DNA of 64,000 nt from an uncultured bacterium (GCA_949284985.1 CASDWY010000021.1:1-64000), one strand, 5' to 3'; positions 1-64,000 are shown, numbered from the stretch's first letter. Numbers and translations are program-made. Notes: generated from the letters alone by a model not told the origin.

Positions 1-54
1 ACCTCCATATTCAAATAAAAATATTTAACTAAAAAAGAGAATAAAAATTCACAC

Positions 55-83
55 AAAAAATCAAGCCTCATTATGTGGCTTGA
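55..83 (-). terminator. Intrinsic terminator of the RNase E/G transcript
   Basis: A 7-bp stem (TCAAGCC at 61-67, GGCTTGA at 77-83) with a 9-nt loop is followed, read on the minus strand, by six U residues (A-run at 55-60). It lies downstream of the minus-strand genes that end at 303, so it probably closes that transcript. Confidence 0.6.
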
Positions 84-88
84 AAAAC

Positions 89-219
89 AACTTGCTAAAT
101 CCTTAAAACCCTTGCTACGACTTAGTATCGGGGGGGGGGGGGCAAGTTAAATGTACAACAGGAGTGTGTTTTAACTTATTAATCATATTAAAACTAAGGT
201 GCATCAAAACTCTCCTGTT
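89..219. repeat. Structured intergenic region with a G13 tract
   Basis: An inverted repeat (AACTTGC at 89-95, GCAAGTT at 142-148) encloses a run of 13 G at 130-142. Immediately after it lies a nested inverted repeat: outer arms AACAGGAG (157-164) and CTCCTGTT (212-219), inner arms GTTTTAA (168-174) and TTAAAAC (188-194). No ORF covers it. Its role is unknown; a long G tract is slippage-prone, and in a draft genome it could also be a sequencing artefact. Confidence 0.5.
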
Positions 220-302
220 TAAGTATTACTTTATTATTTTACAAAACTTTTGTGAAATAATCAATAATTATTAAAGAATTATTTTATTTTTGAGTTAATT
301 TG

Positions 303-611
303 TTACATTTTTGTGCGGTTTAAGAAGTTTGAAACAGCGTCATCAAGGTTTTTTGCAGGTTCTAAGTTATTTGCGTCATAAGTAGTTTTTTCATTGGTTT
401 TTGGATTGTGAAAAAATTTATTGTATAATGATAAGCCTATAAAAATTACTATTGATGAGATTACAACGCCAATCATTGCTAGGATAAATTTTTTCCCTGT
501 AACCAAAATTTCATTAGGAATTGTAACGGCAAAGCAAGGTTGAATTGCCGTTACAAATATAAATAATGTTAGGTATAAACTGTTTTTTAGATTATTCTTC
601 ATTTGAAGCAT
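303..611 (-). CDS. Small predicted membrane protein, unknown function
   Basis: 102-aa protein with a hydrophobic N-terminal segment ending in a signal-peptide-like site (residues about 9-28, QPCFA), then a second strong membrane segment (about 42-64) and a short charged cytoplasmic or periplasmic tail. I do not recognise a family. It overlaps the end of the RNase E/G gene by about 20 nt. The upstream start (611) has a weak purine-rich GAAGAC stretch; the internal Met at 602 has no ribosome-binding site, so translation may depend on coupling to the upstream gene. Position directly behind RNase E/G suggests co-transcription but does not give a function. Confidence 0.6.
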   Translation of the reverse strand: MLQMKNNLKNSLYLTLFIFVTAIQPCFAVTIPNEILVTGKKFILAMIGVVISSIVIFIGLSLYNKFFHNPKTNEKTTYDANNLEPAKNLDDAVSNFLNRTKM

Positions 612-2352
612 TTTTGTCTTCTTTCGATTTTCTTGTACGAGTGGTTTTACGAGGTTTTTTTGTTGTTTTTTTAGGTTTTTCTGCTTTTTCTGGTTGTTGA
701 ATTTCTTTTGTTTGCTCTACATTTGGAGTGGTTTCAGGTTCATTTTGTGGTGTTATTTCTGCTATTGCCGCAGGTTTTTCTTCAGTTAGTATTACATCTG
801 TTTCTGAAGAGTCTTGTACTTTTTTGGTTTGTTTTTTATTTCTTGGAATTTTTCTGCCTTTTGATGGTTTTCTTTGTTGTTTTTTCTCTGTCAAATCTAT
901 TTCTATAACAGTAGGTTCATTAGATATTGTTTCATTTACTGGTATTTCTATAGTTTCAATATTTTCTGTTTGTACAATTTCTTCTTTTATTTCTTCAAGT
1001 TCTTGAGATTCATTTTGTTTTTTATTGAAGTTTTTGTCAAAACGACGTTTATCATTTTTGTTATTTTTATTATTTTGTTTTTGTGCTGTTGGAAGTTTAA
1101 TTTTAGCTGCTTTTGAGCGATATTCTCCTTCAGCAACAGATGATGAAAATGAAAATTCTTCAACAATACATCCTGTTCCTTGGCAGTGTGGGCATTTTTT
1201 TGTAAATACTTCTGATAAACTTTGACCTTGTCTGTGACGAGTAAGTTCAACAAGTCCCAAATCAGAAAGTTGGCCTACTTGTGGTTTGGCTTTATCATTT
1301 TCTAGTGCAAGCTCAAGTTCTTGCATAATAGCGAGTTTGTCTGTCCTGGAGCCCATGTCAATAAAGTCTATTATAACCATGCCCCCGATATTTCTTAGCT
1401 TAAGTTGACGAGCAATTTCATGTACTGCTTCAATATTAGTTTTCACAATTGTTTCATCTTGAGTTGCAGAGCTTGTAAACTTACCGCTATTAACATCTAT
1501 AACAGTTAGAGCTTCTGTTGGTTGAATAAATAAATACCCTCCTGAAGGAAGATTAACTTTAACTTGAAGTGCGGCTTTAATTTCTTTGTGCAACCCTGAG
1601 GCAACTAAAAGTGGCTGAGTGCCTTTATAGGTCTCAACTTTAATATTTTTGTTCATGTTCCAAGCTTGCAGCAGATGAGTTACTCTTTGGTGTGCGAATG
1701 CAGTGTCAACTGTAATTTGTTCAATATCTTCAGAGCATGCTTCGCGGATAACTCTGTACAATAAGTCTTGGTCTCTGTGAATTATACATGGAGCGGTGTG
1801 TGATTCTGCTGCTGTAATAATGGTGTTCCATTTTTCAAGCAACATTTCTAAATCGTCTTGAATTTCAGCTTCGGTTTGTCCTTCTGCCTCTGTTCTAACT
1901 ATTACCCCTACGCCTACAGGTTTTATAAGGTTTACAACAGATTTTAGTCTGGCTCTTTCTTTTTGCGATGTTATTTTTCTGGAAACATTTACACCTGTTT
2001 CTTGTGGCATTAAAACTAAAAATCTTCCAGGTAAGCTTATTTCTGTAGTTACTCTTGGACCTTTGTGTCCTGTTGGCTCTTTTATAACTTGTACTATAAG
2101 ATTTTGGTTAGGTTTAACTTTATCTTTAAGGGCGCCTTTCCCTATAATGTCTTCGGCATGTAAAAATCCCATTTTATCAGAGCCTACGTTAACAAATGCT
2201 GCGTCTATACTTGGTAGTATATTGTCGACTTTGCTCAGATAAACGTCTCCCAGTAAAATTTCTCCTCTTTGTACAAAAAACTCCATTACCTTTTCATCTT
2301 CAAGAACTGCGGCAATATTGTCCCGTTCTGCAATTACAATACTTTTTGTCAT
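592..2352 (-). CDS. rne: Ribonuclease E/G
   Basis: Endoribonuclease of the RNase E/G family, which starts mRNA decay and matures rRNA and tRNA at the 5' monophosphate end of AU-rich RNA. I chose the start at 2352 (MTKSIVIAE) because it aligns with cyanobacterial homologues and has AAAGG 8 nt upstream; a longer reading begins at 2391. Counted from 2352 (586 aa), an S1-like domain spans about residues 22-110, the catalytic metal-binding aspartates are D286 (VIDVNSG) and D329/D332 (IDFIDM), and the zinc-link CPHC is at 387-390 followed by GTG. Residues from about 400 to the end are a Lys/Glu/Thr-rich disordered tail, as in cyanobacterial RNase E, where such tails recruit partners. The E versus G assignment is by family resemblance only. 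Confidence 0.93.
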   Translation of the reverse strand: MTKSIVIAERDNIAAVLEDEKVMEFFVQRGEILLGDVYLSKVDNILPSIDAAFVNVGSDKMGFLHAEDIIGKGALKDKVKPNQNLIVQVIKEPTGHKGPRVTTEISLPGRFLVLMPQETGVNVSRKITSQKERARLKSVVNLIKPVGVGVIVRTEAEGQTEAEIQDDLEMLLEKWNTIITAAESHTAPCIIHRDQDLLYRVIREACSEDIEQITVDTAFAHQRVTHLLQAWNMNKNIKVETYKGTQPLLVASGLHKEIKAALQVKVNLPSGGYLFIQPTEALTVIDVNSGKFTSSATQDETIVKTNIEAVHEIARQLKLRNIGGMVIIDFIDMGSRTDKLAIMQELELALENDKAKPQVGQLSDLGLVELTRHRQGQSLSEVFTKKCPHCQGTGCIVEEFSFSSSVAEGEYRSKAAKIKLPTAQKQNNKNNKNDKRRFDKNFNKKQNESQELEEIKEEIVQTENIETIEIPVNETISNEPTVIEIDLTEKKQQRKPSKGRKIPRNKKQTKKVQDSSETDVILTEEKPAAIAEITPQNEPETTPNVEQTKEIQQPEKAEKPKKTTKKPRKTTRTRKSKEDKNASNEE

Positions 2353-2392
2353 ATTAAGCCTTTCTTTAAATTTTTTAAATCCCATTAGCATA

Positions 2393-2555
2393 ATTTTACC
2401 TGCTTTTTATAAACCATTACTTTTGATTGTTATAAGTGGTTTGGGATTTTATATTTAATTGTTATACATCTTTTATTTTCTTCTATTGATGAAAAAACAT
2501 CGGAAGAATATATTTACAAAACAAATATACAACAAACTAATCTTTTTGAAAAGAT
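2393..2555 (-). promoter_or_regulatory. Leader of the RNase E/G gene
   Basis: About 160 nt without a gene lie between the 115-aa gene and RNase E/G. A near-perfect palindrome AATCTTTT/AAAAGATT at 2537-2554 follows the stop codon of the upstream gene but has no U tract. Closer to RNase E/G, arms near 2411-2445 (AAACC...ACTT with AAGTGGTTT) could form a leader hairpin. RNase E genes are often self-regulated through 5'-leader structure; that role here is only an inference. Confidence 0.3.
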
Positions 2556-2903
2556 TTAAGCTGGTTCATTCGGTTTGTATTTGTCAATATCTATAATTGT
2601 GCCGTTGAGTTCATTTTTGTCAAACAATGAGATAAACTCAACAAGCTTGTCATAAGGTACGTTATAGTTGTATAAAGAATATTTTTTGTTTTTTGGTCTG
2701 ATGACTCTAACTATGTATGAAAATTTTTCTGCGTTTTCTATTAAATTTTTTTTGTTAAAATCATAGCCGTTAACATCCTCATCAAGCCTAACGTAGCTAA
2801 CTCCGGCAAAAAACTTTATTGCAGGTGAATTTTCTTGCAAAGTTTTTTCAACTTTTGCAGCTTTAAAGATATTTATAACCTTCTCATTTATTTTTTCATC
2901 CAT
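2556..2903 (-). CDS. Hypothetical 115-aa protein
   Basis: Small soluble-looking acidic protein with no signal peptide, membrane segment or cysteine motif that I recognise. It has an alternating charged and aromatic pattern (YVRLDED, YIVRVIRP, YSLYNY), compatible with a compact alpha/beta fold. The ATG at 2903 is preceded by TATAAT (2910-2915 on the minus strand) with exactly 6 nt between hexamer and start and no Shine-Dalgarno sequence, so the mRNA is probably leaderless. It is transcribed in the same direction as RNase E/G, 200 nt upstream of it. Confidence 0.65.
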   Translation of the reverse strand: MDEKINEKVINIFKAAKVEKTLQENSPAIKFFAGVSYVRLDEDVNGYDFNKKNLIENAEKFSYIVRVIRPKNKKYSLYNYNVPYDKLVEFISLFDKNELNGTIIDIDKYKPNEPA

Positions 2904-2909
2904 ATGTTC

Positions 2910-2915
2910 ATTATA
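2910..2915 (-). promoter_or_regulatory. -10 element giving a leaderless mRNA
   Basis: On the minus strand TATAAT is followed by GAACAT and then the ATG at 2903. A transcript starting 6-7 nt after the hexamer would begin at the start codon. No convincing -35 is seen at the usual distance. Confidence 0.5.
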
Positions 2916-2974
2916 AATTAACTTTAAAGTAAATCCAGTATTTTAAGAATTTGTAACGTAAACGTGTTGATTAT

Positions 2975-3010
2975 AAAAAAACTCTCCTACCTTGATGGTG
3001 GAGAGTTTTT
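2975..3010 (-). terminator. Intrinsic terminator of the HEAT-repeat gene
   Basis: ACTCTCC (2981-2987) and GGAGAGT (3000-3006) form a stem whose arms extend through ACC/GGT with a bulge. It is flanked by an A-run and a T-run, so it can terminate on both strands; the only gene reading into it is the minus-strand gene ending at 3028. Confidence 0.75.
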
Positions 3011-3027
3011 TTCTCTGTCTATTACAT

Positions 3028-4284
3028 CTAGATTTGAGAAAGTTTGTTTAATGCTTCTGTAGCAACAGCTTGAACGTTTGGATCTGCATCTTTTTGAGAT
3101 TGTTCAAACATAGTCTTTAACAATGCTTTGTTTTCCGGAGCTGCTATGTAAGAAAGTGCTGCAAGGGCTGATGCTCTTAACATAGGATTTTCATCGGCTT
3201 TCGCTATTTTTACTATGTCATTGATCATCGGAAGATCTTTTAGTTCAAGTTTTGTACCTTGAGCTTTTTCTACTTCTGTGCTTAAGAGTTTTTGCAGAAT
3301 TGCTACTGTGTATAGTGCAAATTGTTTGTTACGTTCTGCTATTTCCATTTCAGATATTTGATTAGCAGAAGTTGTTTCTTCAGGAGTTAGTTTTTCACCT
3401 GAAATTAATTTTTGTCTGAGTTTAAGCTGTTCCGGAGTAGGTGCTTGCATATCTTTTGTGTCACGTTTAATGATATTAGCAAGGGCATCCATTATTTGTG
3501 TATCTAAAAGTTGAGTTGCAGCTTTAGGGTTTGATTGAGCTGTTTCAGCAATTGACTCAATAGCTGCTAGTTGTGTATCTGGGTTTGTTGAATTAAGTTT
3601 AGAAATAACTTGGTTTAAATCAACATTTACAGGAGTAGATGCCGGGGTTTCAACTTTAGGAGCTTGAGCTTCTGCAGTTGCTGTTGCTTCAGCTTGAACC
3701 GGAGTTTGTGCAACTGTAGGGGCTTGTTCGCTTACAACCGGTGTAGGAGCTGGAATTGCAGCTGGGGGAACCGGAACTACAATCGGTGATTGCGGTGCAT
3801 TTATAATTTGAGGTTGATTTGTTAGAACAGGTTGTGGAACAACTACAGATGGCGGAACAATAATTGGTTGCACCTGTTTATGTTCTGCGGGTGCCGGGTG
3901 TGCCGGTGCTACAGGAGCTGTCACCGGAGCTGGTGGTGCAGGTGGTGCAACAGGAATTTGTCCAACTACTTGAGGCGCAACAGGAATAGGATTAATTACT
4001 TGTTGTGCTACTGGAGTTGGCATTATATAAGGTTGTGCCATCTGTGTGGCATACATTGGTGTTGTCAATGCCGCATTAGGTACATAAGGTGCGTATGCGC
4101 TTGCTTGTGGTATTGCATAAGGACTGTATGTCGTTGAAGGTTGGTTGCTTGTATATGGATTGTGTATGTCAATCTTTACTGCGTTGCTTTGTGGTAATGT
4201 TTGTGAAGCGTATGATGTCTGTGGCATAGGTATGCTTGACATTAACGGATACACTTGTGGAGTAATTGTTAGTGGTTGAGTCAT
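3028..4284 (-). CDS. Pro/Ala-rich protein with C-terminal HEAT-like repeats
   Basis: 418-aa protein in two parts. Residues 1 to about 225 are a disordered Pro/Ala/Gln/Tyr-rich region with many PVAP- and PQ-type motifs and no signal peptide. Residues about 225-418 are helical and look like HEAT/armadillo repeats (for example NPDTQLAAIESIAETAQSN and ENPMLRASALAALSYIAAPE), a scaffold fold that binds proteins. A good ribosome-binding site (AAGGGG, spacing about 6) fixes the start. It is a single-gene unit with its own terminator. The role is unknown; the layout suggests an adaptor in which the repeat domain binds a partner and the Pro-rich arm acts as a flexible linker. Confidence 0.75.
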   Translation of the reverse strand: MTQPLTITPQVYPLMSSIPMPQTSYASQTLPQSNAVKIDIHNPYTSNQPSTTYSPYAIPQASAYAPYVPNAALTTPMYATQMAQPYIMPTPVAQQVINPIPVAPQVVGQIPVAPPAPPAPVTAPVAPAHPAPAEHKQVQPIIVPPSVVVPQPVLTNQPQIINAPQSPIVVPVPPAAIPAPTPVVSEQAPTVAQTPVQAEATATAEAQAPKVETPASTPVNVDLNQVISKLNSTNPDTQLAAIESIAETAQSNPKAATQLLDTQIMDALANIIKRDTKDMQAPTPEQLKLRQKLISGEKLTPEETTSANQISEMEIAERNKQFALYTVAILQKLLSTEVEKAQGTKLELKDLPMINDIVKIAKADENPMLRASALAALSYIAAPENKALLKTMFEQSQKDADPNVQAVATEALNKLSQI

Positions 4285-4451
4285 TTTGTTCCCCTTATCT
4301 AGATGTAAAGTATATTTTTTATATCACACTTATAATAATTCTACTTTATAAATAATTCTAAAGGTTTTTTCTTGCCCTTTTTTTTTGTTAATTTAATATT
4401 TTGTTACAATTGATTAGTTTTGATTATATTGTTTTGTGACAATATAAAAGA

Positions 4452-4475
4452 AAAGACGCCATGTTTGACGTCTTT
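4452..4475 (-). terminator. Probable terminator of rpiB
   Basis: AAAGACG (4452-4458) pairs with CGTCTTT (4469-4475), extendable by CA/TG past one mismatch. Read on the minus strand the stem is followed by a T-rich stretch. It lies 26 nt past the rpiB stop codon. Confidence 0.6.
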
Positions 4476-4500
4476 AAATTTTATAAAATAATTGTAATTA

Positions 4501-4935
4501 TTACTCAATCATATCAAGTCTGCGCTTATGGCGTCCGCCTTCAAACCCAGTTTTAAGCCACATATCAACAATATCAAGTGCTAAGTGTTCACCTATAACT
4601 CTTTCTCCAATGCAAAGTATATTAGCATTGTTGTGGGCTCTGGATACACGAGCTGAGTAGGTATCAGAAATTGTTACTGCTCTTACACCCTTAACCTTGT
4701 TTGCGGCAATTGCCATGCCAAGACCTGTTCCGCAAATAAGTATACCGCGGTCAAATTTTTTGGCTGCAATATCGTTAGCTACTGCCTTTGCAATCTCAGG
4801 ATAGTCGCTTGACTCAAAAACATATATTCCGTAATCTTTATACTCAATTCCCCTTGCCTTAAGGTAATCAATAACTTTGCCTTTAAGGTTAAATCCGCCG
4901 TGGTCACATCCAATTGCAATTTTTAACTTTTCCAT
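4501..4935 (-). CDS. rpiB: Ribose-5-phosphate isomerase B
   Basis: Interconverts ribose 5-phosphate and ribulose 5-phosphate in the pentose phosphate pathway; RpiB/LacAB family, cytoplasmic. The start at 4935 (MEKLKIAIG) has GGAGG with 5-6 nt spacing and matches the family N-terminus; an in-frame upstream ATG at 4959 is unlikely. In the 144-aa product the signature residues are visible: D11-H12 (GCDHGG), the catalytic C68 in ICGTGLGM, and H101-N102 in SRAHNNANIL, which bind the substrate ring oxygen and phosphate. Length is typical. It is expressed divergently from the DUF374 gene from overlapping promoters. Confidence 0.96.
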   Translation of the reverse strand: MEKLKIAIGCDHGGFNLKGKVIDYLKARGIEYKDYGIYVFESSDYPEIAKAVANDIAAKKFDRGILICGTGLGMAIAANKVKGVRAVTISDTYSARVSRAHNNANILCIGERVIGEHLALDIVDMWLKTGFEGGRHKRRLDMIE

Positions 4936-4964
4936 TTTTACCTCCAAATAATAATGCACAGTTT

Positions 4965-5014
4965 ATTATAGCATTTTTTAACAATTTAACAAATAAAAAT
5001 TTTTATCATATAAT
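4965..5014. promoter_or_regulatory. Divergent promoters for rpiB and the DUF374 gene
   Basis: Plus strand: TTAACA at 4986-4991, a 17-bp spacer and TATAAT at 5009-5014, 6 nt before the ATG at 5021, so the mRNA should start at or next to the start codon. Minus strand: TATAAT (4965-4970) with TTGTTA about 16 bp upstream (4987-4992), giving a normal leader with a GGAGG site for rpiB. The two -35 boxes overlap, so the promoters may compete. Confidence 0.7.
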
Positions 5015-5020
5015 TAAGCA

Positions 5021-5665
5021 ATGGAAAAATTTAAAATTAATATTTTATGTTCATTAGTTTTTGCACTTTTTAAAAGCTTATCTTATGTAGTTAAGTTTAA
5101 GCCTGTTAACGTACCTGAGATTGACCAATTTATAATAGCATTATGGCATGCGCATCAGTGTGTTTTGTATGGGGTTAAAAACAAGCATTTGTTAAATGTT
5201 CTAATAAGTAAATCTAACGATGGCGAAATTGTAGCACGTGCTGCTGAAGGATTAGGATTAAAAACTATTCGTGGTTCGTATGGGAGAAAAGGTGCAGAAG
5301 CAACATTAAAACTTATTGAAAAACTTGAGCAAGGCGAAAATATAGCTATTACAGTCGATGGACCTAAGGGACCTGCAAGAGTTGTTAAGAAAGGTATTGT
5401 AAATATTGCTAAAATATCTCAAGTTCCGATTATCCCCCTTGTATGGCATTCGGCTTCTAAGTGCTTTTTGAAATTTAGCTCTTGGGATTCTTTTAGGTTT
5501 CCTATGGGCGCAATGCAAACTGTGGCCTTGTATGGTGATCCAATTTACGTTCCATCCGATTGTGATGAGGATGGGATAGAGTTTTACCGCAAAAAAGTAG
5601 AGGATGAGCTGCATCGTATTGAAAAAAATTTGCTTGAAAATTATGATGAGTATTTGAAGTCTTAG
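5021..5665 (+). CDS. DUF374 family lysophospholipid acyltransferase-like protein
   Basis: 214-aa protein of the DUF374 (LPLAT-like) family, found in Gram-negative envelopes and thought to acylate a lipid or lipid A-Kdo related substrate at the inner membrane. An N-terminal amphipathic or hydrophobic segment (about 8-25) is followed by WHAHQ (42-46, the family equivalent of the acyltransferase His motif), SKSNDGE (63-69), IRGS (83-86) and DGPKGP (113-118). There is no Shine-Dalgarno sequence; the promoter position points to a leaderless message. The lipid A genes lpxI-lpxB later in the window fit a Gram-negative outer membrane. The substrate cannot be told from sequence. Confidence 0.85.
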   Translation: MEKFKINILCSLVFALFKSLSYVVKFKPVNVPEIDQFIIALWHAHQCVLYGVKNKHLLNVLISKSNDGEIVARAAEGLGLKTIRGSYGRKGAEATLKLIEKLEQGENIAITVDGPKGPARVVKKGIVNIAKISQVPIIPLVWHSASKCFLKFSSWDSFRFPMGAMQTVALYGDPIYVPSDCDEDGIEFYRKKVEDELHRIEKNLLENYDEYLKS

Positions 5666-5864
5666 ATGTATTTTAACAATTTGTTACAATTAATTTTAAG
5701 CTAAAAATAAATAACTATTATTTCACTCATATTTATATTGTATATACTAAATATATAATATACCTTGTATTTTATTAATTCGGTTTTATTTAGTGATTTT
5801 TGTGGGGCAATATATTATAAAAATATTATTTTAATAATATATAAGAAACAGATATTTCTCAAAT

Positions 5865-5960
5865 AAGAGAGAGGCTGGAAAAAAAGAATTAATGACCGAA
5901 AGGTTATTCTAATGGAACGGGAATAGGTATTTTAAGAGGCAAATGCCTCTTTATTTTTTT
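5865..5960 (+). ncRNA. Candidate small structured RNA, part 1
   Basis: In the 488-nt gap between the acyltransferase and the cyclase there is no credible ORF, but the sequence is structured. AATGACC-GAAA-GGTTATT (5891-5908) forms a 7-bp GNRA hairpin with one G-U pair, followed by an unpaired AACGGG stretch and then a strong intrinsic terminator ending at 5960. The 5' end is not defined. I compared it by eye with 6S, tmRNA, SRP, RNase P and common riboswitch signatures and found no match. It could be an independent small RNA or a long 3' region of the acyltransferase transcript. Confidence 0.45.
5934..5960 (+). terminator. Strong intrinsic terminator
   Basis: Perfect 7-bp stem AAGAGGC/GCCTCTT (5934-5940, 5945-5951), loop AAAT, then TATTTTTTT. 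Confidence 0.85.
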
Positions 5961-6023
5961 GCGACTACATCGAATGGATGATATTTTTAAAGATATTGCC
6001 TTGTTTTGTCGTAAATAAAATTG

Positions 6024-6094
6024 TTAGGGCGAATGCCCGATACAACCTCCTCCCCAAGTCTAGTAGCCGCCCTTTAAGTGGACGGCTTTTTTTT
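6024..6094 (+). ncRNA. Candidate Yfr1-like small RNA
   Basis: Two hairpins flank a C-rich single-stranded tract. The first is TTGT...GGGC-GAAT-GCCC...ACAA (about 6021-6044), the second is the terminator at 6065-6087, and between them lies CCTCCTCCCC (6045-6054), complementary to Shine-Dalgarno sequences. Cyanobacterial Yfr1 has the same plan: two stem-loops around an unpaired CU-rich motif that pairs with target ribosome-binding sites. The sequence is not Yfr1 itself and I see no clear promoter, so the 5' end could lie further upstream (TTGCGAC/GTCGTAA arms at 5959-5965 and 6008-6014). Confidence 0.45.
6065..6094 (+). terminator. Strong intrinsic terminator
   Basis: Stem AGCCGCCC/GGACGGCT (6065-6072, 6080-6087; one mismatch), 7-nt loop, followed by a run of eight T. 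Confidence 0.85.
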
Positions 6095-6153
6095 ATACTT
6101 TAAATTAATGATGCCTTTTTAAATAATTGTAGTATTATATTTACAGAGGGATC

Positions 6154-7758
6154 ATGGGACAAGATATATCTAATAAAATAGAAAATATTCAAAAGAACTT
6201 TATTGAGCTCAATAATATGTTTGAGTTAAGTATTATTGCCAATCAAGCAACTGATTTGTCTGATTTTATTGATAAGGTTTCTGATTTCATTCATCTTTCT
6301 TTAGGTGTTGAGGATGTATTGTTTTTTCTTCCTGAGGGTCAAATTTTTACAGTAGTTAATGGCTCTACTTTTATGGAGCTATCTGATAATAACGATGGTT
6401 TTTGGAAACTTTTACAGGAGGGTGAGTTAATAAGGTTTGTTAGCTCGACCGGGGAAACTCTGTACAAATCATTTATTGAGTCAAACGGACTTAAAAAGAT
6501 TGATACTCATTATTTACGCGGATTTAATAAAGACGGTATTCTTATAGGAATTTGTTCGATTGGTTCAAAAGCAGGAGATGTTCATTTAACTGATGATGAG
6601 TGCGTGTATTTAAATAAAATCTTAAGTTACGTTGAGCCAATTTTATATAAATTTATAAAGAGAGATAATCAGCAAAAGGACATGAAGCGTATTTACAAAA
6701 CGTTGCATAATGTATCGATTTTGTACAATATATCGCAGGCTATGAATTTTATTGATGATTTAAAACGTTTGTTGAACATTATATTGGACAAAGCTTTGGA
6801 AACAATATACGCAGAAAAAGGCTCTTTGATGTTGTATGATTTTGCGGAAAACGTTTTACAAGTAAAGGTAGTGTATGGTTTGCCTGATAAAAAGGTAGAA
6901 GACGATATAAATTCTGGTGTTATCGAATGCGCAAAGATTAGAGCGGGTGAGGGTATTGCAGGGATGGTTTTTGCAAATAAAAAATCCGTTATTTCTAATC
7001 TAGGGCAAAATGATCCCAGGTTTAAGGATTTTGCTTCATCTACAACAAATGTAAATTCATTACTATGTGTACCTTTAATAGCAAAAGGAGAGGCGATAGG
7101 AGTTGTTAATATTACTAACAAGAAAAATAACCAGCTTTTTAATAAACAAGATTTAGAGTTTATGGAAGCATTGGCAAATCAAGCGGCTATTGCTATTGAC
7201 AATGCAAAGTTGTATGAATTGGCAACAAAAGACGGTTTGACTAAATTATATACTCATCGTCACTTTTTCACTATGTTAGATACGGAGATAAAGCGTGCGC
7301 AGAGGTATAATCATGTTTTGTCCGTACTGATGATGGACATAGATGATTTTAAGCAAGTTAATGATACTTATGGGCATGCAGCCGGAGATAAAGTTTTGCG
7401 CGAAGTTGCAGCAATTATAGGTAAGACTGTTAGAAAAATTGACATGCCTGCCAGATATGGCGGAGAAGAATTTGCAGTTATATTACCGGAGACAAAGGGT
7501 CAGGAGGCTGTTGTTATAGCGCATAGACTTCGTAACCGTATACAAAATTTAGAAATAACCTTAAATGATGGTACTCTTTTGAAAATTACTGTGAGCGTCG
7601 GTATTGCTTCGTTCCCGGATGCTGGTCAAGACGAGCTCACTATTATGGAATTTGCAGATAAAGCTTTGTATGAATCAAAGAAAAAAGGTAAAAATTGTGT
7701 TCATTTGTATATGGAAGAGAAATATACGCTAATACCTTTTGAAGATAAATATGCATAA
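6154..7758 (+). CDS. GAF-domain diguanylate cyclase
   Basis: 534-aa signalling enzyme predicted to make cyclic di-GMP from two GTP. Order: an N-terminal divergent GAF-like region (about 10-165), a second, clearer GAF domain (about 195-350, with GEGIAGMV and LCVPLIAKGEAIGVV), and a GGDEF domain (about 365-525). The active-site signature is GGEEF at 436-440, and the allosteric product-binding RxxD site is intact as RKID (427-430), five residues before it, so product inhibition is expected. There are no membrane segments, so the sensor is cytosolic. The start has GAGGG about 4 nt upstream. No c-di-GMP phosphodiesterase or effector is adjacent. Confidence 0.93.
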   Translation: MGQDISNKIENIQKNFIELNNMFELSIIANQATDLSDFIDKVSDFIHLSLGVEDVLFFLPEGQIFTVVNGSTFMELSDNNDGFWKLLQEGELIRFVSSTGETLYKSFIESNGLKKIDTHYLRGFNKDGILIGICSIGSKAGDVHLTDDECVYLNKILSYVEPILYKFIKRDNQQKDMKRIYKTLHNVSILYNISQAMNFIDDLKRLLNIILDKALETIYAEKGSLMLYDFAENVLQVKVVYGLPDKKVEDDINSGVIECAKIRAGEGIAGMVFANKKSVISNLGQNDPRFKDFASSTTNVNSLLCVPLIAKGEAIGVVNITNKKNNQLFNKQDLEFMEALANQAAIAIDNAKLYELATKDGLTKLYTHRHFFTMLDTEIKRAQRYNHVLSVLMMDIDDFKQVNDTYGHAAGDKVLREVAAIIGKTVRKIDMPARYGGEEFAVILPETKGQEAVVIAHRLRNRIQNLEITLNDGTLLKITVSVGIASFPDAGQDELTIMEFADKALYESKKKGKNCVHLYMEEKYTLIPFEDKYA

Positions 7759-7785
7759 AAAAAAGGGATTTGATAATCAAATCCC
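7757..7785 (-). terminator. Strong intrinsic terminator, minus strand
   Basis: Perfect 9-bp stem GGGATTTGA/TCAAATCCC (7765-7773, 7777-7785), loop of 3, with eight A at 7757-7764, i.e. U8 on the minus strand. It overlaps the last codon and stop codon of the cyclase on the other strand. Confidence 0.85.
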
Positions 7786-7905
7786 CTGGAAACTTTTGAA
7801 ACTTTTTTAATCTTTCTCTGGTTTCACTCGTGTAGTGTGTAGGTTAGTGTGGTAGGTTTAGTATGTTATGAAGTAAAGTGGTTAATTTTGTTTCATCTTA
7901 CTCTT
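7757..7905 (-). ncRNA. Candidate small RNA with a 64-nt G-free tract
   Basis: On the minus strand the region from 7893 to 7830 contains no G at all (A/C/U only, with repeated CCTAC, ACCAC and CACACTAAC) and is followed by a strong terminator ending in U8 at 7757. No ORF of useful size lies here. A long unpaired AC/CU-rich tract capped by a terminator hairpin is the plan of antisense-type small RNAs. It could be an independent RNA or the 3' UTR of the M14 peptidase gene that ends at 7978; no unambiguous promoter is seen, though AT-rich TATATAAG sits near 7903-7910. Confidence 0.5.
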
Positions 7906-7977
7906 ATATAAAAACGTTTATATAAAAAATATTGCCTTTTTATTTGAAAATTATTTAATATTTCGTTACAATTATGG

Positions 7978-8616
7978 CTAATCTAAATTTGACAGGTAAT
8001 CAATAACGTCTAAGACTTTTTCTAATTGCCATTTTTCGGATTCATCTTCACCAAGTTCAAGAGTTATTGTTGGAATGTTACGTTCAATTCCGCAATAAGT
8101 TCCAAAGCTGCCTGGGGTTGGGTAGCCTATGTCGTTTTCGATTGGATAGTTCATTATTTTGGCGATTGGTATACAAATATTTTCTGCGTTGCCATCGTAG
8201 TTAACAATTTTGAATGGGGCGTGTAAAGATAAAATTATATCTGGTTGTATTTCATTAATTACATTAGATAGAAATTGTGTTTCCAGTTCACTTGCCGGGG
8301 CTTTACCTCCAAAGAATTCATCTTGGTTGCTAAATTTCCAATTTTTTGTAGCAAAATTTCTGTTTAAATCAACATTATTAGCATTTACTCTGGTTTTTTT
8401 AGCAAGTCCGTCTGGATTTAGGCAAGGAAGGATATAGATTGAATTTTTAGTTTTGAAATTTTTAGTTAAGGCTTTTTTAAGGATTTTAACGCCTTGTGGC
8501 TCGTCGCCATGAAATCCTCCTATTATTAAAATAGTTTTACCTGTAAAAATTTGGTTGTGGAATAATTCGATAGGTTTTTTATTTTGAGATTGAGTGGAGT
8601 TAGTAATTTTAAACAT
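7978..8616 (-). CDS. M14 family zinc carboxypeptidase (MpaA-like)
   Basis: Predicted metallopeptidase of the M14 family, closest in plan to MpaA-type murein peptide amidases that cleave the gamma-D-Glu-diaminopimelate bond of recycled wall peptides. In the 212-aa product starting at 8616 the zinc ligands are H36 and E39 (GFHGDEP) and H132 (SLHAP), substrate-binding R76 and NR (VDLNRNF, 82-88) follow, and the catalytic Glu lies in TLELGE (185-190). The ORF could extend to 8799, but that part would overlap pyrF; the promoter geometry and the family N-terminus support 8616. There is no signal peptide, so it is cytosolic, fitting a recycling role. Confidence 0.83.
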   Translation of the reverse strand: MFKITNSTQSQNKKPIELFHNQIFTGKTILIIGGFHGDEPQGVKILKKALTKNFKTKNSIYILPCLNPDGLAKKTRVNANNVDLNRNFATKNWKFSNQDEFFGGKAPASELETQFLSNVINEIQPDIILSLHAPFKIVNYDGNAENICIPIAKIMNYPIENDIGYPTPGSFGTYCGIERNIPTITLELGEDESEKWQLEKVLDVIDYLSNLD

Positions 8617-8622
8617 AATAAG

Positions 8623-8651
8623 TTTATATAAAAAAACGTTGAGCCTGTCAA
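8623..8651 (-). promoter_or_regulatory. Consensus promoter for a leaderless mRNA
   Basis: On the minus strand TTGACA (8646-8651) is followed after exactly 17 bp by TATAAA (8623-8628), then 6 nt and the ATG at 8616. There is no room for a ribosome-binding site, so the mRNA should begin at the start codon. Confidence 0.75.
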
Positions 8652-8735
8652 TGTTAAGCCTATTGATATCTAAGTAAAAAGATGTTAGTATATTTATTGC
8701 GCTCATAATTTTTGCGTTGTAAAGGAGAAGGCTAA

Positions 8736-9503
8736 ATGAGCATAGGGAAGCCATTGTGTGCAAAAGATAGGATAATTCTTGCACTGGATGTGAATACAAT
8801 AGAGGAAGCAGAAAAGTTAGTAGTTGAGTTAAAAGATTATGTGGGGTATTTTAAAATAGGCTTGCAGCTTGTATCCGCAACAGGATACAGAACTATAGAG
8901 ATGATAAAGTCACATGGTTGTAAGGCTTTTTTGGACACAAAACCGATAGATATTCCAAATACTGTTGCAAAAGCTTGTGTTAATTTTTTAAAAGGAGGTG
9001 CAGATTTTTTTGATATTCACTTAATAGGTGGTTCAAAAATGATAAATACAACAATGAAGCTTCTTAGAGAGACTGCAAAGAAAATGGAAGTTCCTCGTCC
9101 TACTGTAGTTGGAGTTACTTTGTTGTCAAGCTTTGGGCAGCGTACTTTAACTGAGGAATTGTGCGTAAATGTAAATTTGATAGATTATGTAACTCAATTA
9201 ACTAAAATAGCATTGGACTGTGGACTTGACGGGGTTTTGGCATCAGCGAGCGAGGCGAAGGTATTGAGGCAGAAGTATGGTGATGAATTTATTATAATTT
9301 GTCCTGCGGTACGTCCGACTTGGTCTGTTGTAAATGATCAAATTAGAGTTGTTACGCCAACAGATGCAATAAGGTCAGGTGTTGATTATATGATTATAGG
9401 ACGACCTATTACAGGGGCAAAAGACCCAAAAGCAGCCGCAAAGTTAATAGTTAATGAGATTGAAGAAGCACTTTCGTATTCTATTGACGAGGAAGTTTTA
9501 TGA
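8736..9503 (+). CDS. pyrF: Orotidine 5'-phosphate decarboxylase
   Basis: Last step of UMP synthesis: decarboxylates OMP to UMP. TIM-barrel enzyme, 255 aa, type 1. The catalytic Asp-Lys-Asp-Lys set is visible: D18 (ALDV), K40 (FKIG), D67, K69 and D72 (FLDTKPIDIPNT). The phosphate-binding C-terminal motif is IIGRPIT (about 227-233). AAGGAG about 9 nt upstream supports the start. Its stop overlaps the start of the alanine dehydrogenase gene by 4 nt (ATGA), so the two are translationally coupled. No other pyr gene is nearby. Confidence 0.96.
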   Translation: MSIGKPLCAKDRIILALDVNTIEEAEKLVVELKDYVGYFKIGLQLVSATGYRTIEMIKSHGCKAFLDTKPIDIPNTVAKACVNFLKGGADFFDIHLIGGSKMINTTMKLLRETAKKMEVPRPTVVGVTLLSSFGQRTLTEELCVNVNLIDYVTQLTKIALDCGLDGVLASASEAKVLRQKYGDEFIIICPAVRPTWSVVNDQIRVVTPTDAIRSGVDYMIIGRPITGAKDPKAAAKLIVNEIEEALSYSIDEEVL

Positions 9504-10621
9504 AAATAGGTGTTGTAAAAGAAATTAAAAATAATGAGAACAGAGTTTCTGTAGTTCCTGCAGGAGTAAAAGCTTTGGTTCAATGTGGACATGAGGTTTG
9601 TGTCCAAAGATTTGCCGGAGAGGGTAGCGGTTTTTCTACAGAGGAGTACAAAGAAGCAGGAGCAATTATTATTGATTCCATGCCTGATGTGTATGAACTT
9701 GCAGATATGATTGTTAAAGTAAAAGAACCGCAAAGAGAAGAGTATAATTTACTCAAAAAAGGGCAGTTATTATTTACATATTTGCATTTGGCAGTGGAAC
9801 CTGAGTTAACTGGGGTATTGATGGAACGTAAGATTAGTGCAGTGGCATATGAGTCTGTTGAAACTGTCTGTGGGGCATTACCTTTATTAACGCCAATGAG
9901 TGAAATTGCAGGAAAAATGTCTGTGCAAATAGGAGCGCATTATCTTGAAAGTAACAATGGTGGAGCCGGAGTTCTTTTGGGTGGAGTGCCTGGCGTTAGA
10001 TCGGGAAATATATTAATTGTTGGTGCCGGAACGGTTGGTCTTAGTGCATTGAAGGTGGCAGTTGGTAATGGAGCAAATGTTACTATCGCAGATATTGATA
10101 TAGATAAGCTTAGAAAAATTGATGATATTTATGGGAATAGAGTAAAAACACTTGTTTCTAATCCTCAAAATCTTGAAAATGCGTGCAAAGATGCAGATTT
10201 GCTAATTGGTGCAGTTTTGATTCCAAGTAGCAAAGCCCCTCGAATTATTACAGAGAAAATGGTAAAATCTATGAAAAAAGGTTCTGTAATAGTTGATGTT
10301 GCGATTGATCAAGGTGGTATAGTTGAGACTGTTGATAGAGTAACTACACATACAGATCCGGTGTTTGTAAAGCATGGTGTCATTCATTATTCAGTTGCAA
10401 ATATACCTGGTGCGGTTGCGCATACTTCGACTCTTGCACTTACAAATGCTACGTTGCCATACATAATGAAAATAGCAAACGTTGGTTTTATAGATGCAAT
10501 TAAAAATGATATTGCAATTAAAAATGGAGTAAATATATATAAAGGAGAGCTTGTAAAATCAGGTGTTGCACAAGCTTTGGGCTGTGATTATTCGGAACTT
10601 TCTATGTTAGTTGGGTTTTAA
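9500..10621 (+). CDS. ald: Alanine dehydrogenase
   Basis: NAD-dependent interconversion of L-alanine with pyruvate and ammonia; 373 aa, the usual length. Substrate residues R15, K75 (VKVKEP) and the catalytic H96 (TYLHLA) are in place, and the Rossmann NAD site is GAGTVG (about 175-180). It is coupled to pyrF by an ATGA overlap. Its stop codon overlaps that of hpt on the other strand (shared TTAA at 10618-10621), leaving no terminator between the convergent genes. Its likely role is nitrogen assimilation or fermentation redox balance. Confidence 0.96.
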   Translation: MKIGVVKEIKNNENRVSVVPAGVKALVQCGHEVCVQRFAGEGSGFSTEEYKEAGAIIIDSMPDVYELADMIVKVKEPQREEYNLLKKGQLLFTYLHLAVEPELTGVLMERKISAVAYESVETVCGALPLLTPMSEIAGKMSVQIGAHYLESNNGGAGVLLGGVPGVRSGNILIVGAGTVGLSALKVAVGNGANVTIADIDIDKLRKIDDIYGNRVKTLVSNPQNLENACKDADLLIGAVLIPSSKAPRIITEKMVKSMKKGSVIVDVAIDQGGIVETVDRVTTHTDPVFVKHGVIHYSVANIPGAVAHTSTLALTNATLPYIMKIANVGFIDAIKNDIAIKNGVNIYKGELVKSGVAQALGCDYSELSMLVGF

Positions 10622-11157
10622 CCAAAATAACCTACATATGGTAGATTTCTGTAATATCCTTTGTAATCAAGACCGTAGCCAACCAAAAATTTGTCTTCAA
10701 CAATATAAGAGTAAAAATCCGGATGAAAATCTACTTTTCTTGCGCATTCTTTGTTTAGGAATGCGGCAAATTTAATTATTTTGGGTCTTTGCTCGGCTTT
10801 TAGTAAGTTTGTTAAAAATTGAGCTGTATATCCGGTGTCTACAATGTCTTCAACAATAAGAATGTTTTTGCCTTCAAGTATAGGCAAGTTCATATCTATA
10901 GACTTTACACGACCAGATGACTTATCGTCGTCTCCGTAACTTGATAGTCTTATAAACTCAAGTTGTGTTGGCATTTTTAAATGTTTAATTAGGTCAACAA
11001 AAAACATAACAGAGCCTTTTAAAACACAAATTAAATGTAGGGTTTCATCATTAGGAAAAGAATTGTTAATTTCTTGAGCTATTTTTAAAACGCCTTGTGT
11101 TATTTGAGTTTCATTAATTAAAACGGTTAAATCTTTTAATTGTTTATCAATTATCAT
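10618..11157 (-). CDS. hpt: Hypoxanthine phosphoribosyltransferase
   Basis: Purine salvage: converts hypoxanthine (and guanine) with PRPP to IMP (GMP). 179 aa, normal length. The PRPP-binding loop ILIVEDIVDTGYTA (about 99-112, acidic pair E103-D104 and D107) and the LKGSVMF loop (47-53) are visible. It overlaps tilS by 11 nt, so the two are probably co-translated; a tilS-hpt pair is a common bacterial arrangement. It converges on ald with overlapping stop codons. Confidence 0.96.
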   Translation of the reverse strand: MIIDKQLKDLTVLINETQITQGVLKIAQEINNSFPNDETLHLICVLKGSVMFFVDLIKHLKMPTQLEFIRLSSYGDDDKSSGRVKSIDMNLPILEGKNILIVEDIVDTGYTAQFLTNLLKAEQRPKIIKFAAFLNKECARKVDFHPDFYSYIVEDKFLVGYGLDYKGYYRNLPYVGYFG

Positions 11158-12508
11158 TTTTTGCCTCTTCTATTTTAATAATATGAGTTGGAGTGTTTTT
11201 TACTCTTAGTTTTTCACTTATACCTACGGAGCAAGCCCATAGAATTTCATTTTTATTACATAATAGCACAATTTTATTTTTTTTATGCTGAGCAATTCCT
11301 TTGTTAATAAAATATTTTTTAAGCTTTATTTGTTGCTGCATGCCAAAAGGTTGAATTATATCACCCGGTCTTCTGTATCTAAGTTCTAAGTTTTTTTGCC
11401 CAAAGAGGTTTACAATGGCATATTTGTCTGTTTCTAAGGGGTATTTTAGTGGTATTTCCGTGATTTTTTCTGCAGAAAAGATAATATTATCAAATTTGTA
11501 TTTTTTGTTTAAATCTTTAATTTTTATTGAGCAACTATTTTTTGTTTGAGTTAGGTCGGTTATTATTTCAAAATATTGATAATTGCAGAAAAGCCATAGA
11601 TTTTTACCTATTGAGTGGAGTTTTCCTGATTTTGAATTAGCATTTTTGTTAATAAAATCAGCAATTTCTGTAATTTTTTTTCTATCATAGTCTATTTTTA
11701 GGTTAATAATTAAATCGTATATAATACGTTCTTGCAATACTTTTGAAAGTTTTAGGTATTTTGGAGTTATAAATTTGTTTTCAATGTAGATTTGAGTCCG
11801 AATTTGTTTTAAATATTCTTGTACAATTTCTTCTTGGTTTTTTGCTGATTGGCATAGTGAATTCAGTGCATTTTCAGAATTTGGATTAATTTTATTAAGA
11901 GAAGGAATAATTTCATGTCGTATTAAATTGCGCTTGTATTTTGTATCAAAGTTGCTCAAATCATTGTTGGGAGATAGTTTATTTGCTTTACAGTAAGTTT
12001 CGATATCTGATCTAGATGCAAATAGAATAGGTCGGTAAATATTAAGATTCTTGAAAGATTGAGTAGGATTAATTGCGCATAATCCGCTTATTCCTGTTCC
12101 TTTGGCAATTCGATAAATTATAGTTTCCGCATTATCAGATTTTGTGTGAGCAGTTAGTATGTTTTTTGTTTGAAAATGTTCTGCGGCTCTTTTAAAGAAA
12201 GCATAACGTGCATTTCGTGCAGCTGTTTCTGTTTTTGGGGTTTTCGTATCGAGTTTTTCTGTATAAAATGGAATTTCATATTTTTTGCAGAATAATTTAC
12301 AGTTGTTTTCATCATTGTCTGAGGCTTCACCTCTCCAACCGTGGTTTAAATGAGCAGCACAGAGTTTAAATTTATACTCTTTTTTTAGAATTTGCAGCAT
12401 GTGAAGCAGTGCGCAAGAATCAAATCCCCCTGAGTATCCGACAACTAGTGTTGTATTTTCATTTAAGAGGTTATGTTGTTGTAAAAAATTTTTTAATTGA
12501 TTAATCAT
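11147..12508 (-). CDS. tilS: tRNA(Ile)-lysidine synthase
   Basis: ATP-dependent enzyme that turns C34 of tRNA-Ile2 (anticodon CAU) into lysidine so that it reads AUA. The 453-aa protein has the PP-loop SGGFDS at 26-31, the AAHLNHGWRGEASDND region (about 55-70) and a C-terminal substrate-binding domain (LELRYRRPGDIIQPFG). It lies 6 nt after ldpA; only TATAAC with 5 nt to the ATG precedes it, so it is either coupled or has its own leaderless start. A CAU tRNA, possibly its substrate, lies at 42478 in this window. Confidence 0.95.
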   Translation of the reverse strand: MINQLKNFLQQHNLLNENTTLVVGYSGGFDSCALLHMLQILKKEYKFKLCAAHLNHGWRGEASDNDENNCKLFCKKYEIPFYTEKLDTKTPKTETAARNARYAFFKRAAEHFQTKNILTAHTKSDNAETIIYRIAKGTGISGLCAINPTQSFKNLNIYRPILFASRSDIETYCKANKLSPNNDLSNFDTKYKRNLIRHEIIPSLNKINPNSENALNSLCQSAKNQEEIVQEYLKQIRTQIYIENKFITPKYLKLSKVLQERIIYDLIINLKIDYDRKKITEIADFINKNANSKSGKLHSIGKNLWLFCNYQYFEIITDLTQTKNSCSIKIKDLNKKYKFDNIIFSAEKITEIPLKYPLETDKYAIVNLFGQKNLELRYRRPGDIIQPFGMQQQIKLKKYFINKGIAQHKKNKIVLLCNKNEILWACSVGISEKLRVKNTPTHIIKIEEAKNDN

Positions 12509-12514
12509 TTTTTG

Positions 12515-13435
12515 TTATATTTTAACTTTTTGTACTAACTTTTTTGCAAGTTCTATGGCGAGTGGAAAATCTGAACATTGAATAGCTTTTTTTACCAAGT
12601 TTCTTGCATATGTTCCAATAGTAATGCCATTATATTTTATGTTAAATTCATCTGCAAATTTTTTTGTATGTGCATTGGTTCCGCCCGAGATAAAAATTGG
12701 TAAATTAAGATTTTGGTAAATTTGAGCATGGGCAATGGCTTGTAAGGTACAAGCTTCTGATTCTGTCCCACTCATAGGTATTCCGTCTGCTTGGATAATG
12801 GTTTTTTGCGGATTTAATTTATCCAGTTTTGTTATAAGTTTTAATAGTTTTTTGTCTCCATATTTGCTTCTATCAATGCATATGGATTTTTGACAGTCAA
12901 AATTCTCTAGTATTTCTTTCCATTTTTTGAGAATTTCTTTTTTATTGTAAGATGATATGTGGAGTTCAACGATATCTAATTTTTCCCCTTTAAAATTTTT
13001 TGCAGCTTCTTGAATGCTTATTTCATTGTCAAAAAAATCTATGCAGCTTTTTTGGCAAGCTTTGCAGCCTATACACTTTTCTTCAATAACTTTAGGAAAA
13101 CCGTTTTCTCCCATTTTGATAGCATTTTGAGGACAAACAGAAACACATTTAAAGCAGCGTTTACATTTTTCTGTATTAATTTTAGCTTTTTTTATGTGTG
13201 GGTCGCCTTTTACACCAAAGCTTATACAATATTTAAAATTGTATGGGTTGAGACCTGCTTTTTTAATCCCTGCTTGGGCCGCTTCTAAAGATTTTATATT
13301 AGGGCTAAGATCAAAAATATCTGCACCTGCTAAAGAATATACTCTACAAAGTTGTTCTATTTCATTAAAAGAACAATTACCAAGTCCAAGAACCAGTTTA
13401 AAATATTTCTTGTCTTTAAAATCAAGGGTTTCCAT
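12515..13435 (-). CDS. ldpA: LdpA-like two-cluster ferredoxin protein
   Basis: Homologue of LdpA, a cyanobacterial iron-sulfur protein that senses redox state and adjusts the circadian period in Synechococcus. Two bacterial-ferredoxin motifs are complete: C91, C94, C97, C101 (followed by P) and C121, C124, C127, C131. The flanking N-terminal region (FKLVLGLGNCSF, SLAGADIFDL) and the C-terminal barrel-like part (FISGGTNAHTKKFADE) match the family plan. The start at 13435 (METLDFK) is 6 nt behind TATAAT, so a leaderless message is likely. In this apparently non-photosynthetic lineage, with no Kai genes visible, a clock role is doubtful; the tilS-hpt neighbourhood suggests an older redox function. 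Confidence 0.82.
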   Translation of the reverse strand: METLDFKDKKYFKLVLGLGNCSFNEIEQLCRVYSLAGADIFDLSPNIKSLEAAQAGIKKAGLNPYNFKYCISFGVKGDPHIKKAKINTEKCKRCFKCVSVCPQNAIKMGENGFPKVIEEKCIGCKACQKSCIDFFDNEISIQEAAKNFKGEKLDIVELHISSYNKKEILKKWKEILENFDCQKSICIDRSKYGDKKLLKLITKLDKLNPQKTIIQADGIPMSGTESEACTLQAIAHAQIYQNLNLPIFISGGTNAHTKKFADEFNIKYNGITIGTYARNLVKKAIQCSDFPLAIELAKKLVQKVKI

Positions 13436-13441
13436 ATTTCT

Positions 13442-13447
13442 ATTATA
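13442..13447 (-). promoter_or_regulatory. -10 element of ldpA, leaderless geometry
   Basis: Minus-strand TATAAT, then AGAAAT, then the ATG at 13435. The expected -35 position falls in the terminator hairpin of the pilin gene and is not a good match. Confidence 0.5.
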
Positions 13448-13451
13448 TAAC

Positions 13452-13479
13452 AAAAACACCTTTCTAAAAAGGTGTTTTT
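13452..13479 (-). terminator. Intrinsic terminator of the pilin gene
   Basis: 12-bp stem AAAAACACCTTT/AAAGGTGTTTTT with a 4-nt loop. The A/T ends of the stem supply the U tract. It lies 19 nt past the pilin stop codon. Confidence 0.75.
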
Positions 13480-13497
13480 ACTTATAAAGATTGATTA

Positions 13498-13737
13498 TTA
13501 GTCATTTGGAGGAGTGCAGACTCCTGTTGATTCATCCCAAGTGCCGCCAACAGATTGTTCACAATATGTTTTAGCCGCATTTTGAGAGGTTTTATCTATA
13601 TTATCACCCGCAGTTGTAGCTGCATCATTAACCTTTTTTCCAAGAATTTGCAAAGCTGCAATTGCAACAACTGCAACCAATGCAAGAATAAGTCCATATT
13701 CAATTAAACTTTGTGCCTTTTTTCTGATTGATTTCAT
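13498..13737 (-). CDS. Flp-type (class IVb) pilin-like protein
   Basis: 79-aa prepilin-like protein: basic leader MKSIRKKA, then QSLIEYGLILALVAVVAIAALQILG, where Glu and Tyr occupy positions +5 and +6 of the mature Flp pilin motif. The residue before cleavage would be Ala rather than the usual Gly. Unlike typical Flp pilins it has a hydrophilic C-terminal tail with two cysteines (CEQSVGGTWDESTGVC) that could form a disulfide loop, a feature more common in other type IV pilins. GAGGTT gives a good ribosome-binding site and the gene has its own terminator. No tad/rcp assembly genes are nearby, so the partner machinery must lie elsewhere. Confidence 0.8.
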   Translation of the reverse strand: MKSIRKKAQSLIEYGLILALVAVVAIAALQILGKKVNDAATTAGDNIDKTSQNAAKTYCEQSVGGTWDESTGVCTPPND

Positions 13738-13809
13738 TAATATAACCTCATGCTTATATTTTATTATTATACATATAATTTTAAAGAATGCAAAGTATTA
13801 AGTAAAAAA

Positions 13810-15012
13810 TTATCCTTTTAAAGGAGTTTTGAAAGAAATACCAGCCGCTTTTAATCTATTAAGAGCTTCTTTAATTTTTTCATCAGGTTGTACAAGTGAT
13901 AATCTAAAATATCCGTCTGAATATGCCCCAAAGGCTATGCCGGGAGTAAGAACGACACCGGTTTTATCTAAAACGTATTTACAAAAGTCTTTTGATGTAA
14001 AACCATCGGGAACTTTTAGCCATAAATACATTGTTGCTTTGGTTTTTTGAACAGTCCAGCCAAGCTCTTGCAGCATTTTTATAGCCATTTCACGTCTTCG
14101 AGCATAGTTAGCTACGATTTTTTCAACATTTTTATAATCCATATTAAGGGCTTTTATTGCTGCATCTTGAACGATAGTGGCAGTACCATAGTCCATGTTT
14201 GTTTTCATTGCATAAATTGTGTCAATGAATTCTTTTTTTCCAACGACAAAACCTACACGCCAACCTGCCATATTAAAGGTTTTTGAAAAACTATGAAATT
14301 CAACAGCAATGTCTTGTGCTCCTTCTACTTCAAATATGCTGTGCGGACGATAATTGTCATAACATATTTCTCCATAAGCCAAGTCTGAAACTAATAAAAT
14401 GCTATATTTTCTGCAAAAGGCAACAATTTCTTTTAAGAATGAAAGTGGGGCAATGGCGGCTGTAGGATTATTGGGGTAATTAATGAAAAAAAGTTTTGCT
14501 CTTTTTGCAATGTCCTCTGGAATAGATTTTAAGTCGGGTAGAAAGTTGTTTTCAGGTGTTAATGGGGTATGATAAACTTCTCCGCTAGCGATCCAAGTTC
14601 CGCGAGAGAGTACCGGATAATATGGGTCTGGTACTATGTTAATATCCCCGGGATTTGTAAAGGCAAGTGCAACGTTTGCAAGTCCTTCCTTTGCTCCGTT
14701 TAGTGTTTGAATTCCAAAGTTCGGGCAAATTTCAACGTTGTATCGCTCTTTCATCCACTTTGCAATTGATTTACGAAATTCAATTTTTCCTCTAAAACTT
14801 GGATAACCATGGCTTAAAGGGTTTTGTATTGAACTAACAGCTGCATTTACTACGTCATTTGGCGTTGGTCCGTCCGGGTTTCCTATTCCAAGATCAATAA
14901 TGTCTGTTCCGTTTGCTTTTGCTTCTGCTTTCCATTCATCTAATTCTGCAAATATATATTTGGGAAGATTTAATATTTTGTTTGATGGTTTTATGTTTAT
15001 TTCGTTTGTCAT
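13810..15012 (-). CDS. Class I/II aminotransferase (AlaC/LL-DAP aminotransferase type)
   Basis: PLP-dependent aminotransferase, 400 aa. Visible motifs: LGIGNPDGPTP (41-51), FINYPNNPTAA (176-186), SDLAYGEICYD (209-219) with the PLP-contacting Asp and Tyr, and the Schiff-base K244 in HSFSKTFNMAGWRVGF. It belongs to the group that includes AlaC and many proteins annotated as LL-diaminopimelate aminotransferase. Cyanobacteria make lysine and wall diaminopimelate by the aminotransferase route, so DapL activity is plausible but the donor cannot be fixed from sequence. It follows the glycosyltransferase gene with a 1-nt gap and has AAGGA upstream. Confidence 0.85.
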   Translation of the reverse strand: MTNEINIKPSNKILNLPKYIFAELDEWKAEAKANGTDIIDLGIGNPDGPTPNDVVNAAVSSIQNPLSHGYPSFRGKIEFRKSIAKWMKERYNVEICPNFGIQTLNGAKEGLANVALAFTNPGDINIVPDPYYPVLSRGTWIASGEVYHTPLTPENNFLPDLKSIPEDIAKRAKLFFINYPNNPTAAIAPLSFLKEIVAFCRKYSILLVSDLAYGEICYDNYRPHSIFEVEGAQDIAVEFHSFSKTFNMAGWRVGFVVGKKEFIDTIYAMKTNMDYGTATIVQDAAIKALNMDYKNVEKIVANYARRREMAIKMLQELGWTVQKTKATMYLWLKVPDGFTSKDFCKYVLDKTGVVLTPGIAFGAYSDGYFRLSLVQPDEKIKEALNRLKAAGISFKTPLKG

Positions 15013-15013
15013 C

Positions 15014-16015
15014 TTATTTTCCTTTATTGATGTTGTCTTCTACTATACTAATAATTTCTGCAATTCTTTTTTTTGCATTGTGATTTTTCAGTATGCAGGC
15101 TCGTGCGTTTTTTATTATTTTATTGTAGTCGATTTCGTTTGCAAGGAAGTGGTTTATTTTGTCTTTTAATTCTTCTTGATTGAAATAAAAGACAAGTTCA
15201 TTATTTTTAAATAAATCTTTTGCTTCTTCTCTATAATCGCTAATCAATAATTTTTCGCAAGCTAAGGTTTGAAAAGTTCTGTAGTTAAAGGAACTTATAC
15301 CTTGAGAATGGGTATTGATAACTATTTTGGAAGAGTTGATGATTTTTGCCATTTCAGGTTCATTATCAATAAATTTTTGGTAACTTGCACTAACAAGGTT
15401 TTTTTCTGAAAAGTTAAGTCTTTGCATAGCGTCTTTAAAGTGTTTCTCTATTGCAAACCAGCCAAATTTCAAATTTGGGAATGATTTGAGTAAGTTAACC
15501 CACATGTTAAGCCTTAAATCGGTATCTAATCTGCCTGTAAAAATTACATCGAACTCTATTGGTTGGTTTGTCGGATAGTAGATTTCAGTATTTACGAAAT
15601 GTGGCATGTAAAATAAGTTAGGGAAATTGTGTTTTTCTATATTGCAAAGGTATTTATCCCAGTAAAAAACAAAATTATCGTGTTGTTTAAGGTGTATTTT
15701 AAGTTCTTTGTATCCTTCTCCGGCTGTTGGTTTGTTAATTTCATCACTAAAATAATTTATGGTAGGAAGTGTTAAATTGTTATCTTTTTTTAGTTTAATT
15801 CCTGCAAAATCATAACCTACGAGATAATCAAACTTATTTAGGTTAATAATATTTTTAAAATCATCTTTAGATTGAAAAAGTTCATCAAAAACTGTGACTT
15901 TGCAGTTATTTTGCAAAAAGCCATCAATTATGCTTGATATGGTAAGTCTGCCACCTATGCTGTGAGGCAAGCTTATTAATACAGATTTATAGTAGTCAGA
16001 GTAATAGTTGTTCAT
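15014..16015 (-). CDS. CgeB/YkvP-like glycosyltransferase family protein
   Basis: 333-aa protein whose second half looks like the C-terminal domain of the CgeB-like glycosyltransferase group: FTGRLDTDLRLNMW, then SKIVINTHSQGISSFNYRTFQTLACEKLLISD, where the Glu/Cys-containing loop would contact the sugar nucleotide, and a helical tail with NHNAKKRI. The N-terminal half is a divergent Rossmann-like region. It has no membrane segment. It reads into the aminotransferase gene (1-nt gap), but the two functions do not obviously combine. There is no clear Shine-Dalgarno sequence; the rpsP terminator lies just upstream. Confidence 0.7.
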   Translation of the reverse strand: MNNYYSDYYKSVLISLPHSIGGRLTISSIIDGFLQNNCKVTVFDELFQSKDDFKNIINLNKFDYLVGYDFAGIKLKKDNNLTLPTINYFSDEINKPTAGEGYKELKIHLKQHDNFVFYWDKYLCNIEKHNFPNLFYMPHFVNTEIYYPTNQPIEFDVIFTGRLDTDLRLNMWVNLLKSFPNLKFGWFAIEKHFKDAMQRLNFSEKNLVSASYQKFIDNEPEMAKIINSSKIVINTHSQGISSFNYRTFQTLACEKLLISDYREEAKDLFKNNELVFYFNQEELKDKINHFLANEIDYNKIIKNARACILKNHNAKKRIAEIISIVEDNINKGK

Positions 16016-16032
16016 ATTGTGTTAAATTGATT

Positions 16033-16064
16033 AAAAAAAACCGCTTCAGTTATTTGAAGCGGTT
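16033..16064 (-). terminator. Intrinsic terminator of rpsP
   Basis: Perfect 10-bp stem AACCGCTTCA/TGAAGCGGTT (16039-16048, 16055-16064), 6-nt loop, and U8 on the minus strand (A-run 16033-16040). Confidence 0.88.
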
Positions 16065-16089
16065 AATAAGTGTCTTTTCCCTCTAAAAA

Positions 16090-16479
16090 TTATTCAGCAG
16101 GAACAGCTTCCGCTTCAGCTTCAGCCTCTTTCGCGGCTGCTGCTGCAGCTTCTTCGGCTGCTTTCGCTGCTTCTTTTTCAGCTTCTAACTTAGCAAGAGC
16201 TTTTTTAGATAGCTTTTTCTCAGTTTTTTGTTCATAAATAAGTTTACCTTCATCATTAGATTTATTAATGAGGTAAGCTACTGTTTCAGATGGTTGAGCA
16301 CCTTTTTTAATCCAGTCTAACGCTGCAGCTTTATTTAAGCTTAAATCTTTAGTTTTTGGATTGTAATGTCCAAGTTCTTGAATCGGAGCACCTTCTCGAC
16401 GGCTAGATGAGTTGATAACTACAATTCTATAGAACGGGTTTTTCTTTGAGCCCAATCTTTTTAATCTGATTTTTACCAT
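16090..16479 (-). CDS. rpsP: 30S ribosomal protein S16
   Basis: Small-subunit protein needed for 30S assembly. The S16 core is clear: MVKIRLKRLGSKKNPFYRIVV (residues 1-21), QELGHYNP and the ALDWIKKGAQPSETV segment. The core ends near residue 82; about 45 extra residues follow, Lys-rich and then almost purely Ala/Glu, a low-complexity acidic helix that standard S16 (about 80-90 aa) lacks. AAGGAG fixes the start. The gene has a long leader with a small upstream ORF and its own terminator; the usual rimM/trmD/rplS partners are absent. Confidence 0.97.
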   Translation of the reverse strand: MVKIRLKRLGSKKNPFYRIVVINSSSRREGAPIQELGHYNPKTKDLSLNKAAALDWIKKGAQPSETVAYLINKSNDEGKLIYEQKTEKKLSKKALAKLEAEKEAAKAAEEAAAAAAKEAEAEAEAVPAE

Positions 16480-16554
16480 TTTAATTTTCTCCTTAAGGTT
16501 TTACTATTAAAACCAGCCGCAATCTTAACTCTACCCAGGATTTTATGATGGCTT

Positions 16555-16611
16555 TTACTTTAATTCTAATTTTTTGTGGTTTACTAGGTTTTTAAAATTC
16601 CTGCCAATCAT
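16555..16611 (-). CDS. Possible 18-codon upstream ORF in the rpsP leader
   Basis: Small ORF (MIGRNFKNLVNHKKLELK) in the roughly 155-nt leader of rpsP, with AAGGA at a good distance and its stop about 75 nt before the rpsP start. A plausible -10 (TATAAT near 16652 on the minus strand) lies upstream of it. The peptide is basic. It could be a regulatory leader peptide or a chance ORF; start codon and ribosome-binding site are the only support. Confidence 0.35.
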   Translation of the reverse strand: MIGRNFKNLVNHKKLELK

Positions 16612-16884
16612 TTTGTTTCCTTGAGGATGGGTAGGTGTTAAGCTTGTTATTATATAAACACAAGCATAATTTTTAATCAAGTATTTATTATAGTCTTTTT
16701 TATTGAAAATATTGTGGCATGTTGATTTTTTTTCTGAGTTTGAAAATATTGCTTTGTCAACAAAAATTAAATGATTTTGTTACTTAAATTCATTAAATTT
16801 GCTTCATTAAGTTTGTAAAAGTTAATTTTATTCAGTTGAGGACAGGGAATGCGTTAATTGTAAAAATTTTTTATAAAAATTTTC

Positions 16885-16912
16885 TTGAATATACTCTATA
16901 AAAGAGTATTAT
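16885..16912 (+). promoter_or_regulatory. Promoter with an operator-like palindrome
   Basis: TTGAAT (16885-16890), 16-bp spacer, TATTAT (16907-16912). The spacer holds the inverted repeat ATACTCT-ATAAA-AGAGTAT (about 16891-16909), which could bind a dimeric regulator. It drives the non-coding region that ends at 17174. Confidence 0.5.
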
Positions 16913-16918
16913 ATAGAA

Positions 16919-17174
16919 ACTTAGTTGAGAGCAGAATTGCATTGGGAAGAAAGGAGTGATGGCTGTAGCTGTTCTAAGTTGGGGATTATGTTAAAAAATG
17001 ACTTAAACTAACATAGATAAACAGAAAAGAGAAAAAGAAAAGAGTGGAGTGCATAAAGCACAATTTAAGACAGACTATTAAAAATAAAAAAATTATGTTA
17101 TTAATCTTGGAGAGATTATTAGAGGGAAAAGTTAAGTTAACTAAAGTTGTCCGGCAGAGCCGGGCTTTTTTTTT
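16919..17174 (+). ncRNA. Candidate 256-nt non-coding RNA
   Basis: Between rpsP and the TPR gene a plausible promoter and a strong plus-strand terminator bracket about 256 nt with no convincing ORF. The 5' end can fold on itself: AACTTA (16918-16923) with TAAGTT, and GAGCAG with CTGTTC, separated by a 5-nt bulge, closing a loop. Inside lies AAGGAG followed by an 11-codon ORF at 16959-16994 (MAVAVLSWGLC), which might be a leader peptide. By eye it does not show the signatures of tmRNA, RNase P, SRP RNA or a T-box. An alternative is that the whole segment is an unusual leader terminated before the TPR gene. Confidence 0.45.
17151..17174 (+). terminator. Strong intrinsic terminator
   Basis: CCGGC-AGA-GCCGG (17151-17163), then a run of nine T at 17166-17174. 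Confidence 0.85.
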
Positions 17175-17182
17175 GCAGTTTC

Positions 17183-17326
17183 TTAATTTTTTCCGGAGCC
17201 GGATAAAAATATTTCTTTCATTAGTTTGCAATAAATTGTCATGTTTTCTTTAGCATTTTCAATGTCTTTTACTAAAGTTTTAATATCATTTATCGTTTGT
17301 TCTTCTCTTTCAAAATCTCTGTACAT
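17183..17326 (-). CDS. Hypothetical 47-aa helical protein
   Basis: A short ORF with good control signals. ATG at 17326 is preceded by AAAGGAAC at a proper distance; about 60 nt further upstream on the minus strand is TTGACT, a 16-bp spacer and TAAATA. The peptide begins MYRDFEREEQ and is predicted to be one or two charged helices ending in SGSGKN, with no membrane segment. A longer reading from a TTG at 17386 is possible but would start inside the promoter. I recognise no family. Confidence 0.5.
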   Translation of the reverse strand: MYRDFEREEQTINDIKTLVKDIENAKENMTIYCKLMKEIFLSGSGKN

Positions 17327-17503
17327 TTTTTGTTCCTTTAACACATAATCCTTGTTGATATTTAATTCGGTTTTTTGGAAAGTCAACTTTATGTTTTCTC
17401 TTTGTTTTTTTACAAAAAGTTACAAGGTAAGTTAGATTTGTTTTATGTAAGAAAGTTTGATAAGCTATAGTAGTAGAAAACATAGCATTGTGGTAAAAGT
17501 TAG

Positions 17504-19351
17504 ATGGAAAATACAGAAGTTATAAGATTATTAAAAGAAGCTTTTGAGTTGAAAAGACAATCTAAGTATAAAAAAGCAATGGAGCTTTTGTATAAGGCAC
17601 TTGTTATAAGTCCGGATAATGTAGATATTTTGACCCAAGTTGCCGATTTACATATTTTGCTTAAAAACCCTACTTCTGCATGTAGTATTTTGGAACGCTT
17701 GTTGGAAAAACAACCTGACGATGTTTATGTTGTGGATAGACTTTGTTCTTATTATGTAAGTTCTTTAAATTATGACAAAGCACGTGTTATTTTGTCTAAG
17801 TTTATACTTTCTTATCCTTCAAAAAAAGCATATGAAGTTTATTTTGAACATTTGTCTAAGATGAAAGATTTTGAAAAAATTTATGAAACATACTTGGATA
17901 AAAGACTTCAGGAGTATAATTCTGTGCTTATAGATAAATTTTATGGAATATCCTTATATTATTTAAACAAATATGACGAGGCACAAAAAATATTTTCCGG
18001 AGTATTGAATACTGAAAAATATGATGAAGATTTGATTTTTTATCATGCTCAAAATCTATATAAGCTTGGAAAGACGGAAGATGCTTATTCTTTACTTTTA
18101 AAGTATATAGGTTCAACTAAGTCTCACAAAATTTTAAATCTTTTTGGCGAAATAGAGTTGGATAAAACTCATTATGAGCAGGCTATAAATATGTTTTCTG
18201 CTGCAGTAAAGTTGAAGTATGATGGGCTTTATTTCTATAATTTAGGTACGGCTTATTTTCTGAATGGGCAGTTGAAAGAAGCTAAAATGTTTTATACAAA
18301 AGCTGTTTCTGCTTCTTTTGAAATTAAAGAATACAGATATGCTTTGGCTTATGTTCATTATAAGCTTGGTGATTTAGTAAAATCCAGTCAAATAATAGAT
18401 GAAATTCTTAATTCCTATCCGGACTTTAGAGAAGCATTAATATTGAAAGTAAACATTTATTATGATCAACAAAAGTATTATCAAGCAGAAAAAGCTTTAA
18501 GTGAGCTTAAAAGCAAAAAGCCTGAGTCTGATATAGAATATCTTGAATTAGAAGCAAAAATTGCTAAGGCTTTATATAGGTATGAGCAAGCACAGAATGC
18601 ATATGAAAAATTGGTTGATTTAAAACCTGAGTCTGCGGATTATAAGTATGAATTGGCAAGACTCTATTTTGATGCTTTGAAATATGAAAACGCTGCTCAG
18701 TTACTTATAAATATTATTGTTAATAAACCACAATATGTTAATGCATATGTTTTAATTTCAAAAATATATGTAAAAATGCATGATTTTAAAAATGTTGTAA
18801 CTATGGCAGAAAAAGCTATTGAATTGGATTTAAATAATGAAGAAGCATTTTATTTAAAAGCTTTAGGATATACAGGTTTGGGAAATATAGATAAAGCTAT
18901 CGAGACTTGTAAAATGCTTTTGGCTTATAATCCTCATAAAGTTGAAGTTTATGCACTTTTAGGTGCTTGTTATACTGAAAAAAATGATTATGAAACTGCT
19001 ATAAATTATTATAATGAGGCAGTTATATTAGACTCTAAAAATGCGGAATATTTTTTGAATCTGGCAATACTGTATAATAAATTAAATAATAAAAAAGAAG
19101 AACTTAGATATTTATATATGGCGCATGTCTTAAAACCTAATAATATCGAAACAGTTCAACGCCTTGTTGAGGCTTATGTAGAGGATAAAAACTATAAGTT
19201 AGCAATTAAGCTTCTGGGTACTCAAATAGAAAATACTACTGATTTTAATCGTAAGCAAGAATTAAAGAATAATATGGATGAACTTGAAAAAAAATATAAA
19301 AATTCAACAAATAAATTAAAATATTATTTATGGAAAGCGTTTAAAATCTAA
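17504..19351 (+). CDS. Tetratricopeptide-repeat protein
   Basis: 615-aa protein made almost entirely of TPR units from residue 5 to about 590 (about a dozen, for example QSKYKKAMELLYKALVISP, NPHKVEVYALLGACYTEKND, DYETAINYYNEAVILDSKN). Such arrays form superhelical scaffolds for protein complexes. There is no signal peptide or catalytic domain; the C-terminal KYYLWKAFKI is basic and aromatic and might touch a membrane. It is a monocistronic gene with no strong Shine-Dalgarno sequence. Its last codon abuts the stop of the convergent 123-aa gene with zero spacing. Confidence 0.85.
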   Translation: MENTEVIRLLKEAFELKRQSKYKKAMELLYKALVISPDNVDILTQVADLHILLKNPTSACSILERLLEKQPDDVYVVDRLCSYYVSSLNYDKARVILSKFILSYPSKKAYEVYFEHLSKMKDFEKIYETYLDKRLQEYNSVLIDKFYGISLYYLNKYDEAQKIFSGVLNTEKYDEDLIFYHAQNLYKLGKTEDAYSLLLKYIGSTKSHKILNLFGEIELDKTHYEQAINMFSAAVKLKYDGLYFYNLGTAYFLNGQLKEAKMFYTKAVSASFEIKEYRYALAYVHYKLGDLVKSSQIIDEILNSYPDFREALILKVNIYYDQQKYYQAEKALSELKSKKPESDIEYLELEAKIAKALYRYEQAQNAYEKLVDLKPESADYKYELARLYFDALKYENAAQLLINIIVNKPQYVNAYVLISKIYVKMHDFKNVVTMAEKAIELDLNNEEAFYLKALGYTGLGNIDKAIETCKMLLAYNPHKVEVYALLGACYTEKNDYETAINYYNEAVILDSKNAEYFLNLAILYNKLNNKKEELRYLYMAHVLKPNNIETVQRLVEAYVEDKNYKLAIKLLGTQIENTTDFNRKQELKNNMDELEKKYKNSTNKLKYYLWKAFKI

Positions 19352-19723
19352 TTACCAGTTTTGTGCACCATATTTGTTCCAAGGTTGTATTTGTTCAAGC
19401 AGGTTGGCTATTTTTTCTGCGGCAGTTGTTTCTTTTGCGACAAGTGTATTTTTGTCAAGCAAGGAGAGCATGTGTATTTCTTCTTTTATTTTTCGAACAA
19501 GATGTTTTTGTTTTTCTCTTTCCCAAAATAGCCAACCAGTATATCCGCATTCTATTGGGTATTCGTCCCATACACTTATTGGACCACGAAAATCATTAGG
19601 TGTGATTTCAGAAGTGTTTAGATTTTCCCCATCTATAATAGGCATGCATCTTCCGCAATGCAGGCAAAGTCTGCCTGGCCTAAAGGCTTTTTTTTGAAGA
19701 CTTTCGAAATCAAGATTTTTCAT
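19352..19723 (-). CDS. Hypothetical 123-aa protein with a CxxCxxC motif
   Basis: Small cytosolic protein with CLHCGRC at 20-26 and one more cysteine at about 59 (ECGYTGW), suggesting a zinc or iron-sulfur site. The middle is rich in Trp, Pro and Gly (WDEYPIECGYTGWLFWE) and the C-terminal half is helical. I do not recognise the family. It has no Shine-Dalgarno sequence; TAAAAT lies exactly 6 nt before the ATG, the leaderless geometry seen for other genes here. It converges on the TPR gene with adjacent stop codons. Confidence 0.6.
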   Translation of the reverse strand: MKNLDFESLQKKAFRPGRLCLHCGRCMPIIDGENLNTSEITPNDFRGPISVWDEYPIECGYTGWLFWEREKQKHLVRKIKEEIHMLSLLDKNTLVAKETTAAEKIANLLEQIQPWNKYGAQNW

Positions 19724-19729
19724 AATGTC

Positions 19730-19735
19730 ATTTTA
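19730..19735 (-). promoter_or_regulatory. -10 element, leaderless geometry
   Basis: Minus-strand TAAAAT, then GACATT, then the ATG at 19723. The -35 is weak (TTACAT). Confidence 0.4.
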
Positions 19736-19932
19736 ATTTATTTTTTTGTAAGAATGTAATTTTACATATTTCTTAATAAATAAAAATTTATTAATGTAAA
19801 CAATTGTAAAAGGCTTTAAAAGCTTAAATACAAAGAGTTTATAGAATTTTGTTAATTTGGTGCCTAAAGTTTAAAAACTAAATGGTCGATGAACTGAACA
19901 TAGTAAACATGTCATTCAATAAGGAGAAAAAA

Positions 19933-21873
19933 ATGAACGTGAACAGAATCGATCCTGAGGTAATAAGGGCGCAAGCAAATAGTTTACTTCAGAATAAGCA
20001 AAAAGTCGATTTGGGAAAGGAAGATTTAGAAGTTCTTTGGCAGAATGCTAAATTAACCAGTGATTCGGCACTTTTTGAAAACGTCTCTGACGAGGACGGT
20101 CTAGCGATGTTTGATATATTAGATAATGAAGGTAATACGGCAGAAACGTCATATAAGCTTCTGTTGAACTGGTTAAAAGATTATAGCGGACTAGGAAATA
20201 CAACTCCAGGCGGAACAGAAGAACCCGGCGGAACTGAAGAACCAGGCGGGGCAGAAGAACCAGGCGGAGCAGAAGAACCCGGAGGTACAGAAGAACCAGG
20301 CGGAACAGAAGAACCCGGCGGAGCAGAAGAACCCGGAGGTACAGAAGAACCAGGCGGAACAGAAGAACCAGGCGGGGCAGAAGAACCCGGCGGAGCAGAA
20401 GAACCCGGCGGAACAGAAGAACCCGGCGGAACAGAAGAACCAGGCGGAGCAGAAGAACCTGGCAGTGCTACGGTTGATAGACAATTTATGCAGTTAGGTC
20501 CTAATGATACTCAAACACTTGAAGTTAATGGAAAGTCATATACTATTGAAAATGCTTCCAAAACAGTTAATAATTTCTTCTATTATGTTAAAAATGATCA
20601 ATTAGTCATAGAAGGAAGTGATTTAAAAGTTACAGCTGGTGATAATGCAGATGTAGTTGATAGTTTAAAGTTTATGGGTAATAGAAATACTATCAATATG
20701 GGACTCGGTGATGATATTATTGACATTGAAGGCGACATGAATATGATTTATGGCGGCGATGCTAATGACTTTATTAAAATTAAGGGTGATTATAATACAG
20801 CTGATCTCGATGATGGTGATGATGTAGTTTGGATGAATGGTAATAATAATACTGCTATGGGACAGAAAGGTGCAGATAATTTCTTTGCTATAGGTAATGA
20901 AAATACATTCTTTGGACAAGATGGTATAGACAGCTCTTATTATAATGAAACACAAGGAATTGGTCATGAATTTCGTGTTGAAAACAAATTGGATGTTGAT
21001 GATGACAGTGTTAAAAACTTTGAAGATTGGGTAAATGGAAAAACTGACGATGGACCTCCATATACTAATCTTCCGGAAGCTCTTGATGGACACGAAGTTC
21101 GTGCATATGATGATGACACATATACTGATAAATATGAAGAAGAACCATTTTATTATACAGAATATCGTGACATAGCTTATCGTGAGCTTGATGCATTAAC
21201 TTCAGAAAATAAAGTAACAGGTGAAGGTTCTGTTATTAGGTATGATGAAGATGGTGCAGAAAACCAAAATATTAATATAGCTAAAGACGGATCAGTAACA
21301 GTAAAAGAGGCTGATAAAACAACAACAATTGCCGCAGAAGATGTACAATATGTCGATAAAGAAGGTAATGTTGTAGAAAATCCCGGTGCGCTTTCAGATA
21401 TTCTTGAAAAATTGGCTACTGGACAGTTAAGTGTACGTTCGTTGAAACAAGACGTGTCGTCAGATGAGTTGCCAACAAGTGATCAATTAAAAGAACTTTC
21501 TGAATCTTATGCGGCTTCAATTATAGATGGTCTTAAAGAAGCAGGTGATAAGTACGTTAATGCTTTGGAAAATGATGATCCGAGTGACGATTATGAAGCT
21601 GAGGTGTTATACAACCAAACTGTTGCTATATTGAATAATAAGCAGTCAATCGTTGTAAATAACGGATTCTCTCTTGTAGATAAAGCAATTGATACTTATG
21701 ATGCAGCTTCAAATAAAGATGATAGTTACTATACACAAATGCATGATCTTATTATGAGAGCATTTGAAGCAAATAGAAATTATTTCTTAAATACTGATAA
21801 TGAAAAAGATGCAGAACTTCAAGAAGAAGCTAAAATAGCTAATGAAGAGTTGGAAAAATTACTTCAGCAATAA
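19933..21873 (+). CDS. Large acidic protein with hexapeptide repeats and RTX-like region
   Basis: 646-aa highly acidic protein. The start at 19933 (MNVNRIDPEV) has AAGGAG 6 nt upstream; an in-frame ATG at 19882 has none. Order: a short helical N-terminal domain (about 1-85), 14 tandem PGG[T/A]EE hexapeptides (about 92-175), then a region with degenerate calcium-binding beta-roll repeats (GLGDDIIDI, GGDANDFIKI, DDGDDVVWM, GQKGADNFF, GQDGID, about 230-340), and a helical acidic C-terminal half. RTX repeats usually mark type I secreted proteins that fold on calcium outside the cell; no signal peptide or type I exporter is seen here. Secretion is therefore an inference. Confidence 0.75.
   Translation: MNVNRIDPEVIRAQANSLLQNKQKVDLGKEDLEVLWQNAKLTSDSALFENVSDEDGLAMFDILDNEGNTAETSYKLLLNWLKDYSGLGNTTPGGTEEPGGTEEPGGAEEPGGAEEPGGTEEPGGTEEPGGAEEPGGTEEPGGTEEPGGAEEPGGAEEPGGTEEPGGTEEPGGAEEPGSATVDRQFMQLGPNDTQTLEVNGKSYTIENASKTVNNFFYYVKNDQLVIEGSDLKVTAGDNADVVDSLKFMGNRNTINMGLGDDIIDIEGDMNMIYGGDANDFIKIKGDYNTADLDDGDDVVWMNGNNNTAMGQKGADNFFAIGNENTFFGQDGIDSSYYNETQGIGHEFRVENKLDVDDDSVKNFEDWVNGKTDDGPPYTNLPEALDGHEVRAYDDDTYTDKYEEEPFYYTEYRDIAYRELDALTSENKVTGEGSVIRYDEDGAENQNINIAKDGSVTVKEADKTTTIAAEDVQYVDKEGNVVENPGALSDILEKLATGQLSVRSLKQDVSSDELPTSDQLKELSESYAASIIDGLKEAGDKYVNALENDDPSDDYEAEVLYNQTVAILNNKQSIVVNNGFSLVDKAIDTYDAASNKDDSYYTQMHDLIMRAFEANRNYFLNTDNEKDAELQEEAKIANEELEKLLQQ
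20206..20457 (+). repeat. 14 tandem 18-bp units coding PGG[T/A]EE
   Basis: Units differ at the fourth residue (T or A) in the order TTAATTA TTAATTA, so the array has a second-order period of seven units. Silent codon differences (CCA/CCC, GGC/GGA, GGA/GGG/GGT) show that some neighbouring units are exact copies (5-6 = 8-9, 3 = 10). Copy number is likely to vary between strains. It is coding and in frame, not a CRISPR array. Confidence 0.95.
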
Positions 21874-21897
21874 CAGTAAATGTCAAATAAACACATA

Positions 21898-21930
21898 GAA
21901 ACAGCCTATAATATTAGGCTGTTTCTTTTT
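21898..21930 (+). terminator. Intrinsic terminator of the repeat-protein gene
   Basis: Perfect 11-bp stem GAAACAGCCTA/TAGGCTGTTTC, loop TAATAT, then TTTTT. Confidence 0.88.
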
Positions 21931-22029
21931 GTTGAAAAAGTTTGGTAAAGAAATGTAACAAAAATAATAAATTATGCAATTTTTTATTGATTATATACTT
22001 TATATATATGTAAGACATAACGATAATAA

Positions 22030-22122
22030 AAAGAAATATATAAGAGATAATTTTCACACTAACTAACTTCCTAACCTTCCCTTCCTATTAAAAGCATTGC
22101 TCCTTATTGGAGCTTTTTTTTT
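22030..22122 (+). ncRNA. Candidate small RNA with a 47-nt G-free CU-rich tract
   Basis: After the repeat-protein terminator a second plus-strand terminator ends at 22122 with no gene between them, which implies a separate short transcript. Positions 22047-22093 contain no G and hold CACACTAAC followed by repeated CTTCC and CCTTCC, which could pair with GGAAG-type ribosome-binding sites. GATAAT at 22022-22027 with TTTATA 17 bp upstream is a weak promoter candidate; the 5' end is therefore approximate. The layout matches the candidate RNA at 7757-7905. Confidence 0.5.
22099..22122 (+). terminator. Intrinsic terminator
   Basis: GCTCC-TTATT-GGAGC followed by a run of nine T (22114-22122). Confidence 0.8.
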
Positions 22123-22134
22123 GTGAAAATATTG

Positions 22135-23058
22135 TTATTTTGTTATTGCAACCATTTTTTCAATAGGAATTATTGCTTTTTGAGCAATATTTTCATTTAC
22201 TTTAACTTCATTTGTTTCGTTTTGGAGCGAGTATAGAACATCTTCTAGTTTGTGTAGTTTCATATCAGGGCAACAGGCTTTTGGTGAAACTAATATAAAT
22301 TCTTTTTCAGGATAGTCTCTTTTTAGTCTATCAACTACGCCTTTTTCGGTTACAATAATAAATTCTTTTTTGTCGCTTTTGATTGTGTAATTAATAATTT
22401 GAGTTGTAGAACCTATAAAATCGCCAAGAGCAGTTACTTCTTGTTGGCATTCCGGATGCACAAGGACTTTAGCTTTAGGGTGTAGTTTTTTTGCATTTAG
22501 TATATCTTCAGTTGTAATGCTGTAATGTATAGGGCAGTATCCAGGGTAGGTTATAACTTCGACATCAGGTAAATTTTTTGCAACCCAAGAACCTAAGTAT
22601 TTGTCTGGTAAGAATAAAACTTTTTTTGAATTTAGGCTTTTAACAACATTTATTGCATTTGAACTTGTGCAGCATATGTCGACTTCACTTTTTACTTCTG
22701 CTGTGGAGTTTATATAACATACAGTTGGAGTATTTGGGTTTTGAGATTTAAATTCTCTTAGTTTTTGCAAGTTGAGCATATCTGCCATTTTGCAACCTGA
22801 GTTTATGTTTGGAATTAAAACTTTTTTATTAGGGGACAAAATTTTTGCTGTTTCTGCCATAAAGTACACACCTAGAAAAACAATTATATTGGCATCTGTT
22901 TTTGCTGCAAGTTGGCTTAAGCCTAAAGAATCACCTACGTAATCTGCAACCTCATCTACTTCAAGATTTTGGTAGCAGTGAGCAAGTATTATTGCGTTTT
23001 TTTCTTTTTTTAATTTTTTTATTTTTTCTATTAATTCTTTTTTTGTATTTTCATGCAT
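22135..23058 (-). CDS. nadA: Quinolinate synthase
   Basis: Condenses iminoaspartate with dihydroxyacetone phosphate to quinolinate in NAD synthesis; an oxygen-labile [4Fe-4S] enzyme. 307 aa, the short form. The three cluster cysteines are C89 (NSGCKM), C175 (GYCPIH) and C262 or C263 (KACCPDM). HCYQ (27-30) and the HPEC region (201-204) are typical. AAGG precedes the start. nadB and nadC are not adjacent. A strictly required Fe-S cluster fits an anaerobe. Confidence 0.95.
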   Translation of the reverse strand: MHENTKKELIEKIKKLKKEKNAIILAHCYQNLEVDEVADYVGDSLGLSQLAAKTDANIIVFLGVYFMAETAKILSPNKKVLIPNINSGCKMADMLNLQKLREFKSQNPNTPTVCYINSTAEVKSEVDICCTSSNAINVVKSLNSKKVLFLPDKYLGSWVAKNLPDVEVITYPGYCPIHYSITTEDILNAKKLHPKAKVLVHPECQQEVTALGDFIGSTTQIINYTIKSDKKEFIIVTEKGVVDRLKRDYPEKEFILVSPKACCPDMKLHKLEDVLYSLQNETNEVKVNENIAQKAIIPIEKMVAITK

Positions 23059-23188
23059 AATTCATGCCTTATTTGAATTTCTTTAGATATAGTTTACCAG
23101 AAGCATGACAGATTTTATACAAAACTTAATTAATTTGTACAAAGATTTAAAATAAATTACTATGTTATAAAGAGGTAATTGTCAAAAA

Positions 23189-24766
23189 ATGAGTATAGAT
23201 AATAGAATTATTGTAGTAGATGATGATAATATAGTAACGCAGGCATTGAAAATGCTTTTGTCATTAGAGGGGTTTAGTAATGTACTGTTTTTTAATAGCC
23301 CATTTGATGCTTTAGATAGTTTGAAGAAAGAAAAACCGGATTTGATAATATCTGATTTTTTAATGCCAAAGATGAACGGTATTGAGTTTTTAACAGAGGC
23401 AAAAAAGATTTATGATGATTTAACGATGATACTTCTTACAGGATATGCGGACAAGGAAAATGCTATTAAAGCTATTAATGAGGTAGGAATATATCGCTAT
23501 TTAGAAAAACCATGGGACAATGATGATCTTGTAATGAATATAAAAAATGCACTTGAGCGTTCAGACCTTATGTCTCAATTAAAAGAGAAAATATTGCAAC
23601 TGGAGTCTGCAAAAAAGCAGTTGGAGAATTATGCACACTCTTTAGAAGATATGGTGGCAAAAAGGACTCAAGAGCTTGTTGAGTCAAACAATAAATTATT
23701 TGCAATTATTAATTATTGTGCAGATGGTATAGTTATATTTTCGCCTAATGGTGTAATAGAATCAATCAACCCTTCTGGTGAAAATCTTGTGGGTGCTGCA
23801 CAAAAGATGCTTGTTGGAGATTCAATTTTTAATATTTTTATTCCTGAACGAGGTAAACTGGACAAGTCGGTTTTGGATGGTGAAAAAGAACAGCTGCTTA
23901 GAGATTGTTATATTGAAAATAGAGTCAATGGAAAGAAAATTCCCGTAGAAGTTAGTATTTCTCCGGTTTATGACGAAGCAGAAAAAGTTTTGAGATTTGT
24001 TTCGATTGTTCGCGATGAAAGTGTTCAAAAAGATATGGATCGTTTACGCGATGATTTTATAGCTACGTTAACTCATGATTTGCGAACTCCTCTTTTGGCA
24101 ACAATACAGACCTTAAGCTTTTTTATAGATGGGGCATTGGGAGAGTTAGATGAGCGTCAAAAATTTTTCTTGTCTACAATGAAAAAGAGTAATGAGGATA
24201 TTTTAGGGTTGGTTAATGCTTTATTGGAGGTTTACAAATATGAATCAGGCACATTAAATTTATGTAAGACAAAATTTAATTTAAATGATTTTTTGGAGCA
24301 GTGTAAGACAGAAATTGAAAATTTAGCAGAAAAGAAAAAGGTTGATTTGAGCTTAAATCTTAGTTTAACTAAAGGTGAGTCAATATGTGCTGATAAGAAT
24401 GAAATTAAGAGAGTAGTTTTTAATTTGCTTGGAAATGCAATTAATCATAATCCAGAGGGAACCAAAGTTGTTTTAAGTTCATTTGTTCAGAAAAATGATT
24501 TAGTAATTAGCGTAAAAGATAATGGTGCAGGAATACCTAAATCAGACATTCCTAAAATGTTTAAGCGGTTTTCTCAAGGGACAAGCGAAAAACGATCTGT
24601 AGGAACCGGACTGGGATTATATTTGTCGAGGCAAATAGTAGAGGCGCATGGCGGAAAAATATGGTTAGAGACAGATAAAGGTAAGGGAACAGAGTTTTTA
24701 TTTCTTATACCGGAAGCTGTGTGTGAAACGAAGTTGCCAGAAAGTAGGAAAATAAGTTATAATTAA
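23189..24766 (+). CDS. Hybrid sensor histidine kinase with N-terminal receiver and PAS
   Basis: 525-aa soluble signalling kinase. Receiver domain 1-120 (acidic D11-D13, phospho-acceptor D56 in ISDFLMP, T84, K108), a coiled coil (about 125-170), a PAS domain (about 170-280), HisKA with H296 in LTHDLRTP, and a HATPase domain with the N box (NLLGNAINHN), DNGAGIP and GTGLGLYLSRQIVEAHGG. Having the receiver first suggests that it accepts a phosphate from, or is switched by, another kinase. It has no membrane segment. It is followed after 15 nt by its probable partner regulator. Confidence 0.93.
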   Translation: MSIDNRIIVVDDDNIVTQALKMLLSLEGFSNVLFFNSPFDALDSLKKEKPDLIISDFLMPKMNGIEFLTEAKKIYDDLTMILLTGYADKENAIKAINEVGIYRYLEKPWDNDDLVMNIKNALERSDLMSQLKEKILQLESAKKQLENYAHSLEDMVAKRTQELVESNNKLFAIINYCADGIVIFSPNGVIESINPSGENLVGAAQKMLVGDSIFNIFIPERGKLDKSVLDGEKEQLLRDCYIENRVNGKKIPVEVSISPVYDEAEKVLRFVSIVRDESVQKDMDRLRDDFIATLTHDLRTPLLATIQTLSFFIDGALGELDERQKFFLSTMKKSNEDILGLVNALLEVYKYESGTLNLCKTKFNLNDFLEQCKTEIENLAEKKKVDLSLNLSLTKGESICADKNEIKRVVFNLLGNAINHNPEGTKVVLSSFVQKNDLVISVKDNGAGIPKSDIPKMFKRFSQGTSEKRSVGTGLGLYLSRQIVEAHGGKIWLETDKGKGTEFLFLIPEAVCETKLPESRKISYN

Positions 24767-24781
24767 CTTAAAGGGATAAAA

Positions 24782-25447
24782 ATGAGCGATATAAAAGTTT
24801 TACTTATAGAGGATCATACAATGACAAGAATGGGTTTGTCATTGGTTTTAGGTCAAGCTGACGGGATAACGCTGGTTGGTGAAGCAGAGGATGGTCAAAA
24901 AGGTGTTGAGTTGGCAAAGACTTTGATTCCGGATGTAATTTTAATGGATATAGGTCTGCCTATTATTGATGGGATTGAAGCAACAAGGCTTATTAGAGAA
25001 GCGGGATTAAATTCTAAAATACTTATGTTTACCTCTCGAGATAGTGAGGAAGATGTTTTTGCATCTTTGGCGTCAGGTGCAGACGGGTATGTTATGAAAG
25101 GAATAAATCCCGAGCAGTTGCAAAATGCTATTAAGGCTGTTAATGAAGGCACAGCGTGGCTTGATCCGGCAGTTGCTAAGTTAGTTTTATCTAATGTTCA
25201 AAGACAAAATAAATCTGTAGAAAAAAATGGCGTAGATGTAACAAAGATTAACGCATATGGGCTTACAGAAAGAGAATTAGATGTTTTGGAACTTATTGTT
25301 GACGGACTTACTAATGTGCAGATTGCAGAAAAGTTAGTTATTGCGAAAGCTACAGCAAAGGCGCATGTTCATAATATATTGCAGAAGCTGTATGCTGAAA
25401 ATCGAACCCAAGCTACAATAACTGCACTTAAAGAGGGACTTGTTTAA
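24782..25447 (+). CDS. NarL/FixJ-family response regulator
   Basis: 221-aa transcription regulator: receiver domain 1-120 with D11, phosphorylation site D56 (LMDIGLP) and MKG switch-lysine region (about 106-108), a linker with EKNGVDVTK, and a C-terminal LuxR-type helix-turn-helix (about 158-215; LTERELDVLELIVDGLTNVQIAEKL). The adjacent hybrid kinase is the likely phosphodonor. It is followed with no gap by a secreted protein gene, which is a candidate regulated or functionally linked product. Confidence 0.94.
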   Translation: MSDIKVLLIEDHTMTRMGLSLVLGQADGITLVGEAEDGQKGVELAKTLIPDVILMDIGLPIIDGIEATRLIREAGLNSKILMFTSRDSEEDVFASLASGADGYVMKGINPEQLQNAIKAVNEGTAWLDPAVAKLVLSNVQRQNKSVEKNGVDVTKINAYGLTERELDVLELIVDGLTNVQIAEKLVIAKATAKAHVHNILQKLYAENRTQATITALKEGLV

Positions 25448-26596
25448 ATGAAGTTTCGTTTAATTTTTTTGCTTGGCTTGGCATTGTTTTTTTTGAGTGC
25501 AAATTTTGGAGGAATAAAGGCTATTTCAGCCCCGGTTGTGAAGCGTGATTTTTTTTCTGATGTTGTAAAAAACGTGCAGAGGGGACCGGATATTGATATG
25601 TCTAATGCTAATTTTCAAGGACTTTTGGAAAATGAAGCTGCAGAAAAGTCTCTTGCGCAGGATGAATTTGAGCGAGAAATGATTTTGGCTATACAAAATC
25701 TTAATGCTAAAACGCATATGACTAAAAAAGAAAAAAAGGAATTTCGTTCTGTTTATCGTCCTATGCCTAAAACAGTTGATGAATATAAGGTGATGTCAAA
25801 GGACATAAAGCGCGCAGAACGCCAAAATGCAAAACCTGTTGCTCCTCAAGATGCTAAACTTGTAAAGATTGATGAGCCAAGGTTTGTGCTTGTAAAATAT
25901 AATTCACCGCCTGGGATAAGAAATATTGATTTAAGAAATTTAAGAGATAAGCGTGCGATTAATTCTATTGGTGTTGTATCGCCGAAGAAAGACAAGCTTG
26001 CATATACAGCGGTTTATTATGAAGGTTATAATGATAAAGTTTCGAGTGAAGTGTATTATATTCCTCTTGATACATCAAAACCGCTTAAAGCTGCGGTTAA
26101 AACAGCTTCATTAGTTAATCGGACGCCTGTTAAGTTGCTTCAAACAGGCATGAGTGAGGAATACCCTACTTTGTTTAGGACTTTGACTGTCGTGGATTGG
26201 TCTGAAGATGGAACAAAAATTGCAGTTAAAGAGCGGATTGGCTCGTCAACTTTTGGAATTTGGCAAACCAACCTTTGGGTTTATGATTTGAATGATAATA
26301 CTTCAAAACAGCTTGTAGAAGTTCGTGATGCTGTTAAATATTGGTGGAAAAAAAATAGAAAGGTAAATCTTGATGATTATAGATGGGATATAATTCCTCT
26401 CGGATGGGATGAAGTTAATAAGGATAGAATTGTAGTTTGTGCATATGCTTATACCAAGGACAGAAGTTCAAAATTTTTAGGAATGTTTTCTGTGGACTCA
26501 AAAGGAAATAACTCTCAGTTAATTTCCATAAATCCAATGTCAGTAAAAATTAGTGCAAATGGATTAATGCTTAAAGCAGTTCCTACGGCCTTTTAG
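25448..26596 (+). CDS. Predicted secreted beta-propeller-like protein, unknown function
   Basis: 382 aa with a signal peptide (MKFRLIFLLGLALFFLSANF, cleavage near GIKA). The mature part begins with a charged helical region (about 35-140) and continues with blade-like segments resembling TolB/PD40 repeats (VVSPKKDKLAYTAVYYEG; VVDWSEDGTKIAVKE with NLWVYDLNDNTSKQL; ISANGLMLKAVP). It starts directly after the response-regulator stop codon, so it belongs to that operon. A periplasmic sensor or accessory role for the two-component system is possible. It converges on the next gene with a 1-nt gap. Confidence 0.7.
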   Translation: MKFRLIFLLGLALFFLSANFGGIKAISAPVVKRDFFSDVVKNVQRGPDIDMSNANFQGLLENEAAEKSLAQDEFEREMILAIQNLNAKTHMTKKEKKEFRSVYRPMPKTVDEYKVMSKDIKRAERQNAKPVAPQDAKLVKIDEPRFVLVKYNSPPGIRNIDLRNLRDKRAINSIGVVSPKKDKLAYTAVYYEGYNDKVSSEVYYIPLDTSKPLKAAVKTASLVNRTPVKLLQTGMSEEYPTLFRTLTVVDWSEDGTKIAVKERIGSSTFGIWQTNLWVYDLNDNTSKQLVEVRDAVKYWWKKNRKVNLDDYRWDIIPLGWDEVNKDRIVVCAYAYTKDRSSKFLGMFSVDSKGNNSQLISINPMSVKISANGLMLKAVPTAF

Positions 26597-26597
26597 T

Positions 26598-27200
26598 TTA
26601 ATTTAAGTTGTTTGCGTTATGTTTATTGTTTAAATGAAACAAATTTAAAATTGGGTTTATTGTAATGTGACTTACTTGAGGTGCAAGTATTGCAAGTCCA
26701 ATTACTGAACCAAGGATAGCACTAAGTTCATCAGCACCCTTTACTATACTGTAAGCGTTCTTTTTTGAAGTATTATTTGCAAGCTCTTTTTTAAGTTTTT
26801 CACTTAGTATTTTATAATTTTTAGGTTTATGTAGTTCTGTAATTCTTTCTTCTAAAGGAAGAGCGCTTAATTTTTTGTAAGTGGAAAATTCATTAAGAGT
26901 TCTAAAGCGTTTAAACGCTTCTTTATTTTTAAATACAACATTTTTAAAGAATTGAAAACCGCCTTTTCTAAATACAGGTAGAACCAAACCCAAGTATATT
27001 GCAAGACAAGTAAGTTGATAGATAAGTTCTTTTGCAGCTGCATATTTTTTTGTTTCAGGGGTAATGTTTTTGTCCATTAATATAAAAGCAGGTCTTCCTG
27101 TAGCTTTTAAGCCTGTTTCTATGCTCATTGCGGTTCTTGTGCTTTGAGCTATGTTAACAAGAGTGTTATTTGTTAATATATTTGAAATAGCAGGTAACAT
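26598..27200 (-). CDS. Membrane protein, tandem paralogue 2
   Basis: 200-aa predicted integral membrane protein with hydrophobic segments near 60-80 and 160-180 and a basic middle. It shares a plan and key sequence with its neighbour: the motif MDKNITPETKKYAAAKE here against MDKHQDHETKKYTALRE there, followed by a membrane segment (CLAIYLGLVLP). Its ATG shares one base with the upstream stop (TAATG), so translation is coupled. I do not recognise the family. Confidence 0.65.
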   Translation of the reverse strand: MLPAISNILTNNTLVNIAQSTRTAMSIETGLKATGRPAFILMDKNITPETKKYAAAKELIYQLTCLAIYLGLVLPVFRKGGFQFFKNVVFKNKEAFKRFRTLNEFSTYKKLSALPLEERITELHKPKNYKILSEKLKKELANNTSKKNAYSIVKGADELSAILGSVIGLAILAPQVSHITINPILNLFHLNNKHNANNLN

Positions 27201-27778
27201 TATTGTCCACCTCCTATTTTTAAATTAGAGTTGTAGATGTTTGCAAAATTTTTATATGTGTTAAGTTTGTTTAATTGAGGTTTTTGTAAATTAGTTTTAT
27301 TTATTACAGCTTTTTCTTGAGGAATATTTATATCCAAAAATTTTGGATTCTTGTATTTGCTTTTAAGAATAAGAAGGTTTTTAGGCGGATGTTCTTTTAA
27401 AAAATCCATAATGGGGGTAATCATAACAGAACAAACTGCCGGAATAACGACTAAAGCAGCAACACAAACTCCTAAGAAAGAGAGTGTTTTTGCGGCTTTT
27501 TCAGTATTTTTGGGGAGTTTTTTACAGATTAATGGAGCAGCAATATTTTTTGCTGCCCAAGCTGTTCCGAGATAACATGGAATAGCTATAGCTTCTGTTA
27601 ATCCTTCTCTCAATGCGGTATATTTTTTTGTCTCGTGATCTTGATGTTTGTCCATCATTGTAAACATAGGTCGAAATATGCCTTTTGCTGTTGCGACAGC
27701 TACTACGGCATAAGATGCGTCATTATTTTTGCCTAAAGCATAACACAATTGTTCGATAAGAGATCTTGATTTACTCAT
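27200..27778 (-). CDS. Membrane protein, tandem paralogue 1
   Basis: 192-aa predicted membrane protein with segments around 24-40, 63-82 and 98-122, a shared MDK...ETKKY motif (residues about 42-52) and a hydrophilic Asn/Lys-rich tail. There is no Shine-Dalgarno sequence; TAAATA lies 6 nt before the ATG, a weaker example of the leaderless geometry. It forms a two-gene operon with the paralogue behind it, consistent with a heteromeric membrane complex after duplication. Confidence 0.65.
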   Translation of the reverse strand: MSKSRSLIEQLCYALGKNNDASYAVVAVATAKGIFRPMFTMMDKHQDHETKKYTALREGLTEAIAIPCYLGTAWAAKNIAAPLICKKLPKNTEKAAKTLSFLGVCVAALVVIPAVCSVMITPIMDFLKEHPPKNLLILKSKYKNPKFLDINIPQEKAVINKTNLQKPQLNKLNTYKNFANIYNSNLKIGGGQ

Positions 27779-27906
27779 TGCAACTATTTAAAAACCAAAC
27801 ATTTAATAATTTGCTATTTGTAACAAATATTTTTATACAAACAGGGTAATAATTGCAAGAATTAATTTAAAATTATAAAATGAACAAATGTGGAGGGCAG
27901 AAGGTT

Positions 27907-29376
27907 GTGAAAAGCTTTCTAAAGATATTATTTTTTTTAATTTTTATTATTGTATTGTTGGGAATTTATTTTAAATTTCAGTGTTCGGCGTTAGCTTTAG
28001 ATTTGGTATATCCTAAAAAAAATAATATGTCTGTAAATGCGAAATCAACATATTTAATAGGAAATATAGGTAGCAATAAGTATTTAAAAATTAATGGAAC
28101 AGAAGTAAAAACATATAAAGGCGGTGCTTTTGTATATGTGGCTGCGTTGGATTTTGGTGAAAACAATTTTGAAATTAGTTCAATTGGTGACAATGGAAAA
28201 GAAACAAAAGTTTTATATGTAATAAAAAGGCCCCCAAAAAACAAATCGGTGCTTGGGAAAAATAAAGATGATTCGGACTCTAAAATTGAATTGTTTAATG
28301 ATTTTATTTGTGCAAGGGTGACAAAAGATGGTTCGCCTTTAAGACTAAAAGCAGATGTTAATTCAAATAGAGTAGCTCATTTGCTCAAAGATACAAGTCT
28401 ATTTTTAGATGCCAGTATGGGGGATTATTATAGAGTTTATATTGACAAAAATACAAAATATTGGATTAAGAAAAATTATTTTGCAGAAGATTCACATGTG
28501 AGTGAGCCTTTGAAATATAGAATAAGAGACTTTAAATACTCGAAAGATAAAGAGTATGAATATTTTGCTTTTCATTTAGGTGAGGTTTTACCTTATGTAA
28601 TAAGAGAAACAGAGTCCGGGCTTGATATAAAGATTTTTTATGTTGAAAATATTCCTGTGGGCTTGCAGGAAGTTGCATCAAACCTTAATTTGTCAAATAA
28701 TGTATTAAGTTTTAGTTTGCCTTATGAAAAATTATGGGGCTATGATTTTGTATATAAAAATTCCAAAATGATATTAAAAGTAAGGCAACCTATAAAAGCA
28801 GATACTCATTATCCTTTGAAAAACATTGTTGTAGCTTTAGATCCGGGGCATGGAGGAGTTGAAAGTGGGGCAGTAGGTCCGACAAGGATTAAAGAATCGG
28901 ATATTGTTTTGGATATTGCACAGAAAGTAAAAAAAATATTAATTAAAGAAGGTGCAAAACCGTTTTTGACTCGAAATTCAGATAAGACGATGGATTTGTA
29001 CGATAGGGTACAATTAATTAAAAAACGTAACGCATTGTTTTCTATAAGTATTCATGCGAATGCACTACCGGATGGGAACAATCCATATGAGAAGTACGGA
29101 ACGAGTGTATATTATTATTATCCAGAAGCAAAGGAATTTGCAGACATTCTTAAACGACGGATAATCAATAACATAAAAACTCGAGATGATGGAACCAATT
29201 ATGCGAGTTATGTTTTAACCAGGGTATCTTCATCTCTGTCCGTACTGGTTGAAGTTGCATACATGATTAATCCCGAGGATTATGAAAAGCTTACAGATGA
29301 AAATTTTAGGCAAGATATAGCGCAAGGCATTGTTGATGGTATGAAAGAGTATATGAATTCTTCTATTCCTAAATAG
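27907..29376 (+). CDS. N-acetylmuramoyl-L-alanine amidase (Amidase_3)
   Basis: Zinc amidase that cuts the peptide from the glycan of peptidoglycan. The GTG at 27907 has GGAGG 10 nt upstream; an ATG at 27880 is an in-frame alternative without a ribosome-binding site. An N-terminal membrane anchor (FLKILFFLIFIIVLLGIYF) is followed by beta-rich domains, one SH3-like (about 130-200), then the catalytic domain: H in DPGHGG, E in IKESDI, H in SISIHAN and E in LVEVAYM make the active site. Total length is about 490 aa. It is anchored facing the periplasm, probably for daughter-cell separation. It converges on the pentapeptide gene with a 1-nt gap. Confidence 0.92.
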   Translation: MKSFLKILFFLIFIIVLLGIYFKFQCSALALDLVYPKKNNMSVNAKSTYLIGNIGSNKYLKINGTEVKTYKGGAFVYVAALDFGENNFEISSIGDNGKETKVLYVIKRPPKNKSVLGKNKDDSDSKIELFNDFICARVTKDGSPLRLKADVNSNRVAHLLKDTSLFLDASMGDYYRVYIDKNTKYWIKKNYFAEDSHVSEPLKYRIRDFKYSKDKEYEYFAFHLGEVLPYVIRETESGLDIKIFYVENIPVGLQEVASNLNLSNNVLSFSLPYEKLWGYDFVYKNSKMILKVRQPIKADTHYPLKNIVVALDPGHGGVESGAVGPTRIKESDIVLDIAQKVKKILIKEGAKPFLTRNSDKTMDLYDRVQLIKKRNALFSISIHANALPDGNNPYEKYGTSVYYYYPEAKEFADILKRRIINNIKTRDDGTNYASYVLTRVSSSLSVLVEVAYMINPEDYEKLTDENFRQDIAQGIVDGMKEYMNSSIPK

Positions 29377-29377
29377 A

Positions 29378-29797
29378 TTACCAACAAGAGCCTATAGAAC
29401 CGGCAGCACAAGTTTTCCCGTCTACCCATATGGCGTATTCAAGTTCTGCATTTTTAAAGCTGGTATTTTTTATTATTGCACCAGATAGAACAGCTTCTTC
29501 CAAGTCTGAATTATCAAAAATAGTGTTTGTTAAATTTGCATTTTTAAAATTGGCTTTTTCAACATCTGCACCACTAAAATTAGCTCCGGTTAGATTTGAT
29601 TTTTCAAAGTTTGCTTCTTCAAGTTCTGCGTTTGAGAAATTATATCCGCTTAAATTTTTGCCTGCAAAATTGTATCCTTCGTAGTTTTTTCCGTTATGGT
29701 TTTTTTGTTTGATGTTAAAAAAATCTTCAGCATTAACAGGTATAAGGAAAAAAGATGCGATTATAAGTATAATAAGAGTTTTAAATGTTAGATTCAT
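29378..29797 (-). CDS. Secreted pentapeptide-repeat protein
   Basis: 139 aa with a signal peptide (MNLTFKTLIILIIASFFLIPVNA) and about twelve A(N/D)(L/F)xx pentapeptide repeats (for example LTGANFSGADVEKANFKNANL), which form a right-handed quadrilateral beta-helix. It ends with two cysteines (TCAAGSIGSCW) that may form a disulfide cap. Its start overlaps the stop of the preceding barrel-like gene by 4 nt, so the two are translationally coupled and probably act together in the envelope. The molecular role is unknown. Confidence 0.85.
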   Translation of the reverse strand: MNLTFKTLIILIIASFFLIPVNAEDFFNIKQKNHNGKNYEGYNFAGKNLSGYNFSNAELEEANFEKSNLTGANFSGADVEKANFKNANLTNTIFDNSDLEEAVLSGAIIKNTSFKNAELEYAIWVDGKTCAAGSIGSCW

Positions 29798-30510
29798 AGT
29801 TGTTCCTCCTTGTCTTTTTTTATAAAATCAAAAATATTTCCAACATATTGGGATACAGATATAGTGAACGCAAGTCTGTCATCGTTGCTATTAGGAATCA
29901 TTATTGCTGTTGTGATAGATGTTTTTGGATTCGGTCTGATTTTAAAACCGGCGGATAATGCACTTCCATTGTCAGAGCGAGACATCCAGTCTGCAACTAG
30001 TCGGAGTTTATTTGGTATTATTGTTTGGTCAATTCCAAGCAAAGCACCTGTCATGTTTGGCATTGATTCATCTCCCATAACATACATACCTGCTGTTATT
30101 GTGGTTCTCGTTTTTTTTATAAGATATGAGCCGTGAGAATATATCATGCTGCTGGGGGTATTCCCGTCTGTTAAATTCGGTGAAATTCTGCCGCCAATAG
30201 TAAAACGTGTTGCTTTTTTAATTTTAAAGACTTTTTTTGTTGCAATATCTAGTTTTACGCTGGTTCTGTCATCTAAAGATGTTCCAACCCCAAAAGATGT
30301 TTCAGTGTCTTTTCCTGTTCCAACAATTATTGATGGGGTTAAGGAGATAAATGAATCATGCCAAGGGGTAAAACGATTAGATTCTTTGAGGATAATTTCA
30401 CCACCCGGAAGTACATCTGACGATGGTACTGTTATAATATTTTGCTGCGATAATGCGCATAGCCCGGTCAGATATATCGCTATTAGGACTAAAAAAACCA
30501 ACTTATTCAT
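29794..30510 (-). CDS. Predicted periplasmic or outer-membrane beta-rich protein
   Basis: 238-aa protein with a signal peptide (MNKLVFLVLIAIYLTGLCALS). The mature region is a succession of alternating amphipathic strands (TSFGVGTSLDDRTSVKLDIATK, TRFTIGGRISPN, TTITAGMYVMG, NGSALSAGFKIRPNPKTSITTAIMI), the pattern of an outer-membrane beta-barrel of about ten strands, ending with a short charged tail rather than an aromatic residue. I do not recognise the family. It is paired with the pentapeptide-repeat gene through an ATGA overlap. Confidence 0.65.
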   Translation of the reverse strand: MNKLVFLVLIAIYLTGLCALSQQNIITVPSSDVLPGGEIILKESNRFTPWHDSFISLTPSIIVGTGKDTETSFGVGTSLDDRTSVKLDIATKKVFKIKKATRFTIGGRISPNLTDGNTPSSMIYSHGSYLIKKTRTTITAGMYVMGDESMPNMTGALLGIDQTIIPNKLRLVADWMSRSDNGSALSAGFKIRPNPKTSITTAIMIPNSNDDRLAFTISVSQYVGNIFDFIKKDKEEQL

Positions 30511-30688
30511 TTACTTATTATTGTCTTAAAGTTGCTAAAATATCAAGTACTATCTCATATTTTTTGCATATGGAAAGAATTATTATTTTATGAGTTTATT
30601 TTAAAAATTTATTGCAAAATATTTGTTAATTTGCTCGGAGGTTTTAAAAATGCTATATTATAGTAAAATAAGAGGAAATGGAGTGAAA

Positions 30689-31912
30689 ATGTTAACAATA
30701 GATAAGGTAAAAGATGCAGCAAATGTTCTTAGTGAGGCAATAAGAAAAACAGATTTAATATATGCTTCTGCATTACCAAACCATGCAAAGATTTATTTAA
30801 AAGCAGAAAATTTGCAAATAACAGGATCGTTTAAGGTTCGAGGTGCATATTATAAGATATCACAACTTTCAGAAGAACAAAAAAATAAGGGAATTATAGC
30901 TTGTTCTGCCGGGAACCATGCACAAGGGGTTGCCTTGGCTGCTCAGAGAAATAATATTAAAGCGACAATATTTATTCCAAGCACAGCACCTATTTCTAAA
31001 ATTGAAGCAACAAGAAAATTTGGCGCAGAAATAAAACTTGTAGATGGAGTTTATGATGATGCATATAACGAAGCGGTGAAGTTTCAAAAAGAAACCGGGG
31101 CAGAGTTTATCCATCCTTTTGATGACGAGGATGTTATAGCAGGACAAGGGACAATTGCACTTGAGCTTTTGGAACAGTTGCCTCAAATTGATGCAGTAAT
31201 TGTTCCTATAGGCGGTGGAGGGCTTATCTCAGGGATTGCGTATGTGATAAAGCAGTTGAAGCCCGAATGTAAAGTTTATGGAGTTCAAGCTGCAGGTGCG
31301 GGTAGTATGTATCATTCAATTGAATGCAGAAAACGAACCGAATTATCTCGAGTGTCTACTTTTGCAGATGGCACAGCAGTTAAGATGCCGGGAGTAAACA
31401 CTTTTGATTATTGTAATAAGTATGTTGATAAAATTGAGCTTGTTAATGATGATGAAGTGGCTACTGCTATTTTAGAATTGTTAGAAAGACAAAAACTTAT
31501 TGCTGAGGGGGCAGGCGCACTTAGTGTTGCAGGTGCTATATTTAATAAATTCCCTATAGAAGGAAAAAACACTGTTTGTGTTGTTTCTGGTGGAAATATT
31601 GATGTTAATATTTTGTCTCGAGTTATTAATCGCGGACTTTTAAAAACAGGTAGACTTTCTGATATAACGATTGAACTTTTGGATAAGCCGGGTCAATTAA
31701 AAGAAGTATCTCAAATTATTGCCGAACATGGCGCAAATGTTATTAGAGTAAGACATAACCAAGGCGGTGAAAATACAGATATTAATGATTGTTTTTTGAA
31801 AATATCTATGGAAACAAAAAATCTGCGACATGTCTGTGAAATTAAAAGAGCTTTGCAAAATTCAGGTTATCGGGTGATAAGTGAATATAGCAGAGTAGAA
31901 CCAAAGGAGTAA
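30689..31912 (+). CDS. ilvA: Threonine ammonia-lyase with ACT domain
   Basis: PLP enzyme that deaminates threonine to 2-oxobutanoate through an imine intermediate; about 407 aa from the start at 30689 (GGAG, 5-nt spacing). A longer reading from 30623 lacks a good site. PLP lysine in TGSFKVRGA, phosphate-cradle loop PIGGGGLISG, SAGNHAQG and a single C-terminal ACT domain (TIELLDKPGQLKEVS...NVIRVRHNQG) are visible. A single ACT domain occurs in both catabolic and some biosynthetic enzymes. The ridA gene starts 4 nt later, so enzyme and imine deaminase are co-expressed. Confidence 0.95.
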   Translation: MLTIDKVKDAANVLSEAIRKTDLIYASALPNHAKIYLKAENLQITGSFKVRGAYYKISQLSEEQKNKGIIACSAGNHAQGVALAAQRNNIKATIFIPSTAPISKIEATRKFGAEIKLVDGVYDDAYNEAVKFQKETGAEFIHPFDDEDVIAGQGTIALELLEQLPQIDAVIVPIGGGGLISGIAYVIKQLKPECKVYGVQAAGAGSMYHSIECRKRTELSRVSTFADGTAVKMPGVNTFDYCNKYVDKIELVNDDEVATAILELLERQKLIAEGAGALSVAGAIFNKFPIEGKNTVCVVSGGNIDVNILSRVINRGLLKTGRLSDITIELLDKPGQLKEVSQIIAEHGANVIRVRHNQGGENTDINDCFLKISMETKNLRHVCEIKRALQNSGYRVISEYSRVEPKE

Positions 31913-31916
31913 AATT

Positions 31917-32291
31917 ATGAATAAAATTATATTGACTGATAAAGCCCCCTCACCAATTGGACCTTATTCTCAAGCATATTTAACAGGTAATACGTTATAT
32001 TGCTCCGGACAAATTGCAATTGATCCGATTTTAGGTGAGTTTGTTGGAGGAACAATTGAAAATCAAACTCATAAATGCTGTGAAAATGTTGGAGCTTTGT
32101 TGGCAGCAGCAGGTTTTAGCTTTAAAGATGTTGTTAAAACCACTTGTTTTCTTGTAAATATGAGTGATTTTGTAAAGTTTAATGATATATATGGCAGTTA
32201 TTTTGTTTCAAATCCTGCAAGATCTTGTGTTGCGGTAAAAGAGTTGCCAAAAGGAGCTCTTGTTGAAATAGAAGTAGTTGCGGTCAAGTGA
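31917..32291 (+). CDS. ridA: RidA enamine/imine deaminase
   Basis: 124-aa Rid-family protein that hydrolyses the reactive enamine/imine products of PLP enzymes such as IlvA to 2-oxoacids and ammonia. Family signatures: APSPIGPYSQA near the N-terminus, CSGQIAIDP, and PARSCVAVKELPKGALVEIEVVAV with the substrate-binding Arg. It forms trimers in known members. The 4-nt gap to ilvA and the AAGGAG site show coupled expression with the enzyme whose intermediates it clears. Confidence 0.96.
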   Translation: MNKIILTDKAPSPIGPYSQAYLTGNTLYCSGQIAIDPILGEFVGGTIENQTHKCCENVGALLAAAGFSFKDVVKTTCFLVNMSDFVKFNDIYGSYFVSNPARSCVAVKELPKGALVEIEVVAVK

Positions 32292-32303
32292 GCTAGGGAA
32301 AAT

Positions 32304-34505
32304 TTAAGATTGCATTTTATTACGTAATCTTACTATGTCTTGTTTGATATTTTTACAGAGAATGTTAAATTCCCGTTCTTTTCCTGAGGTTTTTAACCAA
32401 TTTTCAAACATTTCTATAAATTTTTCACCTTTTATGACCTTAACAGGGCTATTTAAGAATTCTTCAGTATATGATTTTATAAATGGCGCAGCGAAGTCTG
32501 CAATTTTGTTTGCAATACTCATTCCTGTATTTGAATATGTTTCGATGTCTTTTTTAATATTAGACTTGTAAAGATCAAATACTTGACCGTTAGGATTTAC
32601 GCATAAATACTTTGTTTTAGAGCCAAGCCCAAAGGTTGTTATTGCCTTAAATATTTTTTCAGTGTTTGCTTCCAAATCACTGCTTACTCCGTCTGTGTGA
32701 CAGCCGTAGAGCTTTTCTTCTATACTATAACCACCGTAAGTGACAACAATTGAGCTGATAAGAGATTCTATTGTTATTCTTCCATTAGTTTCTGAGGGTT
32801 TGTTAAAAGTAAGACCTGCAGCATTTCCTCTTGAATCATTGACAATAAGATCCAGGACTTTAATTGGTCTTTTGGAAATAGTTTCTTCATTTCCAAATAT
32901 TTTATCCATAATTACAAGATTAATTGCATGACCTGCTTCATGAGATATGGTAGTTTTTTTCTCAAATTCTGTATTTTCTGAGTCGTTGCTTATACCAACC
33001 ATTGCTTCCAATTTTGCATTGTTTAGGTCATCTGTTGTTATAAATTTGTTAATTCTGCCCAGATAGAGAGTTTTTCTAAAAGCTCTTTTAATAATATCTG
33101 CGAGTTCAGCCCCGGAAAAACCTGAGGTTGTTTTGGCTAATTTTTTAAGTATTTCATTCTTTTTTTCTTCAGTTTCAAAAGGTTTATCCTTTGCGTTAAT
33201 TTTTAATATTTCAAACCTTGCTTTTTCACTAAAGCGAGGGTCATCTATTTTAAATTCGAGGTCAATGCGCCCTTTTCTAAAGGCGGAGTCGAGCATATCT
33301 TTTCTATTAGTTGCCATTATAGTAATAATTTTTATTTCATCGTTTTCTTTAGCTTTGACGCCGTCCATCTCACAAAGAAGAGCATTAAGAGTGGTATCTC
33401 TTTCAGAGTTTGAGTGGTTTCCGCGAGCTGCACCAACTGCGTCAACTTCATCAATAAAAACGATAGCAGTTTTAGAAGGATGAGCTTGTGCCAGAGATCT
33501 TGCTTCTTGATACAGTTTTCTTACGTTTAAAGCACCGGAACCGACATATAGCTCAGTAAAGCTGCTTCCCTCTGTAGATATAAACGGCACTCCTGCCTCT
33601 CCGGCTATAGCTGTAGCTAAAAGAGTTTTCCCTGTCCCTGGTGGACCATATAAAATGATGCCTCCTGGCTTGTCGCTATTTTTGACATTTGGATTTTTAA
33701 GAATTGATAATAATTCATTTTCAATTTGATGTTTTACATTAAACATTCCACCAATATCAGAAAATCTTGTTTTAACTTCGTTATAAACTCTATAGTTTTC
33801 GCTTTTTGTTACTTTTTTATTTATATCTTGACATTTGTTGGGGTTTTCGTTGTTTAGTGGATTTAGTCTGTTACTTTTGTTTTCTTGGTACTTTATGGCT
33901 TTTGATTGAAAATGATCAGCCATTGATACCATTCCTTTAGAAATCAAGTAGTCATATTGGGTAGTATAGGTGTTGGAATCATTTATGCTTGGAGATTTTA
34001 GGTTAAAAAATCTTTTTCTTAGTCTCAAATCAGGAAATTTGTCTACAAAAGAAAGGATATCATCCGCTAAAGCAATTTCGTTGTTATCTATAGCTTTGAT
34101 GAATGCGGAGCTTTCAGGAGAGCTAAGGTTGCCAAGTAAAAATTGTCCTTGTTGATCGTAGTTTGTGTATGATTTAACGAATTGCCAGATTTTTACGGCT
34201 ATTTCAGGATTAATAGTTATTGCGCATTCAAATGGGGTCATTGGGTCTATTCCGCCCATTGACGGTTCAATTAAGAATTTAGCTTTTACTCGGTCATTTT
34301 CATTCTGTAATTTTTGGAATAATTGGTCTGCCTTTTTGCTGTTTTCAGTTTGAGCATCACGATTATAAAGAATCTGTTCTAAGCTTGAAATGTAGAAATC
34401 TATTCTTTCATTATCAATTTCCATGTTTCTTTTGAAGGAAATTATTGTTTGATTTTGTGGGTAAAGTTTTTTGTTAAAGGTGTTGTTTATTGCAGATATA
34501 TTCAT
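32304..34505 (-). CDS. Soluble FtsH-like AAA ATPase-M41 protease
   Basis: 733-aa AAA+ zinc protease. The start at 34505 has GAGG with good spacing. Residues 1 to about 245 are a helical, hydrophilic domain unlike the membrane anchor of FtsH; no transmembrane segment is seen anywhere. The AAA domain has Walker A GPPGTGKT (287-294), Walker B FIDEVD (350-355), an arginine-finger region (AFRKGRIDLEF) and FSGAEL. The M41 peptidase has HEAGH (522-526) and a likely third zinc ligand D in SSDLEAN. FtsH normally degrades membrane and unstable proteins from the membrane, so a cytosolic form with a new N-domain implies different substrates. Confidence 0.88.
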   Translation of the reverse strand: MNISAINNTFNKKLYPQNQTIISFKRNMEIDNERIDFYISSLEQILYNRDAQTENSKKADQLFQKLQNENDRVKAKFLIEPSMGGIDPMTPFECAITINPEIAVKIWQFVKSYTNYDQQGQFLLGNLSSPESSAFIKAIDNNEIALADDILSFVDKFPDLRLRKRFFNLKSPSINDSNTYTTQYDYLISKGMVSMADHFQSKAIKYQENKSNRLNPLNNENPNKCQDINKKVTKSENYRVYNEVKTRFSDIGGMFNVKHQIENELLSILKNPNVKNSDKPGGIILYGPPGTGKTLLATAIAGEAGVPFISTEGSSFTELYVGSGALNVRKLYQEARSLAQAHPSKTAIVFIDEVDAVGAARGNHSNSERDTTLNALLCEMDGVKAKENDEIKIITIMATNRKDMLDSAFRKGRIDLEFKIDDPRFSEKARFEILKINAKDKPFETEEKKNEILKKLAKTTSGFSGAELADIIKRAFRKTLYLGRINKFITTDDLNNAKLEAMVGISNDSENTEFEKKTTISHEAGHAINLVIMDKIFGNEETISKRPIKVLDLIVNDSRGNAAGLTFNKPSETNGRITIESLISSIVVTYGGYSIEEKLYGCHTDGVSSDLEANTEKIFKAITTFGLGSKTKYLCVNPNGQVFDLYKSNIKKDIETYSNTGMSIANKIADFAAPFIKSYTEEFLNSPVKVIKGEKFIEMFENWLKTSGKEREFNILCKNIKQDIVRLRNKMQS

Positions 34506-34577
34506 TTTGTCCTCAGTTTTTGTTATACAAAAACTCAACAAAAAGAAATTTGTTGTATTGTTTAAATTTTGTTACAT

Positions 34578-35930
34578 TTAGTTATTTCGAATATATTCTG
34601 TATAAAAACGAAAAACCTCCATGCTATCGGAAAACCATTGTGGAGAAAGTCCAGCTTTTATTTTTAGGTTAGACATAAAGTCATACTTGTTAGGTAGTTG
34701 TTCCCATACAGATGGAAGGTAAACTGCTTGATGATTTTTGTCTTTTATAATTATTCCGTCTTTAAAGGGGGTAATTTTTTCCATAAGATTTGCTTCATCA
34801 GAAAATTGTATTTTTTCTGGTGTGCTCAATAGAGAGATTGATATGGAAAGTTGATTAAACTCATCTGGTGAAAGAGGGTTAAATCTGGTATCATTGAATG
34901 CCGCATCGCTTGCGTGAAGAACGATATCATTTATAAGCGGTTGATATGCAATTATAGAACCAATACAACCTCTAAGTTTGTTATTTATTTGTAGTGTTAC
35001 AAAAGAGGCTCCTTTTTCATTAAGTACCGGTGGAATATTTGATAGCTGAACTTCTTTTTTATTAAATTTACTTTGTATACTGATTTTGCATAAGTTAATC
35101 AGATAATTTGAAAAATATTTTTTAATAAATTCATTTTTTTTGCCTTCATATAAAAGCCAGGCTCCGTACCCTACGACTCTGCTTTTGTCGTTTGTTGAGG
35201 CTGAAGAATTTGTAAGACCTATTCTAATTAATGAAAAATTGTTTTTTTTAGAAAAGCTGTTTATAGCACAGATACCGGCAGAACCGCAAGCTTGAAGCGG
35301 GTGAAGATTCTTTGTCCCGACATCTTCAATCATTTCTGCGGTGATAGCATCTATTTTTTTAGCTTCTGTGTCTGGGTGAAAATGACTTAAGTCACTTGAG
35401 ATTATAAAGGCGTTATTTGTATCTTGGTAGTATTTTTCTATTATTTTTTCAACAAAATTTTGTAAATTATAGCTTATTAGTATAGGAATTATTTTTATAT
35501 CTGTATCTTTGTAATAGTGTTGAAGAAACGGAAGTTGTACTTCTATTGAATGTTCTTTTTCAAAAGCTTGGTTATAAAATAGGCAGTTGAAGAATGTTTT
35601 TAACTCTTCATTTATAGATTTATTAATTGGAATATTGCCAAGTGGTGTTTGAAAATAATCATAGTCCGCAATTACAGGTTGTGAGAGAGCTTCGTGATGA
35701 GATGGCGCTATGATAAATATGTTTTTTATGTTTTTATCCAAATACTCAAACCCTTCACTTGCGAGTTGTCCGGAATATAAATAACCGGCATGAGGTACAA
35801 TTATTGCTCTTGTTGTAATTGTGTAAGTCTTCTTATTTTTATTTTTGAATGTTTCAAGGGTTTCAGACAGCTCTTTGGAATTAATTGGGTAAAACATTCC
35901 TGCAACGTTTGAAAATTTAGTTCTTTGCAT
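34578..35930 (-). CDS. Fused Memo-AMMECR1 protein (AmmeMemoRadiSam systems B and A)
   Basis: 450-aa fusion. Residues about 5-265 are a Memo-type domain, relatives of extradiol dioxygenases and metal-binding (PHAGYLYSG, APSHHEA, SSDLSHFH, QACGSAGI). Residues about 280-450 are AMMECR1 with the diagnostic LRGCIGS loop and FNDTRFNPLS. The system occurs in archaea and bacteria with a radical SAM partner, which is divergently transcribed 50 nt away here. The biochemical function of the set is not settled to my knowledge. It has no clear Shine-Dalgarno sequence. Confidence 0.93.
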   Translation of the reverse strand: MQRTKFSNVAGMFYPINSKELSETLETFKNKNKKTYTITTRAIIVPHAGYLYSGQLASEGFEYLDKNIKNIFIIAPSHHEALSQPVIADYDYFQTPLGNIPINKSINEELKTFFNCLFYNQAFEKEHSIEVQLPFLQHYYKDTDIKIIPILISYNLQNFVEKIIEKYYQDTNNAFIISSDLSHFHPDTEAKKIDAITAEMIEDVGTKNLHPLQACGSAGICAINSFSKKNNFSLIRIGLTNSSASTNDKSRVVGYGAWLLYEGKKNEFIKKYFSNYLINLCKISIQSKFNKKEVQLSNIPPVLNEKGASFVTLQINNKLRGCIGSIIAYQPLINDIVLHASDAAFNDTRFNPLSPDEFNQLSISISLLSTPEKIQFSDEANLMEKITPFKDGIIIKDKNHQAVYLPSVWEQLPNKYDFMSNLKIKAGLSPQWFSDSMEVFRFYTEYIRNN

Positions 35931-35967
35931 ATAATAAAAACCTATTTAAAAATTTCACTTAAACCAT

Positions 35968-35973
35968 TATAAT
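35968..35973 (+). promoter_or_regulatory. -10 element, leaderless geometry
   Basis: TATAAT, then 7 nt, then the ATG at 35981; TTTAAA is the only -35-like hexamer at 17 bp. No Shine-Dalgarno sequence is present in the 50-bp divergent gap. Confidence 0.5.
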
Positions 35974-35980
35974 ATATTTT

Positions 35981-36988
35981 ATGAAATATCAAAATAAATT
36001 GGGTGAAAAAACGCAATGTACTGTTTGTCCGCGTAATTGTATTTTAAAAGAGAATCAGCGTGGTTTCTGTCATGTTCGTCAAAATGTTGGCGGAGATATA
36101 ATTTTAACCTCGCATGGGTATAATACAGGTCTTGCTATTGACCCTATAGAAAAAAAACCTTTGTATCATTTTTATCCTTCAAGTAAAGTTTTATCGTTTG
36201 GTACTGTTGGTTGTAATTTGGGGTGTAAATTTTGCCAGAATTGGCAGACATCCAAATCTAAAATAGAGCCTCAACGGCTTAATAAAGCGACTCCAGAGCA
36301 AATTGTGCAGCTTGCTAAGGCTCATAAGTGTAAAAGCGTTGCTTTTACTTATAATGAACCAACTATTTTTTTAGAATATGTAATTGAAACTGCCAAAGCT
36401 TGTAAAGAAAATGGGATATTAACGGTAGCTGTTACTGATGGATATATAAATAAATTGCCAAGATTAGAGTTTTTTAAATATATTGATGCCGTAAATATTG
36501 ATTTAAAGGCTTTTACCGAAAAATTCTATAAGAGTAATTGCCTTGCTTCTTTAGCGCCGGTTTTAGAAACAATAAAATATGTTTGTAATGAAACAAATAC
36601 TTGGTTAGAACTTACTACATTACTTATTGAGGGAGAAAATGATAATGAAACTGAACTAAATTTAGAATGTGAATGGATTGTTGAAAATCTTAATGATAAA
36701 GTGCCGTTACATTTTAGTGCATTTCATCCGGCGTATAAATTTAATCAAAAAACAGCCACTCAAATTTCTACTTTATTTAAAGCAATTGATATTGCAAAAT
36801 CAAAAGGAATAAAATATGTATATGCAGGAAATGTTTCAAATGTAAAGACTTCCAGTACATATTGTTCAAATTGCAATAAACCTCTTATTGTCAGAATGGG
36901 ACATTTTCTTGTAGATTATAATCTTGACGATAATGGCTGTTGTAAGTATTGTGCTACAAAGTGCGACGGATATTTTGACGTCTTATAA
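35981..36988 (+). CDS. AmmeMemoRadiSam system radical SAM enzyme
   Basis: 335-aa radical SAM protein of the pyruvate formate-lyase-activase-like group. N-terminal zinc-type cysteines (CTVCPRNC, then C in GFCHVR), the SAM cluster CNLGCKFC in GTVGCNLGCKFCQNW (near residues 78-92), and a C-terminal cysteine-rich region (CSNCNKP, CCKYCATKCDG). Cofactors: [4Fe-4S] plus SAM. It is divergent from the Memo-AMMECR1 fusion, with which it forms one functional unit by strong phylogenetic association. The substrate is unknown. Confidence 0.93.
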   Translation: MKYQNKLGEKTQCTVCPRNCILKENQRGFCHVRQNVGGDIILTSHGYNTGLAIDPIEKKPLYHFYPSSKVLSFGTVGCNLGCKFCQNWQTSKSKIEPQRLNKATPEQIVQLAKAHKCKSVAFTYNEPTIFLEYVIETAKACKENGILTVAVTDGYINKLPRLEFFKYIDAVNIDLKAFTEKFYKSNCLASLAPVLETIKYVCNETNTWLELTTLLIEGENDNETELNLECEWIVENLNDKVPLHFSAFHPAYKFNQKTATQISTLFKAIDIAKSKGIKYVYAGNVSNVKTSSTYCSNCNKPLIVRMGHFLVDYNLDDNGCCKYCATKCDGYFDVL

Positions 36989-37040
36989 TAAGGTTTTTGG
37001 TGTATAATTAATGTGTTATCAATAGTAGAGGTGAAATAAG

Positions 37041-37985
37041 TTGAAGAGGATATTAATAACAGGAGGAGCAGGTTTTATAGGAAGTCATTTGTGCGAAAGA
37101 CTTTTAAATGATGGACATGATGTTATGTGTTTAGATAACTTTTTTACGGGCTCGAAAGACAATATTAGACATCTTATTGCTCATGATCATTTTGAATTGG
37201 TTCGTCATGATATAACAAAAGAGTATTTTGCAGAGGTTGATCAGATATATAATCTTGCTTGTCCGGCAAGTCCGCCTCATTATCAGTATAATCCTATAAA
37301 AACAATAAAGACTTCTGTTATAGGGATGATTAATATGCTTGGACTTGCCAAAAGATGCAAGGCAACAATTTTGCAAGCCTCAACAAGTGAAGTATATGGA
37401 GACCCTCAAGTTCATCCTCAAATTGAAAGCTATTGGGGGAATGTTAATCCTATTGGTATAAGAAGTTGTTATGATGAGGGTAAACGATGTGCGGAAACTC
37501 TTGTAATGGATTATCATCGTCAAAATAACGTTGATACAAGGATTGTTCGAATTTTTAATACTTATGGACCTAATATGGATTTGTATGATGGAAGAGTTGT
37601 CTCAAATTGTATTGTTCAGGCGTTGAAAGGTGAAAATATTACAGTTTATGGAGATGGTTTACAGACAAGAAGTTTTTGTTATGTGGATGATTTGGTAGAT
37701 GGACTTGTTAAAATGATGGAAAATAAACAAGGTTTTATAGGACCGGTTAATCTTGGTAATCCATCTGAGCGGACAATTCTTAATCTTGCGGAACTTATTA
37801 TAAAACTAACTAATTCAAAGTCAAAAATATCATTTTTGCCGCTGCCTCAAGATGATCCAACACAGCGGAAACCTAATATTGAGCTTGCAAAAAAAGAACT
37901 TGATTGGACTCCAAAAATAGAAATCGAAGATGGATTGATGAAAACTATAGAATATTTTGATAAAAAATTAAGAGGACTAATATGA
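37041..37985 (+). CDS. uxs: UDP-glucuronate decarboxylase (UDP-xylose synthase)
   Basis: Short-chain epimerase-family enzyme turning UDP-glucuronate into UDP-xylose. 314 aa. NAD site GGAGFIGSH (7-15), [12 protein letters not shown], the UXS-typical [11 protein letters not shown] and TIKTSVIG, catalytic YxxxK in SCYDEGKR, and [10 protein letters not shown]. It starts at a TTG with GAGGTG upstream. Its stop overlaps the start of the UDP-glucose dehydrogenase gene by 4 nt, so substrate-maker and user are coupled. It probably feeds the polysaccharide locus at 47-64 kb. Confidence 0.93.
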
Positions 37986-39286
37986 AGATTTGCGTTGTTG
38001 GAACAGGATATGTTGGGCTTGTAGTTGGGGCTTGTCTTGCAGAAATGGGTAACTGTGTTACTTGCGTAGATAAAGACAAATCAAAGTTGGAAAAATTGCA
38101 TAGAGGGGTTATTCCTATTTTTGAGCCGGGTTTAGAGGAATTAATTTTACAAAACGTTCAAGAGAAAAGACTTTTTTTTACAGATAATATTGGAACAGCT
38201 CTAAAAAAAGCATTAGTCTGTTTTATTGCGGTTGGAACACCTCAAGCAGAAGACGGTTCTGCGGATTTGAGTGCGGTTTATTCTGTAGCTGAGGAAATAG
38301 GAAAAAACATTGAAAATTATACTGTAGTTGTTGATAAGTCTACTGTTCCTGTAGGAACTGCTGAGAAAGTTACTGAAATTATTAAAAAGTATGCAAAATG
38401 TGAATTTGATGTTGTTTCTAATCCTGAGTTTTTGAAACAAGGTGCAGCGGTGGAAGATTTTTTAAAACCGGATCGAGTTGTTATTGGGTCAAATTCTCCA
38501 AAATCTACTCAAATAATGCAAGATTTGTATTCCCCATTTTTACGAACAGGAAATCCTGTAATTATAATGGATGTTAAATCTGCAGAAATGACAAAATACG
38601 CAGCAAATTCTTTTTTGGCAGTAAAAATTTCTTTTGCAAATGAAATAGCAAATATTTGTGAAAAAGTAGGGGCGGATGCTGAAATGGTAAGAATAGGCAT
38701 GTGCTCTGATAAGAGAATTGGTTCAAAATTTTTATTTCCAGGGCTCGGATATGGTGGAAGTTGTTTTCCAAAAGATGTTAAAGCAATGATTAAAACAGCA
38801 AAGGATTATGGATGTGGGTCTAATCTTTTGGATGCAGCCGATTATGTTAATAAAAAACAACGAGAGCTGTTTATAAGTAAAATTATTAAACGATTTGGGG
38901 AAAATCTTACAGGTGTAACTTTTGGAGTGTGGGGGTTGGCTTTTAAGCCAAAGACAAATGATATGCGAGAAGCCCCGTCTATTACTATAGTTAACGCTCT
39001 TCTTGAACGTGGAGCTAAAATTCAAGCTTATGACCCAAAAGCTTTTGAGTCTGCAATGTTGATTTTTGGTGATAAGATTGAGTATATGAAAAATTCATAC
39101 GAGGCTCTAAAGGATGCAGATTGTTTGCTTTTATTGACTGAGTGGAATGAGTTTAGAAGACCTGATTTTGAAAAAATATCAGCTTTAATGCGCCAACTAA
39201 TAATTTTCGATGGTAGAAACCAGTTTGATGCGAAAAAGTTAAAAAGCCGCGGATTTGAATATTATTGCGTTGGTAAATCTGCTTAA
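37982..39286 (+). CDS. ugd: UDP-glucose 6-dehydrogenase
   Basis: Oxidises UDP-glucose twice to UDP-glucuronate with NAD. 434 aa. Rossmann site GTGYVGL (7-13), [18 protein letters not shown], the catalytic Cys in [12 protein letters not shown] (about 255-266) and the C-terminal UDP-binding domain ([16 protein letters not shown]). It supplies the substrate of the co-translated upstream decarboxylase. It converges on galE with only a weak AT-rich inverted repeat between. Confidence 0.96.
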
Positions 39287-39293
39287 ATATAAC

Positions 39294-39325
39294 AAGTTAA
39301 ATTAAATAATAATATATTTTAACTT
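39294..39325. terminator. Weak AT-rich inverted repeat between convergent genes
   Basis: AAGTTAAA and TTTAACTT arms with a 15-17 nt loop, between ugd and galE. The stem has few G-C pairs, so termination efficiency is doubtful. Confidence 0.35.
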
Positions 39326-39335
39326 TTGTATTTTA

Positions 39336-40313
39336 TTAAAACGGTGGATTTAGCATGACTTTGTAGGCACTATTGATAATATCATCTATACTGGTATATT
39401 TGGGAAACCAATATAAAATTTCCTGTGCGAGAGTATTTGAAGCTATAAGTTGTGGTGGGTCACCTTCTCTTCTGTCTGTGTATAATACTGGAATTTCTTT
39501 TCCTGTTACTCTTTGTGCAGATTGAATAATTTCGTTAACAGAAGTTCCTATTCCTGTCCCAAGATTTAATCTATAGCTTTTATTTTCAGCGAATAATTTT
39601 TCTATAGCTAAAATATGAGCATCAGCCAAGTCCTCTACATGGATGTAATCTCTTATGCAGGTACCGTCAGGAGTATTATAATCATTTCCAAATACATTAA
39701 TAAACTCTCTTTTTCCTAATGCAGTTTCTAAAACAATTGGAATAAGATGTGTTTCAGGGTTATGTTTTTCCATTAGTTGACCGTCTTTGTCCGCCCCGGC
39801 AGCGTTAAAATATCTTAGACAAATAGATTTAAGCCCATAAGCCTTATCATAGTTTTCCATAACTTTTTCTATCATAAACTTTGTCCAACCGTAAGGATTT
39901 ATAGGGTTTTGAGGATGCTGCTCGTCTAAAGGAGAGTATTGAGGGTTTCCATATGTTGCACAGGTGCTTGAAAATACAATATTTTTTACATTATTTTCTA
40001 GCATACAGTCTAAAACATTAATTGTATTGATTAAATTATTTTGATAATATTTTTGCGGATTTTTTACACTTTCACCCACTGCTGCAAAAGCTGCAAAATG
40101 AATAACCGCATCAATTTTATGTTTTTTAAATATGGAATTAAGTTCTATTTTATTTCCAATATCAATTTGATAAAATTCTTTAGCTAAAACAGCGGCTTTA
40201 TGTCCCAGTATTAAGTTATCAATTACAATGGGATTATAACCTTTAATTAAAAGTTTTTTAACTGTATGAGAACCTATGTATCCGGCTCCGCCAAGTACAA
40301 GTATATTTTTCAT
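39336..40313 (-). CDS. galE: UDP-glucose 4-epimerase
   Basis: Interconverts UDP-glucose and UDP-galactose with bound NAD. 325 aa. GGAGYIGSH (7-15), IHFAAFAAVGESV, SSTCATYGNP, the catalytic YGWTKFMIE (YxxxK) and CLRYFNAAGAD typical of true GalE. It is monocistronic and divergent from lpxI. It differs from the epimerase-like gene at 49637, which is a more distant relative inside the polysaccharide locus. Confidence 0.95.
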   Translation of the reverse strand: MKNILVLGGAGYIGSHTVKKLLIKGYNPIVIDNLILGHKAAVLAKEFYQIDIGNKIELNSIFKKHKIDAVIHFAAFAAVGESVKNPQKYYQNNLINTINVLDCMLENNVKNIVFSSTCATYGNPQYSPLDEQHPQNPINPYGWTKFMIEKVMENYDKAYGLKSICLRYFNAAGADKDGQLMEKHNPETHLIPIVLETALGKREFINVFGNDYNTPDGTCIRDYIHVEDLADAHILAIEKLFAENKSYRLNLGTGIGTSVNEIIQSAQRVTGKEIPVLYTDRREGDPPQLIASNTLAQEILYWFPKYTSIDDIINSAYKVMLNPPF

Positions 40314-40343
40314 ATTAAAATATTAACACAAATATTTTAAATA

Positions 40344-40371
40344 TTGCTTTTGTTGTTTAATGATATATAAT
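40344..40371 (+). promoter_or_regulatory. Promoter of lpxI-lpxB
   Basis: TTGCTT (40344-40349), 16-bp spacer, TATAAT (40366-40371), about 36 nt before the TTG start at 40408; the leader holds AGGAG. Confidence 0.6.
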
Positions 40372-40407
40372 TAAACAAGATACTAGGGCATCATAGGAGA
40401 TTTAAGG

Positions 40408-41226
40408 TTGTCTATTACTTTAGAAAAAAAACAATGTTTAATTGCAGGTGACGGTGAACTTCCTGTTTTAATGGCAGAAGCAGCAGTAAAAAACGGTTGT
40501 GAGGTAGTTGCTATATCATTATCTTCAGATAATAGACGTGAGTTATCAAAAGTTTGTTCGAAAGTATATAATTATGGACCTGGTGAAATTTTAAAAATAA
40601 AAAAAGTACTTGTAGAAGAAGATATTAAACAGTTAACGTTTATTGGTAAAGTTCACAAAGGCATGCTTCTTAGACGACCTAAACTTGATTCGGAAGCAAT
40701 TAAGCTTCTTAAAGAAACAACAAGACTGAATGATGATGCAATAATGTTAACCCTTGTTGATCAGTTGGAGCAAATGGGGATTACAGTGCTTGATCAAACT
40801 ATTTTTATAAAGAATTTGATGGTTCCGCATGGTGTTCTTGGCGCATTAAAACCGACTGCAGAACAAATTGAAGATGTAGATTATGGTTTTTGGCTTGCCA
40901 AAGAAATGGGCAAACTAGATGTCGGACAATCTGTTGTTATAAAAAATAAAATGATTATGGCGGTTGAAGCAATAGAGGGAACCGACAAGTGCATAGAGAG
41001 GGGCTGCAAAATTGCTCATGGTAAAGGGGTTACAATTGTTAAAGTAGCTAAGCCTACTCAAGATACTCGTTTTGATATTCCAACAGTTGGATTGCAAACG
41101 TTAAAAATTATGAAAAAATATGGCGCAAATTTGATTGCTTTAGAGGCAGGAGAAACAATTATTGTTGATCAGAAAAAAATGGTTGAGTTTGCGGATAAAA
41201 ATAACATTGTTATAATGGCTGTATGA
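40408..41226 (+). CDS. lpxI: UDP-2,3-diacylglucosamine pyrophosphatase LpxI
   Basis: Lipid A synthesis: hydrolyses UDP-2,3-diacylglucosamine to lipid X. 272 aa, LpxI (DUF1009) family, the alternative to LpxH. GDGELPVLMA near the N-terminus, TFIGKVHKGML, and the catalytic-loop aspartate region DTRFDIPTVG (about 213-222) are visible. It begins at TTG with AGGAG upstream. Its stop overlaps the lpxB start (ATGA), so the next enzyme in the pathway is made in step. It confirms a lipid A-bearing outer membrane. Confidence 0.94.
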   Translation: MSITLEKKQCLIAGDGELPVLMAEAAVKNGCEVVAISLSSDNRRELSKVCSKVYNYGPGEILKIKKVLVEEDIKQLTFIGKVHKGMLLRRPKLDSEAIKLLKETTRLNDDAIMLTLVDQLEQMGITVLDQTIFIKNLMVPHGVLGALKPTAEQIEDVDYGFWLAKEMGKLDVGQSVVIKNKMIMAVEAIEGTDKCIERGCKIAHGKGVTIVKVAKPTQDTRFDIPTVGLQTLKIMKKYGANLIALEAGETIIVDQKKMVEFADKNNIVIMAV

Positions 41227-42347
41227 AGAAACTTTTTATTATTACTGGTGAATATTCCGGAGATAAGCATGCATCTGATATAGTCTGCGAAATGCAGGCA
41301 AAATCTAGTGATTGGCATATTGAGGCTATTGGTGGAGATAATCTGAAAGCCTTGGGGATAAAGCTTTTTTCTGATCATTCCAAGATGGCTTCTGTTGGGT
41401 TTTCTATAAAGATGCTATGGGAACATATTAATTTAGGTAAAAAAACGGTTAAATATTTAAAGGAATACAAGCCGGATGTTGTTTTGCTGGTTGATTATGG
41501 CGGCTTTAATTTGAATATTTCAAAAGTTATAAAAAAGCAGTTGCCACAGACAAAAATCATGTATTTTATTCCGCCTCAAATTTGGGCATCTCGAAAATGG
41601 AGGATAAATACAGTAAAAAAGTGTATTGATAAAGTTTTTTGTATTTTTCCTTTTGAAAAAAAACTTTATAGTGAAAATGGTATTGATTGTGAATTTGTTG
41701 GGCATCCGCTAGTACATCAAATTCCTAGAGGGGCTGATAAACAAAAATTTTTTGAAAAATATCAGCTTGATATAAATAAAAAACTTGTATCTATTTTCCC
41801 CGGAAGTAGAGTGTTTGAAGTAAAAAATTTGTTAAGAACATTTGTAAAAGCTTCAGAAATTGTATTGAATTCTTTGCCGAGTACGCAGTTTGTTATTGCA
41901 TTGGCGCCTAATTTAAAAGCGGATATAATAAAGAAATTTTTGCCGAAAGATTGTGATATTCAGATTATCCAAAATGAAAATTATTCTCTTTTAGAATTGT
42001 CGGATAGTTTAATTTTGGCATCAGGGACTGTTGCGCTTGAGGCTGCGTTGTACAATACTCCAATGCTTATAAGCTATAAAGGTCCGCAAGTGCTCTATTG
42101 GATATATTTGCTTGTCAGATGTATAAAACGTGTATCTTTACCAAATATTATTATGCATAAAAGTATTATTCGGGAGCTTATACAGAAGTATTCAAATCCT
42201 AATGCGGTTGCGCAAGAGACAATCAAAATACTTACAGACAATTCTTATAGAGAAACAATGATTAAAAGTTTGTCTGAAGTTGAAAGTCATCTTTCTACCT
42301 TAAAACCGGCTGAGGTGGTAGCAGAAAATCTTTTAAATTTGAAATAA
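41223..42347 (+). CDS. lpxB: Lipid-A-disaccharide synthase
   Basis: GT19 glycosyltransferase that joins lipid X to UDP-2,3-diacylglucosamine. 374 aa. TGEYSGDKHAS (8-18), VLLVDYGGFNL, PPQIWASRKWR, EFVGHPLVHQ, FPGSRVFEV and LASGTVALEAAL are family hallmarks. It is coupled to lpxI. The remaining lpx genes are outside the window. Confidence 0.96.
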   Translation: MKKLFIITGEYSGDKHASDIVCEMQAKSSDWHIEAIGGDNLKALGIKLFSDHSKMASVGFSIKMLWEHINLGKKTVKYLKEYKPDVVLLVDYGGFNLNISKVIKKQLPQTKIMYFIPPQIWASRKWRINTVKKCIDKVFCIFPFEKKLYSENGIDCEFVGHPLVHQIPRGADKQKFFEKYQLDINKKLVSIFPGSRVFEVKNLLRTFVKASEIVLNSLPSTQFVIALAPNLKADIIKKFLPKDCDIQIIQNENYSLLELSDSLILASGTVALEAALYNTPMLISYKGPQVLYWIYLLVRCIKRVSLPNIIMHKSIIRELIQKYSNPNAVAQETIKILTDNSYRETMIKSLSEVESHLSTLKPAEVVAENLLNLK

Positions 42348-42477
42348 ATACTTGAAATTTTCTTTTGCTTATAGTTCAATAAAAAAGGACTGAAACTAAG
42401 AAACTAATTAAGATATTTTATGTAGGTTTTGGTAGAAGTTTTGTAAAATTTATTGACAATAAAGATATTATTAAAAT

Positions 42478-42551
42478 GGCTGAGTAGCTCAGTTGGTGAG
42501 AGCGTGCGGCTCATACCCGCAAGGTCGACAGTTCGAATCTGTCCTCAGCTA
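42478..42551 (+). tRNA. tRNA with anticodon CAU (elongator Met or Ile2)
   Basis: Full cloverleaf: acceptor GGCTGAG/CTCAGCT, D arm GCTC/GAGC, anticodon stem TGCGG/CCGCA with loop CTCATAC (anticodon CAT), variable AGGTC, T arm GACAG/CTGTC with TTCGAAT, discriminator A, CCA not encoded. The anticodon stem lacks the three G-C pairs of initiator tRNA and position 1-72 pairs as G-U, so it is not initiator. It could be elongator Met, or Ile2, which TilS (encoded at 11147) would modify. A T-run follows directly. Confidence 0.95.
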
Positions 42552-42741
42552 TTTTTTTGCAGGGTTTATCATTTTTTATTTAAGTACTTGGTTTTGTAAA
42601 AATACTCTTTAATGTTAAAAAAAATATACATAAATATCGGGTAATATATTTTTTTTTGTGTTTGTGCTATTATCCCTTTATTGTTATTTCAAATAATGTT
42701 TAGTAAAATAGTAATTTAGTTGATTTTGCGAAGAATTTAGG

Positions 42742-43809
42742 ATGTTAGAGCAAAAAAAAATAGGGATACCGAGGGCAATTTCATATTATAATAATTATCC
42801 GTTTTACTACGGTTTTTTTAGTGAGTTGGGCTTTGAGGTTATACTTTCTGATAAAACAACGACCGGTCTTATTAATAATGGGAGCGAGTGTGTGGTATCA
42901 GATACTTGTTTACCGATAAAAGTTTATGTAGGACATGTGCTTAATTTGTTGGATAAAGGCTGTGATACAATTTTTGTTCCATCTTTACAATCTACGGCGC
43001 ATAAGATAAATAATTGTAGTAAAGTTCGTGGGTTGCCAGAAATTATTAGAAATGTTGTAAATCGAAGATTTAATATGATAGAGCCAACTTTAGACAAAAC
43101 AGAGGGGATTGGAATAAAAGAGTTTTGTAAAGATATAGCAAACCAATTAAAAATATATGACAACGATATAATTAATCTTGCAATGAAAAAAGGCTGGCAA
43201 ATGTATGATAACTTTGTTCAGATGGCAAAATCAGGAATATCCCATCAAGAAGCAATGCAAAATGCAATATCAGGCAAGTTTAGTTTAAAAAATATAGATG
43301 TAGTAAAACCATTGTCTGTAGTAATTATGGGGCATGGATATAATCTTTTTGATGAAAGAATATCAATGAACATTCTTAAAAAGCTTGAAAAAATGGGTGT
43401 AAAAGTATATACAGGATTAAATGTATCCAGAGAGGAAGCAATGGATGCAATTCAAGATATTGGAGAAATTCAATATTGGGCAAATGAATTGGATCTAACT
43501 GGCGCTGCAGCATATTATATGCAAAAAAGAAAAGTGGATGGAATTATAGCTTTGTCGGCGTTTGGTTGTGGGCCTGACTCTTTGATGGTTGATGAAATTC
43601 AATATCACGCAAAAAATAAGAATATTCCAATGATTGTCTTAACAATAGACGAACATACAGGAGAAGCTGGTTTTATAACAAGATTAGAGGCTTTTGTGGA
43701 TATGTTGATTCGTAAAAAAAGGAAATTAATAGCTGAGAAGGCAAATTTAAAACATATGCCTGAAAAAATTAATCAAAATAAAGAGCAGGTATTTTTGACA
43801 AGAGCATAG
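42742..43809 (+). CDS. DUF2229-type protein related to 2-hydroxyacyl-CoA dehydratase activators
   Basis: 355 aa, of the DUF2229/CoA-activase-related group seen fused to or beside activators of 2-hydroxyacyl-CoA dehydratases. Family-like features: IGIPRAISYYNNYPFYYGFFSELGFEV at the start, C-containing ECVVSDTCLPIKVYVGH (candidate Fe-S ligands), SAFGCGPDS and the C-terminal DEHTGEAGFITRLEAFVDM. The ATP-binding activator (ASKHA) domain is absent, and no dehydratase subunit is in the window. It is the first gene of a tight four-gene run with a PHP protein, a second DUF2229-like protein and a radical SAM protein. Reaction unknown. Confidence 0.75.
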   Translation: MLEQKKIGIPRAISYYNNYPFYYGFFSELGFEVILSDKTTTGLINNGSECVVSDTCLPIKVYVGHVLNLLDKGCDTIFVPSLQSTAHKINNCSKVRGLPEIIRNVVNRRFNMIEPTLDKTEGIGIKEFCKDIANQLKIYDNDIINLAMKKGWQMYDNFVQMAKSGISHQEAMQNAISGKFSLKNIDVVKPLSVVIMGHGYNLFDERISMNILKKLEKMGVKVYTGLNVSREEAMDAIQDIGEIQYWANELDLTGAAAYYMQKRKVDGIIALSAFGCGPDSLMVDEIQYHAKNKNIPMIVLTIDEHTGEAGFITRLEAFVDMLIRKKRKLIAEKANLKHMPEKINQNKEQVFLTRA

Positions 43810-43813
43810 TATA

Positions 43814-44857
43814 ATGATGAATTTTGGGGATAAAAAAGGTTATAAATATTTGGGGGGAATTCATGTTCATTCAAAATATTCGGATGGAACAGGGGATATA
43901 TATGCAATTACGAGGGCAGCTAAAAAAGCAGGTTTGGATTGGATAATAGTTACTGATCATAACAATTTTGATATACAAGAAGGTATTATAAATGGTATAT
44001 ATGTAATTAGAGGTCTAGAAATATCTCCAGTTAACAGTAATCATTATCTGGCTTTGGGTATCGACAAAATAATTGATTATAACCAAGAACCGCAAAAATT
44101 TGTGGATGAAGTAAGAGAACAAGGTGGAGTAGGTTTTGCTGCACATCCTGATGAGTCAAATAATCGTAAAAATAAATATTCTCCTATAAAGTGGATGGAT
44201 AAAGCGGTTGTTCCTGATGGGATTGAGATTTGGAATTGGTTTTCGGTATGGGCTGATAATTATGTAGATAAAAATATTTTTGCGCAAGCATATGCTTTCT
44301 TTTTTAAGCACAAGTTGATTACTAAACCTCAAACAGAAACTTTATCTTGGTGGGATGGATTAAATAATAAATCAAACGAAATTATTCCTGCAATTGGAAG
44401 TATTGATGTTCATGCGTTAAAAATTGATAAGTATATTTTCCCTGTAACTATTTTCCCTTACAAGGATATGTTTAAAACAATAACCAATGTTATCACTTTA
44501 AAAAAAGAATTATCCAAAGACTTTTTAATTGCAAAAAAACAAATATTGGAAGCAATTAGGCTTGGAAACAATTTTATAGTAAACAGAAAAATGACAAAAG
44601 TCATTCCACAAGTTATGATCTCTAATTCTAAAGAAACTGTATATGCAGGAGAGTCTATAGAGCTTGATGAAGATACATATGTTCGTGTTAAGTTTGGCAA
44701 AGAATTTGAGGTAAGGTTAATTTGTAATGGTGAGGTCATATGGGAAAACAAAACAAAAGAGGCAGAAATACCGCTTTGTAAAAAGGGTAAATTTAGAGTA
44801 GAAGCGAAATTAAATAAGCTTGGATATGCATATTCAAATCCTATAGTTGTGAGGTAA
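43814..44857 (+). CDS. PHP-domain metal-dependent phosphoesterase-like protein
   Basis: 347 aa. PHP signatures: HVHSKYSDGTGD (H-x-H with following Asp, about 17-28), TDHNNFD, LEISPVNSNHY and AAHPDES, which together form a multinuclear metal site used to hydrolyse phosphate esters; SIDVHALK provides a later ligand pair. The last 90 residues are a beta-sandwich-like extension (IELDEDTYVRVKFGKEFEVRLICNGEVIWE). It sits 4 nt after the first DUF2229 gene. The substrate is unknown. Confidence 0.82.
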   Translation: MMNFGDKKGYKYLGGIHVHSKYSDGTGDIYAITRAAKKAGLDWIIVTDHNNFDIQEGIINGIYVIRGLEISPVNSNHYLALGIDKIIDYNQEPQKFVDEVREQGGVGFAAHPDESNNRKNKYSPIKWMDKAVVPDGIEIWNWFSVWADNYVDKNIFAQAYAFFFKHKLITKPQTETLSWWDGLNNKSNEIIPAIGSIDVHALKIDKYIFPVTIFPYKDMFKTITNVITLKKELSKDFLIAKKQILEAIRLGNNFIVNRKMTKVIPQVMISNSKETVYAGESIELDEDTYVRVKFGKEFEVRLICNGEVIWENKTKEAEIPLCKKGKFRVEAKLNKLGYAYSNPIVVR

Positions 44858-44869
44858 AAACTAAAGAAA

Positions 44870-46066
44870 ATGCAAGCTAAGGTGTCAAAGGAAATACAAT
44901 TGAATAAGTATTCACAAATGGATGACAATATAAAAGCAAAAGATAGGATTATTGCATGGCCTAGAATGGGAAGAATAGATATTCCATTGAAAGCACTTCT
45001 GTTAACCTTAGGAGCTAAAGTCGTTATTCCTCCAGCTAACAGTAAAGAGACATTAGAGTTGGGGGTTAAGAATAGTATTGAAGGAATTTGCTTGCCTTAT
45101 AAATTGAATTTAGCTAATTATATAATGGCATTGGAAAGCGGAGCAAATACGTTAATGATGTTTCAAGCTCCGGGGTCTTGTAGATTAGGGAATTATACAA
45201 AAATGGCACAGAAAACTCTTAAAAAGATGGGATATGAGTTTGATATGGTCATTTTTGATATGTATAAAAGTAAAATGAAACAGACACTTCAAGCTTTCTG
45301 GCATGTTACAAGATGTATAAACCCATTCAAATATTATAAAGCGTTTAGCTTAGGTTTTAACAAATTTTTTGCTATAGATGAAGCAGAAAAGCAAATGTTT
45401 TATTATAGACCCCGAGAAATACGTAAAGGTGAGGCAGAAAAATATTATAATAAATGGTTAAAAATTATTGATGAAACTAATACAATAATGGGTGCAAAAA
45501 CTCTTGTAAAAAAAATTAAAAAAGATTTTAAAAATATTGAAATAGATGGAAAAAAGAATGTGCCTGTAGTATACTTGTTAGGTGAATTTTTTGTATTATT
45601 AGATCCGTATACAAATCAAAATGTAGAGAAAGTACTTGGAGAAATGGGGATAGAAGTTCAAAGGCAAATTATGTTTAGCGGATGGTTAGAGCATGTTTTA
45701 AAACCTTCAATTTTTTATAATAAAGAATCGCACAGAGAAAGATGTGTTAGATATGCTAAAAAATACATGAAAAGGGCAATAGGAGGAGAATGTATAGAAA
45801 CAATAGGAGATACAGTATATGCAGCTCAAAACGGAGTAGATGGAGTTATTCATCTTATGCCGTTTTCGTGTATGCCGGAAATTGTTTCACAAAATATTTT
45901 GTCTAAAGTTTCAAAGGAAGAAGATATACCTGTTATAACGTTGGTTTTAGATGAACAGACAGGGAAAGCCGGTTATATAACAAGAATTGAGGCATTTGTA
46001 GATTTAGTGAAAAGGAAAAAGTATAAAAACCAAAATAAGAATTTGAGAGAAAGGACTACAGTTTAA
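44870..46066 (+). CDS. Second DUF2229-like CoA-activase-related protein
   Basis: 398 aa, homologous in plan to the gene at 42742: WPRMGRIDIPLKALLLTLGAKVV at the start, NSIEGICLPYKLNLANY with a central cysteine, QAPGSCRLGNY, ECIETIGDTVYAAQNGVDGVIHLMPFSCMPE and the matching tail LDEQTGKAGYITRIEAFVDL. Such proteins often occur as a pair (short plus long), so the two may form a heterodimer holding an Fe-S cluster between conserved cysteines. No Shine-Dalgarno sequence is evident; an alternative Met lies at 44918. It abuts the radical SAM gene with no gap. Confidence 0.73.
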   Translation: MQAKVSKEIQLNKYSQMDDNIKAKDRIIAWPRMGRIDIPLKALLLTLGAKVVIPPANSKETLELGVKNSIEGICLPYKLNLANYIMALESGANTLMMFQAPGSCRLGNYTKMAQKTLKKMGYEFDMVIFDMYKSKMKQTLQAFWHVTRCINPFKYYKAFSLGFNKFFAIDEAEKQMFYYRPREIRKGEAEKYYNKWLKIIDETNTIMGAKTLVKKIKKDFKNIEIDGKKNVPVVYLLGEFFVLLDPYTNQNVEKVLGEMGIEVQRQIMFSGWLEHVLKPSIFYNKESHRERCVRYAKKYMKRAIGGECIETIGDTVYAAQNGVDGVIHLMPFSCMPEIVSQNILSKVSKEEDIPVITLVLDEQTGKAGYITRIEAFVDLVKRKKYKNQNKNLRERTTV

Positions 46067-47122
46067 ATGATTAAGGAATCTCGTAATAAAATGACGTTAG
46101 ATCGTCTTAAATACTATAAGCATTTGGGTGGAGGAGCTATAGAATGTTTAATAAGCAGATTCTCTAAAACTCCAAAGCCATTATGTTTTTCGCTTATGGT
46201 TACAAGTCAATGTAATTGTAATTGTGATTTTTGTTTTTGGAAACATAAAAAAGAAAATGATGATATGTCATGTGAAGAAATTTGCAGATTATTAACAGAG
46301 GCAGGACAAATAGGTTATATGGACTCTATTTTGTGGGGTGGAGAACCTCTTTTGAGACAAGATTTTACTGAGATTTGTAAAGCTTCTCATGATGCCGGAC
46401 TTTATACAAAAATTGCCACTAATGGTTATTTTTTGGAAACAAATCCAGGTTTTGGGAAATACACTGATTTGATGTTCGTTTCGTTAGACGCTATAGGTAA
46501 GGCTCATGATGATATTAGACATATGCCTGGTATTTGTGATAAAGTTATGTCAGGAGTTGAGTATCATAAAATTCATTCTCCTAAGATGAGAATTTATGTT
46601 TGTTGTACAGTATCAACACAAACTAATTTTGAACAGATTAAAGAAGTTGCTCAATATTGTAAAGATGCAGATATTTTATTATATTTTACAGTCAATAAGG
46701 CAGCTTCAATACCGGAGGAAGCGCAAAATGTTGTAGAAACAGAGCTTGAAAACGAACAATTATCAGAAATGTTTATTAAGATTAAAGAGCTTAAAAAACA
46801 AGGTTATCCGATAAGAAATTCATATTATTTTATGGATTATATTATTAATAAGAAGACTTATTATGAATGTCATTGGCCTAGAATAGCCACAGTGATATAT
46901 TCAAATGGAGATATGCTGAGGTGCTATGATAGAAAGCCTTTTATAAGTGTAAAAGACAGACCATTGAAAGAGGTGATTAAGGATCCGTTATTTATAGAAA
47001 CAGTTAATAAATGTAAAGATTGTAAACTTGCATGTGTGGGGAACTATGCGCTTGATGCGTCAGGTCTATGGAAAATGGAATGGCCTGCGATAAAGTCATT
47101 AATGGAAATTGCTATAACTTAA
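46067..47122 (+). CDS. Radical SAM protein with C-terminal SPASM-like cysteines
   Basis: 351 aa. The SAM cluster motif CNCNCDFC (CxxxCxxC, with C at both x-flanks) is followed by WKHKKEND; GGEPLLR binds SAM, and LDAIGKAHDDIR is typical of the fold. The C-terminal part has C in ECHWPR, RCYDRKP and CKDCKLACVG, resembling a SPASM or twitch domain with an auxiliary Fe-S cluster. It begins one base after the preceding stop and is the last gene of the four-gene run; the exopolysaccharide export gene starts 10 nt later. The substrate is unknown; peptides and small metabolites are both known for this class. Confidence 0.85.
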   Translation: MIKESRNKMTLDRLKYYKHLGGGAIECLISRFSKTPKPLCFSLMVTSQCNCNCDFCFWKHKKENDDMSCEEICRLLTEAGQIGYMDSILWGGEPLLRQDFTEICKASHDAGLYTKIATNGYFLETNPGFGKYTDLMFVSLDAIGKAHDDIRHMPGICDKVMSGVEYHKIHSPKMRIYVCCTVSTQTNFEQIKEVAQYCKDADILLYFTVNKAASIPEEAQNVVETELENEQLSEMFIKIKELKKQGYPIRNSYYFMDYIINKKTYYECHWPRIATVIYSNGDMLRCYDRKPFISVKDRPLKEVIKDPLFIETVNKCKDCKLACVGNYALDASGLWKMEWPAIKSLMEIAIT

Positions 47123-47132
47123 GGAGAATGTA

Positions 47133-49625
47133 ATGAAAAAACATGTTGTATCGTTAATATTGTTGGCTTTTGTTTTTACGACATTGCCCACAGAAGCCAG
47201 GCGATTTGTTTCCCCTGTAGAAAAAGTAAAATTGTGGGCTGAAAAAACAGATCAACAAGTTACCCCTGAGTCTAATCTTTTATATACTGACGAAGTAGAA
47301 AAGTACCAAAAAGATACAGACGCATTTACAAGTAAATATAGAGCCGGAGAAAGAAGTTATAAAAGTTCTGATATAAGTACTATAGAAGAGATGTTTAACG
47401 GCAAAGATGTTGAAATAACAGGTACAGTATTACGGCAAGTTGGATATGATTTATTTAATGCCTCTTCAGCATCTGCATTATCAACTGCAGGGAAATATGA
47501 TAATAATTATAAGTTAAGCATAGGTGAAAAAATTACAGCGTATCTTCAAGGCGATTCTGTTGATGTAATGGCAATTTCAGGAGCATCATTGCTTAATCCT
47601 ATGACGAGCACTTCTGTTGATTCAAAAGGTAATGTCTTTATTCAAGGCATAGGCATGGTGCAAGCAGAAGGAAAAACTGTAGGAGAAGTTGAAAATGCTT
47701 TAAATAAATTGGCTTCTTCTAAATATAAAAGTTTAAAGGTTCATCTTAATGTTGCAACAGGACAAGAATTTGCAGTTTTTGTATTCGGACAGGTAAATAA
47801 ACCTGGTAAGGTTCTTGTAGGCAATAATTCAACTGTATTTGATGTTTTAAATATGGCAGGAGGAGTTAAAAAAACAGGAACTTTAAGAAATATCATATAT
47901 ACAGCAGGTAATTCAAAACCTAGAAATGTAGATTTATACAAAACTATTTTTTCTGGGGAGAATGACAATATTATTGTAAGACCAAATGATAAAATCTTTG
48001 TTAATAAAATTGGTAAAGTTGTAGCTATAAAAAATGGGGTTATGGAGCCTGGAATATATGAAATAAAAGATAAAGAAGATATTCAAAAGATAGTAAAATA
48101 TGCAGGCGGATTTACCCCAACTACCCAAATATCAGAGGTAACTTTGATTGGGTTTAATAAGGAGCAAAGCCAAAAAACTGCTCAAAATATCGAATGGAAT
48201 AAAGCAAAAAATATTGCATTAAATAGTGGTGATTCCATTGAATTTAGAGAGTTATACAACAATGTAGAAAATATTGTAACAATTCAAGGAAATATAAAGC
48301 ATCCTGCAACGTATGCTTATACAAATGGAATGAGATTATCAAATATTTTAAGAAACGAAAATGAACTTTTAGAGGAGACATTTTTAAATCAAGCAGTAAT
48401 TAGGAGAGTTTCAGGCAAGGACAATACAGTAGAGACAATACCAGTCTTTTTAAAGGACTTCTTTAATGGTATTACTGATCCTTTATTACAACCAAGAGAT
48501 GTAATAACAATTTATAAGAATACGAATTCTCAATTTGTAGATATTTATGGATGTATTAATCAGCCTAAGCATCTTGCATATATTGATGGTTTAACACTGG
48601 ATGATGTAATGACAGACATTCGTTTTATGGAAACAAATGTAAAAAGAGATGTTCCTGAAGAAGAAAAAGTTTCATATAAGAAAAAATCTAATAATGATGT
48701 AATATTGACGGCAGGAACCAGTAATGACAACAGGCTTATTCCGGCAGAAAATGTTGCGGTAGAAATTACTAATGAAAACGGCGATACGACATTATATTAT
48801 ATGTATGATATAATGATTAATTCGGATAGAATTAAAGAAATATCTATTCATCCAAATGACAAAATCTTTTTCCGAACACTGAGAGATAATGAAGCAATTA
48901 AATATGTAAAAATTTCCGGTTTTGTGGAACGACCAGGCGTTTATACAAGTATTGCTGGCAAAAGGCTTATTGATATGATTGAAATGGCTGGGGGATTGAC
49001 TAAAGATGCTGATTTAAGGGGAATAGTTTACAAAAGGTCGAATTTGCAAGGTAAACAAGTAAGTATAGCTCGTAAGAATAATGACAGAGATATTAGATTG
49101 TTAGAGGGCAGAGTTGCTAGTGCATACAAAGCAACGGAAACTGATCAACAAAATAAAGTAGAAATGATATCAATGTTAAAAAATGAAGAGAAAGATTTGC
49201 AAAAGAGATATAATGGACAAATTGCTTTAAATATTAAGAGCAATGATTTGAAAAAAATAAAAGATATAGATAACATTGAAGTTCAAGATGGAGATGATAT
49301 ATATGTACCTCGAATGAATAACCAAGTAAGTGTTATGGGAGAAGTATATAACGAACAATCCTTTGCATTTAGACGTGGAAGTAATGTTGCTACATATATA
49401 AAAGAAGTTGGTGGTTATACACCTAATGCAAATAAGTTTAGAATGTATAAAGTTAGTGTAAATGGTAGAGCAGAAAAGGTGGGGAAATATAGCAGTGTTG
49501 ATCCCGGAGATGTAATTGTTGTACCGCGTAAAATTGCAGGAAATGATTGGTTAACGCCGGTATGTGATACATTGAGAGGAATAGCTGCGCTTGTAACTAG
49601 TGCATTTGTTGTTACGAAAATATAA
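47133..49625 (+). CDS. Polysaccharide export protein (Wza-like, multi-SLBB)
   Basis: 830-aa envelope protein for exporting exopolysaccharide through the outer membrane. Signal peptide MKKHVVSLILLAFVFTTLPTEA. A Poly_export domain (about 125-210, KLSIGEKITAYLQGDS, VFIQGIGMVQAEGKTVGEVENAL) is followed by about six SLBB domains (VFGQVNKPGKVLV, MEPGIYEIKDKED, IQGNIKHPATYAYT, DIYGCINQPKHLAYI, ISGFVERPGVYTSI, VMGEVYNEQSFAFR). The C-terminus carries a hydrophobic segment (DTLRGIAALVTSAFVV), the likely membrane insertion. It is larger than E. coli Wza (about 380 aa). AAGGAG precedes the start. Confidence 0.9.
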   Translation: MKKHVVSLILLAFVFTTLPTEARRFVSPVEKVKLWAEKTDQQVTPESNLLYTDEVEKYQKDTDAFTSKYRAGERSYKSSDISTIEEMFNGKDVEITGTVLRQVGYDLFNASSASALSTAGKYDNNYKLSIGEKITAYLQGDSVDVMAISGASLLNPMTSTSVDSKGNVFIQGIGMVQAEGKTVGEVENALNKLASSKYKSLKVHLNVATGQEFAVFVFGQVNKPGKVLVGNNSTVFDVLNMAGGVKKTGTLRNIIYTAGNSKPRNVDLYKTIFSGENDNIIVRPNDKIFVNKIGKVVAIKNGVMEPGIYEIKDKEDIQKIVKYAGGFTPTTQISEVTLIGFNKEQSQKTAQNIEWNKAKNIALNSGDSIEFRELYNNVENIVTIQGNIKHPATYAYTNGMRLSNILRNENELLEETFLNQAVIRRVSGKDNTVETIPVFLKDFFNGITDPLLQPRDVITIYKNTNSQFVDIYGCINQPKHLAYIDGLTLDDVMTDIRFMETNVKRDVPEEEKVSYKKKSNNDVILTAGTSNDNRLIPAENVAVEITNENGDTTLYYMYDIMINSDRIKEISIHPNDKIFFRTLRDNEAIKYVKISGFVERPGVYTSIAGKRLIDMIEMAGGLTKDADLRGIVYKRSNLQGKQVSIARKNNDRDIRLLEGRVASAYKATETDQQNKVEMISMLKNEEKDLQKRYNGQIALNIKSNDLKKIKDIDNIEVQDGDDIYVPRMNNQVSVMGEVYNEQSFAFRRGSNVATYIKEVGGYTPNANKFRMYKVSVNGRAEKVGKYSSVDPGDVIVVPRKIAGNDWLTPVCDTLRGIAALVTSAFVVTKI

Positions 49626-49636
49626 GGAATTAATAA

Positions 49637-50563
49637 ATGAAAGTACTCATAACAGGTGGATTTGGTTTTATTGGTTCCCATGTAGCAGATGTATTGCTAG
49701 AAAATCATATAGATGTTGTTATTATAGATAATTTATCTAGTGGTTCATTAGATAATATCCCTAAATTTAATATGTCGAATTTTTATAAATTTGATATAGA
49801 AAAAGATGATATAGAATTTATCTTTGAAAAAGAAAAACCGGATTATTGTATTCATCTTGCGGCGCAAACAAGTGTTGCATATTCATTGAAGCACGCAAAA
49901 GAAGATGCAAAGATGAACATTATTAGTTCATTAAAAGTATTAGATTTGTGCAAAAAATATAATATTAAGAAGATTATTACAGCCTCATCAGCAGCGGTTT
50001 ATGGTGTACCCAAGTATTTGCCAATAGATGAGCTGCATCCAACAGAGCCTATATCTAATTATGGTTTGTCAAAACTTACTATGGAAAAATATATTGAGCT
50101 ATCAAATATACCATATGTAATATTTAGATTTGCCAATGTTTATGGACCAAGACAAGTTAGTTCAAAAGAAAGTGGCGTTATTGCTATATTTAATGACAAG
50201 ATGAGTATTAATGAAGAAATTAATATATATGGTGATGGAAATCAAATTAGAGATTTTGTTTATGTTGGAGATATAGCGAATATTTGTTATTATGCGCTCA
50301 AAAATGAAGTAGTAGATGAAATAATAAATGTTTCTTGTAACAGAGGTGTTAGTGTAAACGAATTGTATACCAAAATGGAACAAATTTATAACTATTCCAA
50401 ACAACCTGTATATATGCCTGAAAGAGTTGGAGATATAAGAGATAGTGTATTGGCTAATAGAAAAGCTCGCAACTTGTTTGAAAATTTTACAAATGTTCCA
50501 TTGGAACAAGGGTTATTAAAACTTAAGAATGGAGACTGTAAAGGAGCGTCAATTAAATGCTAA
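49637..50563 (+). CDS. NAD-dependent sugar-nucleotide epimerase
   Basis: 308-aa extended short-chain dehydrogenase: GGFGFIGSHVADVL, LAAQTSVAYSLKHA, SSAAVYGVPKYLP, catalytic SNYGLSKLTME (YxxxK) and FRFANVYGPRQ. It is closest in plan to UDP-glucose or UDP-N-acetylglucosamine 4-epimerases of polysaccharide loci; the exact sugar cannot be told. It overlaps the phosphoglycosyltransferase gene by 7 nt, so the product sugar is likely the one loaded first or used in the repeat unit. Confidence 0.88.
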   Translation: MKVLITGGFGFIGSHVADVLLENHIDVVIIDNLSSGSLDNIPKFNMSNFYKFDIEKDDIEFIFEKEKPDYCIHLAAQTSVAYSLKHAKEDAKMNIISSLKVLDLCKKYNIKKIITASSAAVYGVPKYLPIDELHPTEPISNYGLSKLTMEKYIELSNIPYVIFRFANVYGPRQVSSKESGVIAIFNDKMSINEEINIYGDGNQIRDFVYVGDIANICYYALKNEVVDEIINVSCNRGVSVNELYTKMEQIYNYSKQPVYMPERVGDIRDSVLANRKARNLFENFTNVPLEQGLLKLKNGDCKGASIKC

Positions 50564-51930
50564 GAACGTTATCTCGTTCAGTGATTATAATGTTTATGTT
50601 TGATATAGTTGTTTTTAGCTTAATTAGCTTTTTAAACTGTCAAATCTTTAATATAGGTGGTGTCGCTCAGCTTGTTGCGGTTGGATTAACTACCTTAATT
50701 GGAATTGTTGTCTTGTATTTAAAGGCAAATTATAAAATTAGAGAATTTAATATTAATAGAAAAAATATTTATTTATTGCTTGAGGGGGTTGTAATGGCGC
50801 ATATTCCTGCTGCCATTATTTTATTCTTTTTATTAACGGCAAAGCAAAATATATTATTTGTCATTACAAATATTGTTATAATATTTGTAATTTTAGAACT
50901 TTATAGATTGCTTTTTCATTTATATTTATTCAGATTTAAGCCTAAGAAAAATATATTGATAGTAGGAAGCGATAAAAGAGCGAAGCTTATAGCTGATGAA
51001 ATTATGAATAAAAAAGCATTAATGATGAAAGTAGCTGGCTTTATTCAAGATCCGCAAAATGATGAAGAAATGATTTTGGATACAAAAATTCCAATCTACG
51101 GAAATCTTGATGATTTAAGCAAAATTATTAAAGAAAGCAACATAAATATAGTTATTGTTGCCATTCAAAGACGAATGGAAGAAAACATACTTACAAGATT
51201 AAAAACAGACATTCCAAGACGAGTTAAGGTTTATAAGTTGCAAGATTTTTATGAATTAGTGACAGGAAAATATTATATAGACAGAACATCAATAAACGAA
51301 TTATTTTATACATATATGAATAGACGTTCATTGGGATATGATTTTTGTAAGCGAATATTTGATATTGTTGCTGCGTTAATAATATTATTGATAACTTGTC
51401 CTATATTAATATATATAGGAATAAGGGTTAAATGCACAGATGGAGGAGCAGCAATATATACTCAAAACAGAGTTGGACAAGATGGAAAGATTTTTAAAGC
51501 ATATAAGTTAAGAACAATGTATTTGAATGATTACGTTCCAACGTCGGAAAATCTGTCTAATGCGGATAAGCAAGATAGTGATGATAGAGTAATACCGTTT
51601 TGTAAATTTGTAAGAAAAGCGCGTTTTGATGAAATACCGCAAATGATTAATATCTTAAAAGGAGAGATGTCAATTGTAGGGCCCAGAACCGAGTGGGACG
51701 ATTTAGTGAAAGTATATTCGGAGCAAATACCATATCATAATTGCAGGCACTGGGTTAAAACAGGTTGGACAGGATGGGCGCAGATTAATCAAGGGCATTT
51801 GTTTTCGAGTGATGCAGAAGCAGAAAAATTGCAATATGATTTATATTATTTAAAACACAGAAATATATTGTGGGAGATATTTATTCTTGTAAAAGCTGTG
51901 TTTTTGGCATTAGGGGGACGACATGGCTAG
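50557..51930 (+). CDS. Polyprenyl-phosphate phosphoglycosyltransferase (WcaJ/WbaP type)
   Basis: 457-aa initiating enzyme that transfers a sugar phosphate from UDP-sugar to undecaprenyl phosphate. Four N-terminal membrane helices (about 8-125), a Rossmann-like cytosolic domain (KNILIVGSDKRAKLIADEI), then a reentrant membrane helix (IFDIVAALIILLITCPILI) and the catalytic domain with QNRVGQDGKIFKAYKLRTM, ARFDEIPQMINILKGEMSIVGPRTE. It is flanked by overlaps on both sides (7-8 nt), so the locus is one translation chain. Confidence 0.94.
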   Translation: MLRTLSRSVIIMFMFDIVVFSLISFLNCQIFNIGGVAQLVAVGLTTLIGIVVLYLKANYKIREFNINRKNIYLLLEGVVMAHIPAAIILFFLLTAKQNILFVITNIVIIFVILELYRLLFHLYLFRFKPKKNILIVGSDKRAKLIADEIMNKKALMMKVAGFIQDPQNDEEMILDTKIPIYGNLDDLSKIIKESNINIVIVAIQRRMEENILTRLKTDIPRRVKVYKLQDFYELVTGKYYIDRTSINELFYTYMNRRSLGYDFCKRIFDIVAALIILLITCPILIYIGIRVKCTDGGAAIYTQNRVGQDGKIFKAYKLRTMYLNDYVPTSENLSNADKQDSDDRVIPFCKFVRKARFDEIPQMINILKGEMSIVGPRTEWDDLVKVYSEQIPYHNCRHWVKTGWTGWAQINQGHLFSSDAEAEKLQYDLYYLKHRNILWEIFILVKAVFLALGGRHG

Positions 51931-52585
51931 TATAAAATTTTGGGATAATAGGAATTTTAATAGAAGATATCCAAGGGATTATGGATTTATAAGAACTATG
52001 TATATAACACTGTTTTTATACTTAGTTGTATGGCCTGCAGGATTGTTGTTTTATGGTACAAGGATAAAACGAGAAACGGGTCTGGAACGTGGAAAACGAT
52101 ATATTTTTACTTCAAATCATCAATCATATATAGATGCACCATTAATTTCAATGGTAGCAAACAGACCTGTTGCTTATATGGCAAAAGAGGAGCTATTTAG
52201 TCATAAAAGCCAGTTAATTCAATTTTTGGTAATAAGCTTAGGTTCTTTTGCAGTAAATAGAGAAAAGCCGGAAAAAGCGACAATGAAAACGATAATTGAT
52301 ATAATTAAGCATACAAAATGGTCAATAGGAATATTTCCCGAAGGTCAGCAGGCTAAGGATACTCATAATTTTGATGAGGTTAAGGGTGGATTTATAAGTA
52401 TAGCGAAGATGGCGAAAATGGATATAGTACCGATAGCAATTTGTGGTTTTAGCGGATATACAATAATACCATTTAGAAAGAAGATGAAGTTAAAGATGGG
52501 GGAACCTATATCGTATAAATTGTCAGAAGATGAGATTTTGCAGAAGTGGAAAGACTTTATGAACAAAGAGGTTAAGGATGTGTAA
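51923..52585 (+). CDS. PlsC-like 1-acylglycerol-3-phosphate acyltransferase
   Basis: 220 aa. An N-terminal membrane segment (about 26-46) is followed by acyltransferase motifs NHQSYID (HxxxxD), VNREKPEKA, FPEGQQ and VPIAICG, as in PlsC. PlsC makes phosphatidic acid, but a copy embedded in a polysaccharide locus by 8-nt overlaps on both sides may instead acylate a lipid carrier or glycan-linked lipid. It differs from the DUF374 protein at 5021. Confidence 0.88.
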   Translation: MASIKFWDNRNFNRRYPRDYGFIRTMYITLFLYLVVWPAGLLFYGTRIKRETGLERGKRYIFTSNHQSYIDAPLISMVANRPVAYMAKEELFSHKSQLIQFLVISLGSFAVNREKPEKATMKTIIDIIKHTKWSIGIFPEGQQAKDTHNFDEVKGGFISIAKMAKMDIVPIAICGFSGYTIIPFRKKMKLKMGEPISYKLSEDEILQKWKDFMNKEVKDV

Positions 52586-53669
52586 GAAGAGAATTCTGTA
52601 TATAACAACATGGTCTGATTTAGGTGGTGTAGCAATTTATCTTTTGGAATTGATAAAGGGGCTTGGTTCCGAAATTGAACCTTATTTTATAATGAATTCG
52701 AAAGGTTTTTTATCTGATGAATTGGAAAAATTGGGATTAAAAAATAATATATTTTTTGTTCCTATGACAAATAGTATTTTAGACATAAAAACGCATATTA
52801 ACTCAAATTTACAGACATTAAGTATTATAGATAAAGTGAAACCGGATATAATTCACTGTAATTCTATGACAGGAGGTATAGTAGGTCGTATTTGCGGTTT
52901 TATAAAAAAAGTTCCAGTTATCTTTACTGCACATGGGTGGACTTTTTCTGGAGGATATTCTAAACCTTTAATTGCTTTTTATAAAATATTAGAATTATTT
53001 TTAGCTTTATTAACTAAAAAAATAATTTGTGTATCTGAACACGATAGGCAAATAGCATTAAAAGTTATGCCTTTTTTTAAAGATAAGTTGATAATGATAC
53101 ACAATGGAATTTCCGATATTCCAACTGAATTTTGCAAAAGGAATTTTTCTGAAAATGAACTAAAAGTTGTTATGATTACAAGGTTTTCTTGGCCTAAAAA
53201 TCCAAATGATCTTATACTTGCCGTAAAAGAGCTTAACGATGAGGGTTTAAATATTAAATTGGATTTGTTTGGCTATGGTAAAAAGCAAATAGAAGTTGAA
53301 AATTTAATTAAAGAATGTAATTGTCCTAATATTAAGCTAAAAGGCATCGCAAAAAATCCGGAATTAATATTAAAAAATTATGATGTATATGCATTAATAA
53401 GTGATAAAGAAGGTCTGCCGATAGGTATAATTGAAGCAATGCGAGCTGGTTTGCCGTTACTTATTTCTGATGTCGGGGGATGTCGTGAACTTATAAAAGA
53501 TAATGGCTATTTGGTTGAAAAAAGAAATTTAAAAGATTTAAAAGCAAAAATAAGGCTTTTATACGAACAACTTAGTAATTTACCGGTTTTAGGACAAAAT
53601 AGTAGACATCTTTTTGAAATAGAATTTACATCAAAAAATATGGTAGGAAAAACATTTGCAGTATTGTAG
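52578..53669 (+). CDS. GT4-family glycosyltransferase
   Basis: 363 aa, GT-B fold. N-terminal domain with YITTWSDLGGVAIYLLELIKGL and HCNSMTGGIVGRI, linker IHNGISDIP, C-terminal donor domain with TRFSWPKNPNDLI, LFGYGKKQIEVE and the donor-binding SDKEGLPIGIIEAMRAGLPLLISDVGGCREL (EX7E motif). It probably adds one sugar of the repeat unit on the cytosolic side. The start codon overlaps the acyltransferase stop. Confidence 0.92.
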   Translation: MCKKRILYITTWSDLGGVAIYLLELIKGLGSEIEPYFIMNSKGFLSDELEKLGLKNNIFFVPMTNSILDIKTHINSNLQTLSIIDKVKPDIIHCNSMTGGIVGRICGFIKKVPVIFTAHGWTFSGGYSKPLIAFYKILELFLALLTKKIICVSEHDRQIALKVMPFFKDKLIMIHNGISDIPTEFCKRNFSENELKVVMITRFSWPKNPNDLILAVKELNDEGLNIKLDLFGYGKKQIEVENLIKECNCPNIKLKGIAKNPELILKNYDVYALISDKEGLPIGIIEAMRAGLPLLISDVGGCRELIKDNGYLVEKRNLKDLKAKIRLLYEQLSNLPVLGQNSRHLFEIEFTSKNMVGKTFAVL

Positions 53670-53674
53670 GAACT

Positions 53675-55054
53675 ATGAATTTTATATTATCAGGTAGTAA
53701 AGTTTTATATTTTATATTAATATGTAGTCTTGTTACTCTAGTGGCAATTCTGTTTTTCTTTGAGTTTGGTATGTTGGAAAGAGTTTTATTGCCTTTTTTT
53801 ATAAGTTTATTCTTTTCGTTGGGGATATTTTTTATTTTAAATCTTGTTTGTAAAGATAAATTTTGTTCAAAAATTTATCTTGTATCAGTATTACTCCATT
53901 TTATATTCATTTTATTTTGGCAACTTTTTAAATATCATATGCTTGGATATCAGTTACCTACTGAAAATACTTTTAAAGCATTTATTGTAGATAATGATGG
54001 GGGACTTTATCATTTATTAGGAGTCTATATATCTCAGCATTATACTATTGAAACCCTGATGGAGAAATTTGCTGGAGGTTGGTTTCCTAAGCTTGTTGGT
54101 ACGATATATTATGTGCTTGGTATTAATCCATTTCTTGTATCTTGCATAAATGCAATAATATCTGGTTTTACTGCACTGCTTTTGTTTTTAATAGGAAAAT
54201 TTGTTTTACAAAATAGGGATTATGCTAAAGTATTTTCATTCTTATCCATATTAAATTTTGCGCATATTATCAATACCTCAACTATGATAAGAGATAATTA
54301 TATAGTTTTATTTATGTATTTATCGATTTTACTGTCTTATTATTTTTATAAAACAAGAACTATTTTATCTTTGTGTTTAACAGCTCTAAGTTTATATTTG
54401 CTGTATTTATTGAGACCTTATGCTGCAATAGTAATATTATTAGCAATAATAGTGACGTTTGTTTTTGTAAATTTGAAAGTAAAGACTCAGAATAATACGT
54501 TAAAAGTTAATAAATTATCACTTTTATTGATTTTATGTTTACCTTTAATAGTAGCAATATTTGTTTTTATACTGATAAAGTTTTCTGAATTATTTAAAGT
54601 CATATCAGTAGAAGATTTGATAGATATTAGAGAGACTGCTTATCAGACAGGTGCAGGAGAAATTCCAATAGACTTTGGTGCATTATATAGTAAATTTTTC
54701 TTATTACCATTTATTGTTGGGTATCTATATTTGTTTTTTGCTCCATTTCCTTGGGAGTGGATCTATCCAAGAAGAATGATTTATGTGCCTGATATGTTGA
54801 TTTTATACTGTTTTTTGCCGTCATTTTTTAAAAATATAAAAAAAGTGTTGATAGAACGAAACTATTTGTTAGTAGTGTCTTTATTCTCAATAATATTTAT
54901 GTTTAGTATATATTGTATAACACTAGGGAGCACTGGGGCAATTCATCGTTTAAGAGGACCTTTTATTCCGATGATTTATCTTATAGCTTTTTATAGACCA
55001 AACCAATTTTTAAGTAAAATAATTAGGCAAATTTCGAACTGGAGAATTATATGA
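53675..55054 (+). CDS. Polytopic membrane protein, Wzy-polymerase candidate
   Basis: 459 aa with about eleven hydrophobic helices and a longer hydrophilic loop around residues 300-345 (SVEDLIDIRETAYQTGAGEIP). The locus has a flippase and chain-length regulator, so a Wzy-type polymerase is expected; this is the only multi-helix protein of suitable plan. Sequence motifs are not diagnostic, so a membrane glycosyltransferase remains possible (a conserved Asp-rich DNDGGLYHLLG stretch lies after helix 3). It is visibly AT-rich. Confidence 0.6.
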   Translation: MNFILSGSKVLYFILICSLVTLVAILFFFEFGMLERVLLPFFISLFFSLGIFFILNLVCKDKFCSKIYLVSVLLHFIFILFWQLFKYHMLGYQLPTENTFKAFIVDNDGGLYHLLGVYISQHYTIETLMEKFAGGWFPKLVGTIYYVLGINPFLVSCINAIISGFTALLLFLIGKFVLQNRDYAKVFSFLSILNFAHIINTSTMIRDNYIVLFMYLSILLSYYFYKTRTILSLCLTALSLYLLYLLRPYAAIVILLAIIVTFVFVNLKVKTQNNTLKVNKLSLLLILCLPLIVAIFVFILIKFSELFKVISVEDLIDIRETAYQTGAGEIPIDFGALYSKFFLLPFIVGYLYLFFAPFPWEWIYPRRMIYVPDMLILYCFLPSFFKNIKKVLIERNYLLVVSLFSIIFMFSIYCITLGSTGAIHRLRGPFIPMIYLIAFYRPNQFLSKIIRQISNWRII

Positions 55055-55962
55055 GTAATAAAATAAAAAAAGTAATTTATTATTGCTGGTTTGGCGGTGA
55101 AAAATCTCAAGAAGTTTTAAATTGTATAAATAATTGGAAAGAAAAACTTCCTGATTATGAAATAATTGAAATTAATGAGTATAACAAAGAATTATTTAAT
55201 GTAGAAGAAGAATGCCAAAATAATTTGTGGTTTAAAACAGTTTATGAGAATAAATTATGGGCATTTGTATCTGATTATGCAAGATTAAAAGTTCTTTACG
55301 AAAATGGAGGGGTATATTTTGACACAGATATAACAGTGGAAAAAGATATTACTGAATTATTAGAAAAAAATAAATTGGTATTAGGGTGGGAGAATCCAAT
55401 TGCCTTAAATATTGCGGTAGGAGTTTTTATCACAAGAAATAAAAATTTTCTTTTAAAACAGATGTTAGAGTTTTATGATGAACAAATTTGGAAATCGAAA
55501 ATTTATACAATACCTCAAATAGTAACGTATGTGATAAAGAAAAATTATAATTTGTTACCTGCTAATCAAATAACTGAAAATGACGATATTTTAATCTTAC
55601 CGCAAGAGTACTTCTATCCAATACCTATTGGATTGAAAGAAAAAGGTGATTTCATAACTGAGAATACATATACAATTCATTGGTGGGATGCTAGTTGGAC
55701 AAAATCTAATGTGGATTATTTCTTAAAAAATAAACATCGAATTCCTTTAGAAAAACTATTAAAATATTGTTTCGAAAAAAGAGTTATTTTTGATAATTTA
55801 TTTTTACAAATAGAAAAGTATTGTCAGTTATATAAAATAAAAGTAAATTTTTACTGGTTTTTTAGATTCAAGTATAAATCAGATTATAAAAATAATAGAT
55901 GGTTAGTCCTATTTATATTTGGAGTACCATTTAAAATATGGAAAATGTATAAGGGTAATTAA
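55051..55962 (+). CDS. GT32-like glycosyltransferase
   Basis: 303 aa of the group of capsular glycosyltransferases with a DxD sugar-binding motif. IKKVIYYCWFGGEKSQEV near the N-terminus, then SDYARLKVLYENGGVYFDTDITVEKDI, where DTD binds the nucleotide sugar through Mn, and TYTIHWWDASW. The start overlaps the polymerase candidate by 4 nt. The C-terminus is basic and aromatic, possibly membrane-touching. Confidence 0.87.
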   Translation: MSNKIKKVIYYCWFGGEKSQEVLNCINNWKEKLPDYEIIEINEYNKELFNVEEECQNNLWFKTVYENKLWAFVSDYARLKVLYENGGVYFDTDITVEKDITELLEKNKLVLGWENPIALNIAVGVFITRNKNFLLKQMLEFYDEQIWKSKIYTIPQIVTYVIKKNYNLLPANQITENDDILILPQEYFYPIPIGLKEKGDFITENTYTIHWWDASWTKSNVDYFLKNKHRIPLEKLLKYCFEKRVIFDNLFLQIEKYCQLYKIKVNFYWFFRFKYKSDYKNNRWLVLFIFGVPFKIWKMYKGN

Positions 55963-55977
55963 AATGACAATTTAAAA

Positions 55978-56088
55978 ATGATTGAAAGTGAAAGAATTAT
56001 ACCCAAATTATATTTCAACAATTTTGATTTACGTAATAATGTATTAAAGAGTAATAATGTTAAAAAATATAAAAAACTTATGATATAA
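55978..56088 (+). other. Possible 36-codon ORF or gene remnant in a 159-nt gap
   Basis: The only sizeable gap in the polysaccharide locus (55963-56121) contains an open frame beginning MIESERIIPKLYF with no ribosome-binding site. It may be a decayed gene fragment or chance. A TATAAT at about 56083-56088 lies before the next gene and could be an internal promoter. Confidence 0.25.
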
Positions 56089-56121
56089 TAAAGAATAATT
56101 AAATAATGAGGCATATTTAGA

Positions 56122-57036
56122 ATGAATGAGCAATTTTCTGTTGTTTTAACACTGTATCGACGCCCCTATAACTTGATAGGACAAGTTGAAGCTATATTAG
56201 ATCAAACAATAAGACCTTCTGAAATATTATTGTTTCAAGATAAAGTAGAAAATGAAATAATAGAGATACCTAGTTCTATAAAAGATAAGTTTGATAATAT
56301 TAAAATAGCAACAAAAAATGTTGGAGTTTGGGGAAGGTTTGATTTTGCAAGAAGTGCAAAAAATGAACTTATTTTCCTTTTTGATGATGATACTATTCCT
56401 GGAAATAAGTGGTTTGAAAATTGTCTTAACGAAATGAAAAAAGAAGAAGCCCTTTATGGAACGAATGGTGTTTTAATGGATAGACCTAAAGATTATCCAT
56501 TAAAAAATAGTTTTCAACAAATAGGATGGAATGGTCCGAATTTGCACACAGTTCCTGTTGATTTTGTAGGGCATTGCTGGTTTTTCAAAAAAAAGTGGCT
56601 TGATTATTTATTTGAAAATACAGAAAATATGCAGGCATATAAAATATGTGCAGAAGATATGACTTTTTCATATAAATTACAACAGTATGGTATAAAAACG
56701 CTTGTTCCTCCTCATCCAATGTCAGAGTTACAAATGTGGGGTAATTGTATATTGAATGATACAAATTCTCACACAGATAAAAATGGATTATCTGGAAATA
56801 AAGAAAATTTGAAAAAATATAATCTTGCAATGAATGAATTACTAAAAAGTGGCTTTATCCCATTAGTTTCATTTAATTCATTTAAAATTAAAAGATTGAA
56901 CTCCTTAATCTTATTGTTGAAAAGAATAATTTGGGTAGTAAAATTGTTTTCTAAAAATAAACAAAAACTTCAAAAAATAAAAATTGTATATATTTCTAAA
57001 ATTATAAATAGATTTTATAACTATGATAAAGGATAA
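56122..57036 (+). CDS. GT2-like glycosyltransferase
   Basis: 304 aa, GT-A fold. VVLTLYRRPYNLIGQVEAILDQTIRPSEILLFQD at the N-terminus, the metal/nucleotide-binding FLFDDDTIPGNKW (DDD), GTNGVLM and AEDMTFSYKLQQYG, which places the likely catalytic base region. A weak TATAAT upstream and the preceding gap suggest a second transcription start inside the locus. Its stop is separated by one base from the next start. Confidence 0.85.
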   Translation: MNEQFSVVLTLYRRPYNLIGQVEAILDQTIRPSEILLFQDKVENEIIEIPSSIKDKFDNIKIATKNVGVWGRFDFARSAKNELIFLFDDDTIPGNKWFENCLNEMKKEEALYGTNGVLMDRPKDYPLKNSFQQIGWNGPNLHTVPVDFVGHCWFFKKKWLDYLFENTENMQAYKICAEDMTFSYKLQQYGIKTLVPPHPMSELQMWGNCILNDTNSHTDKNGLSGNKENLKKYNLAMNELLKSGFIPLVSFNSFKIKRLNSLILLLKRIIWVVKLFSKNKQKLQKIKIVYISKIINRFYNYDKG

Positions 57037-57037
57037 A

Positions 57038-58279
57038 ATGGAAAATAAAGAAAATAAAATCTTAATATTCAATTGTTGGTGGGAAAGAACAAATTATGGG
57101 GCCGTATTAACAGCATATGCGCTTCAAACATTTATATCAGAAACTTTAAAATATGATAATAAATTAATTTATAATCCCCCACAGTATAATAAATATTTTA
57201 AAAAGTTTAAAGCTTTTGATCTTTTTAAAGATAAATATTTAAAATGTACATCTAAAATAACAACACTAAAACAATTATTTGATTTAAACAGTAATTATAA
57301 TATCTTTATAACTGGTTCTGATCAGGTATTTAGATACCCTTTTTTAAAGGATATAAATAATGGATATAATCAATATCTTCTGGATTTTGCAAGTATAAAT
57401 TCTAAAAAAATTTCAATTGCTGCAAGTTTTGGCATAAAAAAAATTGAATTTTTAAGTGAAACTACTCCGCTTATCAGAGAAAAGATGAAACGTTCATTAA
57501 AAACATTTGATTTTATTTCTGTTAGAGAAAAAGATGGCGTTGAAATATGCAATGATTTATTTAATATTAATGCAAAATGGATTATTGACCCTGTTTTCTG
57601 GCTAGAACTAGATCGTTACAATGCAATTTCTCAAGAATCAGATTTTGATTGCTCAGACAAAATAGTGTCTTATTTTTTTCATAAAACAAAAAAAGATAAA
57701 GCTTGTTTCAAAAATATAGAAAAAAAATATGGAATGAAAATTATTGAATTGTATCTGTCTGATAGAAAAATAGAAGATTGGTTAAAGGCAATTAAAAGTT
57801 CGAAACTTTTTATAACAAATTCTTTCCATGGTGTATGTTTTGCTATATTATTTAACAAACCTTTTATATGTGTAGTAAATTCTAAATCCGGTATTTCAAG
57901 GTATGAATCATTATTTGAAATGCTTGGTATAAAAAATCAATGTATATATTCTTTATCTGAAATCTTAGAAAAAGATTGTATCTTTAAAGTCAATTATAAT
58001 GAAGTTAATAAAAATATTAATACTGAAGTCAAAAAAGGGCAAAATTTCTTAATAGAAGCAATAGATAGCAAAATAGAATGTTCTGGACAAAAAATTGATA
58101 ACAAAATTAAAATTTTAGAAAATCAAATTTGTGAGTTAGAAGATAAATTAACATTAAAAAAACTTTTTATAAAAACACTCTGGGAAATATGGGTTAATAT
58201 TTTTCATTGTTTTCCTTCAATTATACAAGATATTATTCGAATCATAAGGAGAAATGTTGTTAAAAATAGAAAAAAATGA
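57038..58279 (+). CDS. Polysaccharide pyruvyl transferase family protein
   Basis: About 413 aa from the ATG at 57038, which has AAAGGA with 5-nt spacing; an upstream ATG at 57023 would overlap the previous gene. The family adds pyruvate ketals to exopolysaccharide or teichoic sugars, or uses PEP in related ways. FNCWWERTNYGAVLTAYALQTFI, TGSDQVFRYPF, SVREKDGVEICND, NSFHGVCFAILFNKPF are hallmarks. It is followed by the F420-dehydrogenase-beta-like gene, a pairing often seen in capsule loci. The C-terminal 70 residues are a coiled coil and basic helix. Confidence 0.88.
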   Translation: MENKENKILIFNCWWERTNYGAVLTAYALQTFISETLKYDNKLIYNPPQYNKYFKKFKAFDLFKDKYLKCTSKITTLKQLFDLNSNYNIFITGSDQVFRYPFLKDINNGYNQYLLDFASINSKKISIAASFGIKKIEFLSETTPLIREKMKRSLKTFDFISVREKDGVEICNDLFNINAKWIIDPVFWLELDRYNAISQESDFDCSDKIVSYFFHKTKKDKACFKNIEKKYGMKIIELYLSDRKIEDWLKAIKSSKLFITNSFHGVCFAILFNKPFICVVNSKSGISRYESLFEMLGIKNQCIYSLSEILEKDCIFKVNYNEVNKNINTEVKKGQNFLIEAIDSKIECSGQKIDNKIKILENQICELEDKLTLKKLFIKTLWEIWVNIFHCFPSIIQDIIRIIRRNVVKNRKK

Positions 58280-59447
58280 ACTATGTACTGGATGCGGAGC
58301 ATGCAAAAATATCTGTAAACAAAATGCTATATCTATTATTGAGGATGAAGAAGGCTTTCTAAAACCTTTAGTAGATAATGATAAATGCATTAATTGTTCT
58401 TTATGCGATAATATTTGTCCAATATTTAATTATAAATCATCTAACACAAAAAATCCCAAATCTTTTTTGTTTATGAATAAAGATAAAATTGAAAAGGAAA
58501 AATCTTCAAGTGGTGCGTTTTTTCCCTTGATTGCTAAATATATAATAGAGCAGAACGGTATTGTTTTCGGGGTAATATGGGATGAGAATATAAAGGCAAT
58601 TCAAGCGAGTGCTCAAAATTTTGATGAATTAGAAAAAATGAGAGGTTCAAAATATGTTCAGGCTGACACAAAGTCCACATTCAAAGAGGTTCAATATTTT
58701 TTAGATAATGGAAAGGTTGTTTTATATTCGGGGACGCCCTGCCAAATAGCAGGGCTTAAATCCTTTTTAAAAAAAGATTATCAAAATCTAATAACAATTG
58801 ATTTAATTTGTCATGGTGTACCATCTAGAAAAATATTTGAATATTATAAAAAGATGTTTTTAAAGCAAAAAAGAGATAATACAAAAATCATAAATATAAA
58901 TATGCGCCCAAAACCTGTGAAATTTGAATATATTCATTATTGGAAGATAGAGTCATTATTAAAAACTTATAAAATATCTATGCAAAAGAATCCTTTTATT
59001 TTGACATTTTTATATAATTTAAATTTAAATAAATCATGTATAAATTGTAGATTTAACTGTTTGCCTAGAGTTGGTGATATAACAATAGGAGATTTTAATG
59101 GTGTAGAATATTTCGAAAATAATTTAAAAGTCGAGGATGGAGTTTCTGTTATTCTTTTAAATAATAAAAAAGGTGAGCGTTTTTATGAAGAAATATCAAA
59201 ACAACAGATATCAAAAGAAGTCCCTTTCGAAAAGGTTGTAAGATATAATTTAAATATAGTAGAGGCAACAAGGACACATGAGAAACGAGATGCTTTTTTT
59301 AAAAATTTTTTATTAAAAGAGCAGAGCATGGAATATTTTGCAAAAAGATATATTAAAATATATCCATTTGAAATTATATATATTTATAAAAGATTACCAA
59401 ATTTTGTGAAAAAGATTATTAAAAAAATATTAGCTAAAAATGATTAA
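58254..59447 (+). CDS. F420H2-dehydrogenase beta subunit-like Fe-S protein
   Basis: 397 aa. An N-terminal double ferredoxin motif (CTGCGACKNIC and CINCSLCDNIC) is followed by an FrhB/FdhB-like domain (SSSGAFFPLIAKY, GSKYVQADTKSTF, YSGTPCQIAGLKSFL, DLICHGVPSRKIFEYY) and a further C-rich patch (CINCRFNCLPRVGDITIGDF). In methanogens the domain binds flavin and passes electrons to F420; in polysaccharide loci its role is unclear, perhaps a flavin-dependent reductive sugar modification. It overlaps the pyruvyl transferase gene by 26 nt. AAGGAG lies very close to the ATG; a TTG one codon later is also possible. Confidence 0.87.
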   Translation: MLLKIEKNELCTGCGACKNICKQNAISIIEDEEGFLKPLVDNDKCINCSLCDNICPIFNYKSSNTKNPKSFLFMNKDKIEKEKSSSGAFFPLIAKYIIEQNGIVFGVIWDENIKAIQASAQNFDELEKMRGSKYVQADTKSTFKEVQYFLDNGKVVLYSGTPCQIAGLKSFLKKDYQNLITIDLICHGVPSRKIFEYYKKMFLKQKRDNTKIININMRPKPVKFEYIHYWKIESLLKTYKISMQKNPFILTFLYNLNLNKSCINCRFNCLPRVGDITIGDFNGVEYFENNLKVEDGVSVILLNNKKGERFYEEISKQQISKEVPFEKVVRYNLNIVEATRTHEKRDAFFKNFLLKEQSMEYFAKRYIKIYPFEIIYIYKRLPNFVKKIIKKILAKND

Positions 59448-60648
59448 GAACAAAGTTTTATACAATCTATATCCTATATCTTTATATGCAAGGCAGATTG
59501 CAGGGTCTTTAATTCTATTTATTATTGCAAGGTATTTGTCTGTGTATGATTTTGGTCTTTTTTCAAGTTACAAAAATGTTGCTGTTTTCTGTTTTATGTT
59601 TGCAAATTTGGATTATCATAATTATATTCTTGTTTCTTCTAAAGCAAATGTGAAAGAGGTACAACTCAAAATTTCTTTATTTTTGTTAAATGCTATTTCA
59701 ATAGGGATTATGATTGCATTAGGTTCAACATTCTTTCATTTGGATAGTCATATATTATTTATACTTGTTGTCATAAGAACGTTCTTTGATGGAACATTCT
59801 TTTCTCTTATTTTACCATATTTCCAAGCCACAAAAACTTTTAACACTATTGCTAAAATTAATATTATCTATGCTGTTTGTATTTCAACCATTGCAATTAT
59901 ATCTTATATGTTTAAACTTTCTCTGTATAAATTCTTGTTGCTAAATATATGTCTGGGGTTAATTAATTTTATTCAATGTTCATATTTTGCCCAAATTAAT
60001 TATTTTCTTGTTTTTAATCATATTAAAAGATTTTGCAAAATGGTAGATAAAAGTATTTGGGCTTATATAGGAGTTAGTATAGCTTCTTTTCTTTACTCTC
60101 AACTATCTTCACTTTATGTTTCAACTTTTTTACCAAAAGAACAAGCAGCTTTGTATTTTTCTGCATTTACTATTGCTTCAGTCGTTGGTATACTCATTGC
60201 CGCACAAGTACAAAAAATGATGCCTGATCTAATTAATAATAGTATTGAAAATATAAAATTGATACTAAAAAAAAATTTAAAAATAATGTTGATTATTACA
60301 GGCGGAGTATTTATGTTTATGCTTTTATTTGGTAAACTTCTTTTATTATTGTTATATGGACAAAATTATTACGGAAATGCTTATCCGGTGCTTTTAATAC
60401 TAATGTTTGGAAACATTTGTGTAGCAGAAGCAGGAGTCTATGGTGCATATATTACTGCCAGTGGTAATCAAAAAAAGAAAATACCAATGCAATTAGAAGC
60501 AACCATTTTAACTATTTTAGGATTAATAGTCTTACACAAATTTGGAATATATGGTGCAGCTCTTTCTTTCTTATTTGCTGCAATATACATTTCCTATAGA
60601 TATACAAATTTTACCTTAAAATTTATAAATAGTAGTATAGAAAAATAG
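59440..60648 (+). CDS. Wzx-like flippase (MOP/MATE superfamily)
   Basis: 402-aa membrane protein with about 12 hydrophobic helices and the oligosaccharide-flippase plan: an N-terminal LARQIAGSLILFIIARYLSVYDFGLFSSYKNV motif typical of Wzx, and AAIYISYRYTNF near the end. It is expected to flip undecaprenyl-linked repeat units to the periplasm for polymerisation. It overlaps the upstream gene by 8 nt. Confidence 0.85.
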   Translation: MIKNKVLYNLYPISLYARQIAGSLILFIIARYLSVYDFGLFSSYKNVAVFCFMFANLDYHNYILVSSKANVKEVQLKISLFLLNAISIGIMIALGSTFFHLDSHILFILVVIRTFFDGTFFSLILPYFQATKTFNTIAKINIIYAVCISTIAIISYMFKLSLYKFLLLNICLGLINFIQCSYFAQINYFLVFNHIKRFCKMVDKSIWAYIGVSIASFLYSQLSSLYVSTFLPKEQAALYFSAFTIASVVGILIAAQVQKMMPDLINNSIENIKLILKKNLKIMLIITGGVFMFMLLFGKLLLLLLYGQNYYGNAYPVLLILMFGNICVAEAGVYGAYITASGNQKKKIPMQLEATILTILGLIVLHKFGIYGAALSFLFAAIYISYRYTNFTLKFINSSIEK

Positions 60649-60706
60649 TCTTATTGATATACTGATAATTTTATTTTACAATCAACTAGTAAAAAAGGAG
60701 AGATTA

Positions 60707-62062
60707 ATGCAAAATTATGATTATACGCAAGAATTAGATGAAGAATTGACCATAGATTTGAAGAAAATCTTTTTTGCTCTTTGGAGTAGAAAGACCCTTA
60801 TTGTAAAGGTTTTTCTTGGGGTTCTAGTTTTCTTTGTGCTTCTTACTTTTGTTTCACCTAAAAAATATAAAGTAGAAGCTGATTTATATATAAACAAAGC
60901 TCAAAACTCTAATATGATGGATATTAACCCTTTTGTACTTGAAGAGTTAGGTGCCGGTGGTGGTGGAGTAGCTGCTCTTATGTCTGGTGGTGGCGGGCTT
61001 ACTAACGAATTAGAACTTATTCAATCGCCTTTAGTTATTGATAGAGTAATAAGAGAGAATAACCTTGTTTATAGAAAGAAATATGGTTTTCTCCCGAACA
61101 AAAAAGAAGGCGAATATATCTCAACTGCGGCTTTTTTAGGAAATGGAAAGAATCTTTCTTTTGAAAACAAAAAAGGGACTAATGTTTTAACTATTGAATA
61201 TAAATCAGGTAATCCCGAATTAGCTTATAATATTGTAAATTCAATAATTACGAATTACATAGCTTTGCATAAAGAATTGCATAGTGAAAAATCAAAATCT
61301 GATAAGAAAATTATTGAAAAACAATACAACTTAGCAAGAAAATCCTTTGAGTCTACGGTCAAAAAAACAGACGGGTTACCGGAGCAAGCTTTGGTTTCAT
61401 CAGGTCAACTTTCGGCTTTGTCTGCTTTTTCGCATTCTGCTCAAAAGGCTTTATCTAATTTAAAAGGGCAAGTCATAAGAGGAGAAAAAGCTAAGTTGGA
61501 TTTGACTGAAGAAGCCAGCAAGGTAGCTTCTTTATCATCAAAACTTGAGTGGGCAAAAATGGTTGAGGAAATGTCTGATTCATCTAAAGTTCTTGTTTTG
61601 AAAGAACCCCAAAAATTAAGAGACTTTGAGTATGCATCGCCAAAGTTGTTAATCAATATTTTATTAGGGATTGTTTTTGGTGTTATTGCCTCATTATTTG
61701 CGGTAATTTTTGTTGAGAATACAGATAAAAAACTAACCTATTCAATGCTTGGTGATAATATAATTTATGATGGCGATAATGATTTTACTGATATAAAGGT
61801 TCAATTATTAGCTAACAAAGACAATAAAATTGCTTGTGTTTTCTTTGAGGACTTGAATTCATTGTCTGTACAATTAAAAGATTTTTCTAACGTAAGTTTT
61901 ATTAATGCGGATATTTCATCTGAGTTCGTTGACAAGTTGAGTCAAACAAAAGATGTTATTTTGTTTGCTACAATAAACAAAACAGATTCAAAGTTGTATA
62001 AACAAATTAAGCAAATGCTTAGTGAAATGAATAAAACAGTAATTTTAGAAGTTTTGGTGTAA
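60707..62062 (+). CDS. Wzz-like chain-length determinant with a Walker-less C-terminal domain
   Basis: 451-aa polysaccharide co-polymerase: cytosolic N-terminus, first membrane helix (about 28-52), a periplasmic Wzz domain with LTNELELIQSPLVIDRVI (about 95-112) and helical region, a second helix (about 310-336) and a cytosolic tail of about 110 residues. In tyrosine-kinase co-polymerases that tail holds Walker A and a Tyr cluster; here it looks like a small Rossmann-like fold but has neither. The periplasmic part contains GAGGGGVAALMSGGGG. AAGGAG fixes the start. It controls chain length without a visible built-in kinase. Confidence 0.85.
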   Translation: MQNYDYTQELDEELTIDLKKIFFALWSRKTLIVKVFLGVLVFFVLLTFVSPKKYKVEADLYINKAQNSNMMDINPFVLEELGAGGGGVAALMSGGGGLTNELELIQSPLVIDRVIRENNLVYRKKYGFLPNKKEGEYISTAAFLGNGKNLSFENKKGTNVLTIEYKSGNPELAYNIVNSIITNYIALHKELHSEKSKSDKKIIEKQYNLARKSFESTVKKTDGLPEQALVSSGQLSALSAFSHSAQKALSNLKGQVIRGEKAKLDLTEEASKVASLSSKLEWAKMVEEMSDSSKVLVLKEPQKLRDFEYASPKLLINILLGIVFGVIASLFAVIFVENTDKKLTYSMLGDNIIYDGDNDFTDIKVQLLANKDNKIACVFFEDLNSLSVQLKDFSNVSFINADISSEFVDKLSQTKDVILFATINKTDSKLYKQIKQMLSEMNKTVILEVLV

Positions 62063-62072
62063 AGGAGATATT

Positions 62073-63593
62073 ATGGGGGCTAAAGTAGAAAAACAAACTA
62101 CCGTTTGGCAATCGAATTCGATGGGTAGTTTTGATGGAATAAAATTGAAATTTAACAATTTTATTATTGAGCAAACAATTAACTATCTTGGTAAAAATTA
62201 CAGCAAGGAAAAATTAATCAATCTTGCTAAAATTTTTGAAAAGATTTCCGGTTCAAAAGGAGGAATTAACCACGCAAAAAGAATGCAATGGCTATTTGAA
62301 ACAGAGCATCCGCATCTTTTTTGGTGGAAAAAGATTTTAACAGAATTACATCCAAATTGCAGAAATAAATGGATTAAAAATTTCTTTGTTAACGGGTACT
62401 ACGGTGATAACTTGAGAAAACGTTCAGAGTTTAATGCTAAAAACGGTTTTTTCCCGCCTACTGTTTTGTTGGCAAGCATCACGAAAAATTGTAATTTTAA
62501 CTGTAAAGGCTGCTGGGCTCATGAGTATGATGTAAGAAAAGATTTAACAAAAGAAAAATGGCAGCAAATTTTTAGAGAAGCTCGCGATGAGATGGGCATT
62601 CACATATTCCCCATAGTTGGAGGGGAGCCATTCTGTCGTAAGGAGTTTTTGGAACTTGCTGAAGAGTTTAGTGATTGTACATTTATTACTTTTACTAACG
62701 GTTCTTTAATTACAGAAGATGTAGTTAAAAAACTGCAAAAATTAGGTAATGTGCAGCCAATGTTTTCTCTTTGGGGCTTGAAAGAAACTAATGATAAGTT
62801 CCGAGGAGAGGGTTGTTTTGATATGGTTATGGAAAAAATGGATATGCTCAAAAAGGCTGGTATCTTTTTTGGCGCATCTATTACAGCAACAAGGGACAAC
62901 TGTGATTCTGTAACATCTGATGATTTTATGAAAATGCTTTCGGATAAAGGTTGTTTATGGAGCTGGTTTTTCCATTATGTGCCTGTAGGTGAAAGTCCTG
63001 ATGTTGATTTGGTTCCTGATGCAAAACAAAGACAGCAAATCTTAAAAGCTGTATATAACGCAAGAAATACTTTGCCAATGATGACTGTTGATTTTTGGGG
63101 AGACGGTCCGGAGATGATGGGATGTATTGCAGGCGGAAGACAGTATATTCATGTAAATCCAAAGGGCGATGTTGAGCCTTGTACTTTTGTTCACTTAGCA
63201 ACTCACAATGTTAATGATTGTACCTTAACAGAAGCTTTAGCCTCACCGTTTATGCGTGCTATTAGAGATAATATTCCATATGAGGATGGTAATATGCTTC
63301 GTCCTTGTATGATTGTAGATAGACCTGAAATGTTGAGAAAATATTATGAAGAGTTTAAGCCTTATGAAACTCATGCTAATGCAGCTGATTATTTAACTAA
63401 TCCCGAAATTACCTCAAAGATAGATAAATATTCAAAAGACGTAAAAGAAATCTTGGATGAGGATTGGAGAAATAATCTCTGGATGACTATTTTCCCTCTG
63501 GAAGGTGAATACTACATAGATAGAGATACTTTCTGTTCAAAAGAAAAACCTATAAATAAATGTAGTGGTCATTGTGCAGGTTGCGGACGGTAG
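62073..63593 (+). CDS. Radical SAM protein with Cys-rich C-terminus
   Basis: 506 aa. A helical N-terminal region of about 135 residues is followed by the SAM cluster CNFNCKGCWAHEYD (near 142-155), VGGEPFCR, and LWGLKETNDKFRG. Later cysteines (GCIAGGRQYIHVNPKGDVEPC, then RPCMI) resemble SPASM-type auxiliary cluster ligands, and the end CSKEKPINKCSGHCAGCG is another Cys-rich patch. AAGGAG 6 nt upstream. It follows the Wzz-like gene by 10 nt and precedes a PAP2 gene by 1 nt, so it belongs to the locus, perhaps modifying a lipid carrier or glycan. It is distinct from the gene at 46067. Confidence 0.85.
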   Translation: MGAKVEKQTTVWQSNSMGSFDGIKLKFNNFIIEQTINYLGKNYSKEKLINLAKIFEKISGSKGGINHAKRMQWLFETEHPHLFWWKKILTELHPNCRNKWIKNFFVNGYYGDNLRKRSEFNAKNGFFPPTVLLASITKNCNFNCKGCWAHEYDVRKDLTKEKWQQIFREARDEMGIHIFPIVGGEPFCRKEFLELAEEFSDCTFITFTNGSLITEDVVKKLQKLGNVQPMFSLWGLKETNDKFRGEGCFDMVMEKMDMLKKAGIFFGASITATRDNCDSVTSDDFMKMLSDKGCLWSWFFHYVPVGESPDVDLVPDAKQRQQILKAVYNARNTLPMMTVDFWGDGPEMMGCIAGGRQYIHVNPKGDVEPCTFVHLATHNVNDCTLTEALASPFMRAIRDNIPYEDGNMLRPCMIVDRPEMLRKYYEEFKPYETHANAADYLTNPEITSKIDKYSKDVKEILDEDWRNNLWMTIFPLEGEYYIDRDTFCSKEKPINKCSGHCAGCGR

Positions 63594-63594
63594 C

Positions 63595-64000
63595 ATGAAA
63601 AAAATTGTAGCTGCTTTTACGTTTTTTGTAATTTATACTTTTGTTGTAAATACTTGTCCCGAAGTTACTGCTTGTGATAAGTCATTTTTGCTCTTTTTTC
63701 AAGGTATATTAGCAGGATTACCAATAGCTATTCCATTATTGATGGATGAAATTTTGTACGCTACTATGATTATTGTGCCTTATTTAATCGGTGGTTTCTA
63801 TCTGTTAAAAATAAGAAAAATTAAAGATTTATTTTTATTGTTTTTTATTCCATTAATTTGTTTTTCTTTAAATTCTGTATTTAAGGAGATTATCCAAAGG
63901 CCAAGACCACCGTTTGACTTACAACAAGTTATTAAATTAACCAGCTTTAGCTATACGTCTACTCATAGTTTGGTTATGTTTTGCTTGTGGGGTATATGTG
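63595..64000 (+). CDS. PAP2-family phosphatase, cut by the window edge
   Basis: The first 135 codons of a membrane phosphatase: MKKIVAAFTFF at the start, about four hydrophobic helices, then the PAP2 signature KEIIQRPRPP (KxxxxxxRP) and the second motif YTSTHS, where His acts in catalysis. The third motif lies beyond the window. Candidates for its role are undecaprenyl-pyrophosphate or lipid phosphatase activity, which would recycle the carrier freed by polysaccharide synthesis. It starts 1 nt after the radical SAM stop. Confidence 0.82.
   Translation, partial: MKKIVAAFTFFVIYTFVVNTCPEVTACDKSFLLFFQGILAGLPIAIPLLMDEILYATMIIVPYLIGGFYLLKIRKIKDLFLLFFIPLICFSLNSVFKEIIQRPRPPFDLQQVIKLTSFSYTSTHSLVMFCLWGIC

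Follow-up and report, generated by a model that had tools for sequence, protein, structure and literature searches.

A Gastranaerophilales gene cassette joining a putative split PlsA/Ger-like reductase to radical SAM, lipid and polysaccharide export genes

In the window, that is, the whole 64,000-nt stretch of DNA that was analysed, a compact operon for two DUF2229 proteins (A1 and B1), a PHP-domain protein and a radical SAM enzyme (rSAM1) was found to belong to a larger cassette of Gastranaerophilales. To judge by gene content and homology, an unusual envelope lipid or lipid anchor is the probable product of this cassette. Our best explanation, to which we give about an even chance, is that a duplicated, split PlsA-like reductase shares the activator which the family's core gene set provides, and that it makes a lipid or lipid anchor with a modification, possibly an ether link, for capsule-type export. 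The initial annotation had proposed an undescribed Fe-S operon of four gene families that travel together and are tied to an envelope or exopolysaccharide locus, and this was supported. It had also suggested an envelope or glycan modification as the product; the tie to the envelope stood, while a lipid anchor is now favoured over a glycan. DUF2229 itself was named in almost no paper of the literature searched.

Structure and conservation of the cassette

The four closely packed genes described initially were recovered as open reading frames on the + strand: A1 (42742..43809, 355 aa), a DUF2229 and HGD-D-like reductase subunit of Red1 type with Cys56, Cys92 and Cys276; the PHP-domain metallohydrolase (43814..44857, 347 aa), which is CehA/McbA-like and keeps its likely metal ligands; B1 (44870..46066, 398 aa), a Red2-type reductase subunit of the shorter DUF2229/HGD-D-like form with Cys74, Cys104 and Cys334; and rSAM1 (46067..47122, 351 aa), a radical SAM enzyme with the motif C49-x3-C53-x2-C56. 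The intergenic gaps are 4, 12 and 0 nt, and both sequence tails said to be shared by the DUF2229 proteins were found in A1 and B1. The reported run-on into an exopolysaccharide export gene was confirmed, since a Wza-like export protein with several SLBB domains, a conserved core member, starts 10 nt after rSAM1 (47133..49625). Further genes on the same strand are an NDP-sugar epimerase and an undecaprenyl-phosphate-type sugar transferase, with which a variable sugar-gene part begins (49637..51930), a PlsC-like acyltransferase (PF01553; 51923..52585), and a variable middle part of glycosyltransferases, pyruvyl transferase, FrhB-like protein, flippase and Wzz (52578..62062). They are followed by rSAM2, a 506-aa SPASM radical SAM enzyme that co-occurs with A1 (62073..63593), and a PAP2 phosphatase (63565..64000), which is cut by the window end, its reading frame extending to C21:64209. 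A YegS/DAGK lipid kinase lies after PAP2, beyond the window (C21:64209-65063).

Upstream of A1, a tRNA-Met (42477-42552) was the only Rfam family detected in the 5 kb searched, and promoter and terminator scans gave no more matches than shuffled sequence. Just upstream of the tRNA, two putative lpxI/lpxB-like genes were recognized by reading (40408-42347), and lipid A genes thus seem to adjoin the cassette. Inside the sugar-gene part, the FrhB/FdhB-like Fe-S protein (58254-59447) adjoins the polysaccharide pyruvyl transferase.

When the four families were looked for side by side in relatives, the order A1-PHP-B1-rSAM1-exporter was kept with few exceptions in 20 rSAM1-bearing genomes of the family and in 80 loci from named genomes. 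The linkage of A1-PHP-B1 is more than chance, because the same order was met again in about 74 contigs of other genomes (Gastranaerophilales loci) and because A1 and PHP co-occur without exception in 19 of the 78 family genomes (19/19). The same complete coincidence was found for rSAM2 and the exporter (19/19), and A1, PHP, rSAM2 and exporter were all present in 18 of the 20 genomes with any of them, the exceptions being G185, with A1 and PHP only, and the incomplete G181. Fisher tests gave about 1e-15 or lower, values that only rank the associations, as the genomes are not independent. The search for rSAM1 covered a partly different genome sample; in the 26 genomes common to both, its presence agreed fully with that of A1 (11 with, 15 without). 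In G010 and G022, A1-PHP and rSAM1 lie on different contigs and both are retained, and in L106, L130, L133 and L134 other genes follow B1 despite continuing sequence, which is a statement at the locus level only. In L036, L093 and L098 the block of rSAM1 and exporter is locally inverted with respect to A1-PHP-B1.

More than four genes make up the conserved unit, which extends past the right edge of the window. The self-contained four-gene system first proposed was therefore rejected as incomplete: there are at least eight genes, to which the SLBB exporter, rSAM2, PAP2 and the lipid kinase belong too. The last three were found downstream of the exporter in many loci, PAP2 and the kinase adjoining also in the window's own genome, and a PlsC-like gene was found in 14 other loci, directly after the exporter in 12 of them.

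The PHP alignment, with two peptide patterns, was used to scan 84,980 species, and the best 80 of 108 matches were examined. All of these were consistent with Gastranaerophilales/Melainabacteria, some being titled only 'uncultured bacterium', and no cassette outside that group was seen among them; the weakest seven of the 80 were without the cassette. Two metagenome-assembled genomes titled 'uncultured Acinetobacter sp.' (L097, L116) bear the Gastranaerophilales cassette, and their labels are probably wrong.

Capsule loci are often exchanged between genera, and the cassette, too, seems to have been exchanged in this way, because identities of A1 and rSAM1 were discordant with that of A2, the A-type protein of a second pair. 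Compared with the window's genome, A2 was 81% and A1 71% identical in G179 of the same genus, and A2 65%, A1 72% and rSAM1 91% in G086 of another genus, with L091 taken as G179 and L103 as G086 because their contig coordinates and lengths agreed. Rates of conservation also differed within the cassette: rSAM1 (272 of 351 positions invariant), rSAM2 (375/506) and B1 (219/398) were far more conserved than PHP (73/347).

The A1/B1 pair and its activator

Pfam and NCBIfam searches assigned DUF2229 (E 7e-51) and a C-terminal HGD-D domain to A1, and DUF2229 (3e-8) and HGD-D (2e-7) to B1, with HGD-D above cut-off in both. The operon had been described as one with no known pathway, but the pair does have known kin: A1 and B1 represent, as separate proteins, the reductase half that PlsA/Ger-like proteins carry in fused form. 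In the fused proteins of Listeria and Haliovirga (1449-1475 aa), the ASKHA protein of the window's genome matches two domains at the N-terminus. The third domain is matched by A1 (HMM 3e-24 and 2e-28) and the fourth by B1 (5e-16 and 1e-14), which is the A-then-B order of PlsA/Ger-type proteins. PlsA has been described with two activation domains, Act1 and Act2, and two reduction/dehydration domains, Red1 and Red2 (PMC12838417). The Listeria protein was used as a putative stand-in for PlsA because PlsA/PlsR orthologues and plasmalogens have been reported there (PMC9702350). A 1282-aa fused protein of Paraclostridium also matched A (2e-33), and cysteines are lost from its B half.

Three candidate cluster cysteines per subunit (A1 56/92/276, B1 74/104/334) were conserved across the cassettes and kept in the Listeria and Haliovirga fused proteins, and those of B1 were invariant save one gapped row at 104 in the cassette alignment. 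A B1 homologue with a small deletion across this otherwise invariant Cys104 region was noted at L070:2461-3627. Each subunit thus has the cysteine ligands of the BCR/HAD superfamily and a predicted [4Fe-4S] cluster. The fold of this superfamily was likewise indicated by the HGD-D domains and by the A1 model (medium confidence, pLDDT 72), whose best 14 PDB matches were all BCR/HAD enzymes (benzoyl-CoA reductase, 2-hydroxyacyl-CoA dehydratase and double-cubane enzymes; TM-score by query 0.37-0.53). ATPase-driven electron transfer would be expected in common with benzoyl-CoA reductase, 2-hydroxyacyl-CoA dehydratase and DCCP, which share fold and cysteine pattern with A1/B1 but are very distant in sequence.

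The ATPase activator had been reported as absent. None lies in the operon, but a search of the same genome located one copy at C29:210389-211390, its single TIGR00241-type ASKHA ATPase (acyl-CoA dehydratase activase), and a missing activator was rejected. The gene was found in 75 of the 78 family genomes, including 68 of the 68 good ones, always as a single copy. It is unlinked to the second pair, whose genes A2 (C29:48415-49485) and B2 (C24:5248-6408) are also apart from each other. A DUF2229 gene of A type was present in 78 of 78 family genomes searched; the family core includes A2 and the activator, and A1 and PHP are accessory (19/78). From the near-universal presence of A2 and activator, the cassette pair was read as accessory and the core set as its only obvious activator source. 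In PlsA/Ger-type proteins the activation domain is fused to or encoded with the reductase, which is not so at this operon, and no fused activation domain was seen in the DUF2229 A frames listed for the family (about 435 aa or shorter). In the tree, the A1 proteins formed one clade (100/100 support) that groups with A2 proteins of the same order, and for this reason A1 most likely arose by duplication within the Gastranaerophilales lineage, the placement of the clade relative to single A2 branches being insecure. Separately, a very divergent BadF/ASKHA-type ATPase (PF01869, 243 aa) that overlaps a 243-aa partner by 4 nt was observed beside a glycosyltransferase (G000:C29 65026-68490, L008); it is possibly an alternative activator or a second, unrelated activator pair.

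In Monoglobus (Bacillota) a single operon encodes A and B as stand-alone proteins together with the activator; there A and B are 34% identical to A1 and B1 and the activator is 50% identical to the ASKHA protein of the window's genome. The initial annotation had allowed for an ordinary dehydratase accessory with its partner genes nearby in other genomes. Such neighbours do exist for the A/B/activator trio, as in Monoglobus, but not for the cassette: PHP, radical SAM and exporter genes are missing there, whereas the window copy has no adjoining activator.

PHP hydrolase and radical SAM enzymes

Domain searches agreed with the initial assignment of a PHP protein and of a radical SAM protein with C-terminal cysteines. 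The PHP domain was nearest to CehA/McbA metallohydrolases, and the likely metal ligands H17, H19, D24, H49, E69, H111, D198 and H200 were invariant. A CpsB-type PHP tyrosine phosphatase of capsule loci was unsupported, as the CpsB model gave no match and the best matches were CehA/McbA and generic PHP. PHP paralogues about 40-46% identical were observed outside the cassette, mostly in environmental Melainabacteria (L139-L145), where their neighbours by reading were an HTH-like protein, a conserved 138-aa protein or a deoC-like aldolase.

rSAM1 has a cysteine-rich, twitch/SPASM-like C-terminal part with five more invariant cysteines. It is distantly related to the PTO1314 and HpnH families, its match to the HpnH model (2e-12) being far below the model cut-off and that to DUF3463, a domain of the hopanoid enzyme HpnH, weak and sub-threshold. 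rSAM2 was 81-97% identical across 13 genera. Distant rSAM2 homologues (33-35% identity over 80-86%) were seen on plasmids of Escherichia albertii and Klebsiella pneumoniae (L057:2254-3633 and L058:9911-11212) with no DUF2229 in the annotated neighbourhood; plasmid and PHROG searches yielded distant homologues only. Within the window, the gaps of 0 and 10 nt around rSAM1 and of 10 nt before rSAM2 leave no room at these places for the small precursor gene of a peptide-maturing radical SAM system.

Candidate product and alternative explanations

In the mechanism that we favour, A1 and B1 would pair as a heterodimer, a low-potential Fe-S reductase that belongs to the BCR/HAD superfamily and is of the split PlsA/Ger-like type. 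Its low-potential electrons would come, with consumption of ATP, from the single ASKHA ATPase encoded elsewhere, presumably shared with the core A2/B2 pair. The most likely substrate would be a glycerolipid or lipid anchor with an acyl ester, which the products of the linked genes (PlsC acyltransferase, PAP2 phosphatase and lipid kinase) would make or recycle and which would serve the Wza-like export locus. Reduction of the carbonyl may give an ether, a vinyl ether or an otherwise deoxygenated product. PHP may cleave an ester or phosphate of this molecule by hydrolysis, and both radical SAM enzymes may add radical modifications.

A lipid or lipid anchor was favoured mainly because the common core lacks sugar genes. 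This shared core consists of redox, radical, lipid and export genes, and sugar genes are optional at the site between exporter and rSAM2, to which this reading applies, since the two genes are adjacent or parted only by PlsC in several loci. Eight core genes were contiguous without sugar genes in L079, L083, L084, L086 and L115, where exporter and rSAM2 are adjacent, and only a PlsC-like gene lay between them in L082, L095, L097, L099, L105, L107 and L122; in L082, L095 and L105 the core was contiguous with the lipid genes and PlsC. Against the lipid reading, PHP, rSAM1 and rSAM2 have no close match to characterised lipid enzymes, PAP2 and the lipid kinase could equally recycle polyprenyl phosphate, and PlsA and Ger are indistinguishable by sequence. 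Ether formation by A1/B1 is suggested by family membership. PlsA homologues that lack an activation domain are widespread, and no role has been demonstrated for them (PMC13274423).

We consider it unlikely, yet worth weighing, that A1/B1 act on a sugar- or polyprenyl-linked exopolysaccharide substrate to give a deoxygenated or reduced glycan, with PAP2 and the lipid kinase merely recycling undecaprenyl phosphate. The cassette does flank capsule-type genes (sugar transferase, glycosyltransferases, Wzz, flippase) and has the exporter in its core, and it resembles Wza/Wzz capsule export loci in its conserved flanks, variable sugar-gene centre and SLBB exporter; its flanks, in contrast, bear Fe-S redox, radical SAM and lipid genes. 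At least eight loci, moreover, run from exporter to rSAM2 either directly or by way of PlsC, sugar genes being absent from the interval, and to our knowledge no BCR/HAD enzyme acts on sugars.

It is hardly probable that A1/B1 and the activator supply rSAM1 and rSAM2 with low-potential electrons instead of being a catalyst with its own organic substrate. The place of rSAM1 in the operon and of rSAM2 in the cassette would suit such a role, as would the very-low-potential electrons moved by BCR/HAD-type reductases like DCCP, a fold match of A1. However, core A2 and activator occur in genomes without rSAM1 and rSAM2, and ordinary flavodoxin or ferredoxin is enough for most radical SAM enzymes.

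Equally doubtful are membrane-spanning ether lipids, for which A1/B1 would do the work of Ger, from ester to alkyl ether, and rSAM2 or rSAM1 that of Mss, the tail-to-tail coupling, although a PlsA/Ger-like reductase plus a chain-coupling Mss is the route proposed for such bacterial lipids (PMC13274423, PMC11868695). rSAM2 matched no Tes structure by sequence at E 0.01, nor did Tes appear in the best 50 fold matches of its poor model, so a Tes-like rSAM2 found no support, and the match of rSAM1 to Tes was restricted to the generic radical SAM core. An Mss/Tes identity of rSAM1 or rSAM2 was thus not supported, Tes only having been compared.

That the pair acts on CoA thioesters, as an ordinary 2-hydroxyacyl-CoA dehydratase or its accessory, is a reading for which the HGD-D matches, the BCR/HAD fold and the Monoglobus-type trio speak. 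It is very improbable and was not favoured, as the cassette has no acyl-CoA enzymes or CoA pathway genes and A1 is far nearer to fused PlsA-like proteins (about 1e-33) than to solved dehydratases (E 0.3).

The preferred lipid or lipid-anchor reductase is closest to the PlsA/PlsR plasmalogen synthase (Clostridium perfringens; fused in Listeria and Enterococcus), with which it shares the two reductase domains in order, three cysteines per subunit and an ASKHA-type activator available in the genome. It differs in being split into two stand-alone subunits, in an operon without an activator gene, and in its setting amid genes for PHP, rSAM1, rSAM2 and an SLBB exporter. Ger has the same PlsA-like reductase architecture in its catalytic part, but validated Ger proteins bear two fused activation domains (PMC13274423), which A1/B1 lack. 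More specifically, and tentatively, this activator-less duplicated reductase, the two radical SAM enzymes and the PHP hydrolase might produce a new lipid anchor with an ether or carbon-carbon modification, attached to the capsule and exported along with it in gut Gastranaerophilales. An activator-less PlsA-type pair in a strictly co-inherited cassette with lipid, radical SAM and exporter genes makes the substrate class testable. If the lipid reading is true, oxygen-independent ether-lipid chemistry would extend to non-photosynthetic gut relatives of cyanobacteria, and its link to a surface polymer would be new.
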